Shown here: in pieces, positions 1 to 46,089 of the stretch
How positions within the stretch are numbered: the stretch's first letter is position 1
How the letters are laid out: every line of letters starts with the position of its first letter
Source: an uncultured Holophagaceae bacterium
Lineage (GTDB): Bacteria > Acidobacteriota > Holophagae > Holophagales > Holophagaceae
NCBI GenBank assembly: GCA_903880675.1
Contig: CAIRQL010000128.1
Location: 1 to 46,089, forward strand
Reading direction: 5' to 3'
DNA length: 46,089 nt
Notes under the pieces: generated by a model
Databases searched by the model: none
The model's input: only the letters and a program-made list of their open reading frames with translations
Told to the model about the DNA's origin: nothing
Position numbers and translations under genes: made by a program

Positions 1-5
1 AGGTA

Positions 6-134
6 TTTTCGAGCCGGAGCCGCGCGAGGCGCGGCGATAGGCGGGAGGCTCCGCCTCGGCGAGGCTTTTTCGAGCCGGAGCCGCGCGAGGCGCGGCGATA
101 GGCGGAGGCGGCAGCACCGGAGGAGGGGATTCCG
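6..134. repeat. 39-bp direct repeat pair, REP-like GC-rich repeat region
   Basis: A 39-base stretch at 6-44 recurs exactly at 67-105 (61-bp period). It is followed at about 112-132 by a GCACCGGAGGAGG..ATTCC tail. A degenerate copy of the same arrangement occurs at 1676-1750, on the other side of the TAXI gene. This looks like a dispersed, non-coding intergenic repeat family. I see no gene in 1-321. A short perfect hairpin lies at 173-190 (7-bp stem, 4-base loop) with no T-run, so I do not call a terminator. Confidence 0.6.
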
Positions 135-321
135 TCGGGGCTGGGTGGTGCCAGGGCCCGCTCCGACGCCCCGGGTAGGACGCCCTACCCCGACGATGCG
201 GCCCGGGGGGAGGCTCCGCTTCCGAGCGCTGGGGGTTGCCTTAATGGTCCCACCGTTTTCGAGGCGCCGCGATGCCGCGAACGACCCTTCCTGCCAAGCG
301 TGGAGAGAATACCCAGAACCT

Positions 322-1614
322 TTATTCGCCCAAGGCAGCCAGGCGAGACGCCAATTCGGTGCGCGTAAGTCGGATGTGCACGAGAAGCGCAAAAAACAAA
401 TCGGAGTGCCGCATCGGCAGGCTGCTTGCGGCACTGTTGATATCTTCTAGATCGACCTGCAGCGCTGTGACTTGATCGACGGTCAAGCCCGCGTTCAGAT
501 GCGCATCCACGATCCTGAGGCGGTGATACAACTTCGCCAAGCGCAAGTTCAAAAGCCACCCATAGAGCCTGGGCGCATACGTCAACAAAGGGATCACGAT
601 CGCTATGACGGCAAGCAATATGGCAACTGCGCGCTTGGCATAGCTGATCGTCCAGAACGGCAGATAGCGTTGCAGCAAGGAAGGCCCGTTCCGGTAGAAG
701 TCCAGCGCTACGTCAGCGACAGGAAATTCTGGGTCGGTTTTCGTAGGGAACTCGCCTGCCTTCTGAAAAACACCGGCGTTCCCGTGCACCTCCTGCAGCG
801 TCTGCGCCAGAAGATAGATCAACTCCGGATGCAGCCCTTTGCGGACCACAACGACATTGGCAGATGCGATCAGGTTCACGTCCGTGGCAGGGATGTTTCT
901 CTCGAGATCGGCGACGCCCTGCGGCAGGACCAAGCGGCTCAGCGCTGGAAAGAGCCGGACCAGGGCGTCCGCCTGGGCGACGTTCAATAGCCGGAGGTCA
1001 GGATTGCGCAGCAACGGCAGGACCTCATGTCCATCCATTTCCTGGGGCGGCAAGAATACAAAATCGGCTTCGCCATTGACGAGTGCCTTGCTCGCGACGA
1101 CGCCCGGCGAAACCTGTATGGGCGTGTTAGTGGCGTTGACCCCGTGTAGGTTGAGGAGTGGCGATATGACGCCCCGAACGGCTGGATTAATGATGACCCG
1201 CTTGCCCTTGAGGTCGGTCAGCCGGTCGACCGGCCTGGTGCCCCGGTAGAAAATCCAATAGGGCGCATAGTTGATGCGGCCTAGCGACACCAAATTCGGC
1301 GCACTTTCGCGGTTGGTGATCCCTGCAAATAAAAGCGCCGCGTCAATGCCGGAATTGGGATCGTTCAGCAGCTTGACGCTATCGAACACGCCTTCGGTGT
1401 ACCGCAGGTTCAGCGCTATCTTGCGGGATGCGAGTCTTTCACGGTAGCGCTCGGCAATGTGGTCGAAAGCACCACCCTTAAACCCAACCGCCATCGTGAG
1501 GGTCGTTGGTGGCGTCGGGATGAAATACCAGAGTGCGAGCCAGACCGAGGAAACCAGGCCGAGAATCGCAACGAGCACACGCAGGACGTGTTGTTTTTGG
1601 GTCCAAATCCCCAT
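322..1614 (-). CDS. Membrane-anchored TAXI-family (TRAP-type) solute-binding protein
   Basis: A 430-residue protein resembling TAXI-family TRAP-transporter solute receptors. It has an N-terminal hydrophobic anchor (about 11-32), then a two-lobed periplasmic binding fold (about 38-315) with the family-like stretches MAVGFKGGAFDHIAERYRE near 41-59 and DLKGKRVIINPAVRGV near 134-149. A second membrane segment sits at about 328-350, followed by a cytoplasmic tail of about 80 residues. Ordinary TAXI receptors are secreted and work with a TRAP permease. Here the protein is held in the membrane at both ends of the binding domain and no permease gene is visible, so it may sense a ligand rather than feed a transporter (inference). 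The ATG is preceded by a nine-G tract serving as Shine-Dalgarno. The coding sequence is visibly less GC-rich than its neighbours and is flanked by related repeats, which suggests transfer. Confidence 0.8.
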   Translation of the reverse strand: MGIWTQKQHVLRVLVAILGLVSSVWLALWYFIPTPPTTLTMAVGFKGGAFDHIAERYRERLASRKIALNLRYTEGVFDSVKLLNDPNSGIDAALLFAGITNRESAPNLVSLGRINYAPYWIFYRGTRPVDRLTDLKGKRVIINPAVRGVISPLLNLHGVNATNTPIQVSPGVVASKALVNGEADFVFLPPQEMDGHEVLPLLRNPDLRLLNVAQADALVRLFPALSRLVLPQGVADLERNIPATDVNLIASANVVVVRKGLHPELIYLLAQTLQEVHGNAGVFQKAGEFPTKTDPEFPVADVALDFYRNGPSLLQRYLPFWTISYAKRAVAILLAVIAIVIPLLTYAPRLYGWLLNLRLAKLYHRLRIVDAHLNAGLTVDQVTALQVDLEDINSAASSLPMRHSDLFFALLVHIRLTRTELASRLAALGE

Positions 1615-1617
1615 AGA

Positions 1618-1626
1618 CCCCCCCCC
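1618..1626 (-). promoter_or_regulatory. G9 homopolymer as the Shine-Dalgarno of the TAXI gene
   Basis: Nine consecutive G (minus strand) end three bases before the ATG of the TAXI protein gene and form the only plausible ribosome-binding sequence. The length of such a tract can change by slippage, which would alter SD strength or spacing. The tract is seen directly; the regulatory effect is inference. Confidence 0.4.
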
Positions 1627-1675
1627 AGGCCCGTATCTTAGCGCAAACGATCAGCACGCCCGGGTTCACTTGCGA

Positions 1676-1750
1676 AGCTGCTTGGAGCAGAGGCACCGAG
1701 CGAAGCCGGAACCGCACGAGGCAAGAGCACCGGAGGAGGAGGGTATTCCA
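1676..1750. repeat. Degenerate copy of the left-end repeat
   Basis: This segment carries a CCGGAaCCGCaCGAGGC stretch followed by AGAGCACCGGAGGAGG..ATTCC. It matches in order, with gaps, the element at 67-134. It lies between the TAXI gene and the damaged antitoxin, so two related repeats flank the TAXI gene. The rest of 1615-1767 shows nothing coding. Confidence 0.4.
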
Positions 1751-1767
1751 CCTCCGGGCTCTTCCAA

Positions 1768-2096
1768 TCAGGCCGTAGCGCTCGCGTGAAGCTGAAGCCC
1801 CAGGGCACGTACCACCTTGATAAAAGTGTCCAGCTCTGGATTCCCCTCACCCGACAGCGCCCGGTAGAGAGTTTGGGGTTCAGCCCGGTGTCCTTGGCGA
1901 TTTTGGCCATGCCCTGAGCCCGCGCCAAGGTTCCCAGCGCGGCAGCGATGACCTTGGGGTGCCCATCCTCAAGGGCGGCCTCCAGCAGGGCTTCCATGCG
2001 AGCTTTGCTGGTGAGGTTCTCTGCCGCGTCATAAGGGGTGGTCAGGGTACGCGCCAGCTTGAGGGGGCGCGGGGCGGGGGCTTTAGTCTTTGGCAT
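1768..2096 (-). pseudogene. Frameshifted HigA-like addiction-module antidote
   Basis: The start MPKTKAPAPRPLKLARTL (ATG at 2096, with AAGGAG just upstream) leads into an XRE/HigA-like antidote of the small 'putative addiction module antidote' family (about 100 residues), with PKVIAAALGTLARAQGMAKI and KDTGLNPK. Immediately after NPK the frame breaks at about 1870-1876. The expected C-terminus (LYRALSGEGNPELD, then TFIKVVRALGLQL) continues in the next frame to a TGA at 1768. One missing base, probably in an A-run where AAAACT became AAACT, explains it. As read, the ORF runs on into unrelated sequence for 157 codons. It could be a true inactivating mutation or a sequencing error. It lies just downstream of the HigB remnant in the usual toxin-then-antitoxin order. 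Confidence 0.75.
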
Positions 2097-2107
2097 CGAT
2101 GGCTCCT

Positions 2108-2365
2108 TCATAGCTTGCTGGCCAGTCTTTGGGCGGTCTGAATGTCCTTGATCTGAGTGGTTTTGTCGCCCCCCACCAGGAGGAGGCTGAGGGTCTTGCC
2201 TTTCTTGCAGAAATAAACCCGGTAGCCAGCTCCATGGTCGATTCGCAACTCTGAAACCCCCTTGCCAACAGGCTTCACATCGCCTGGCAACCCAAGGCCA
2301 AGCCGAAAAGCCCTTACCTCGATGCGGGCATAGGCCTTCGCATCCTTCAGGCCGTCCATCCGGTC
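2108..2365 (-). pseudogene. 5'-truncated HigB/RelE-type toxin (addiction-module killer protein)
   Basis: The C-terminal 85 residues are those of a RelE/HigB-superfamily mRNA-interferase toxin: MDGLKDAKAYARIEVR, GDVKPVGKGVSELRID, GAGYRVYF, and LLLVGGDKTTQIKDI near the end. Intact members have about 12-15 more N-terminal residues with their own start. Here the family similarity stops at about 2365, exactly where an oppositely oriented nucleotidyltransferase sequence begins. The open frame continues upstream only as antisense of that gene. An internal ATG at 2359 could give a shortened product. The stop codon overlaps an upstream in-frame ATG of the antidote (ATGA), with the true antidote ATG 12 bases further on. 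Confidence 0.7.
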
Positions 2366-2620
2366 CGCATCATTCTCTTTGGGTCGGCCGCCCGCGGGGA
2401 GATGGGGCCTGATAGCGACCTGGATGTGCTGGTGGTGATGCCCGACGGCATCCACCGCCGCGACACTGCGACCGTGGTCTATCGATGCCTGCGGCGCTTC
2501 CCGTATCCCAAGGACATCGTGGTGGCCACGGTGGGGGACTTGGCCCTCTACGGTGACGCCATCGGCTTGGTCTATCGCCAGGCTCTGAAGGAAGGGAAGG
2601 AGCTTTATCATGCCGCCTAG
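2339..2620 (+). pseudogene. 5'-truncated MNT-type nucleotidyltransferase antitoxin
   Basis: The sequence encodes RIILFGSAARGEMGPDSDL then DVLVVMPDG, the GS-x10-DxD active-site signature of minimal nucleotidyltransferases (MNT). It continues for about 70 residues to a TAG at 2618. MNT proteins paired with HEPN toxins AMPylate the toxin and neutralise it. Similarity begins only at about LQAVHPVRII (2345), and there is no start codon or ribosome-binding site in frame before it. The usual N-terminal helix is replaced by the antisense of the HigB remnant. An ATG at 2402 exists but would remove the GS motif. The downstream HEPN gene overlaps this stop codon. Confidence 0.65.
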
Positions 2621-3008
2621 ACCCGGCCACGGAAGCCCCGAGGAATGGCTGCAGCGCGCCCAGTCGAGCCTGGCCCTGGCGAGGTAGCAGGGCGAAGGCG
2701 TCCTGCTCGAGGACCTCTGCTACCAGGCCCAACAAGCCGCCGAGAAAGCTGTGAAGGCGCTGTACATCTCCCCTGGAAAGGAGTTCCTGTTCACCCACGA
2801 CCTGGATCGCCTACTCCTGGGGCTGGAGGAGTTGGGGCTCGAAATCACCGAAGCCCTGGACGAAGCGGCAATCCTGACGCGGTATGCCCTTGAGACGCGC
2901 CACCCGGGCGGGTTCGAGCCAGTCACTGCCAGCGAATACCGCGAGGCCATCCACCACGCTGAGGTGGTCCTTGCTTGGGTCAGCGGTCACCTACAACCTG
3001 GAAGCTGA
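2610..3008 (+). pseudogene. HEPN-domain toxin gene with in-frame stop
   Basis: Reading from the ATG at 2610 (overlapping the MNT stop) gives MPPRPGHGSPEEWLQRAQSS and LALAR, then TAG at 2685-2687. The same frame continues with QGEGVLLEDLCYQAQQAAEK, THDLDRLLLGLEELG, LTRYALETRHPGG and EYREAIHHAEVVLAWV to a TGA at 3006. This is the typical order of a roughly 130-residue HEPN protein (COG2250-like) that forms a pair with MNT. The stop replaces one codon, with no frameshift. A GTG at 2751 could start a fragment but would lack the first helix and so be unlikely to fold. Confidence 0.7.
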
Positions 3009-3065
3009 GCCTCCCCTGGCTTTAAAGAGAGCGCCGGGGACTGCAGCAGCCTTGGCCCCCGTCCC

Positions 3066-5396
3066 CTACTGCCAGAACGCCTTCACGCCCTTCAGCTCGA
3101 TGTAGCCGGAGGAGCCCAGGCTGCCGTCGTTTTGGGCTCGGATCTTGATGTAGCGGCTGATGAAGGGGGTCATGGTGAAGGGGGTCGGCGAGGTGACGGT
3201 GGTGGTGCCGTTGGTGGCGCCCGCACCGATGACGCCGCCGCCCTGCAGCACCCAGCCTCCATCCGTGTTGCCTGGCGGCGTGGCGCTGGTACTGGCGTGG
3301 CTGTAGAAGTAGGCGTGGGTGGCCTTGCCATCGGCGAACATCTGGAACACTGCGAAGCGGGCTAGGGTGCGCACGGCCTGCATGTCCACTACCAGCTCGC
3401 CCGCGGAGGTGCCTGGCGTGGGGTTGCTCCAGGTGCTGCCTTCATTGGCCGATGTCTGGTACCAGGTGGTGGGGTCATCCAGGTTCCCAGCGTGCTCGTA
3501 GATGGCCTGGGGGTTCTGCCAGACGCCGGTCCAGGCCTCCAGGTCCGTACGGTAGGGGACGCTGCTGTTAATCCCGGCCATGGAAGTGACGAAGGCCCGC
3601 CGGTTGGTGGCATCGCTGGTGGGAGCTCCCCGCAGCCAGTTGGTCATGACTGTGTAAGAGAGGACGAGGAAGCCGTTGCCAGTGCGCAGGCCGCTGCTCA
3701 TGGTTGCATTGCTGGTGGTGTAGAGGCTCACCCCGCCGGTGTAGCCTGACCCGCCGCCGCCGCCGCTGTTGCTGCCCAGACCACCGCCGTAGTAGCCGCC
3801 GCCGCCGCCGCTGAGGCGGGTGTCCAGGGCCAGGAACAGGGCTTGGGTGGCGGAGCCCCCGAGGCCCAACGCACCGGAGCCACCGGCACCGCCGGTGCCC
3901 CCGGCGCTCTGGCTGCCGCCGGTCCCCACAGCCGTCGAGCTGGCGACCGTGGCGCCGCTGGCGCCAGTGCTGCCGCCACCGGCGCCGCCGGCGCTGGAGT
4001 TGTAGTCATCACAGCCGCCTCCGCCACCGGCCACCACGATGCGGTTGGCTAGCCCGCTCCCGCCCAGACGAACATCCGAGGCCCCGCCGCCAGAGGCCGT
4101 GGTCCCGAGGGCCGCGCGGATGGCCCCGGCGCCGCCGCCGTTGAAGGTCGCGACTCCAGCCGTGTTGGTGGTGGCAGCGCTGAGCGAACCCTGCTGGCCC
4201 ACATAGGCATAGGCCGTCTCTCCGGGGGTCACGGCCACCGTGGCCTTGGCATAGCCGCCCCTCCCGCCGAGAGTGGTGCCCACATCGCCGCCCTGGGCGC
4301 CCCAGGTCTCCACCTGGAGCTGCGTCACGCCGGTGGGTACGGTGAAGGTCTTGGCGGCGCCGGTGTAGGTGTAGGCCACGACGCCCTGCTGGTCCCCGTA
4401 GCTCGTGCCGGCGGCGTTGGTGGCGTAGGCCCGCACGTAGTAGGGGATACCGGCGGTCAGGCCCGTGAGGGCGCCGGCGAAGGCGCCGGTGGCGGTGACC
4501 CCCGTGGTCTTGCTATCGGCGGTGGTTGGGTTGGGCGAGGTGCTCCAGCAGATGCCGCTGGCGGTGACCGCCGCCCCACCCTGCGAGGTGATGGTGCCCC
4601 CCGAGGTCGCCGCCGTGCCGGTGGCCCCCGTAACCGCTGTGGTGGTGAGGGTCGGCCACGCCAAGAGGGTCAGGTCCACGTGGGCGCCTGAGGCCACCCG
4701 CCAGTTGCTACCGGTGGCGTTCCCGATGAAGACATAGCTCTGGTTCTGGGCCAGGGTGTAGTTCAGCAGGGCCGTGGAGGCGTTGGCGATCATGCTGACG
4801 CCGGCGAGGCGGTTGTGGACGCCCACCCGCATCTCGATGACGTTCAAGTTCCCAAGGAACAGGGCGGGGTTGAACAGCGTCAGCTCCACGACAATGCCGG
4901 GAGTGCCGATGATGCCGCTGGTGGTGCCGTTGCCTTCATAGCGGATCTTCAGGCTGGTGGCGCTGGAGAGGGTGGAGACCCGCTGGTAGCTGTTGTCCGA
5001 GGCGCCGAACATGAGCTTGGGGTAGGCCGGGGTCGAGGCGCTGAGGCCGCCGTAGGTGCTGGAACCCCCACCGAAGGTGATGTAGCTGTTGGAGCCCAGA
5101 TAGGTGGTGGTGTAGCCAGTGCCCGCCATATAGAACGTGAAAGGGAGAGCGATGGTGAGGAAATTATCGTCCACGCTGGCGTTCTGGATGCCGGTCCACC
5201 CGGTGGGCGGGTAAGTACCGGCGCCACCCGTGCCATAGACCGGGGCCGCATAGCCTGCCACGGCCGGATAGGGGATCAGGGCGCTCTTCATCATCCCTGT
5301 CCGCTGGATCATGGTCTGGGCGGACGCCACGGACCCACCCAGCAGCCCCAGGAGGGCGAGGGCAAGTGCCAGCAGGGTCCGGACCAGGTGAAACAT
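3066..5396 (-). CDS. Secreted glycine-rich, FN3-like and discoidin-like surface protein
   Basis: The start is ATG 5396, which gives a clear signal peptide (1-26, VASA-Q) and overlaps the stop of the giant gene as ATGA. Longer reading back to 5561 would only add antisense-like sequence. The mature protein (776 residues in all) has a beta-rich N-terminal domain (about 30-245), an FN3-like domain (about 248-340, with ITSQGGAAVTASGICWS and YYVRAYATNAAGTSYG), a glycine-rich domain (about 345-583, with FTVPTGVTQLQVETWGAQGG and many GGGG runs), and a C-terminal discoidin/F5-8C-like beta domain (about 600-776, SRYIKIRAQNDGSLGSSGYI). The layout is that of an exported adhesive or matrix protein. Coupling to the giant suggests the two are made together. 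The exact function is unknown. Confidence 0.75.
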   Translation of the reverse strand: MFHLVRTLLALALALLGLLGGSVASAQTMIQRTGMMKSALIPYPAVAGYAAPVYGTGGAGTYPPTGWTGIQNASVDDNFLTIALPFTFYMAGTGYTTTYLGSNSYITFGGGSSTYGGLSASTPAYPKLMFGASDNSYQRVSTLSSATSLKIRYEGNGTTSGIIGTPGIVVELTLFNPALFLGNLNVIEMRVGVHNRLAGVSMIANASTALLNYTLAQNQSYVFIGNATGSNWRVASGAHVDLTLLAWPTLTTTAVTGATGTAATSGGTITSQGGAAVTASGICWSTSPNPTTADSKTTGVTATGAFAGALTGLTAGIPYYVRAYATNAAGTSYGDQQGVVAYTYTGAAKTFTVPTGVTQLQVETWGAQGGDVGTTLGGRGGYAKATVAVTPGETAYAYVGQQGSLSAATTNTAGVATFNGGGAGAIRAALGTTASGGGASDVRLGGSGLANRIVVAGGGGGCDDYNSSAGGAGGGSTGASGATVASSTAVGTGGSQSAGGTGGAGGSGALGLGGSATQALFLALDTRLSGGGGGYYGGGLGSNSGGGGGSGYTGGVSLYTTSNATMSSGLRTGNGFLVLSYTVMTNWLRGAPTSDATNRRAFVTSMAGINSSVPYRTDLEAWTGVWQNPQAIYEHAGNLDDPTTWYQTSANEGSTWSNPTPGTSAGELVVDMQAVRTLARFAVFQMFADGKATHAYFYSHASTSATPPGNTDGGWVLQGGGVIGAGATNGTTTVTSPTPFTMTPFISRYIKIRAQNDGSLGSSGYIELKGVKAFWQ

Positions 5397-8300
5397 CAGT
5401 TCATGTCCCCGAAGGCCATCCAGGTGTTCGCCGCCACCACGATGAGGGTGACACCCGAGCCCTGGGCGTTGAACTTCTTGTTGGAGGCGGTGGAGACGAT
5501 GGTGACGCCGGAACCGGCGGCCAGACCCACGGTGCCGGCCCCCAGCTGGGCCACGGTGCACTGGAAGCCCGTGGCCAGGCTCGGGGGCAGGGTCAGGGTG
5601 ATGGCGCTGGCGTTGTTCAGGGTGATGAAGGCGTTGGCATCGGTGGCAGCCAGGGTGTAGGTGGTGCCGGTCTGGGCATTCACCGTCACCAGCAGGGGTG
5701 CGGTGCTGGACCAGGTGGGGGCGCTGGTGCCATTGGCCACCATGACCTGCCCGGCGGTGCCGGCGGCGGTGGAGCCGTAGGCACTGGTGCTGGCAGCGTA
5801 GATCACTCCGCCCTGGGTGGGGGCGGTGGCGGTGCCCGTGCCACCACTGGCCACAGACACGCTGGTGGCGGTGCCCAGCTGACCGTTGCTGTCGATGACC
5901 ACGGTCTTGGGCGAAGCCACGCCCGGGGTGACGCCGTTGATGCCGGCGATGTAGGTGGCCGTCTGGGTGCCGGCGGTGCCGATGCGGATGGTGCTGCCCT
6001 CCCCGGCGACACCCGCGTGACCGATGTCGATGTTGTTGCTGCCGGTGGTGAGGGCCGAGCCTGCCCCGGCACCGAGGGCCGTGTTGTTTCCGCCGGTGGT
6101 GTTGGCACCCAGGGCGTTGTAGCCCACGGCGGTGTTGGTGGCGCCGGTGGTGTTGGCGTCCAGGGCCAGGGAGCCCACCGCCGTGTTCTGGGCACCGGTG
6201 TTGGCGTAGAGGGCGTTGTAGCCCAGCGCCGCATTGTCTGCGGAGATGGTGTTGCTGTAGAGGGCCTGGGAGCCGATGGCCGTGTTCTGGGCCCCCGTGG
6301 TGTTGGTGAGGAGGGCGTAGTAGCCCGTGGCCGTGTTGTTGGAGGCCGTCGTGTTGCCGAACAGGCTCTTGGACCCGACCGCCGAGTTCTGGGTGCCGCT
6401 GGTGTTGTTCTGGAGGGCCTCGAAGCCGAGACCCGTGTTGTTGGCGCCCGTGTTGACGCTCAGGGCGTAGTAGCCGAAGGCCGCGCTGTAGTTGCCCGTG
6501 GTGTTGCCGGCCAGGGCATTGACACCGAAGGCCGCGTTGTAGGCACCCGAGGTGTTGGCCAGCATGGCCTGGGGGCCGAAGGCTGTGTTGTAGCTGCCGG
6601 TGTTGGCGTAGAGGGCCTTGTAGCCGAAGGCGGCGTTCACGGTGCCGGTGAGATTGCTGTAGAGGGCCTGACTGCCCATGGCCGTGTTCTGCGCGCCGGT
6701 GGTGGTCAGCTGCATGGCCTGGTTGCCGAAGGCGGCGTTGTCGGCGGCGGTGTTGTTCGCGAGGGCGCTGTAGCCGAAGGCGGCGTTGTTCGAGGCCGTG
6801 CTGTTCAGGTAGAGGGCCGAGGTACCGAAGGCCGCATTCTGAGTGCCGCTGGTGTTGGTCACCAGGGCCTGATAGCCGAAGGCAGAGTTGTTACTGGCGT
6901 TGTTGTAGTACAGGGCCTGATAGCCATAGGCTGCGTTGTTGGCACCGGTGCTGTTGGTGTACATCACAGCGTGGCCGAAGCCCGTGTTGCTGCTACCGGT
7001 GGTATTGGCCTGGAGGGTGTTAGCCCCAAAGGCTGCGTTGTAGTTGCCCGTGGTGTTGCCTTGCAGGGCCAGGGCACCGAAGGCCGAGTTGTAGCTGCCG
7101 CCGTTGTTCCCGAGCAAGGCTGACGAACCAAAGGCCGTGTTGTAGCTGCTCGTGTTGGTGGCATTCAGGGCCGCGGAACCGCCCCGGGTGCTGCTGGTCC
7201 CGAAGGAAGACACTCCCGCGGCGGTGCCGGTGGTGCTGGAGGTCAGGCTGGCCGGCAGGTCCGCGGCCACCAGGGCCCGGAAGGCGGGGGCACCGGCGGC
7301 GCCATTGGGTGCGGCAAAGACGTAGTTGGCCGTCTGGCTGGCCAGGGTGGCGCTGAGGGTGCCGCTGGTGGTCACCGGCGAGCCGGTGACGGTGAAGAGG
7401 CTGGGCAGGCTCAGGCCCACGCTGCTGACGGTGCCGCTGTTGATGGCCACGCCGTTGATGCGATAGACGCTGCCGGTGGGGATGTTCACATCACCGTTCA
7501 CGTCCAGCTTGTAGGACGCATTGGGCGTCAGGCCGATGCCCAGGGAGCCGGCCGTGGTCAGGCGCATCCGCTCGGTGTAGCCGGTGCCGGTGGCCGTGGG
7601 CACGGAGCCCCAGGTCATGAAAGTGCCGGTGGCATCGGGGATGAAGGTCCGCAGCTCCGAGGTCTGCATGCCGAAGCCGTAGCGGTGCATGTTGCCGCTG
7701 GTGCTGGTCTCGTAGAGCAGTACCTGCTGGGCGTTGGTGACGGTCCCGAAGGAAAGCAGGGCGCCCGGTGTGGTGGTGCCGATGCCCACATTGCCCGTGC
7801 CATCCAGGGTCAGGACCTGCTTGGACCCCATGGTGGTGGTGGCATCCACACCCCAGTTCCAGACATAGAAGTCCAGGGCATTCCCCGCCTTGGCCGTGGC
7901 CGTGTGGCGGGAGCGGAGGTTGTTCTGGTAGGTGTTGTTACCGTAGCCGAAGGCCAGCTGGACATTCGAGTAGGTGTCCGAGTTGTTGCCGTTCCGGAAG
8001 AGGGCTGCCGTAGCGCTGCCGGTCGCACTCCAGCTGGCAGGGCCCACATCCAGGGGATAGAAGGGTGCCGCGTTGCCGATGCCCAGGCGGTGGTTGGTGG
8101 CATCCCAGAAGTGGTAGGAGGCATCCTGGCTGTAGGTGCCGCTGGCCCCGGCAAAGACCACTGCGCCCTGGGTGAAGGTGGTGGAGGATCCGGTGCCGCC
8201 CCGGGTGACGGGCACGGTGGCCAGCCAGGAGGGGGCGCCGGTGCCACCGGACTGCAGGAGGTAGCCCGAGGTGCCGGCGGCCGTGGAGGCGAAGGCGCTG

Positions 8301-11300
8301 GTGCTGCTGCCGTAGATGATGCCGCCCTGACTGGGGGCCGTGCTGGTGCCGGTGCCGCCGTAGGTCACGGGCACGGTGCCCAGGGTGATGACAGGCGTGG
8401 TGGTGGTGGTGGCCACGGTGATGGGACCACCGCTGGCGGCGGTGACACTGGTGACGGAGCCGGTGCCGGCGGCGCCGGCGGCGGCGGTGCCCAGCTGACC
8501 GTTGCTGTCGATCACCACGGTCTGGGGCGTGCCTGCGGGCGTCACACCGGTGATGCCCGCGATGTAGGTGGCAGTCTGCGTGGCGGCCGTGCCGATGCGG
8601 ATGGTGCCCGCTTCCCCGGCCACACCCACATGGCCAATGTCGATGTTGTTGCTGCTCGTGATGAGGGAACCCGCCCCAGCGCCGAGGGCCGTGTTGCCAC
8701 TCCCGGTGATGTTGGCGCCCAGGGCGCTGTAGCCCATGGCCGTGTTGTTCCCGCCGCCGGTGTTGGCATCCAGGGCCTGATAGCCGAAGGCCGCGTTGTT
8801 GTTGCCGGCAAGGTTGCCCAGCAGGGCCGAGGCGCCAAAGGCGGTGTTGAAGCTGCCGGTGTTCACATTCAGGGCCGAGGTGCCGCCCTTGGTATTGGAG
8901 GTGCTGGTGCCGAAGGAGGCGACGCCCGTGGCGCTGACATTGGTGAGGGCAGAGCCGTCCACAGCCGGGAGCTTGGCGGTGGTGGCATCCAGGGCCACCA
9001 CATTCCCGGCGGCGGTGCCGATGGTGAGGCCCAGGTTGGTCCGAGCATCAATGACCGTTTTGGCACCGGTGCCGCCCTGGGTGACGGAGAGGGCGGTGGT
9101 CAGGCCCGACAGGGAGGTGATGGTGCTGTTGGCGCCGGCAGAGGCTGCGCCCAGGGCGGTGAGGGCAGCCCCGGCCGAGGTCGCACCCGTGCCGCCGCTG
9201 GCGATCGCCAAGGTGGCCGAGAGGCCCGCCGCCGTGCCCGTGGTGTTCTGGTTCAGGGTGGGGAAGTCCGCGGCCACGGCAATGCTGGGAACGCCGGTGG
9301 TGGTGGTGTTCTTGAGGATGCCCGTAGCCAGGCCAGCCAGGGCCACGCCATTGATCTTGCCCACGGTGGTGGCCACCGTGCCGGCGGTGGAGGTGACATC
9401 GCCGGTCAGAGCCGGCATCCGGGCGGCGAGGAGGGTGCCGCTGGCCAGGTTGCCCGCATTGGTGGAGCTGCTCACCGCCGTGCTGACAAAGGCGGTGGTG
9501 GCCAGCTGGGTGGTGTTGGTGCCGGCTGTGGCGGTGGGTGCCGCCGGGGTGCCCGTGAAGGTGGGCGAGGCCAGGGTGGCATAGGCGCTGGCGGCAGTAC
9601 CCAGCTGACCCGTGCCGGTATCCACCACGACGGGCAGGGTGGTGCCCAGGCCCGCTGCATTCGCCACACCCTTGATATATGTCTTCGCCGTGGAGATGTT
9701 GCCGATGGTGGTGGTGTTGCTGCCCATGCCCGTGGCGGAGGCGCCGAGAACGACTTCATTCACGATGGGCGTTCCGGAGGTTCCGGCCGCAGAAGCTCCG
9801 CTGTTGAAGCCGATGTAGACATTGTTGCTGCCGTACTGCAGGGCAGTGCCTGAGAATCCGGCACCGGTGCCGTAGGCGGTGTTTCTGTCCCCAGTGCTCA
9901 GGCTGTAGAGCGTGTTGCTCCCGATGCCGACATTGTCCGAAGAGGTGCCCGAGAGGTTTGCCAGGGCAGCGGCCCCCATCACGGTGTTGCCGGTCCCCGA
10001 GGTCACGGACCCGCCAAGGGCGTAGTGGCCAATGGCAGTATTGCCCTGACCGGAAGCAAAGCCGAGGGATAGCCCGCCGGCATTCTTGCCATAGAGAACA
10101 TTCGCCGAGGTGGCATCGATCTTCATGGACCGGAACCCGCCGACATAGACAGCGCTGCCAGAGGCGATATTGATGTCACCCGCCACATCCAGCTTGTAGG
10201 CCGGGGTGGTGCCGATGCCCAGGGACCCGGCGCTGGTGAAGCGCATCCGCTCGGTGTAGCCGGTGCCGGTGGCCGTGGGCACCACACCCCAGGTCATGAA
10301 GGTGCTGCCGGTGACATCGGGGATGAAGGTCCGCAGCTCCGAGGTTGCGATGCCGAAGCCGTAGCGGTGGTTGCTACCGGTGGTCTCGTAGAGCAGCACC
10401 TGCTGCTCGTTGGCGGCGGTCCCGAAGGAGAGCAGCGCCCCGGGGGTCGTGGTGCCGATGCCCACATTGCCGGCGCTGTAGCTGATGGTGCTGCCACTGG
10501 TGGCCCACTGGCTGCTGGTGAGGGCGGACCAGGACACATCCGTGCCGCTGGTGGTCAGGAACCTGCCCGTGTTGCCCGTCTGGGTGGGCAGCAGAGCGGT
10601 GCGAGCGGCGGTGGCGGTGGTGGCGCCGGTGCCGCCACTGGCGATGGCCAGGGTGGCTGACAGACCCGCAGCGGTCGTGGCCGTGCTGGCATTGCCCGTC
10701 AGGGCGCCGACGAAGCCGGTGGTGGCCGTGAAGGTGGGGGCGGTGACGGTGCCCGTGAAGGTGGGAGAGGCCAAGGGCGCCAGGCTGGGCACATCGGTGG
10801 CCACCAGGGACCGGAAGCTGGGGGCGCCGGTGGACCCGTTGGGGCTGGCGAAGACGAGGTTCGCCGCCGCCGTCGCTGCGCCGGTGCCCCCGTTGGCCAC
10901 GGGGAGCGTGCCCGTGACGCCGGTGGCCAGTGCAACCTGGCCCCAGGAGGGGGCAGCGCCGACGCCACCCGAGATCAGGGCCTTGCCGGTGGCCACATCC
11001 GCGAGACCCGTCAGCGTACCGGTGCCACTGGCGTAGAGCAGGTCGCCGACAGCGTAGGTGGAGAGGCCCGTGCCACCCCGGGTCACGGGCACGGTGGCCA
11101 GCCAGGACGGTGCGCCGGAGCCACCGGACTGCAGGAGGTAGCCCGCGGTGCCGGCGGCGGTGGAGCCGAAGGCCGTGCCGCTGGAGCCGAAAATAATGCC
11201 ACCCGGATTGGGGGCCGAACCGGTGCCGGTGCCGCCGTTGGCCACGGGCACGGTGCCCGTGAGGCTGATGGTGGGGGTGGCGCCAGAGGTGGCGGAGAGG

Positions 11301-14300
11301 GGTGCGCTGGCACTGACGCTGGTGACGCTGCCCGTGCTGGTGGAGAGGGGGCCTGACCAGGCAGAGCCGGTGTAGGCGTAGAAGCCGGGGGTGCTGTCGG
11401 TCTGGTAGACCAGCAGGCCCGTGGCCGGCGTGCTGATGGCGGCCACCTGGGCGGCGGTCATGCGGGGCACCAGCAGGCCCTTGGCGGTGCTGGTGAGGTC
11501 CAGCATGGCGCTGGCGTGGGGAGCATCCCCGGTCGTGTTGATGCCCACGGACCCGCCCAGCTGGGTGCTGCCCCCGGCACTGGGGGTGAGGGTGACACTC
11601 TGGTTGGTGCCACCGGCCGCAAAGGTGAGGGCCCCGCTGCCGGTGATGGACCCGGTGGTGCTGCCGGTGCCACCCTGCGCCACGGTGAGGGCGGTGCTGA
11701 GGGCCGACAGGCTGGTGATGTCGCTGTTGGCGCCCGAAGCGGCAAAACCTGAGAGGCTGGCCGGGCCCCACACGCCGCCGCTGTAACGCAGCACCTGACC
11801 ACTGCTGGCACCCATGCCGGCCAGGTTGGCGGCGGCCACCCCGCCGGTGGCCAGGGTGATGGTGTTGGCCGTGTTGGTCAGCCCCGCTCCGAAGGTGTAG
11901 GTGGCGCCGCTGTTGAACTGGGACCAGGCCGTGCCGTTGAACACATAGCCGTTCGAAAGGGCGGTGGCGAAGACAGCATCCTTATCGAGAGGGGAGGCAA
12001 AGGACCAGTCGGTGCCGCTCCAGGTGGCAATTTGGTTCACATTACCGCCACCCCAGGCGACGGTGACGATGTAGCGGGCCCCGGTAACGGGGGTTGCCGG
12101 GGCCGAGGCGGCGAGGCTCACCACGGATTCTCGCCACACCAAGCCACCGCTGAGGCTATCCACATAGGCCTTGGTGGCGGCATCGGTGGTCCCCGTTGGC
12201 GCAGCAAGGCCGGTGATCCGGTTGCTGTTCATGTTGAGCGTGCCGCCGGCAGGCACTGACCCATCGGCCTTGAGGTAGCCCGCAGCAGCGTGGGCGGTGT
12301 TGAAGGTGGTCCAGTCGTCCTTGGACAGGTAGCCGGCGCCGCTGCCGCTGGCCTGGGCGATGCTGATGACCGGCGCAGTGGTTCCGGACACGCTCAGGGG
12401 CGCGCCGCCCACGGTGACGCCGGTGACGGTGCCGCTGCCCTTCCCATCGAAGCGGTTCCAGTCGGCGGCGGTGAGGTAGCCCGCCTGGCCGGAGCCGGCG
12501 GCGGCGATGCTGATGGTGGGGGTGGTGGTGCCAGACACGCTCAGGGGCGCGCCGCCCACGGCCACGCTGGCCACGGCCCCCGTGCTGCCGGGGCGCACCC
12601 AGGCGGAGCCGTCATAGGTGAACAGGTCCTTCACGGTGGTGTCGTAGACCACCAGGCCCGTGGCGGGGGCCGCGATGCTGCCGGTCCCCATGGCGGTCCG
12701 CTCGGTGGTGGTCAGGCGCGGGGGCAGGAAGCCCTTGGTGCTGCTGGACAGGGCCAGGAGGGCGCTGGCCTCCGGGGCGGCGCCGATACCCACCCCGCCG
12801 GTGCCGGTGGGGCTGAGGGTGATGCTGTTGTCACCGGCGGCCGCGGCGAGGGTGAGGCCCGCGGCCCCCGTGACATTGCCCGTCAGGTTGCCCGTGACAT
12901 TGCCGGTGACGGCGCCCGTGACATCGCCGGTGACATTGCCGGTCAGGTTGCCCGCGATGCCGCTGGAGAAGGTCTTGGTACCGGCGATGGTCTGGTCACC
13001 CACGGTGTAGACGCCGTTGGTGACGCTGCCAGCGGCGGTGGCCGTGGCGGCATTGCCGGTGGTGTCCTGGTTCAGGACGGGGAAGTCGGCGGCCACGGCG
13101 ATGCTGGGAACACCAGTGACCGTGGTGTTTTTCAGGATGCCGGTGTCGAGCCCAGCCAGGGAGACGCGGTTGAGCTTGCCCACCACCGTGGCGGCCTGGG
13201 TGCCCGTCACATCGCCGGAGAGGCTGCCGCTGAAGCTGACCGCCGTGGTGGCCGCGGGCACCGTGCCCGTCAGCTGCGAGCCATCGCCCACAAACCGGCC
13301 GGCGCTGTCGATCTTGGCCAGCACCGTCGCGCTGCTGTCCTGCCACTCCTGCAGGTTGGCAGACTGACCGCCGGAGGCCTTGATGACGAGGCCTCGCTTG
13401 TCGGCCGCCTCGATGGCGATGGCCTGCTCGCCCTTGGTCAGGGTGTTCGCGGCGTTGCTGTAGACGCCGTTGGTGACGGTGGCGGAGTTGCCGGTGATGC
13501 TGCCAGCGATGGGGCTGCTGAAGGTCTTGGTGCCGGCGATGGTCTGATCACCCAGGGTGTAGACGCCATTGGTGACGCTGGCGGCCGTGGCGGCCGTGGT
13601 GGCCGTGGCCGCATTGCCACTGATGTCACCGCTGATGTCCACGCCGGGGATGGTGGTGGCGGCGGTCATGGCGGAGCTGCCGTTGCCCTTCACATAGCCG
13701 GTCAGGGAGGTGGCGCCGGTGCCGCCGTAGGGCACGGTCACGGTGGCCAGGGTGATGACCGGTGTGGTGGTGGTGGTGGCGACGGTGATGGGGCCGTCGC
13801 TGGCGGTCACGCTGGTGACGGACCCAGCGGCGGGGCTCACCCAGGACAGGATGCCGTTGGCATCGGTTCGGAGCACCTGACCCGCACTGCCGAGGGCACT
13901 GGGCAGGGTCAGCGTGACGGCGCCCGCTAGCGCATCGGGGGCCTTGAGGGCGACATAGTCGGTGCCACCCGCAGCCAGCTCCAGGAGGCGCAGCTCACCC
14001 GTGTTGCTGCTGTCGATGGGCTTGAGGGTCAGGCTGGTCTGGTTGGTCAGGCCGGTAAGGGCGGTGATGTCGGCATTGGCCCCGGAGGCAGCGGCGCCCA
14101 GGGCGGTCAGCGCCTCTGCAGCGGAGCCGGCCCCGGTGCCACCGCGCGTCACGGGCAGGAGGCCCGCGGCGATCTTGGAGGCGTCCAGCGCGGGAATGTC
14201 GGAGGCGGCCAGGCTGCGGAAGCCCGGGCTGCCCGCCGAGCCAGCGGGGGCGGCGAGGACGGTGCCTGCGGTCTGGCTGTTCAGGGTGGCGGTGAGGGTG

Positions 14301-17300
14301 CCGGCGCCGGTCACCGGGGAGTTGCTCACGCTGAAGAGGTCCGGCAGGGCCAAGCCCACGCTGGTGACCGCCCCGCTGGCCGCGTTGACCCAGGAGAGGG
14401 TGCCGCTGCCGTTGGTGCTGAGCACCTGGCCCAGGCTCCCGGCCGTGGCCGGCAGGGTCAGGGTGAAGTTGGTGTCGAGGGCGTCCGGGCCCTTCAGGGC
14501 GAGGTAGCTGGTGCCGTTGCTGGCCAGCTCCTGGAAGCGCAGCTCACCGGCCTGGGTGACGCTGGCGGGCGCGAGGTCGATGGTGCCGGTGAGGCCGGTG
14601 ATGTCGGCATTGGCGCCGGCCGCAGCGGCGCCCAGGTTGGTCCGGGCGATGGTGGCATCGCCCGAGCCCGTGCCACCCCGGGCCACGGCCAGGGTGCCGG
14701 TGCTGATGTTGGAGGCGCTGGTGGCGCCGACCGCGCTGGCCACGAAGGCCGTGGTGGCCAGCTGGGTGCTGTTGGTCCCGGCCGTGGCGGTGGGTGCTGC
14801 GGGGGTGCCAGTGAAGGTGGGGGAGTCCAGCCCAGCCTTGGCGCTGAAGGTGGCGAAGTCCGTGGCGGCGAGGTAGCCATCCACGCTGCCGGTGGCCTGC
14901 GTAATGCCAATGACGGGCGTGCTGGTACCTGAGCTTACGGTGATGGGGCTACCACTCGCGGGGGTGACATTGGTGACCGTGCCGGCGGCGCTGCTGGTGC
15001 CGAAGGGGCCGGCCCAGGCGCTGCCGTTGTAGAAGTAGAAGCCAGAGGTGCCATCGGTCTGATAGACCAGCAGGCCGGTGGCCGGGGAGCCGATGGCGGC
15101 CACCTGGGCGGCGGTCATCCGGGGGGCCAGGAAGCCCTTGGTGGTGGAGGCGATTTCCAGGGCGGCGGTGGCGGCGGGCGTGACTGTACCGATACCGGCG
15201 GCGTCGCCGAGGGCCAGGGTGCCCGTGAAGGTGGGCGAGGCCAGGGGGGCCTTGAGGGCAAGGGCCGTGCTGGTGGCCGAGGAGATGGGCTTGGACGCGT
15301 CCGAGGTGTTGTCCACATTGGCGAGACCGACCTGATCCTTGGTCATGCTCGTCAGGGCCGCGCCGCTGCCGGCGGGGGCCAGGTAGTCCGTGCCCGCCAC
15401 GGCGATGCTGGGCACGCCGGTGCTGGTGGTGTTCTTCAGGAGGCCTGTGGCCAGGCCGGCCAGGGAGACACCATTGACCTTGCCGACCACCGTCGCACCC
15501 TGAGTGCCCGTTACATCCCCGACGAGGTTGCCCGTGAAGTTCACGGCGGTGGTGGCGTTGGAGATCTGGCCCCCGCTATTGACGAAGGTCTGCCAGGTAC
15601 CCGCACCCGTGTTGTCGTAGACCATCAGGGTCTTGAGGTCGGTGTCGAAGACCATGAGGCCGTTGGCCGGGGCGGCGATGCCGCTGGTGCCCATGGCGGT
15701 GCGCTGGGCCGTGGTGAGGCGCGGCGGCAGGAAGCCCTGGGTGGTGGAGATCACTTCCAGGGCGGCGGAGGCGGCGGGGTTGTTGGTCCCGGTGCCGATG
15801 CCCACGGCTCCGCCCAGCAGGGTATTGCCACCGGTGCTGGGAGCGATGGTCACATTCTGGGCGATGTCCCCGGCGGCGATGGTGAGCGCGCCGGTGCCCG
15901 TGAGGGATGCGGCGGTGACGGCGCCCGTGAAGGCCCCGGTGGCGCCGGTGATGCTGCCGGTCACATTGCCGGTGACGTTGCCCACGACGCTGCCGCTGAC
16001 ACTGCCCGTGAGGCTGGCGGTGATGTTGCCCGCAGCAAAGTCGCCGGAGCCATCCCGCTTCACCAGGGTCGAGGCGGTGCCGGCGTTGGTGGCGGCGTTG
16101 GCCAGCAGCTCTGCTGCGTGGACCTGGGCGGCGGTGGAGGTGCCCACGGTGGCCACGGTGGTGGCGCCCTGGGTGCCCGTCACATCCCCCGCGAGGGTGC
16201 CAGAGAAGTTGGTCACACCACCGGCGGTGGTGGCGAGGCTGCGCCAGGCCGGGGCCGTGGCGTCAAAGATCAGCAGGGTCTTGAGGTCCGTGTCGAAGAC
16301 CACCAGGCCATTGGCGGGGGCGCCGATGCTGGTGCGCTCCGTGGTGCTCATGCGGGGCGGCAGGAAGCCCTTGGTGGTGGAGGTGATGTCCAGGGCGGCG
16401 GAGGCCAGCGGCGCGTCGCCGGTCGTGTTGATGCCCACGGACCCGCCCAGCAGGGTGCTGCCACCGGCGCTGGGGGCCAGGGTCACGTTCTGGCTGCTGC
16501 CCCCGGCGGCGACGGTGAGCGCACCGGTGCCCGTGAGCGAACCTGCCGTGACGGCGCCCGTGAAGGCCCCGGTGGTGCCGCTCACATTGCCTGCGAGGCT
16601 GCCGGTGATGACGCCAGCGGTGAAGCCGCCAGCGGCGTCGCGCCGGACCAGGGCAGAGACCGTGTTGGAGTCGGTGGCCGCGTTGGCCAGGACGGCCCCG
16701 GCGGCCACATCAGCCGCAGTCTGGTCGCCCACGGTAGACACGACCGTGCGGCCTTGGGTGCCTGTCACATCGCCGACCAGGGTGCCGGAGAAGTTCGTCA
16801 CGGCGCCGGTGTCAGTCGTCGTGCTCGCGGCGAGCCGATTCCAGGTGCCGGGGGAGGTGGCGTCGTAGACCAGCAGGGCGTTCAAGCCCGTATCGAAGAC
16901 CACCAGACCGTTGACCGGGGCGGCGATGCTGCCGGTGCCCATGGCGGTGCGCTGGGCCGTGGTCAGGCGGGGCGGCAGGAAGCCCTTGGTGGTGGAGGTG
17001 ATGTCCAGGGCCGCGGCGGTATCCGGCGTGGCCGTGCCGATGCCCACCACGCTGCCCAGCGCCACGGCGCCGGTGCCGCTGGGGGTGAGGGTGACGCTCT
17101 GGTTGGTGCCGCCGGCCGCGAAGGTGAGCTCCGTACTGCCGGTGATGGAGCCCGTGGCGGAACCGGTGCCACCCCGCACCAGGGGCAGGATGCCGGTGGT
17201 GAGCTTGCTGGTGTCCAGCACCGGGATATCGGCGGGCACCAGGGAGCGGAAGCTGGGTGCGGTCCCGGCCCCGCTGGCGGGGCCCGCCAGCACCAGGTTG

Positions 17301-20300
17301 GCGCTCTGGCTAGTGAGAGCGGCGGTGAGGGTGCCGGTGCCGGTGACCGGCGAGTTGGTGACGCTGAACAGGCCCGGCAGAGCCAGGCCCACGCTGGTGA
17401 CGGTGCCGCCGCCGCCGGTGGTGCTGCCCAGCTGGCCATTGGCATCGATCATGACGGTCTGGCCACCAGCGACGGCGACGCCGCGGATGCCCGCCACGAA
17501 GGCACGGCTCTGCCCGGTGCCCGCCATGGCGTCGTAGGCCGTGCCCAGGCGCAGGGTGTTGGCATCCGCGGCCAGGCCGGTGTTGGCGAGGTCGATGTTG
17601 TGGCCGCCTGTGCCCAGGGCCGAGCCAGCCTGCGCGCCCAGCAGCAAGTTGCTGCCGCCGGTGCTGAGGGCGTTCCCCGCCTGATAGCCGAGGGCGGTGT
17701 TGTTGGAGCCCGTGGTGAGGTTGTAGAGGGAGGCGGTGCCCACCGAGACATTGCTGGCACCGGTGGTGGCACTGGCCAGGGCCGTGGAGCCGAAGGCCGC
17801 ATTGCTGGAGGGGGTGGTGGCGGAGCTCAGGGCGTGCCAGCCGAAGGCCGCGTTGCCGATGCCCCCGGTGCTACTGGCCAGGGCGCCGGCGCCGGTGGCG
17901 GTGTTGGCGAAGCCGGTGGTGTTGGCGCCCAGGGCCTGGGCGCCGGTGGCGGTGTTGGCGCTGCCCGTGAGGTTGGCCTGCAGGGCCTGGCTGCCCACGG
18001 CCGTGTTGTTCGGCGCTGTGGTGTTGGCCTGCAGGGCCTGATAGCCGAAGGCCGCGTTGTTGTGGCCCGTGCTGACGGCCAGGGCGCCGCTGCCGGCGGC
18101 GGTGCTGCTGTTGGCGTCCGAGGCCACGGAGCCCAGCACGCCCGTGAGCTGGGAGCCATCCAGCACCGGCAGCTTGCCGGAGCCATCCAGTTGGACCAGG
18201 TTGCCCGCCGAGGTGCCGGCGTTGAGGGTGGCCGCCGAGCCCAGGCCCGACACTTCCGCCACAGGGACGGCTGCGCCGCTGCTGGCGGCGGTGAGGCGTC
18301 CCTGGGCATCCACCGTGACCGTGGCCCGGGTGTAGGTGCCGGCGGTAACGGCCGTGTTCGCCAGGCCCAGGGTGCCGGTGTGGGTGATGTCACCACCCGT
18401 GAGGCCCGTGCCCGCCGAGACCTGGGTGACGGTGCCCGTGGTGCTGGAGGTGCCGAAGGGCCCGGTCCAGGTGCTGCCGTTGAACTGGTAGAGGCCCGCC
18501 GCGCCGTCCGCCTGGTAGACCAGGAGGCCCGCCGCCGGGGTGGTGATGGCCGTCCGCTGCGCCGCGGTCATGCGCGGGGGCAGGAAGCCCTTGGTGGTGC
18601 TGCTCAGGTCCAGCAGGGCCGTGGCGGCCGGGGTGTCCGTGCCGATGGCCAGGGCTCCGCCCGAGAACACCACATCGCTGCCCGTGAGCGTCATGGGCGA
18701 GGCGCCGGCGGCACCCGTGGCGCCGGTGGCACCGGTCGACCCTGCCACACCCGCTGCGCCGGTGTCGCCCTTCGCACCAGCCGCGCCCTCGGCGCCGGCG
18801 GGGCCCACCAGGCTCACGCCCGTAGGCCAGGCCCCGGCCACCTTGGGGCCAAAGAGGGTGCTGGTGGTGGTGTTGAGGTAGAAGTCCCCAATGGCGCCAC
18901 TGTCCGTGGCGGGGTTGGCGCTGCCGCTGAGCACCGTCCGACCATCCACGCCGTTGCTACCCGCTGCTCCGGCCGGGCCCACCTCGCCCTGGAGGCCCTG
19001 GGCGCCTGCCACACCTGCAGCGCCGGTGTTGCCCTTGGCACCGGCCGCGCCCTCGGCGCCCGTGGCACCCACCAGGCTCACGCCCGTGGGCCAGGCCCCG
19101 GCCGCCTTGGGGCCGAAGAGGGTGTTGGTGGTGGTGTTGAGGTAGAAGTCCCCGTTGGCGCCGATACCCTCCGCAGGATTGGCGCTGCCGCTCAGCACTG
19201 TCCGGCCGTCCTGACCGCTGGTGCCCGTAACCCCGGTGGGTCCCGTCTCGCCCTGGAGTCCCAGAAGGCCCTGAAGACCCTGGGCGCCGGTCCCACCGGC
19301 AGCGCCGAGGTCGCCCTTGCTGCCTTGCACGCCCTGGATGCCCTGGGGGCCCGCAGCGCCCGTGGTGCCCGTGTCACCCTTGACGCCCTGCACACCCTGG
19401 GTGCCCTGCGTTCCCTGGGGGCCCGTGGGCCCGGTGGCGCCGGTGGCCCCCGTGAGGCCCGTGAGGCCCTGGAGGCCCTGGGTGCCCTGGGTTCCCGTGG
19501 CGCCCGTGGCGCCCGTGAGTCCGGTGTCTCCCTTGGTGCCCTGGCCACCCTGCAGGCCCTGCGTTCCCTGGGGGCCCGTGGCGCCCGCGGCGCCCGTGAG
19601 TCCGGTGTCACCCTTGGTGCCCTGGACACCCTGAGTGCCCTGGGTGCCCTGGGGCCCCACCATGCTCACGCCCGCCATGGGCCAGGCGCCGGCGGCCTTG
19701 GGGCCCCACAGCACGTTGGTGGTCGTGTTGATGTAGAAATTCCCGTCCACGCCCAGGCTGGGCGCTGGATCCGTGGCCCCGGACAGGGCCGCGCTGCCGG
19801 CCACCATCACCTGGCCCGCGGCGCCCGTGTTGCCGGTGTCGCCCTTGACGCCCTGGAGCCCCAGGAGGCCCTGGGGCCCGGTGGCCCCGGTGTCGCCCTT
19901 GAGACCCTGAATGCCTTGGGCCCCGGTATCGCCCTTCACACCCTGACTGCCCTGGGTGCCGGTGTCGCCTTTGAGGCCCTGGCTACCCGCCACGCCCTGC
20001 CCACCGGCCGGTCCCGCCACACCCTGCGCGCCACCGGCCCCGGTGTCACCCTTGAGGCCCTGAATGCCCTGGGCACCCGTATCGCCCTTCACGCCCTGGC
20101 CGCCGGTGGTGCCGAGGTCGCCCTTGAGGCCCTGGGGGCCCTGGGCACCGGTGGCGCCCGTATCACCCTTGGCACCGGTGGCGCCGAGGTCGCCCTTCAC
20201 TCCCTGCACGCCCTGGGGGCCCGCGTCGCCCTTGGCGCCCTGGAGGCCCTGCACACCCTGGGAACCCGTGGCCCCGATGTCGCCCATTAGGCCCTGGGTA

Positions 20301-22642
20301 CCGGTGGCGCCGGTGTCACCCTTCGTGCCCTGCACGCCCTGGGATCCGGAATCACCCTTGACGCCCTGCCCACCCTGGCTGCCCGCGTCACCCTTGACGC
20401 CCTGGGAACCCTGAGGCCCAGCGGGTCCCTGCACGCCCTGGGCACCCTGGCTGCCGGCGGCGCCAGCGGCCCCGGTCAGGCCCTGCGAGCCCTGGGGACC
20501 CTGGGGCCCCACCATGCTCACACCCACCGCTGGCCAGACCCCGGCGGCCTTGGGGCCCCACAGGACATTCGTGCCCGTGTTCAGGTAGAAGTCACCGTCG
20601 ATGCCCAGGTCCACGCCGGGGTCGCCGCCGCCACTGAGTACGGCCTTGCCCGCCACCACGATCTGGCCCGGTGCGCCCGTGGCACCCTGGGCGCCCTCGG
20701 GGCCAACGGACCCCGGTACACCCTGCAGGCCCTGGGGGCCCTGTACGCCGGTGTCGCCCTTGGCGCCCTGCAGGCCCTGGGGCCCGGTGGCGCCAGTGGT
20801 GCCGGCCACACCCGCCACGCCCTGGGGGCCCACGGCCCCGGCGGTGCCGGTGTCGCCCTTGGCGCCCTGCAGGCCCTGGAGCCCGGTGGCACCCGTGGCG
20901 CCCGTGGCCCCTGCGGCGCCGGTGACGCCGGCGGATCCCTGCGCGCCCTGCAGGCCCTGCGCCCCCTGCGGACCGGCCGGTCCCTGGGCGCCCACCGCGC
21001 CGGTGGCGCCGGTGCTACCCACGGCACCCACGGTGCCCTGCAGGCCCTGGGCCCCCTGAGGTCCGATCAGGCTCACACCCGCTGCCGGCCAAACGCCACC
21101 GGCTCGGGGGCCCCACAGTGTGTTCGTGGTGGTGTTGATGTAGAAGTCGCCGTCGACGCCAATGCCCACGCCGGGATCTGTGGCCCCGCTGAGGGCCGCG
21201 TTGCCCGCCACCACTGTCTGGCCCGCCGTGCCGGTCACGCCCTGGGGGCCGGTGGTGCCGGTCGCTCCGGTCGCACCGCTGGGTCCGGTCGCGCCGGTGG
21301 CACCTGCCGCACCCATCGCGCCCGTCGAGCCGGCCGGGCCGGTGGCCCCGGTGGACCCGGTGGGTCCCGTCGGTCCGGCGGGACCGGTCGCGCCAGCGAT
21401 GCCGGCTGTGCCGGTCGGGCCCGCCGCGCCCTGGAGACCCTGGGCGCCCTGGGGACCGATGAGACTGACGCCCGCCGCCGGCCAGACGCCGCTGGCCCGG
21501 GGGCCCCACAGCGTGTTCGTGGTGGTGTTGATATAGAAGTCGCCGTCCTTGCCCAGGCCCGCGCCGGGATCCGTGGCGCCGCTAAGGGCCGCGCTCCCCG
21601 CCACCAGGGTCTGACCCGCCGCGCCCGCCACACCTTGGGCGCCCGTGGCGCCGGTGGCTCCGGTCGCTCCGCCGGGGCCGGAGGCGCCCATGGGGCCGGT
21701 CGGCCCGGCGGGGCCCGTCGCACCACCCGCAGCGCCGGAGGGGCCCGCAGGACCCACCAGGGAGAGGCCCACCAGGCCCGTCCAATCGGCGCCCACCTTG
21801 GGGCCGTAGAGCAGGTTGGCGGCGGTATCGAGGTAGAAGTCACCCGCCACGCCCGTGGCCGCCGAGGTCACCGGACTGCCGGTACCGCTCAGGACGGTGC
21901 GGCCATCCAGGCCCTTGAGGCCGGCGGCGCCGGGGTCACCCTTGGCGCCGGTCAGTCCGGTCAGCCCTATCAGGCCCGCTGGGCCTTGGAGGCCGGTGGC
22001 ACCGGTCGCACCGGTGGGGCCCATGGCGCCGGTCGCCCCTGCGGCACCCGTCGCTCCGGTGGCGCCGACGGTGCCCAGCACCGTGGACGGCACCCACTTG
22101 CCGCCCAGGAACACCAGGGCCTGGCCGTTGGAGGGGGCGTTGGTGGTGAGGTCCAGGGGGGTGCCCTGCAGCTTCATCACCAGGGTCTGATTCTGGGTGC
22201 CGGTGACATCACCGGCGATGGGACCGGTCAGTTCCCAGGCGGACCGGGCCTGGAGGGCAGGCACGATGTCCACGTCCGGCGTCAGGGCCTGGCCCGAGAT
22301 GGTCACATGCAGCTTCAGTCCCGCCTTGCCCAGCATGGCCGAGGGCATGGCCGGCATGGGGGCGGCGCCCAGCACCACCGAGTAGAGGCCATCACTGACG
22401 GTGAGGGTGACGTTGCCGGAGGTCCACTGCGCCAGCCCGCTGGCATCCAGAATGGCGAAGGTGAAGACCCGGGCGCCGTTGGCGGAGACACCCCCCTCCA
22501 CCAGCCGACCCTGGTAGGCCATGGTGGGCACCGGGGCGAGGTCAGCCACCGCCGCCACCAGGGATTCCTGGGCCGGCAGCGACAGGGGACTCACACCCGC
22601 GATGATGGCTGCAAGGGTGGGCGTCAGAAAGGAATAGCGCAT
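5396..22642 (-). CDS. Giant collagen-like fibre protein 2 (5,748 aa), tail-tip-like C-terminus
   Basis: The ATG at 22642 follows AGGTGAACCC. Residues 1-24 are a signal peptide. Residues 35-185 form the N-terminal beta domain ([13 protein letters not shown]..., GKWVPST) shared with giant 1. Residues about 190-1314 are collagen-like Gly-X-Y, interrupted by seven modules of type [16 protein letters not shown]. Then come [15 protein letters not shown]-type segments, long tail-fibre-like repeats ([22 protein letters not shown]), YadA-head-like 17-residue repeats and [18 protein letters not shown] units. The last ~90 residues (from about [20 protein letters not shown]) resemble a phage tail-tip beta domain. 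Unlike giant 1 there is no S74 chaperone. There is no autotransporter barrel, sortase motif or RTX repeat. The protein appears almost cysteine-free on reading (one Cys seen near the end). A surface or extracellular fibre role is inferred; how it is anchored is unknown. Confidence 0.85.
6010..7160 (-). repeat. 51-bp (17-residue) tandem repeats, about 23 YadA-head-like units in giant 2
   Basis: The protein here is a run of units of the form NTTGxxNTAxGxxALxx, for example [13 protein letters not shown] and [14 protein letters not shown] count about 23 units, mostly 17 residues (51 bp), with a few shortened by one or two residues. The pattern resembles the left-handed beta-roll repeats of YadA heads, in which hydrophobic positions point inward. 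Similar shorter blocks occur in the same gene at about 8640-8880, 9730-10100 and 17580-18090. Confidence 0.75.
18715..22075 (-). repeat. Collagen-like Gly-X-Y region of giant 2 with seven GDFY modules
   Basis: Reading frame and base pattern show almost unbroken Gly-X-Y triplets ([19 protein letters not shown]-like; many [14 protein letters not shown]). They are separated by seven modules of about 55 residues containing a GDFYxNTxTNxLxGP core. The GDFY cores lie at about 21833, 21533, 21140, 20585, 19733, 19142 and 18878, so spacing is irregular. Bacterial collagen-like triplets form trimeric triple helices in known proteins; assembly here is inference. Confidence 0.85.
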
Positions 22643-22686
22643 GGGTTCACCTGGGGTGTGGTCGGCATTGACACTGCGTGGTGCAG

Positions 22687-22711
22687 CTCGGCTTCGCTGC
22701 GCGAAGCCGAG
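22687..22711. other. Perfect 11-bp hairpin (TGC loop) upstream of giant 2
   Basis: CTCGGCTTCGC, a three-base loop TGC, and the exact complement form a strong hairpin 45 bp before the giant 2 start. There is no T-run after it on either strand, so it is not a standard intrinsic terminator. A shorter hairpin with the same loop precedes giant 1. It may be an RNA-processing or mRNA-stability element, or part of a dispersed repeat. Confidence 0.5.
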
Positions 22712-22742
22712 GTCTTAACTGCAACAACTGCATTTCGTGCTT

Positions 22743-22862
22743 TTTGCATTGCTTCGCTTTTCTTCGCGTCTTTGCGTCTTCGCGTTGAATCAGTTTTCTT
22801 TTCCAGCTGTTCTTTTCTTGGTGCCTTGGTGCCTTGGTGGCAAATCAGTTTTCTTTTCTAAA
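22743..22862. repeat. Intergenic GAAGACGC-type repeat between the two giants
   Basis: The 226-bp gap between giant 1 (stop at 22869) and giant 2 holds CTTCGCGTCTTTGCGTCTTCGCG (22762-22784), two copies of AATCAGTTTTCTTTTC and a GGTGCCTT doublet. The same kind of CTTCGTGTCTTCGTGG-like sequence appears in the 39.9-kb gap and after the last gene, in each case just downstream of a stop codon. I see no gene in it. Confidence 0.5.
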
Positions 22863-22868
22863 ACCCGC

Positions 22869-23243
22869 CTACTTCCCCAGCTTCGCCAGGATCTCGGCCA
22901 CCTGGGCCTGCAGGGCTTCGAGCTTGGCCTTGGTGGCCTGGTTCTCGGCCTTCAGGGCCTGGTTCTCCGCCTGCAGGGCCTCGATGGCCTTGTGCTGCTT
23001 CTGGGCTTCGTTCAGCAGCATGGGCGGCAGCATCTGGTAGGCCACGGTCTCGATCTGGCCGTCCTTGTCCCGCACGGTCATCTCGGGGATCACCTGGTCC
23101 ACTTCCTCGGCGATGAGGCCGTACTGCTGGCCCCCGCCGCCGTATTCCGCCTTGTAGCTGAAGGTCACCGGCCGCAGGTTGAAGATGCGGCTGGAGAGGT
23201 CCGCCATGGGCTGGATGTTCTCCTTGAAGCGCTGGGATGAGCT
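22869..23243 (-). other. Peptidase_S74 autoprocessing domain of giant 1
   Basis: The C-terminal 124 residues begin with [13 protein letters not shown] and continue with [35 protein letters not shown] and [17 protein letters not shown] heptad coiled coil ([20 protein letters not shown]) follows to the end. In phage endosialidases of this family a Ser/Lys dyad spaced by five residues (SDxRLK) cuts the chaperone off after the fibre has trimerised. Here Ser5532 and Lys5537 fit that spacing, which predicts cleavage next to Ser5532. The position usually held by Asp is Ser. Confidence 0.85.
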
Positions 23244-26200
23244 GGTGGTCCCGATCTGGCCATTGGCGTCAATGTAGACCGCGATTCCACCCGTCAAGGT
23301 GGTCCCACGGATGCCCGCGATGAAGGTCTTGGCCTGGCCGGTCATCGCCGCACCCGACCCCGAGGCCGTGGTTCCGATGCGGATGGTATTGGCCTCCGCC
23401 GCCACGCCCAAGTGACCGATGGCGATGTTGTAGTTGCCGGTCGTGAGGCTGACGCCGGCCTGGTAGCCTACGCCGATGTTGTTGCTGCCGGTGGTGTTAC
23501 TTGCGAGCGCATTCAATCCCATCGCTGAGTTTTGGTAGCCCGTGGTGTTGGGTTGGAGCGCATTCCAACCCATCGCTGAGTTGTTGTAGCCCGTGGTGTT
23601 GGATTGGAGCGCATTCATACCCACAGCTGAGTTGTAGGAGCCCGTGGTGTTGGCACTGAGCGCCTGCATACCCACAGCTGAGTTGTAGGAGCCAGTGGTG
23701 TTCCCTAGGAGCGCAATGGAACCCACGGCTGAGTTGGCGGTGCCCGTGGTGTTGGCTTGGAGCGCACTCAGACCCATCGCTGAGTTGCTGGAGCCCGTGG
23801 TGTTGGCACTGAGCGCACTCATTCCCATCGCTGAGTTGAAGGTGCCCGTGGTGTTGTAATAGAGCGCATTCGCACCCATCGCTGAGTTGCCGTAGCCCGT
23901 GGTGTTGGAAAGGAGCGCATCCTTACCCACCGCTGAGTTGTAGGAGCCGGTGTTTGCTTGCAGGGCCCCGGTGCCGACCTTGGTGTTAAAGGTTGCGTCG
24001 GAAGCCGTGGAGCCACCCCCCGCCGCTGGCGTCGCCCAGGTGGGTGCGCTGGCGCCGTTGGAGGTGAGCACCTGGCCCGCCGTGCCTGCTGCGGTGGCGG
24101 CGTAGGCGCTGGCGCTGGCGGCGTAGATCACTCCGCCCGCCGTGGGGGCCGTGGCGGTGCCCGTGCCGCCGAGGGTGACGGGCACGGTGCCCAGGCTGAT
24201 GGCCGGGGTGGTGGTACCGGTGGTCACCGTGAGGGGCGCAGTGGCCGTGACACTGGTGACCGTGCCCGAGCCGGCGCTGGCGGCCACGGAACCCAGCTGG
24301 CCATTGGCATCAATGACGACTGCCTGCGTGCCCGTGAGGGTGCTCACGCCCCGGATGCCGGCAATGAAGGTCTTGGCCTGGCCCGTCATCGTCGCACCTG
24401 ACCCCACGGCCGTGGTTCCGATGCGGACGGTGTTGGCCTCGGCGGCGACGCCATCATTTCCAATGGCGATGTTGTAACTCCCGGTGGTCAGGAGAGATCC
24501 TGCACCGAGGCCGAGCGCTATGTTGTAGGTGCCAGTGTTGACAGCAGCGAGCGCAGCTTGGCCGACCGCAGTGTTGTAGTTGCCAGAGTTGTTATTGATA
24601 AGCGATCTCCTACCGATCGCCGTGTTGGAAGTTCCCGTCGTGTTGGAATAGAGGGCAGAGTCGCCAATCGCAACATTAGAAGATCCCGTGGTGTTGCTGA
24701 AGAGGGTGATAGCGCCAAGCGCCGAATTCATAATGCCAGCGCCATTGTTGGTCATGGCCTGGTAACCTATCGCCGTGTTGTTGGAACCTGTGTTTGCCGC
24801 CAGCGCCGAGGTGCCAGCCCTGGTGCTATAGGTTGCATCCGAGCCAACACTGGCCTTGACGTTGGTCAGCAGAGAGCCATCGACCCCGGGCAGCTTCCCG
24901 GTGGTGGGATCCAGCTGCACCACATTGCCAGCCAGGGTGCCGGCATCCAGCTTGGCGGCGGACTTGAGGCTCATGGCGAGGGCCAAATCGGCGAGGGTGC
25001 CGACGCCGGTGCCACCGCTGGCCGCGGGGAGGATGCCCGTCACATGGGTGGTGAGGCCCACCTTGCCCCAGGTGGGGGCCGCTCCGGCGCCGCCGGCGAG
25101 GAGGGCGTTGCCGGTGGCGGTGGCCGTGAGCCGGCTGAGGGTCGTGGTGCCGGAGGCGTAGAGCAGGTCCCCAGCGGTGTAGCTGGACTGGCCCGTGCCA
25201 CCGTTGGCTGCAGCCACCACGCCCGTGAGGGAGCTGGCGGCCATGCCGGCGCTGGCAGCGGTGCCCAGCTGACCGTTCTCGTTGATGACCACGCTCTTGA
25301 GGGTGGTGCCCTCCGGCGTCACGCCGGTGATGCCGTAGATGAAGGTCCTGCCCGTTCCGCTGGAGTTGGCGACTTGCCAGGGGTAGCCGATACGCATGGT
25401 GTTGGCTTCCGCCGCCACACCCACATGTCCGATGGCAATGTTGTTGCTGCCGGTGGTCCAGGCGGCCCCTGCGCTCTCGCCCACAGCAATGTTTTGCGAG
25501 CCGGTGGTCAGCTGGTTGCCTGCACCTTTACCTACCGCAGTGTTGTTGCTGCCAAATGCGACGTTATATAGGGTCCCCATGCCAACGGCCACATTGTTCG
25601 TACCGGTGGTATTCATCATCAGGGCCCAGGAGCCAATGCCAGTGTTCATACCAAGACCCTCATTGCTGTAGAGAGCCTTGTATCCGAGGGCGGTGTTATG
25701 GTATGATTGGCCGTTTTTTTCTAAGGCCTCGGATCCTACTGCGGTGTTATAGGATGCTCGGTTCACTCTTAACGTCATGTAACCCAGGGCAATGTTGTTG
25801 TTCATATCAACACCCCCCGCCTGTTCCATCGCCCCAGTACCGATCTTGATGTTTTTGTTGGAGTCGGAGCCGAGGCTGGTGGCGAGGATGCCGGTGAGCT
25901 GGGAGCCATCCACCGCCGGCAGCTTGGCACTGGCGTCTAGCTGAATCACGTTATTGGCGGCGGTGCCCAGGGTGATGCCCAGGTTGGTGAGGGCTCCCGC
26001 GGCCGTGGTGGCCCCGGTGCCACCGTTGGCGATGGCCAGGGTGCCACCCAGGGTGAGGGTGCCGCTGCTGGTGATGGGCCCGCCGGTGGCGGTGAGCCCC
26101 GTGGTGCCGCCAGCCAGGTTCACGCTGGTGACGGTGCCCGCAGCCGTGCTGCTGGCCACGGAGCCCAGCTGACCGTTGGCGTCAATGACGACTGTCTGCG

Positions 26201-29200
26201 TGCCCGTGAGGCTGCTCACGCCCCGGATGCCGGCGATGAACGTGCGGCTCTGGCCCGAGGCGGGCGTGGTGCCCGTGTTGTAGGCCTTGCCGAGGCGCAG
26301 GGTGTTGGCCTCCCCGGCGGCGGCATCGTAGTCGTTGCCGATGACGATGTTGTAGCTGCCGGTGGTCAGGCTGGCGCCGGCGTAAAAACCCAGGGCGATG
26401 TTGCCTTGTCCTGTGGTGTTGGCAGCCAGGGCGTAGCTGCCCATGGCCACATTCATGCCACCCCCGAGGTTGTTCCACATGGCCATGGAGCCGAAGGCTG
26501 CGTTGCTGGTTCCGTAGTTTGCCGTGAGGGCGCTGTCCCCAAAGGCAGCGTTGTAGTCGCCCGACGTGTTGCCGGAAGGGGCGCCCAGGGCCTGGAATCC
26601 GAAGGCGGAGTTGCTGGTGGAGGAGACCGCCTTGCTCAGGGTTCCGTGGCCGAACGCCGCATTGCGGGCGGGCCTGCTGGCGACGGCCAGGGCGCTGGAG
26701 CCGACGGCCACGTTGGTGCCCCCGGTGGTGACCGCAGCCAGCGCATTGTAGCCAACGGCCACATTGTCGGAGCCTGCGGTGACTGCGAGCAGGGCCTTCG
26801 AGCCCATGGCCGTGTTGTTGGAGCCCGTAACACTGGTGCTGGTGCTCCCCATGGCTTGGTTGCCAAAGGCGCTGTTGTTGATGGCGTCTGGCCCCCCGCC
26901 GTAGAGGGCCTGGTAGCCGAAGCTGGAGTTGAAGGCACCCGCCACGGCGTACTGCGACTGGTAGCCGAAGGCAGAGTTCTGGGGCTTGTCTGAGTTGCCC
27001 CAAAGGGCCTGATAGCCGAAGGCGGAGTTGCCAGATGCCGTGGTGTTCTGATACATGGCCTGGAAACCAAACGCGGAGTTGTAGTTGCCGTAGTTTTCGC
27101 TCAGGGCACTGTGCCCGAAGGCTGCATTCTCCTTGCCGATGATGTTTCTCCACATGGTGGAAACACCAACGGCGGTGTTGGAATAGGCGGTAGTGGCCGA
27201 CATCAGTGAACCACGGCCGAAGGCGGCATTGTTGGAGCCAGTGGTGTTGGAAGTGAGAGCCCCGGTGCCGAAGGCTTGGTTGCTGTAGCCATCGGTATTG
27301 GCAGAGAGGGCCGCGGAGCCGAAGGCTTCATTCCCACCACCACCATTCGTAGAGGCAAGCGCCAGGTAGCCGAAGGCGGAGCTTCCATATGATGTCGTGG
27401 TTCCCTTCATGGCCTGGTAGCCCACGGCGGTGTTGTACTTGCCTGTGGAAACGACGGCCAGGGCCCCAGTGCCTCCCTTGGTGTTGAAGTTGGCATCCGA
27501 GCCGACGCCGGCCGTGAGGTTGGTGAGCAGGGAGCCATCCACCGCCGGGAGCTTGGCGCTGGCATTGAGCTGCACCACATTGTTGGCGGCAGTGCCGAAG
27601 GTAATGCCCAGGTTGGTGAGGGCTCCCGCGGCCGTGGTGGCGCCGGTGCCGCCATCGGTCAGGGGGATGGTGGCCACGGCGGTCATGGCCGTGGTGCCGG
27701 CGCCCTTCACATAGCCGGTCAGGGTGGTGGCGCCGGTGCCGCCGAGGGTCACGGGCACCGTGCCCAGGGTGATGACGGGGGTGGTGGTGCCGGTGGCCAC
27801 GGTGATGGGGCCACCGGTGGCACCGGTGACGCTGGTGACGGTGCCGGTGCCAACGGCCACGCCGTTGATGCGGAAGCTGCTGCCCGTGGAGATATTGACA
27901 TCGCCAACCACATCCAGCTTGTAGACCGGGGTGGTGGTGCCGATGCCGACCTTGCCTTGCGAGTTGATTCGGACCTTTTCTACGGAGGACACCCCATTAT
28001 AGGTGTAGAAAGCCAGGCCAGAATAAGGGACATTGCTATCCTCAAGTATCCCGGCGATTGCGGGCACCTGGTTCCAACGCGTGTCGAACCAGGGTATTGG
28101 TGATAGCAGCAGCTTGGCGCTCTGGCCGACGGTGGACCCCGCCGTGTTGTTGCCCAGCAGGAACTCGCCTGTCGCGGATTTGGCATCGAGTGTCGCCTTT
28201 GGCGCCGTAGTCCCTAGGCCCACTTTGCCTGAGGTGTAGCTGATGTCGCTGCCACTGGTGGTCCACTGGCTACCGGTGAGGGTGGTCCAGGCCACATCCG
28301 TGGCGTTGGTGGTCAGGACCTTGCCGCTGTTGTTCGTCTGGGTGGGCAGCAGGTTAGTGCGGGCTGCCAGTGCCGTGGTGGCACCGGTGCCGCCCTGGGC
28401 CAGGGACAGGGCCGTGGTCAGGTTCGTCAAGCTGGTGATGTCGCTGTTGGCGCCAGAGCCGGCCGCAAGGAGGTTGCTGCGGGCCGCGGTCGCCGTGGTG
28501 GCGCCGGTGCCGCCGAGGGTCAAGGGCACCGTACCCAGGGTGATGACGGGCGTGGTGGTGCCAGTGGCCACCGTGATGGGGCCACCGCTGGTGGCGGTGA
28601 CGCTGGTGACGGTGCCGGTGGTACCAGCGGCGGCGGTGCCCAGCTGACCGTTGGCGTCAATGACCACGATCATAGGACTGGGACCAGCCGGCGTCACACC
28701 GGTGATGCCGGCGATGAAGGTCTTGTTCTGCCCGGTCATGGCAACGCCCGTGCCGCTGGGCGCTGTGCCCAGACGCAGGGTATTGGTATCCGCCGTCACG
28801 CCCTGGTGGCCGATGGCGATGTTGTGGTTGCCGGAAAGTTGGTTGCCGGCCAGGTAGCCCACAGCGATGTTGTTGCTGCCGGTGGTGTTCTGCTGGAGGG
28901 CACCGTAACCCAACCCTGCGTTGTAGGCGCCCGTGGTGTTGTTTAGGAGTGCCGTCGCCCCCATCGCTGCATTGTTGGCGGCGGTGGTGTTGTATTGGAG
29001 CGCATTGTTACCCACGGCTGCGTTGCCGCTGCCGCTGGTGTTGGACGTGAGCGCCTGGAAACCCAGCGCGGAGTTGTAGGCGCCCGTGGTGTTCGAGGTG
29101 AGTGCGTGATCACCCAGCGCGGAGTTGTAGATGCCTGAGGTTAGGCCAGAGAGCGCCAGGTAGCCGGCCTTGGTGTTCCCTCCTGTCGAGCTGATGAGGG

Positions 29201-32200
29201 CGTTGATGTTCGTCAGCAGGGAGCCGTCCACTGCCGGCAGCTTGGCGCTGCCATCCAGCTGGACCACATTGCCGGCGGCGGTGCCCAGGGTGAGCCCCAG
29301 GTTGGCGCGGGCCGCAAGGGCCGAAGTGGCCCCGGTGCCACCGTTACCGATGGCCACGGTGCCGGTGACATTGGCGGCATTGCCGCTGATGTTGCCACTG
29401 ATGTCCGTGCCGGGGATGGTGGTGGCGGCCGTCATGGCCGTGGTGCCCGTGCCCTGCACATAGCCTGTCAGGGAGATGGCGCCGGTGCCCCCATTGGCCA
29501 CGGGCAGGGTGCCCGAGACGTGGGTGGTGAGGCCGAGCTTGCCCCAGGCGGGGGCGGCACTGGTGCCGCCAGAGAGCAGGGCGTTGCCCGCGGCCACATC
29601 GGCCAGTTTGGAAAGGGCGGTGGTGGAGGAGGCGTAGAGCAGGTCACCCACTATGTAGCTGGCCTGGCCCGTGCCGCCCTGGGGGGCGGAGAGGGCCGTG
29701 GTGAGACCCGTCAGCGAGGTGAGGTCACTGTTGGCTCCGGATTTGGCGGCCAGCAGGTTGGCGCGGGCACCCGTATCCGAGGTGGCGCCGGTGCCACCAT
29801 AATTCACGGGCACCGTGCCCAGGGTGATGACGGGCGTGGTGGTGCCGGTGGCGACGGCGAGCGGCGAGCTGGCGGTGACGCTGGTGACGGTGCCGATGCC
29901 GCCGCCGGCGCTGGTGACGGAACCCAGCTGGCCGTTGGCGTCGATGACCACGGTCTGGGTGCCGGTGAGGGTGTTCACGCCCCGGATACCGGCGATGAAG
30001 GTCCGGTTGTGGCCGGTGTTGGGGGTGTAGGTGGCGTCGAGGGGCGTGCCGATGCGGATGGTGTTGGTATCCCCGGCCACGCCGAGATGGGCCAGGTCCA
30101 GGTTGTAGCTCCCGGTGGTGATGTAGGCTCCGGAACTAGCGCCGAGGGCGATGTTGTAGGACCCGGAAGTCTGGGTTAGGGCCTCTGAGCCCACGGCGAC
30201 GTTGGAACCGCCGCCTGCATATTGCATGGTCCAGCGGCCGATGGCCACGTTTTTGCCATAGAGCGCATTGGTAACGCCGCTTAGGGCGGCATTACTCAGG
30301 GCAAGGACGCCGATGGCCGTGTTGGAGTGGCTGTTTGCGCTGGTCGGGAACTGCATGGCCCCCTGGCCGATGGCCACGTTGTCGATGCTATAGGTGCTGC
30401 CCGCCAGGGCCTGGTGGCCGATGGCGGTGCTGTGCTCAGCTCTGTTGCTGGCAGTGAGGGCCTGGTAGCCCAGGGCCGTGTTGGCCGACCAAGCGGCCGC
30501 GTTCGACAGGGAGGCCATAGCGCCGGTGCCGCCCTTGGTGTTGAAGTAGGCATCCGAGACCACGCTGCCGATGACATTCGTCAACTGGGAGCCGTCCACG
30601 GCGGGCAGCTTGGCGCTGCCATCCAGCTTGACGACGTTCCCCGCGGCGGTGCCGGTATTGAGGATGGCGGCGGTGCCCAGGCCCATGGCTGTGGACAGAC
30701 CGGACAGGCTGGTCTGGCCCGTGCCACCGCTGGCCACGGGCAGGGTGCCCGTGACGGCGGTGGTGAGGTCCACCTGGCCCCAGGCCGGCGCCGTGCCGGT
30801 GCCCTTGGCCAGTAGCACATTGCCGGTGGCCGCGGCGTTCAGCTTGGAGAGGGTCGTGGCGCCCGAAGCATAGAGCAGGTCGCCGGTGGTGTAGCTGGCG
30901 AGGCCCGTGCCGCCACTGGCGGGGGCCACCACGCCGGAGAGGGCGGCGGCAGCGATACCGCCGCCCGTGCCCAGCTGGCCGTTGGCATCAATGACCACGG
31001 GCAGGGTGGTGCCAGCGGGCGTCACGCCGGTGACGCCCGCCAGGAAGGCCTTGGTCTGGCTGCCGGCAGTGCCGAGGCGCAGGGTGTTGCTCTCGGTGGC
31101 CGCACCCGCATGGCCCAGGTAGATGTTCTGGCTACCGTTGGTGAGGGTGTTGCCCGCCAGGTAGCCGACGGCGATGTTCTCGGAGTCCCCGGTCTGGCTG
31201 GTGTCTGCGTTCTGCAGGGCGCCCTTGCCCAGGGCCGTGTTCTTGCTACCGGTGCTGTTGGTGGCACCGGCCTGGTGGCCCACGAACGTATTGCTGCTGC
31301 CGGTCTGCAGGCCCGTGCCGGCCTCGAGACCTGCCAGGGTGTTGTTGCTGCCCATGCCGTTGGTGCCGCCGTTGCCGACGCTGAGGTTGCCGCTGGCGCC
31401 GCCCGTGGTGGGGGTCTGCAGGACCTTCGTGCCGCCGATGCTGACGGCGCTGGCGGCGTCCACATTGACGTTACCCACCACGCTCAAGGCGTAGGAGGCG
31501 CTGGCGGCGGTCTTGATGCCCACGTTCTGGCTGCTGCCGATGCCGTTGGCGTTGGAGGTCCAGGGGCCGCTGGGGGCCGTGGACCAGACGATGGCCGAAC
31601 CCGTGGAGGTGAGCACCTGGCCGTTGCTGCCCAGGGTGCTGAGGCCCGTGCCGCCATTGGCGGCAGCCACCACGCCGGTCACATTGGCGGCGCTGCCGCT
31701 GATGTTGCCGCTGATGTCGGCGCCGGGGAGGCTGCTGCTGGCCGTCATGGCCGAGGCGCCGTTGCCCTTCACATAGCCCGTGAGGGTGCCGGCAGCGCCG
31801 GTGCCCCCGTTAGCGACTGCCAGGGTGCCCGTGGCTTCCGTGCCCAGGGCGATGGCGGTCTTGGTGGCCAGAGAGCCCAGGCCCAGGTTGGTGCGGGCGC
31901 CGGCGGCGTCCGTGGCACCGGTGCCGCCGTTGGTCACAGGCACGGTGCCCGTGAGGCTGATGACCGGCGCGGTATTGCCGCTGGTGACCGTGAGGGGCGC
32001 GGAAGCGGTCACACCGGTGACGGTGCCCGCCGCCGGACTGACCGGCACCCAGGCGCTGCCGCTCCAGGCCAGGACCTGATTGGCGGTGGCCCCCATCTGG
32101 TGAAGCTTGGCGGCGGTGACGGAGGCGGAGGCCAGGTTGGTGGCGGTGACGCCGCTGGCGGCCAGGGAGACGGCGCCGGAGGTTTCACTGAGGCCGCCGT

Positions 32201-35200
32201 TGAAGCTGTACACCGTGCCGCTGTTGAACTGGGACCAGGCGCCGTCGCTGTAGACATAGCCCTTGCCGGTGAGGGTGGCAAAGACCGCATCGTTGGCCGC
32301 CGGGGTGGCGCCCGACCAGGCACCGGCACTGTAGGTGGCGATCTGGTTGGCAGTGATGCCCCCGCCCCAGGCGGCGGTGGCGATGTAGCGGTCCCCACTG
32401 ATGGGAGAGCCCGGCGTGGTGTCGCTCATGGCCTTCACGGAAGGCCGCCACACCAGACCCGAGGTGCGGTCCATGACGTACTTCAGGGTGGCGGCATCCG
32501 TGTCGGCGGTGGGAGCAGCCAGGTTGGTGATCTTGTTGGTGGCCATGTTCAGGGCGCCCGTGGCGGACACGGTGCCATCGGCCTTGAGGTAGCCGGCGGT
32601 GGCATGGTTGCCGGTGGCGGCGGCGGCGGCGAAGGTGGTGAAATCCGCCCCGGCGAGGTAGCCGTCCTGGGAAGCAGAAGCCCGGTTGATGCCGAGGCTG
32701 CCGGTGGTGGTGACGGTGCCCGTGAGGGGGGCGGTGGTGGTGACGCTGGTGACGGTGCCGCTGCCCTTGGCGGTGAAGGTGGCCCAGTCAGAGGCGCTGA
32801 GGTAGCCGGCCTGGCCCGAGGCCGCGGCGGGCATGCTGAGGGCGGGCGTGGTGGTGCCGTTGGCCACGGTGATGGGGGCCCCGCCACTGACGCTGACGCT
32901 GGTGACGCCACCGGCCACGCTGCTGCCGGCCCGGAACCAGGCCGTGCCGTTGAACACCATCAGATCCTTGAGGTCCGTGTCATAGACCGCCAGACCCGTG
33001 GCTGGCTCGTAGATGGTGGTGCGCTGGCTGGTGGTCATGCGGGGCGGCAGGAAGCCCTTGTTGGTGCTGGTGAGGTCCAGGACGGCGCTGATGTCCGGGG
33101 CGCTGGTGCCCACGCCCACGGAGCCGGCGGTGCGGACCACATCCGCACCCACCGTCGTGAAGGGCGCAGCGCTCCAGGCCGGGAGGCCGGCGCCGCTGAC
33201 GGTGAGCACCTGGCCCGAGGTACCCACGGCGAGGCCCGCCACCGTATCGGCAGCGGAGGCATAGAGCAGGGCGCCGGCACTGACACTGCTCAGGCCCGTG
33301 CCGCCGTGGGTCGGGTCCACGACGCCGGTGACATTGGCGGCAGTGCCGGTGGTGCTCTGGTTCAGCAGGGGCACATCCCCTGCCTGGAGGGGGCCCAGCA
33401 CCACATTGGTGCCGTTACCGCGCAGGTACTGCCCGCTGGTGGTGCCACCAGCCAGGGCATTGAGGGCGGTCTGGGCCGTGGCGGCCCCGGTGCCGCCCTG
33501 GGCGATGGCCAGGGTGCCGGTGGTGATCTTGCTGGCGGCCAGGGCCGGGATATCGGTGGCGGCAAGGGCGCGGAAGGTGGGCGTGCCCGCGGCCCCGGCG
33601 GGGGCGGCGAGGACGGTGCCAGCGGTCTGGCTGGCCAGGGTGGCCGTGAGGGTGCCGGTGGTGGTGACCGGTGAGTTGGTGACGGTGAAGATGCCCGGCA
33701 GGTCCAGGCCCACGCTGGTGACGGACCCGGCGGTGTTGTCCACCCAGGAGAGGGTGCCGCTGCCGTTGGTGCGGAGCACCTGGCCGCTGGTGCCATCGGC
33801 GGCGGGCAGGGTGAAGGTGAGGCTGGCCGCCGGGGCGTCGGGCCCCTTGAGCGCGATGTAGGTGGGACCACTGACCGTGAGGCCCAGGAAGCGCAGCTCG
33901 CCGGTGTTGCCGGCACTGGCGCCGTAGGCCCCAAGCTGGAGCGCATTCTGCTGGTTGAGGCCGGTGAGGGCGGTGAGGTCGGTGTTGATGCCGGTCTTGG
34001 CGGCGGCCAGGTTGGTGCGGGCGCCAGCGGCGTCCGAGGCCCCGGTGCCACCGGAGGCCACGGGCAGGGTGCCCGTCACTTCGGTGGCCAGGTTCACGGC
34101 GGCGCCGTTGCCGGCCAGGGTGATGCGGCCCTGCTGATCCACGGTGAGGGTGGCCCGGGTGTAGCTGCCAGCAGTCACGGCCGTATCGGCCAGAGTCAGG
34201 GTGCCGGTGCCCGTGATGGGCCCGCCCGTGAGGCCGGTACCCGCGCTCACGCGGGTGACCGTGCCCACGGCGGTGCTCACTCCGAAGGGACCGGCCCAGG
34301 CATGGGCGTTGCCATCAAAGGCATAGAAGCCCGCGGTGCCATCGGTCTGGTAGACCAGCAGGCCCGTGGCCGGATTGCTGATGGCGGCCACCTGGGCGGC
34401 CATCATGCGCGGCACCAGCAGGCCCTTGGTGGTGCTGGAGAGCTCCAGCAAGGCGGTGCCATCGGGCGTCGCCGTACCCAGGCCCACGGCTCCGGCGGTG
34501 TAGACCGCATCGCTGCCGCTGAGGGTGAAGGGGCTGGCGCCGGCATCACCCCTGGGGCCCTGTTCGCCCTGGGCACCGTTTGCGCCCGTAGCACCCGTGG
34601 CGCCCGCGACGCCGGCAGTACCCGTGGCACCCGTGGCGCCGGTGGCGCCCGTGGCACCGCTGGCGCCAGTGGCGCCGTTGGCGCCCGTCGGTCCCTGGGA
34701 ACCCGCGGGCCCCTGGGCCCCGGCGGAGCCATTGGTGCCGCTGGCGCCGGCGGGGCCTTCCGGACCCTGGGCGCCTTGAGCGCCGGCCACGCCCTGGATG
34801 CCCTGGTTGCCCCGGGGCCCCACGATGCTGACGGAATGCTGGGGCCAGGCACCGCCATACTTGGGCCCGAAGATCATGTTGGTGGTGAGGTTCACGTAGA
34901 AGTCACCGTCCGAGCCGGTGCCGGCCGCGGGATCGCCCGTGCCGCTGAGAGCCGCCTGGCCGGCGATGAGGATCTGCCCATCGCTGCCGGAGTTGCCCTG
35001 GGGGCCAGTGGGCCCCGCCACACCCTGCTGGCCCTGGGAACCCGTGGCGCCGGTGAGGCCGTTGCTGCCGGCCACACCCTGGAGGCCCTGCTGACCCTGG
35101 ATGCCCTGCTGGCCCTGGGGCCCCACCATGCTCACGGAACCCGTGGGCCAGCTACCGCCAGCCTTGGGCCCGAAGATCATGTTGGTGGTGATGTTCACGT

Positions 35201-38200
35201 AGAAATCACCATCGGTGCCGGTGTCGCCCGAGGGATCACTGGTGCCGTTGAGGGCCGCCTTGCCCGCGATGAGGATCTCGCCGTTGCTGCCGGCCACGCC
35301 CTGGGGGCCCTGGATGCCGGAGGCGCCCTGGGAGCCCGAGGCGCCGCTCTGACCACTGGCGCCCACTGCGCCCTGGATGCCCTGCCCGCCCGTTTCGCCC
35401 GCTGGGCCCACGGGGCCCGCTGTGCCCTGGGACCCGGTGGCCCCAGTGATACCGGTCAGGCCGATGGCGCCGGTGGCGCCCACCAGGCCCTGGACGCCCG
35501 TGGGGCCCTGGGCCCCGGTGGACCCATTGGTGCCGTTGGCGCCGGCGGGCCCTTCCGGACCCTGGGCCCCCTGAGTGCCGACCACGCCTTGCTGGCCTTG
35601 GAGGCCCCGGGGCCCGACGATGCTGACGGAATTGGTGGGCCACGCACCGCCGACCTTGGGCCCAAAGATCATGTTGTTGGTGATGTTCACGTAGAAGTCA
35701 CCATCGGCCCCGGTGCCGGCCACGGGATCGCCCGCACCACTGAGGGCGGCCTTGCCGGCGATGAGGATCTGGCCGTCGCTGCCGGAGATGCCCTGGGGGC
35801 CCGTGGGGCCCGCCACGCCCTGCTGCCCCTGGGGGCCCGTGGCGCCGAGGAGACCCGTGCTGCCGGCCGCACCCTGGAGGCCCTGCTGGCCCTGATTGCC
35901 CTGCTGGCCCTGGGGGCCGACGATGCTGACGGAACCCGTGGGCCAGCTACCGCCTGCCTTGGGCCCGAAGATCATGTTGGTGGTGATGTTGACGTAGAAA
36001 TCGCCATCGGTGCCGGTCCCTGGGGCGGGATCCGAAGTGCCGTTGAGGGCCGCCTTGCCGGCGATGAGGATTTCGCCATTGCTGCCGGCCACGCCCTGGG
36101 GGCCCTGGATGCCGCTGGTTCCCTGAGCGCCGGTGGCGCCGTTCTGACCGCTGGTGCCAGCGGGGCCCTGAACGCCCTGCCCGCCCGTCTCGCCGGCGGA
36201 ACCCACGGGGCCCACCGCGCCCTGGGCCCCGGTGGCCCCAGTGGCGCCGGTCGCTCCAGTGGCCCCGTCAGTTCCTGCGAGGCCCTGCAGTCCTGTCTCA
36301 CCCTGAGCTCCGGTGACGCCCCGGGCACCGGTCACGCCCTGGGCGCCCGTCGCGCCGGTGGCGCCAGTCGCGCCCTGGGGGCCAGCCACGCCCTGGGATC
36401 CCACCGCGCCAGTGGCACCGGCGGCTCCTTCCGGCCCCTGGGCACCTTGGGTTCCCGCCACACCCTGAAGGCCCTGGAGACCCCGGGGCCCGATGATGCT
36501 GACGGAGTTCGTGGGCCACGCGCCACCGGCCTTGGGCCCAAAGATCATGTTGTTGGTGATGTTCACATAGAAATCGCCATCGGCCCCGGTGCCGGCCACG
36601 GGGTCAGCCGTGCCACTGAGAGCGGCCTTGCCAGCGATGAGGATCTCGCCATCGCTACCCGAAATGCCCTGGGGGCCCGTGGGGCCCGCCACGCCCTGCT
36701 GCCCCTGAGAGCCCGTGGCGCCGCTGAGGCCAGCGTTCCCGGTGATGCCCTGGAGGCCCTGCTGGCCCTGGAGGCCCTGCTGGCCCTGGGGGCCCACCAT
36801 GCTCACGGAACCCGTGGGCCAGCTACCGCCGGCCTTGGGCCCGAAGATCATGTTGGTGGTGGTGTTGACGTAGAAGTCGCCATCGGTGCCGGTCCCTGCA
36901 GCGGGATCGGCGCTGCCATTGAGGGCCGCCTTGCCGGCGATAAGGATTTCGCCATTGCTGCCGGCCACGCCCTGGGGGCCCTGGATGCCGCTGGCACCCT
37001 GGGCGCCGGTGGCACCGCTCAGACCGCTGGCACCCACCACGCCCTGGATGCCCTGCCCGCCTGTTTCACCGGCCGGGCCCACCGGGCCCACGGCCCCCTG
37101 CGCCCCGGTGGCGCCGTTGGCACCGGCCGGTCCCGCGATGCCCTGCGGTCCGGCCTGACCCTGTTGGCCCGTGGGGCCCTGGAGACCCGCCACGCCGCTG
37201 GCACCGGTGGCACCGGTGGTACCCGCCGGTCCCTGGGCGCCCTGGAGACCCTGCAGGCCCTGCAGGCCCCGGGGGCCCACGATGCTCACGGAGTTGGTGG
37301 GCCAGTTGCCGCCGGCCTTGGGGCCGAAGATCATGTTGGTGGTGGTGTTGACAAAGAAGTCGCCGTCCTCACCCGCGCCCGGCAGGGGATCCGCCGTGCC
37401 GTTGAGGGCCGCCTTGCCAGCGATGAGAATCTCGCCGGTGATGCCGGCCACGCCCTGGGGGCCCGTGAGGCCCGTGATGCCCTGGGGGCCTTCGGGGCCC
37501 GTGGCGCCGTTGATGCCGTTGCTGCCCGCGAAGCCCTGGGCGCCCTGGATGCCCTGGAGGCCCTGCTGGCCCTGGGGGCCCACGATGCTGACGGAACCCG
37601 CCGGCCAGCGACCGCCGGCCTTGGGGCCGAAGAGCATGTGGGTGAAGTTGTTGATGTAGAAGTCCCCGTCCGCCCCGATGCCGGAGCCCGGGTCGTTGCT
37701 GCCGCTAAGGGCCGCCTTGCCCGCAACCAGGCTTTCGCCATTGCTGCCAGCCGAGCCCTGGGGGCCCTGGACGCCCTGGGGGCCCTGGGCGCCGGTCTGA
37801 CCGTAGGAGCCTTCCGCACCCCGGGGTCCCGCCAGGCCCGCCAGGCCCGTGGAACCGACGATGCCCATGGAGCCCTGGGGGCCGCCAGCGCCGGTGGCGC
37901 CGGTGGGTCCGAGGGGGCCCTGCTCACCCTTGAGGCCCTGGGTGCCCTGAGGTCCAGCCAGACCCTGGGGGCCCGCCACACCGGCGACGCCTTCGACACC
38001 AGCGGATCCCGCTACGCCCTGAATGCCGCGGGGCCCCAAGGGGCCGACCATGCTCACCGTACCTGTGGGCCAGACGCCGGCCTTGGGTCCGTAGAACACA
38101 TTGGCGACCGTGTCGATGTAGAAGTCGCCGTCGATGCCAAGGGTGTTCGCTGGTGCGCCAGTGCCGTTGAGCACGGCCTTGCCCGCCACGATGGTCTGAC

Positions 38201-39833
38201 CGGCCACACCCTCCTGGCCCTGGGCACCTTCCTGGCCCTGGGGGCCCTGGGACCCCGTGAAGCCCTGCTGGCCCTGGAAGCCCTGGCTGCCCTGGGTGCC
38301 CTGGACGCCCTGCGTGCCCTGGGGTCCCGTGAGGCCACGGAGGCCCTGCTCACCCTGAGAGCCGGTATCGCCCTTGGTGCCAGTGGCGCCGGTGGCGCCC
38401 GCCGCGCCGGTATCGCCCTTGAGGCCCAGGGGGCCTTGGGGGCCCAGCGGTCCCTGGGGACCGGCCACGCCGGCCACGCCGGAGGCGCCGGTGAGACCGG
38501 CCACGCCCTGGGTGCCCTGGAAGCCCTGGAGGCCCTGCTGGCCCCGGGGGCCGACGATGCTCACCGAGTTAGTGGGCCAGGCGCCGGCAGCCTTGGGGCC
38601 AAAGATCATATTGGTGGCCGTGTTCACATAGAAGTCGCCGTCACTGCCGGTGCCGGCGGCGGGATCCGTCGCCCCATGCAGGGCCGCCTTGCCCGCGATC
38701 AGCACCTGGCCATCGCTGCCCATCACACCCTGGGGGCCCGTGGGCCCCGTGCTGCCCTGGATGCCCTGGGGGCCCGTGGCACCGGCCAGACCGTTGCTAC
38801 CCGCGATGCCCTGGGGCCCCTGGATGCCCTGGGTACCCACGCTGCCCTGGGGCCCCACCATGCTCACGGAGCCCGCCAGCCAGGCACCGTTGGTCTTGGG
38901 CCCAAAGATCATGTTGGTGCTGGTGTTCACATAGAAGTCACCCTCGCCGCCGACATTCGACGCCGGATCCGTGCCACCGCTCAGGGACGCGTTGCCCGCG
39001 ATGAGGACCTGCCCGTCATTGCCCTGGGCACCCTTGGGGCCCGTGACACCATTGGGGCCCTGGGGGCCCGTGGCACCCGTGATGCCGGCGGGGCCCCCGG
39101 GGCCAGCCGCGCCCGTCAGACCGATGGAGCCTGTCACGCCCGCAGGGCCCTGGGCCCCGGCGGTGCCGGCCACGCCCGAGAGGCCGGTGGGGCCGGTGAG
39201 ACCCGTCGCGCCAGTGGGGCCGGCGGGACCGCTGGGCCCCTGCGGCCCGGTGGCACCGGCCGTGCCCACCACGGAGGTCGGCACCCACTTGCCGCCGAGG
39301 AACACCAGGGCCTGCCCGTTGGAGGGCGCATTGGTGGTGAGGTCCAGGGGCGTGCCCTGCAGCTTCATCACCAGCGTCGTGTTCTGCGTGCCTGTGACAT
39401 CACCGGCAAAGGGGCCCGTCACTTCCCAGGCACTGCGGGCCTGGAAGGCGGGCACGATGTCGATGTCCGGTGTCAAGGCCAGGCCCGACAGCTTCACATG
39501 CAGCTTCAGCCCCGCCTTGCCCAGCAAGGTCACTGGCAGCGCTGGCATCCCCGTGGCGCCCAGCACCACGGCGTAGAGGCCCTCGTTCACGGTGAGGGTG
39601 AGGTTCCCCGAGGCCCACTGTTCGACCCCGGCGCTGTCGAGGATGGAGAACGCGAAGACGCGCGCCCCATTGGCCGCCGCCGCCCCTTCCATGAGCCGCC
39701 CCTGGTAAGCCAGGGTCGGCGTCGGCGCCACATCCGCCGCCGCAGCGAGCGGCGCGTCCTGGGCCTTCAGCAGCGGCATCGGTGCGCAGGCAACGAGGGC
39801 GGCGATGGTGGGGGTGAGGAATGAGTGGCGCAT
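22869..39833 (-). CDS. Giant collagen-like fibre protein 1 (5,654 aa) with Peptidase_S74 chaperone
   Basis: The ATG at 39833 follows GGAGGTCCC. Residues 1-24 are a signal peptide (LLKAQDA cleavage region). Residues 36-186 are the N-terminal beta domain ([35 protein letters not shown]). Residues about 190-1765 are Gly-X-Y with 11 GDFY modules. Residues about 1770-5530 hold [19 protein letters not shown] and SLTGTVPVA-type tail-fibre-like segments, blocks of 17-residue YadA-head-like repeats and repeated [20 protein letters not shown] units. Residues 5531-5654 are a Peptidase_S74 intramolecular-chaperone domain with a coiled-coil end. This makes a trimeric, self-processing fibre likely (family knowledge plus inference). 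No outer-membrane anchor, RTX or sortase signal is seen, so the secretion and attachment route is open. Cysteine appears only in the signal peptide on my reading. It is followed by its paralogue giant 2. Confidence 0.9.
23490..23960 (-). repeat. 51-bp tandem repeats, about nine units, at the end of giant 1
   Basis: In-frame copies of a 51-bp unit encode NTTGxxNSAxGxxALxx (for example [39 protein letters not shown]). Neighbouring units are nearly identical at DNA level, so the block looks recently amplified and could vary in copy number. Other YadA-head-like blocks in this gene lie at about 24440-24800, 25440-25810, 28800-29170, 30080-30520 and 31090-31350. Confidence 0.8.
26345..27440 (-). 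repeat. Large block of about 20 YadA-head-like units inside giant 1
   Basis: This is a run of diverged 17- to 20-residue units such as [25 protein letters not shown] and [13 protein letters not shown], with occasional insertions ([16 protein letters not shown]). Divergence between units is higher than in the block at 23490-23960, suggesting it is older. It ends with a [25 protein letters not shown] and FIAGIRGVS unit, as the other blocks do. Confidence 0.7.
34540..39265 (-). repeat. Collagen-like Gly-X-Y region of giant 1 with 11 GDFY modules
   Basis: Gly-X-Y triplets are interrupted by 11 modules of the type [29 protein letters not shown]. The cores lie at 38931, 38628, 38118, 37656, 37353, 36870, 36567, 35994, 35691, 35199 and 34896. 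Five of the ten intervals are exactly 303 bp; the others are 510, 462, 483, 573 and 492 bp. In general modules ending [12 protein letters not shown] are followed by the short interval, and modules ending [12 protein letters not shown] by the long one, so the region is built from two-module super-repeats. Confidence 0.9.
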
Positions 39834-39854
39834 GGGACCTCCAGGTGCTGATCA

Positions 39855-39871
39855 GATTTGCTGCGCAAATC
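39855..39871. other. Perfect 7-bp hairpin (TGC loop) upstream of giant 1
   Basis: GATTTGC, loop TGC and GCAAATC form a hairpin 22 bp before the giant 1 start, just upstream of its Shine-Dalgarno. It shares loop and relative position with the longer hairpin before giant 2. On the minus strand a T-run precedes the hairpin rather than following it, so it is not a terminator for the lipoprotein gene. Confidence 0.45.
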
Positions 39872-39910
39872 CGATTGAAAAAAGCTGGTTGGTGTTCTGC
39901 CTAGCCGTGC

Positions 39911-39950
39911 GTTCTTGCTTTTCTTCGTGTCTTCGTGGTGATCCGTTTTT
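39911..39950. repeat. CTTCGTGTCTTCGTGG intergenic motif
   Basis: TTTTCTTCGTGTCTTCGTGG lies between the lipoprotein stop and giant 1. It matches in kind the sequences at 22762-22784 and 46014-46060. In the minus-strand sense it reads as ACCACGAAGACACGAAG, directly after a stop codon. Confidence 0.45.
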
Positions 39951-39960
39951 TAGAAGCCAC

Positions 39961-40479
39961 CTACTTAGGCGGCTCGAACCCATGCCGCACTTTGATCGTT
40001 GGATCCCCCACCACGGTGACGTTGACGGCGGGGATGCTCTCGCCCACCACGGGGGAGTTGCCGATCGCAGTGCCGGTCACGACCTGGGTGGTGCCGGAGG
40101 CCTGGACGAAGTTGGGCGTGGTCACAGCGGCGGGTGGCGCGGGCAGGATGGTGACATTGGCGCTGGCGGTGTAGCGCACATCCTGGCTCCACACGGCGTA
40201 GAGGACGCAGGTGCCGGTTGTGGCGCCGGCTGTGAACAGGCCACTGGAGGTGATGGTCCCGGCGCTGGCGGGCAGCACCGACCACTGGGTCTGGTTGCCC
40301 CAGGGGGTGCTGGCCACGAACTGCAGGCTCTGACCCACGGCCAGGGACCCGGTGCCCGGGGTAATGGTCATGGTCCAGTTGACCGTGGCCACATGGTCGC
40401 CCGAGTGCGAGGAGCCGCTCCAGCAGCCCAGCATGAGGACCAGTGAGGTGGCGCAGAGGAGTCGTAACAGCGTCGTCAT
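39961..40479 (-). CDS. Small Ig-like lipoprotein
   Basis: A 172-residue protein with a lipoprotein signal peptide; the lipobox LMLGC puts the lipidated Cys at 19. The body (about 32-112) is an Ig-like (Big-type) beta domain, with TITPGTGSLAVGQSLQFVAS and SAGTITSSGLFTAGATTG. A second beta-rich stretch extends to the C-terminus (VVGESIPAVNVTVVGDPTIK). GGGAGGCGCC in the 9-bp gap after the barrel gene is its ribosome-binding site, so it is almost certainly co-transcribed with that gene. It could be an outer-membrane anchor or adaptor for the giant fibres (inference). Confidence 0.75.
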   Translation of the reverse strand: MTTLLRLLCATSLVLMLGCWSGSSHSGDHVATVNWTMTITPGTGSLAVGQSLQFVASTPWGNQTQWSVLPASAGTITSSGLFTAGATTGTCVLYAVWSQDVRYTASANVTILPAPPAAVTTPNFVQASGTTQVVTGTAIGNSPVVGESIPAVNVTVVGDPTIKVRHGFEPPK

Positions 40480-40488
40480 GGCGCCTCC

Positions 40489-41097
40489 CTAGAAGTGCCA
40501 GAGGAAGTTAAGGGTCATCGTGCGGGTCGGCAGGTTCTCGTAGCCGTAGTGGCTGGCCACCAGGCGCAGCTCAGCCTCCCGCTGGCGGTCCCAGCGGTAG
40601 GTGCCCGCGAGGCTCAGGGCCTGCCGGGTCCAGCTGCTGGCGCCTGAGGGCGCGAAGCGGCCCGTGGTCCGTTCCAGCCGGTTGCTGCTGTCCACGGTCC
40701 AGCGGATCCAAGCCAAGCCAGGGGCCACCGACCAGCGCTCACCCAGCCAGGGCATGTGCAGGAGGTAGTCAGCGCCGAGGCTCTCGGACTTCACCCGGGT
40801 GCGAATCTCCTGGGTCAGACCACCACTCGTGGCGGACTGGGTGCCTACCCCGTACCAGGCCAGGTCCAGGCGCGAGCGCAGGGTCTGCCCTGGAGCGAAC
40901 GTCCAGTCGCGGTGCCCACCCAGGGTGAGGTTCAGGTTCGAGCCCACGGTGGTGCTCAGGTCGCTGCCGAGGGCCCCCGAAATTCCCGCCTGCACGCCCC
41001 AGCCGGACGGGTCAGGCGGACCCAGGCCCCAGGCGGCAGTCGTACCCAGCAAGGCCCAGGCAAGGGTGGCACCAGTGATAAAAGTCCAGATTCTCAT
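40489..41097 (-). CDS. Outer-membrane beta-barrel-like protein
   Basis: A 202-residue protein with a signal peptide (about 1-24, ending TTAAWGLG). A run of alternating polar/hydrophobic strands follows (SNLNLTLGGHRDWTFAPG, RSRLDLAWYGVG, SLGADYLLHMPWLG, LSLAGTYRW, AELRLVASHYGYEN). It ends in an aromatic strand, MTLNFLWHF, with terminal Phe as in BAM substrates. The size suits an 8- to 10-strand barrel. It is the first gene after the repeat-containing regulatory block at 41143-41180 and leads the structural genes of the locus. A direct role as export pore is unlikely at this size; a surface anchor or assembly factor is possible. Confidence 0.7.
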   Translation of the reverse strand: MRIWTFITGATLAWALLGTTAAWGLGPPDPSGWGVQAGISGALGSDLSTTVGSNLNLTLGGHRDWTFAPGQTLRSRLDLAWYGVGTQSATSGGLTQEIRTRVKSESLGADYLLHMPWLGERWSVAPGLAWIRWTVDSSNRLERTTGRFAPSGASSWTRQALSLAGTYRWDRQREAELRLVASHYGYENLPTRTMTLNFLWHF

Positions 41098-41142
41098 CTG
41101 GCCAAATTCACACCTTTATCCTTGTGGGGCCAAGGAAACCCG

Positions 41143-41180
41143 CCAACACTTCCTGACCATTCCTGACAATTCCTGACACT
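41143..41180 (-). promoter_or_regulatory. Direct-repeat element A (three GTCAGGAA boxes, 10-bp spacing)
   Basis: Read on the minus strand, three exact GTCAGGAA boxes start 10 bp apart, then GTGTTGG. The block ends 46 bp before the barrel-protein ATG. It aligns without gaps to element B at 42312-42349, with 32 of 38 bases identical; weaker similarity goes on for about 15 more bases toward each gene. OmpR-family regulators bind direct repeats with about this spacing, and two such regulators are encoded next door. Binding is inferred. Confidence 0.65.
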
Positions 41181-41268
41181 CTTGGGAACTAAGGGCTCAG
41201 AGCCGCACTTGGGATGCAAAACCCCGTTCTTTTTCTGCGGTGTTCGTTTGAGGTTTTCACTTACCCGC

Positions 41269-41490
41269 TCAGCCTGCTGGGGCAGTCTCGCCAGGACTGC
41301 GACCGTCTTGGCGGCCAGGGCCTAAGGACTCAAGGCGATCCCAGGGGAGCACCTGAACGCCGCTGCGGACCTGCGGCTGGTCGCCGCCGTAGACCAGCCT
41401 TGGTGGAGGTGCAGCTTCATCACCTCCGAGGCCACCCAGCTCTCGAAGATCGCACCCCGCAGAGGGTGAGTCTCCAGCTGGTGTGGCCCG
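41269..41490 (-). pseudogene. Relic of a DUF4143 (AAA_14-type) ATPase gene
   Basis: The 400-bp gap between the second regulator and the barrel gene hides two pieces of a known family on the minus strand. The first, PHQLETHPLRGAIFESWVAS then EVMKLHLHQG (from about 41487 to 41394), is the DUF4143 region. The second, in another frame, is LVYGGDQPQVRSGVQVLPWD then RL, to a TGA at 41269; this matches the usual C-terminal end. About 60-70 residues between them are missing, and the N-terminal ATPase domain is absent. So this is a decayed fragment left after deletion. Confidence 0.6.
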
Positions 41491-41503
41491 AATCCCCCTT
41501 GCC

Positions 41504-42226
41504 TCAGGGGCGCAGCCAGAGGGGGGCGCGGAAGGCGTAGCCGACGCCGTGGCTGGCCTGGATGGGCAGGGGGTCCGCCCCCTTCACCTGGCGCACCTTG
41601 CTGCGGAGGCGGCTGATCTGCGTCTCCAGGCGCTGCATGGCCGGCAGGTCCTGGGGCTGCTCGAGGTTCTGCAGCAGGGCCGAGCGGGCCACCACCTCCC
41701 CCGGATTGAGGGCCAGCAGCTGCAGCAGGCGCAGCTCCGTGGTGGTGAGGGACACGTGCTGGCCCGTGGGCAGACCCAGGGTGGAGTGCAGGGCGTCCAG
41801 GCTGTAGGCGCTTTGGGTGGGGCCGGCCGCCTGCCGCACCCGCTGGTGGAGGTTGCGGATGGCCCCGGCCAGCTCCCGGAGGTCCACGGGCTTCACGAAG
41901 TAGACATCGGCGCCGTCCTGCATCCCTTCGAGCCGGTCATCCAAGGTGCCCCGGGCGGTGAGCATGATGATCCCCAGGGGTGGGTTGCCCGGGGCGGACA
42001 GTCGGCGCGCGATGGCCAGGCCGTTCTCGCCCGGCAGGCCGATATCGAGCACCACCACCGAGGGCCGCTGGCGCTGGAGCTCTGCGTCCAGCGCGACGCC
42101 GTCGGCCACGGCCCTGGCGTCAATGCCGAAATAGGCGAGGCCTGTCACCAGGATGGCCCGCAGCTCGGCCTCGTCCTCGCAGATGAGGAGCGGGATGCGG
42201 TCAGTGGGGCTCGAAGGAGGAGGCAT
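41504..42226 (-). CDS. OmpR-type response regulator (second of the pair)
   Basis: A 240-residue protein from ATG 42226. The receiver domain (about 11-127) has the acidic pair at E17/D18, the phospho-acceptor Asp61 (SVVVLDIGLPG), Thr90 and Lys112 (YFVKP). A winged-helix Trans_reg_C domain (about 140-235) ends in ASHGVGYAFRAPLWLRP. The frame also allows a TTG start at 42274, adding 16 residues. I prefer the ATG because the extra residues look unrelated, although neither start has a strong ribosome-binding site. It is closely similar along its length to the regulator at 44340-45116. Direct-repeat element B lies upstream, which suggests autoregulation. Confidence 0.85.
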   Translation of the reverse strand: MPPPSSPTDRIPLLICEDEAELRAILVTGLAYFGIDARAVADGVALDAELQRQRPSVVVLDIGLPGENGLAIARRLSAPGNPPLGIIMLTARGTLDDRLEGMQDGADVYFVKPVDLRELAGAIRNLHQRVRQAAGPTQSAYSLDALHSTLGLPTGQHVSLTTTELRLLQLLALNPGEVVARSALLQNLEQPQDLPAMQRLETQISRLRSKVRQVKGADPLPIQASHGVGYAFRAPLWLRP

Positions 42227-42311
42227 GGCAGGCCGGCTGAGGGTCCATCCACAAGGGAATCGGAACCCGGCCAAGGTGGCATCCCCGACCGGGAATGCCT
42301 ACGTAAACCGA

Positions 42312-42349
42312 CCAACACTTCCTGTCCAATCCTGGCAATTTCTTACACC
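42312..42349 (-). promoter_or_regulatory. Direct-repeat element B, upstream of the second regulator
   Basis: Gap-free match to element A (32/38 bases), with degenerate boxes GTAAGAAA, GCCAGGAT and GACAGGAA at 10-bp steps followed by GTGTTGG. It overlaps the last codons of the histidine kinase gene (TAA at 42343-42345) and lies 38 bp before the possible TTG start, or 86 bp before the ATG start, of the regulator. The most conserved part is the box nearest the gene plus GTGTTGG. Confidence 0.6.
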
Positions 42350-44343
42350 GATGCCCCGGGGGGCAGGGTCAGGGTGAACGTGGTCCCGCGCCCCAGCTGG
42401 CTCTCCACCGTCAGCTCGCCGCCGTGCAGGTGGGCAATCTCCCGGGCCAGGTAGAGGCCCAGGCCACTGCCGTCCACTTCCGGCAGCTGCCCCGTGCGGT
42501 AGAAGCGATCAAAGATTCTCGGGAGCACGGCAGGAGGGATGCCGATGCCGTGATCGGCCACAGACACCCGCAGGCCGCCGCCAGGCAGCCCCAAGGCAGT
42601 CACGACGATGGCCCCGCCCTCGGGGGAGTAGTGGATGGCGTTCTCCACCAGGTTGCCCACCAGGATGGAGATCATGTTGGGGTCCAGGCGACACATGGCT
42701 GGCAGGTGCTCCAGGCGCAGCTCGACGGGGTGCCTGCCTGGATCGGCATCCACGCCTGCCAGAACGGTATCCAGGAGCTCCTCGGGGGCCACGGCTTCCG
42801 GTGTCAGGCGCCACTGCCCACTGCCCAGCTTGTCCTGGCGCAAGGCCCCATCCAGGAAGCCCAGGAGCTTTTGGACCTTGGCCCGGATGGTGGCGGCGGG
42901 CGAGGGGTTCCCTGGGGGACTGGGCCCGTCCTGCAGCTCCAGCAGCTGGGCGGTGCCGTCGATGATGGCGAGGGGTGTACGGAACTCGTGGCTCACGGTC
43001 TGGATGAGGCGGCGCTGTCCCTCCATGAGCTCCTGGGCCGTCACCAGGGCCGCTTCGGCCCGCTCCTTGGCCACCCCCAGGTCCGCGGTCCGCTCCGCCA
43101 CGAGGCTGTCCAGGCGCCGCGTCTCTTCCTGGGTGTTGCGCAGCGTCAGGGCCAGGGCCTCGTCGCGCTCCCGCTGGATGCGGAGGAGGCGGGTCACCAC
43201 AGGCAGGTTCATGGCGGTGACGTGGAGATAGACGGCCACATCCCCGATGTGTCCATTCAGCCACTCGATGCGAGGGCCCCCCATGTTCCGGGCCACGATG
43301 TAGCCCCCGAGTAGAAGCATGGGCAAGAAGGTGAACAGGTAGAAGCGAGCCGCAGTGTTCCCGCGCAGCACCAGCCAGCAGGCCACAACCACCAGGAAGG
43401 CCACCTGCACGAGGAAGACGAGCGAGAGCGGCGGCCCCACCAGGGTGTTGTAGCCCGCCAGGCGGGCGGCGGCTCCCGCCAGACCGACGCTTATGCCCGT
43501 AAGGGTCATGACCCGGTCCAGGCGGGGGGCGCTGTCCCGCAGGTCCACGATGGACGAGAAGACCGGCCAGATGAGGACCAGGAACCCCGGGAAGCAGACC
43601 GAGAGGACCCAGTAGTCGAGCCTGGGCTGCTCCGGGGCCAGCAGGTCCGCAAGGACACCGCTGAAGGACAGCATGAAGGTCGCGGTGAGCAGTGCGTAGG
43701 CGGAATAGAGGAGGCTGACCCGGTCTCTGAGGGCGACACCGATGGTGAAATGAATGAGCGCCAGCAAGGTCAGGAGGCCCACCCCCAGGCCGAACCAGAA
43801 GTGGTCCCGAACCATGCGCTCCGCATAGGCGGGGGGATCCCACAGGATGGGCTCTAGCTCCACAGTGCCCAGGGAGGCCACGCGCAGGTACAACGTCTCC
43901 ACCCCAGTGCCCGGATCCAGCAGGAAGGTCGGAAACCGCACGGGCACAGAGCGCCGGGAGTAGGGCACGGTGCGGCCGTTGGCCAGGACGGTCCAGTGTC
44001 CCTCCGGGTTTCGGCGGTACAGGTCGGCATGGTCCAGGAGCGCCGTGGGCACCTCCAGCCAGCGCTCACCCGTGGCACCCGTCCAGTCCAGTTGGAGGCG
44101 CACCCACACGGCCCCGCTCTGGAAGCCGTAGGCGCCAGTGTCCGGGAGCGCTTGGAAGGCCGTGGCCGGGGCCGCGTGGACCGCCTCCACCCCCAGGCTG
44201 CGGGTGGCATCCACCTGCGCCACCGCATGGGCTCCCAGGAGCTGGCGCTCCCCCTGGACGCGCAGCGGCTCGGCAGCCCCAGCCAGGAGGGGCGCAAGCA
44301 GGAGGAGCAGGGCCAGGACCCCCCGCTGGGGGCGGCAGGTCAC
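42343..44343 (-). CDS. 7TMR-DISM sensor histidine kinase
   Basis: A 666-residue kinase. It has a signal peptide (1-23) and a periplasmic 7TMR-DISM extracellular domain of type 2 (about 35-175, FQSGAVWVRLQLDW, LDHADLYRRNPEGHW). The seven-helix membrane domain spans about 182-392. A short coiled coil (395-440) leads to HisKA with His452 (TVSHEFRTPLAII) and an HATPase domain with N-box NLVENAIHYS (564-573), DHGIGIP (597-603) and GSGLGLYL (625-632). All catalytic motifs are intact. The DISM type-2 domain has a jelly-roll-like fold and may bind sugars, so the signal could be a carbohydrate (family-based inference). Its GTG start overlaps the stop of the upstream regulator as GTGA, so the two are translationally coupled. 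Confidence 0.92.
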   Translation of the reverse strand: MTCRPQRGVLALLLLLAPLLAGAAEPLRVQGERQLLGAHAVAQVDATRSLGVEAVHAAPATAFQALPDTGAYGFQSGAVWVRLQLDWTGATGERWLEVPTALLDHADLYRRNPEGHWTVLANGRTVPYSRRSVPVRFPTFLLDPGTGVETLYLRVASLGTVELEPILWDPPAYAERMVRDHFWFGLGVGLLTLLALIHFTIGVALRDRVSLLYSAYALLTATFMLSFSGVLADLLAPEQPRLDYWVLSVCFPGFLVLIWPVFSSIVDLRDSAPRLDRVMTLTGISVGLAGAAARLAGYNTLVGPPLSLVFLVQVAFLVVVACWLVLRGNTAARFYLFTFLPMLLLGGYIVARNMGGPRIEWLNGHIGDVAVYLHVTAMNLPVVTRLLRIQRERDEALALTLRNTQEETRRLDSLVAERTADLGVAKERAEAALVTAQELMEGQRRLIQTVSHEFRTPLAIIDGTAQLLELQDGPSPPGNPSPAATIRAKVQKLLGFLDGALRQDKLGSGQWRLTPEAVAPEELLDTVLAGVDADPGRHPVELRLEHLPAMCRLDPNMISILVGNLVENAIHYSPEGGAIVVTALGLPGGGLRVSVADHGIGIPPAVLPRIFDRFYRTGQLPEVDGSGLGLYLAREIAHLHGGELTVESQLGRGTTFTLTLPPGASV

Positions 44344-45116
44344 GCGTGCAGCCGCAGGTGGGCCAGGAACGCATAGCCCACGCCGTGGCGGGCATGGAGC
44401 GGTAGGGACTCGGCCCCGGAGTGCTTGCGTACCTTGCTGCGGAGGCGGCTGATCTGGGTCTCCAGGCGCTGCATCCCCGGCAGGTCCATGGGCAGCTGGA
44501 GGTTCCGGAGGAGGTCCACGCGCTCCACCACCTCGCCGGGGTTCTGGGCCAGGGCCTGGAGGATGCGCAGCTCCGTGGCCGTGAGGGGGACCTGCTCGCC
44601 GGTGGGCAGGCCCAGCTGCGAGTGCAGCGGGTCCAGGGTGTAGATGCCGACCCCAGCCTCCTCCTGGGCCGGCGGGCTCACCCGCCGGTGGAGGTTCCGC
44701 ACGGCAAAGGCCAGCTCCCGGAGGTCCACGGGCTTGACGAAATAGACATCGGCCCCATCCCGCAAACCCTCGAGGCGATCATCCAGGGCCCCGCGGGCCG
44801 TGAGCAGGATGATGCCGATGGGGGCACCCCCCGCCGCCCGCAGGCGCCGGGCGATGGAGAGGCCATCTTCACCGGGCAGGCCGATGTCCAGCACCACCAC
44901 CGTGGGCCGGTGCTGCACCAGGGCCCGGTCCAGGGCCTCACCGTTCGCCACGCCCCGGGCATCGATGCCGAAGTGGGGCAGGCCCGCCAGCAGGATGGCC
45001 AGCAGGTCGGGGTCGTCCTCGCAGACCACCAGGCGGAGGGCGGACTGACCTTCCCGGGGGAAAGGCAGGGCGCTGGGTTCGCCGGCATCGGTTCCCGGCA
45101 GGGCATTCAGGGTCAT
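44340..45116 (-). CDS. OmpR-type response regulator (first of the pair)
   Basis: The start at ATG 45116 is fixed by GGGGAGGATCG directly upstream; the frame reaches back to 45215 but that part lacks a ribosome-binding site. Of the 258 residues, 1-26 are a flexible N-terminus. The receiver is about 27-145, with E33/D34/D35, phospho-acceptor Asp77 (TVVVLDIGLPG), Thr106 and Lys128 (YFVKP). Trans_reg_C is about 155-252, ending HARHGVGYAFLAHLRLHA. It is the first gene of the minus-strand locus and overlaps the kinase gene, making it the likely cognate partner. The second regulator downstream is a paralogue with the same layout. Confidence 0.92.
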   Translation of the reverse strand: MTLNALPGTDAGEPSALPFPREGQSALRLVVCEDDPDLLAILLAGLPHFGIDARGVANGEALDRALVQHRPTVVVLDIGLPGEDGLSIARRLRAAGGAPIGIILLTARGALDDRLEGLRDGADVYFVKPVDLRELAFAVRNLHRRVSPPAQEEAGVGIYTLDPLHSQLGLPTGEQVPLTATELRILQALAQNPGEVVERVDLLRNLQLPMDLPGMQRLETQISRLRSKVRKHSGAESLPLHARHGVGYAFLAHLRLHA

Positions 45117-45354
45117 CGATCCTCCCCGGACCTGGTCGCAGGCCGGTGGTTGCAGGACTGCACCCCGGGGGGCCCCCCAAACCCTGAAGGGCTGGAGACT
45201 CTGCCATGAAAGCATGGTTCGCGCGGAGTGTTCGCACCATACGCTTGATTACTTAGTTTATCCCGGTTTGGCGGACCCCCGAAACCCCTGCGATCGGCCC
45301 CATACCCCACCCTGCCGCCACGGTAACCTGGGGGCTCGCCCTTCCGGAGTCCCC
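45117..45354. promoter_or_regulatory. Divergent promoter region between the regulator operon and the right-end gene
   Basis: This 238-bp gap separates two divergent genes and must hold promoters for both. An AT-rich island at 45245-45263 (TTGATTACTTAGTTTATCC) is the only such stretch in an otherwise GC-rich gap. CGCGCGAAC and TGCGAAC, 12 bp apart on the minus strand near 45219-45237, form a weak direct repeat unrelated to elements A and B. I cannot assign -35/-10 boxes with confidence. Confidence 0.35.
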
Positions 45355-45942
45355 ATGCCCGCGATCCTCTTCCTCGTGCCCGCCCTGGTGGCCCAGGCAC
45401 CCTCGGCCCCCACCGCCCTGGACCGCCTCCAGGACCTGCTGGAGGCCATCCCCGAGGCCGTCATCGACGGCAAGACCGGCAACCTGAAGGGCCTGCTGGC
45501 CAAGGCCCGGGCCGACTGGGACAGGACCAAGCCGGAGCTGCGCAAGACCATCCCGGAGGCCGAGCAGACCTTCATCGACCGGCAGCTCAAGGCCATGGAG
45601 AAGATGTCCCCCCGGGAGAAGGCCGCTGGCGCCCTGGGGATCTCCGCCACCCTGAGCCGCTACCAGCCCCGGTCCCCCAAGCAGGACCTGCTGCAGGCGG
45701 ACCGCACGGCCATGCTGGCCTGGTGCTCCTTGGATGCGGGCCTGTGGCAGCAGATCCCCCGGGTGGCCGAGGCCTTCAAGCCGGTGCTGGACCAGGACAA
45801 GGGCCGGCACGCCCTGGCCGTCGCCTCGGCCAACGAGGCTCTGCAGCGCTTCCAGACGGCCATCACCAAAAAGCAGGCCCCCGCCGCCAAGAAGGCCCTG
45901 AAGGACCTGCTGGCCCTGGTGGATGTCTTCGAAAAGCCCTGA
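45355..45942 (+). CDS. Small exported helical protein of unknown function
   Basis: The start is ATG 45355, with CCGGAG six bases upstream. The frame extends to 45214 but the added part is low-complexity and lacks a ribosome-binding site. Of 195 residues, 1-15 (MPAILFLVPALVAQA) look like a short signal peptide. The rest is predominantly helical and charged (LDRLQDLLEAIPEAVIDGKT, AEQTFIDRQLKAMEKMSPRE, ANEALQRFQTAITKKQAPAA), possibly a periplasmic helical bundle. I do not recognise the family. It is transcribed divergently from the two-component system and has no neighbour on its strand inside the window. Confidence 0.7.
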   Translation: MPAILFLVPALVAQAPSAPTALDRLQDLLEAIPEAVIDGKTGNLKGLLAKARADWDRTKPELRKTIPEAEQTFIDRQLKAMEKMSPREKAAGALGISATLSRYQPRSPKQDLLQADRTAMLAWCSLDAGLWQQIPRVAEAFKPVLDQDKGRHALAVASANEALQRFQTAITKKQAPAAKKALKDLLALVDVFEKP

Positions 45943-46089
45943 ATTCAACGCGCAAGGGGGAAATGCCTTCGTGGTTATCGGCCTTGCTCCGCCAAATCGG
46001 ACCTTCAAAGATCTCCACTAAGGACACGAAGAACTGCCGAAAAGGGCACGAAGGCAAGGGGTGGCTGAAAAGAAAGGAAGGAACGCGGA
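45943..46089. repeat. Intergenic CACGAAG-type repeat after the right-end gene
   Basis: CCACTAAGGACACGAAGAAC and GGGCACGAAGGC (46014-46054) belong to the same motif family as those at 22762-22784 and 39911-39950, in the opposite orientation and again just downstream of a stop codon. A partial inverted repeat (GGCCTTGCTCCGCCAAATC, 45980-45998) resembles the hairpins found before the giants. No gene is visible. Confidence 0.4.

Follow-up and report, generated by a model that had tools for sequence, protein, structure and literature searches.

Two 38-bp blocks, A and B, stand on the minus strand of the window (the whole stretch of 46,089 nucleotides analysed, from an uncultured Holophagaceae bacterium), one before a set of surface-protein genes and the other before a response regulator gene. 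The locus raises the question of whether these blocks are regulatory sites, and if so for which regulator and to what effect.

Genes and elements of the locus

The minus-strand order is RR1, HK, B, RR2, A, barrel, Ig-lipoprotein and giant fibre, as follows.

44340..45116, minus strand: RR1, OmpR-family response regulator (PF00072 and PF00486), probable start at 45116, frame open to 45215
42343..44343, minus strand: HK, histidine kinase with 7TMR-DISMED2, 7TMR-DISM_7TM, HisKA and HATPase_c domains (Pfam)
42312..42349, minus strand: element B, degenerate triple box (42339-42346, 42329-42336, 42319-42326), upstream of RR2
41504..42226, minus strand: RR2, OmpR-family response regulator with receiver and Trans_reg_C domains (Pfam PF00072, 5.6e-20; PF00486, 2e-16)
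41143..41180, minus strand: element A, three GTCAGGAA boxes, upstream of the barrel, Ig-lipoprotein and giant-fibre genes
41141..41148, minus strand: degenerate fourth half-box of A, TGTTGGCG, keeping the 10-bp spacing, conserved across elements, putative role
40489..41097, minus strand: eight-stranded outer-membrane barrel (OmpA/OmpX fold, predicted structure) with signal peptide, first gene behind A
39961..40479, minus strand: small Ig-like lipoprotein, a homologue of which weakly matches Big_2
22869..39833, minus strand: giant collagen-like fibre protein, 5654 aa, with C-terminal Peptidase_S74 (endosialidase chaperone)

RR1 and RR2 are 66% identical and have the recognition helix MQRLETQISRLRSKVR in common. 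The barrel was modelled by AlphaFold with a pLDDT of 77.7, and Foldseek matched the model to OmpA (E 4e-8) and OmpX (5e-5). Two giant genes follow one another in the window (5396-22642 and 22869-39833); their products, of 5748 and 5654 aa, share 73% identity in the N-terminal domain. Upstream of RR1 and of the second giant gene no box scored above 13/24, and none was found before the other giant genes of the host genome.

A (41143-41180) and B (42312-42349) were aligned without gaps at 32/38 identical bases, as an earlier note on this DNA had claimed. The best match to A in Markov-1 sequence (20 x 500 kb, i.e. 10 Mb) was 25/38, and the next unrelated place on the plus strand reached 20/38. The three perfect boxes described for A were likewise recovered, as minus-strand GTCAGGAA in exact 10-bp steps (41170-41177, 41160-41167 and 41150-41157). 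When three mismatches were allowed, A was the only triple GTCAGGAA of the window (0 expected from shuffles), and a motif-free scan of the window returned no other tandem triple 8-mers of period 10 or 11. All three boxes of B are degenerate (GTAAGAAA, GCCAGGAT and GACAGGAA).

The surroundings of A and B had been called unrelated, which holds only in part: on the minus strand the downstream flanks remain alike over TGTTGGYSGGTTT, which forms a fourth half-box, and in paralogous elements the likeness extends to a -10-like hexamer some 40 bp beyond. As to the OmpR-family dimer arrangement proposed for the boxes, the 10-bp repeats stand, and the dimers are unsettled, there being three boxes and a degenerate fourth. 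The kinase stop codon TAA (kinase end 42343) lies inside box 1 of B, which accounts for the deviation of that box and for the GTAAG form kept by B-class elements in all species. One element of another class (C, described below), on contig C98 of genome G003, has GTAAG though it contains no such stop.

Distribution in the host genome and its relatives

A sequence-only profile of 54 positions was built from 13 elements and used for scanning. The earlier note had named many unrelated genomic copies as an outcome that would refute its reading; in the host genome the profile returned A (E 1.1e-16) and B (2.9e-13) alone, and as this is a 72%-complete MAG, the size of the regulon is a lower bound. 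Among 47 congeners, 17 matches were obtained at E <= 5e-8, in six genomes, with no further matches below E 0.07. All 17 either adjoin an RR1/HK/RR2 system or precede a homologous barrel, Ig-lipoprotein or giant-fibre gene, so that the position described for the two blocks is kept across relatives. Extension to 93 genomes of the class added just two genomes, with weak matches (E 0.004-0.009).

Elements were classed by the gene behind them: B precedes RR2; A precedes a barrel, Ig-lipoprotein or giant-fibre gene; and the C class precedes giants or barrel/Ig-lipoprotein genes elsewhere, on other contigs. The element was present in 6/7 genomes with the RR1/HK/RR2 system (RR homologues >60% identical) and in 0/40 without it (Fisher p = 6.5e-7, uncorrected for kinship), which supports the proposed link between the two-component system and the structural genes. 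In the seventh RR-bearing genome, G035, the contig stops inside the kinase. The N-terminal domain of the giant fibre is far commoner than the box (44/77 genomes of the family), and the box therefore marks the regulator, not the fibre gene. When RR2 was searched for at one genome per species, distant relatives only were retrieved.

A relaxed pattern, TGTNAGNAANTGTNAGNAA (TGTNAGNAAN twice at a 10-bp step), gave 12 matches in the 47 genomes, and reversed-pattern controls gave 0. All 12 lie beside an RR-family gene or belong to full elements before a giant-fibre gene; the pattern was written after some of the loci had been seen, and the finding is the absence of matches elsewhere. In G020, G028, G067 and G063, whose RRs are about 50% identical, TGTRAGAAAG-TGTRAGNAAA lies upstream of a divergent giant gene of approximately 1700-2000 aa. 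This giant is a tandem Ig-repeat protein in G020 and G067, the two tested, and in G020 an OmpA-family gene comes next after it. Near-matches were also located directly behind the RR stop codon in G016 and G031.

Paralogous systems with RRs about 44% and HKs about 32% identical were found at L128 (G023:C62), L129 (G022:C7) and L130 (G069:C11). They are without the GTCAGGAA box, though some adjoin barrel, Ig-lipoprotein or giant-fibre genes. At L128 and L129 an A/T-rich, decamer-like region occupies the place upstream of the barrel/Ig-lipoprotein genes where a box would be. In G023 this region reads TGTCAAAGAT TATTAAAAAT CATCAAAAAT, which counts as no more than a lead, since high scores come readily to A/T-rich sequence. 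RR1 homologues in G003 and G029 (L072:1560-4496 and L076:1052-3988) are paired with a different kinase, of 978 aa.

These scans bear on whether A and B could be copies of a dispersed or mobile repeat, or a target duplication produced when the RR2 gene was inserted. The two blocks do flank RR2 as direct repeats, a mobile AbiE-like cassette lies nearby in a relative, and another 10-bp family, arrays of GTGTTCATCG, is dispersed in the host genome (18 matches). Against such an origin, the host genome holds two copies only, copies in relatives precede giant genes with no RR2 in between, and conservation is periodic and promoter-like. Moreover, each of the A and B classes is conserved among species, with a systematic difference between the two (GTCAG vs GTAAG). 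A repeat or duplication origin is thus largely refuted by host copy number, the congener profile scan and the relaxed-pattern scan, and is considered extremely improbable.

The GTGTTCATCG family is absent from the window. Its arrays often form inverted pairs about 70-120 bp across (G000:C96:3536-3647, C279:8397-8516 and C77:1814-1908), and up to 7 or more units were counted at L130:10105-10180.

Putative promoter layout

Six non-orthologous element classes were aligned by their boxes. A TGTTNGTCGGTTT-like sequence follows box 3 directly, and a hexamer GANTTT lies about 40 bp after box 3, of which A (position 2) and T (position 6) are invariant among the six classes; random shifts never matched this conservation (0/500 permutations). 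The following promoter features were assigned.

41128..41133, minus strand: -35-like hexamer TTGGCC of promoter A, assigned from position and resemblance only
41104..41109, minus strand: -10-like hexamer GAATTT of promoter A, kept at constant spacing across six classes, putative role
42273..42278, minus strand: -10-like hexamer CACCTT of promoter B, putative

Transcription is predicted to start at approximately 41097 (A) and 42266 (B). The predicted +1 of A coincides with the ATG of the barrel gene, and therefore either the transcript would lack a leader or the -10 is misplaced. A TTGG-like -35 fits 17-18 bp upstream of the -10 in several elements; B of the window, the A2 class and several other elements have poor -35-like hexamers. 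With the boxes just upstream of a putative weak promoter, the layout is that expected for an activator.

OmpR-family regulators are able to activate or repress, so that the sites might instead keep expression of RR2 and the fibre genes low until a signal is received. Against this, the boxes are placed before the putative -35 and leave the -10 region free, and the -35/-10 sequences are weak, as in activator-dependent promoters; repression is accordingly judged unlikely.

The repeats might also function at the RNA level, where a translational regulator would bind them. The CsrA-type RNA site is ANGGA; the repeats read CNGGA, and CsrA-type sites were rejected. Short direct repeats before start codons have been given such a role in other bacteria: in Beggiatoaceae, TAACTGA direct repeats occur in 169 sets per genome, often end at the start codon and are proposed to act in translation (PMC4679880). 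The present repeats share with these their shortness, direct orientation and place upstream of genes, and differ in being promoter-placed, in numbering 2-6 copies per genome and in being tied to one regulator family. That family is DNA-binding, a putative promoter lies between boxes and genes, and the distance to the start codon varies, all of which makes a role in RNA scarcely credible.

Regulator assignment

Further OmpR-family regulators are present in these genomes, and one of them, not RR1 or RR2, might read the boxes. Box presence, however, tracks the RR1/RR2 family and not the others, down to homologues about 50% identical, and reading by another regulator is considered very unlikely.

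Within the RR1/RR2 family, the relative G030 is informative. Its RR2 is receiver-only (131 aa, L077:529-924) with the phosphorylation site kept, and no remnant of a DNA-binding domain was detected before element A; its A is nonetheless perfect and its B good. Therefore either RR1 suffices or the sites are relics. RR1 alone probably serves the predicted sites, although loss of the DNA-binding domain may be recent and the sites relics of the earlier state. The receiver-only RR2 is possibly a phosphate sink. In G023 an AbiE-like toxin-antitoxin cassette is inserted between kinase and RR2 (L074:11041-12520; partly L075). The final ~60 bp of the kinase gene recur beyond the cassette, and B stays with RR2.

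Autoregulation had also been suggested. Since the element stands before RR2 but not before the RR1-kinase operon, which has no box, autoregulation is confined to RR2 and would obtain if RR2 binds its own promoter; control of RR2 through the element may be feed-forward from RR1.

Discussion

A and B are very likely the activator-type operator-promoters of one OmpR/PhoB-family two-component system, RR1-HK-RR2, as read from their sequence and context. This analysis computed the element together with its conservation, rarity, linkage to the regulator family and promoter-like layout; we infer the identity of the binding regulator, its activating effect and the logic of phosphorylation. The 7TMR-DISM kinase would phosphorylate RR1 and probably RR2 too. 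Phosphorylated RR1, helped by phosphorylated RR2, would then occupy the 10-bp direct repeats head-to-tail, on three good boxes and a degenerate fourth, and the bound regulators would recruit RNA polymerase to a weak promoter whose -10 follows box 3 at a distance of about 40 bp. The barrel, Ig-lipoprotein and giant-fibre genes would be turned on from A; RR2 would be turned on from B, which would give positive feed-forward or autoregulation.

Tor boxes, which also have a 10-nt step, offer one comparison. TorR, an OmpR-family activator, binds four or more short repeats upstream of torCAD (PMC9239176). Short repeats paired with an OmpR-family regulator are common to both systems, whereas the sequence and the sensor differ, and the tor regulon serves TMAO respiration: where TorR controls the TMAO reductase operon, a barrel, an Ig-lipoprotein and a giant fibre lie behind A. 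RstA-DNA structures show head-to-tail binding of winged-helix-turn-helix domains on tandem repeats (PMC4117788). With the operators of the OmpR/PhoB family (RstA box, PhoB box) the present elements share tandem direct repeats of 10-11 bp on one helix face and linkage to a winged-helix response regulator gene; they differ in sequence (TGTNAGGAAN), in having three good boxes and a degenerate fourth, and in a regulon of giant surface fibres. A literature search found nothing on this regulon. On sequence grounds the regulon is new, though of the known OmpR-family kind.

A wider reading is put forward tentatively, as possible but less probable than not being so. The boxes may form a regulatory code that is specific to this lineage and governs giant surface fibres, with one kinase and two regulators, in which one and the same operator of three to four boxes would let RR1 fire both RR2 and the fibre genes. 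RR2 would be an amplifier or, where it lacks the DNA-binding domain, a phosphate sink. Box and regulator family would co-diverge while the fibre cargo is exchanged (collagen-like vs Ig-repeat giants).

In this locus a sensor system not studied before is connected with some of these genomes' largest genes (proteins >5,600 aa), by a predicted operator defined exactly enough for testing. It also presents a compact case of regulator duplication and box divergence building a surface-protein regulon, with RR2 truncation in one relative and exchange of the giant behind the same box.
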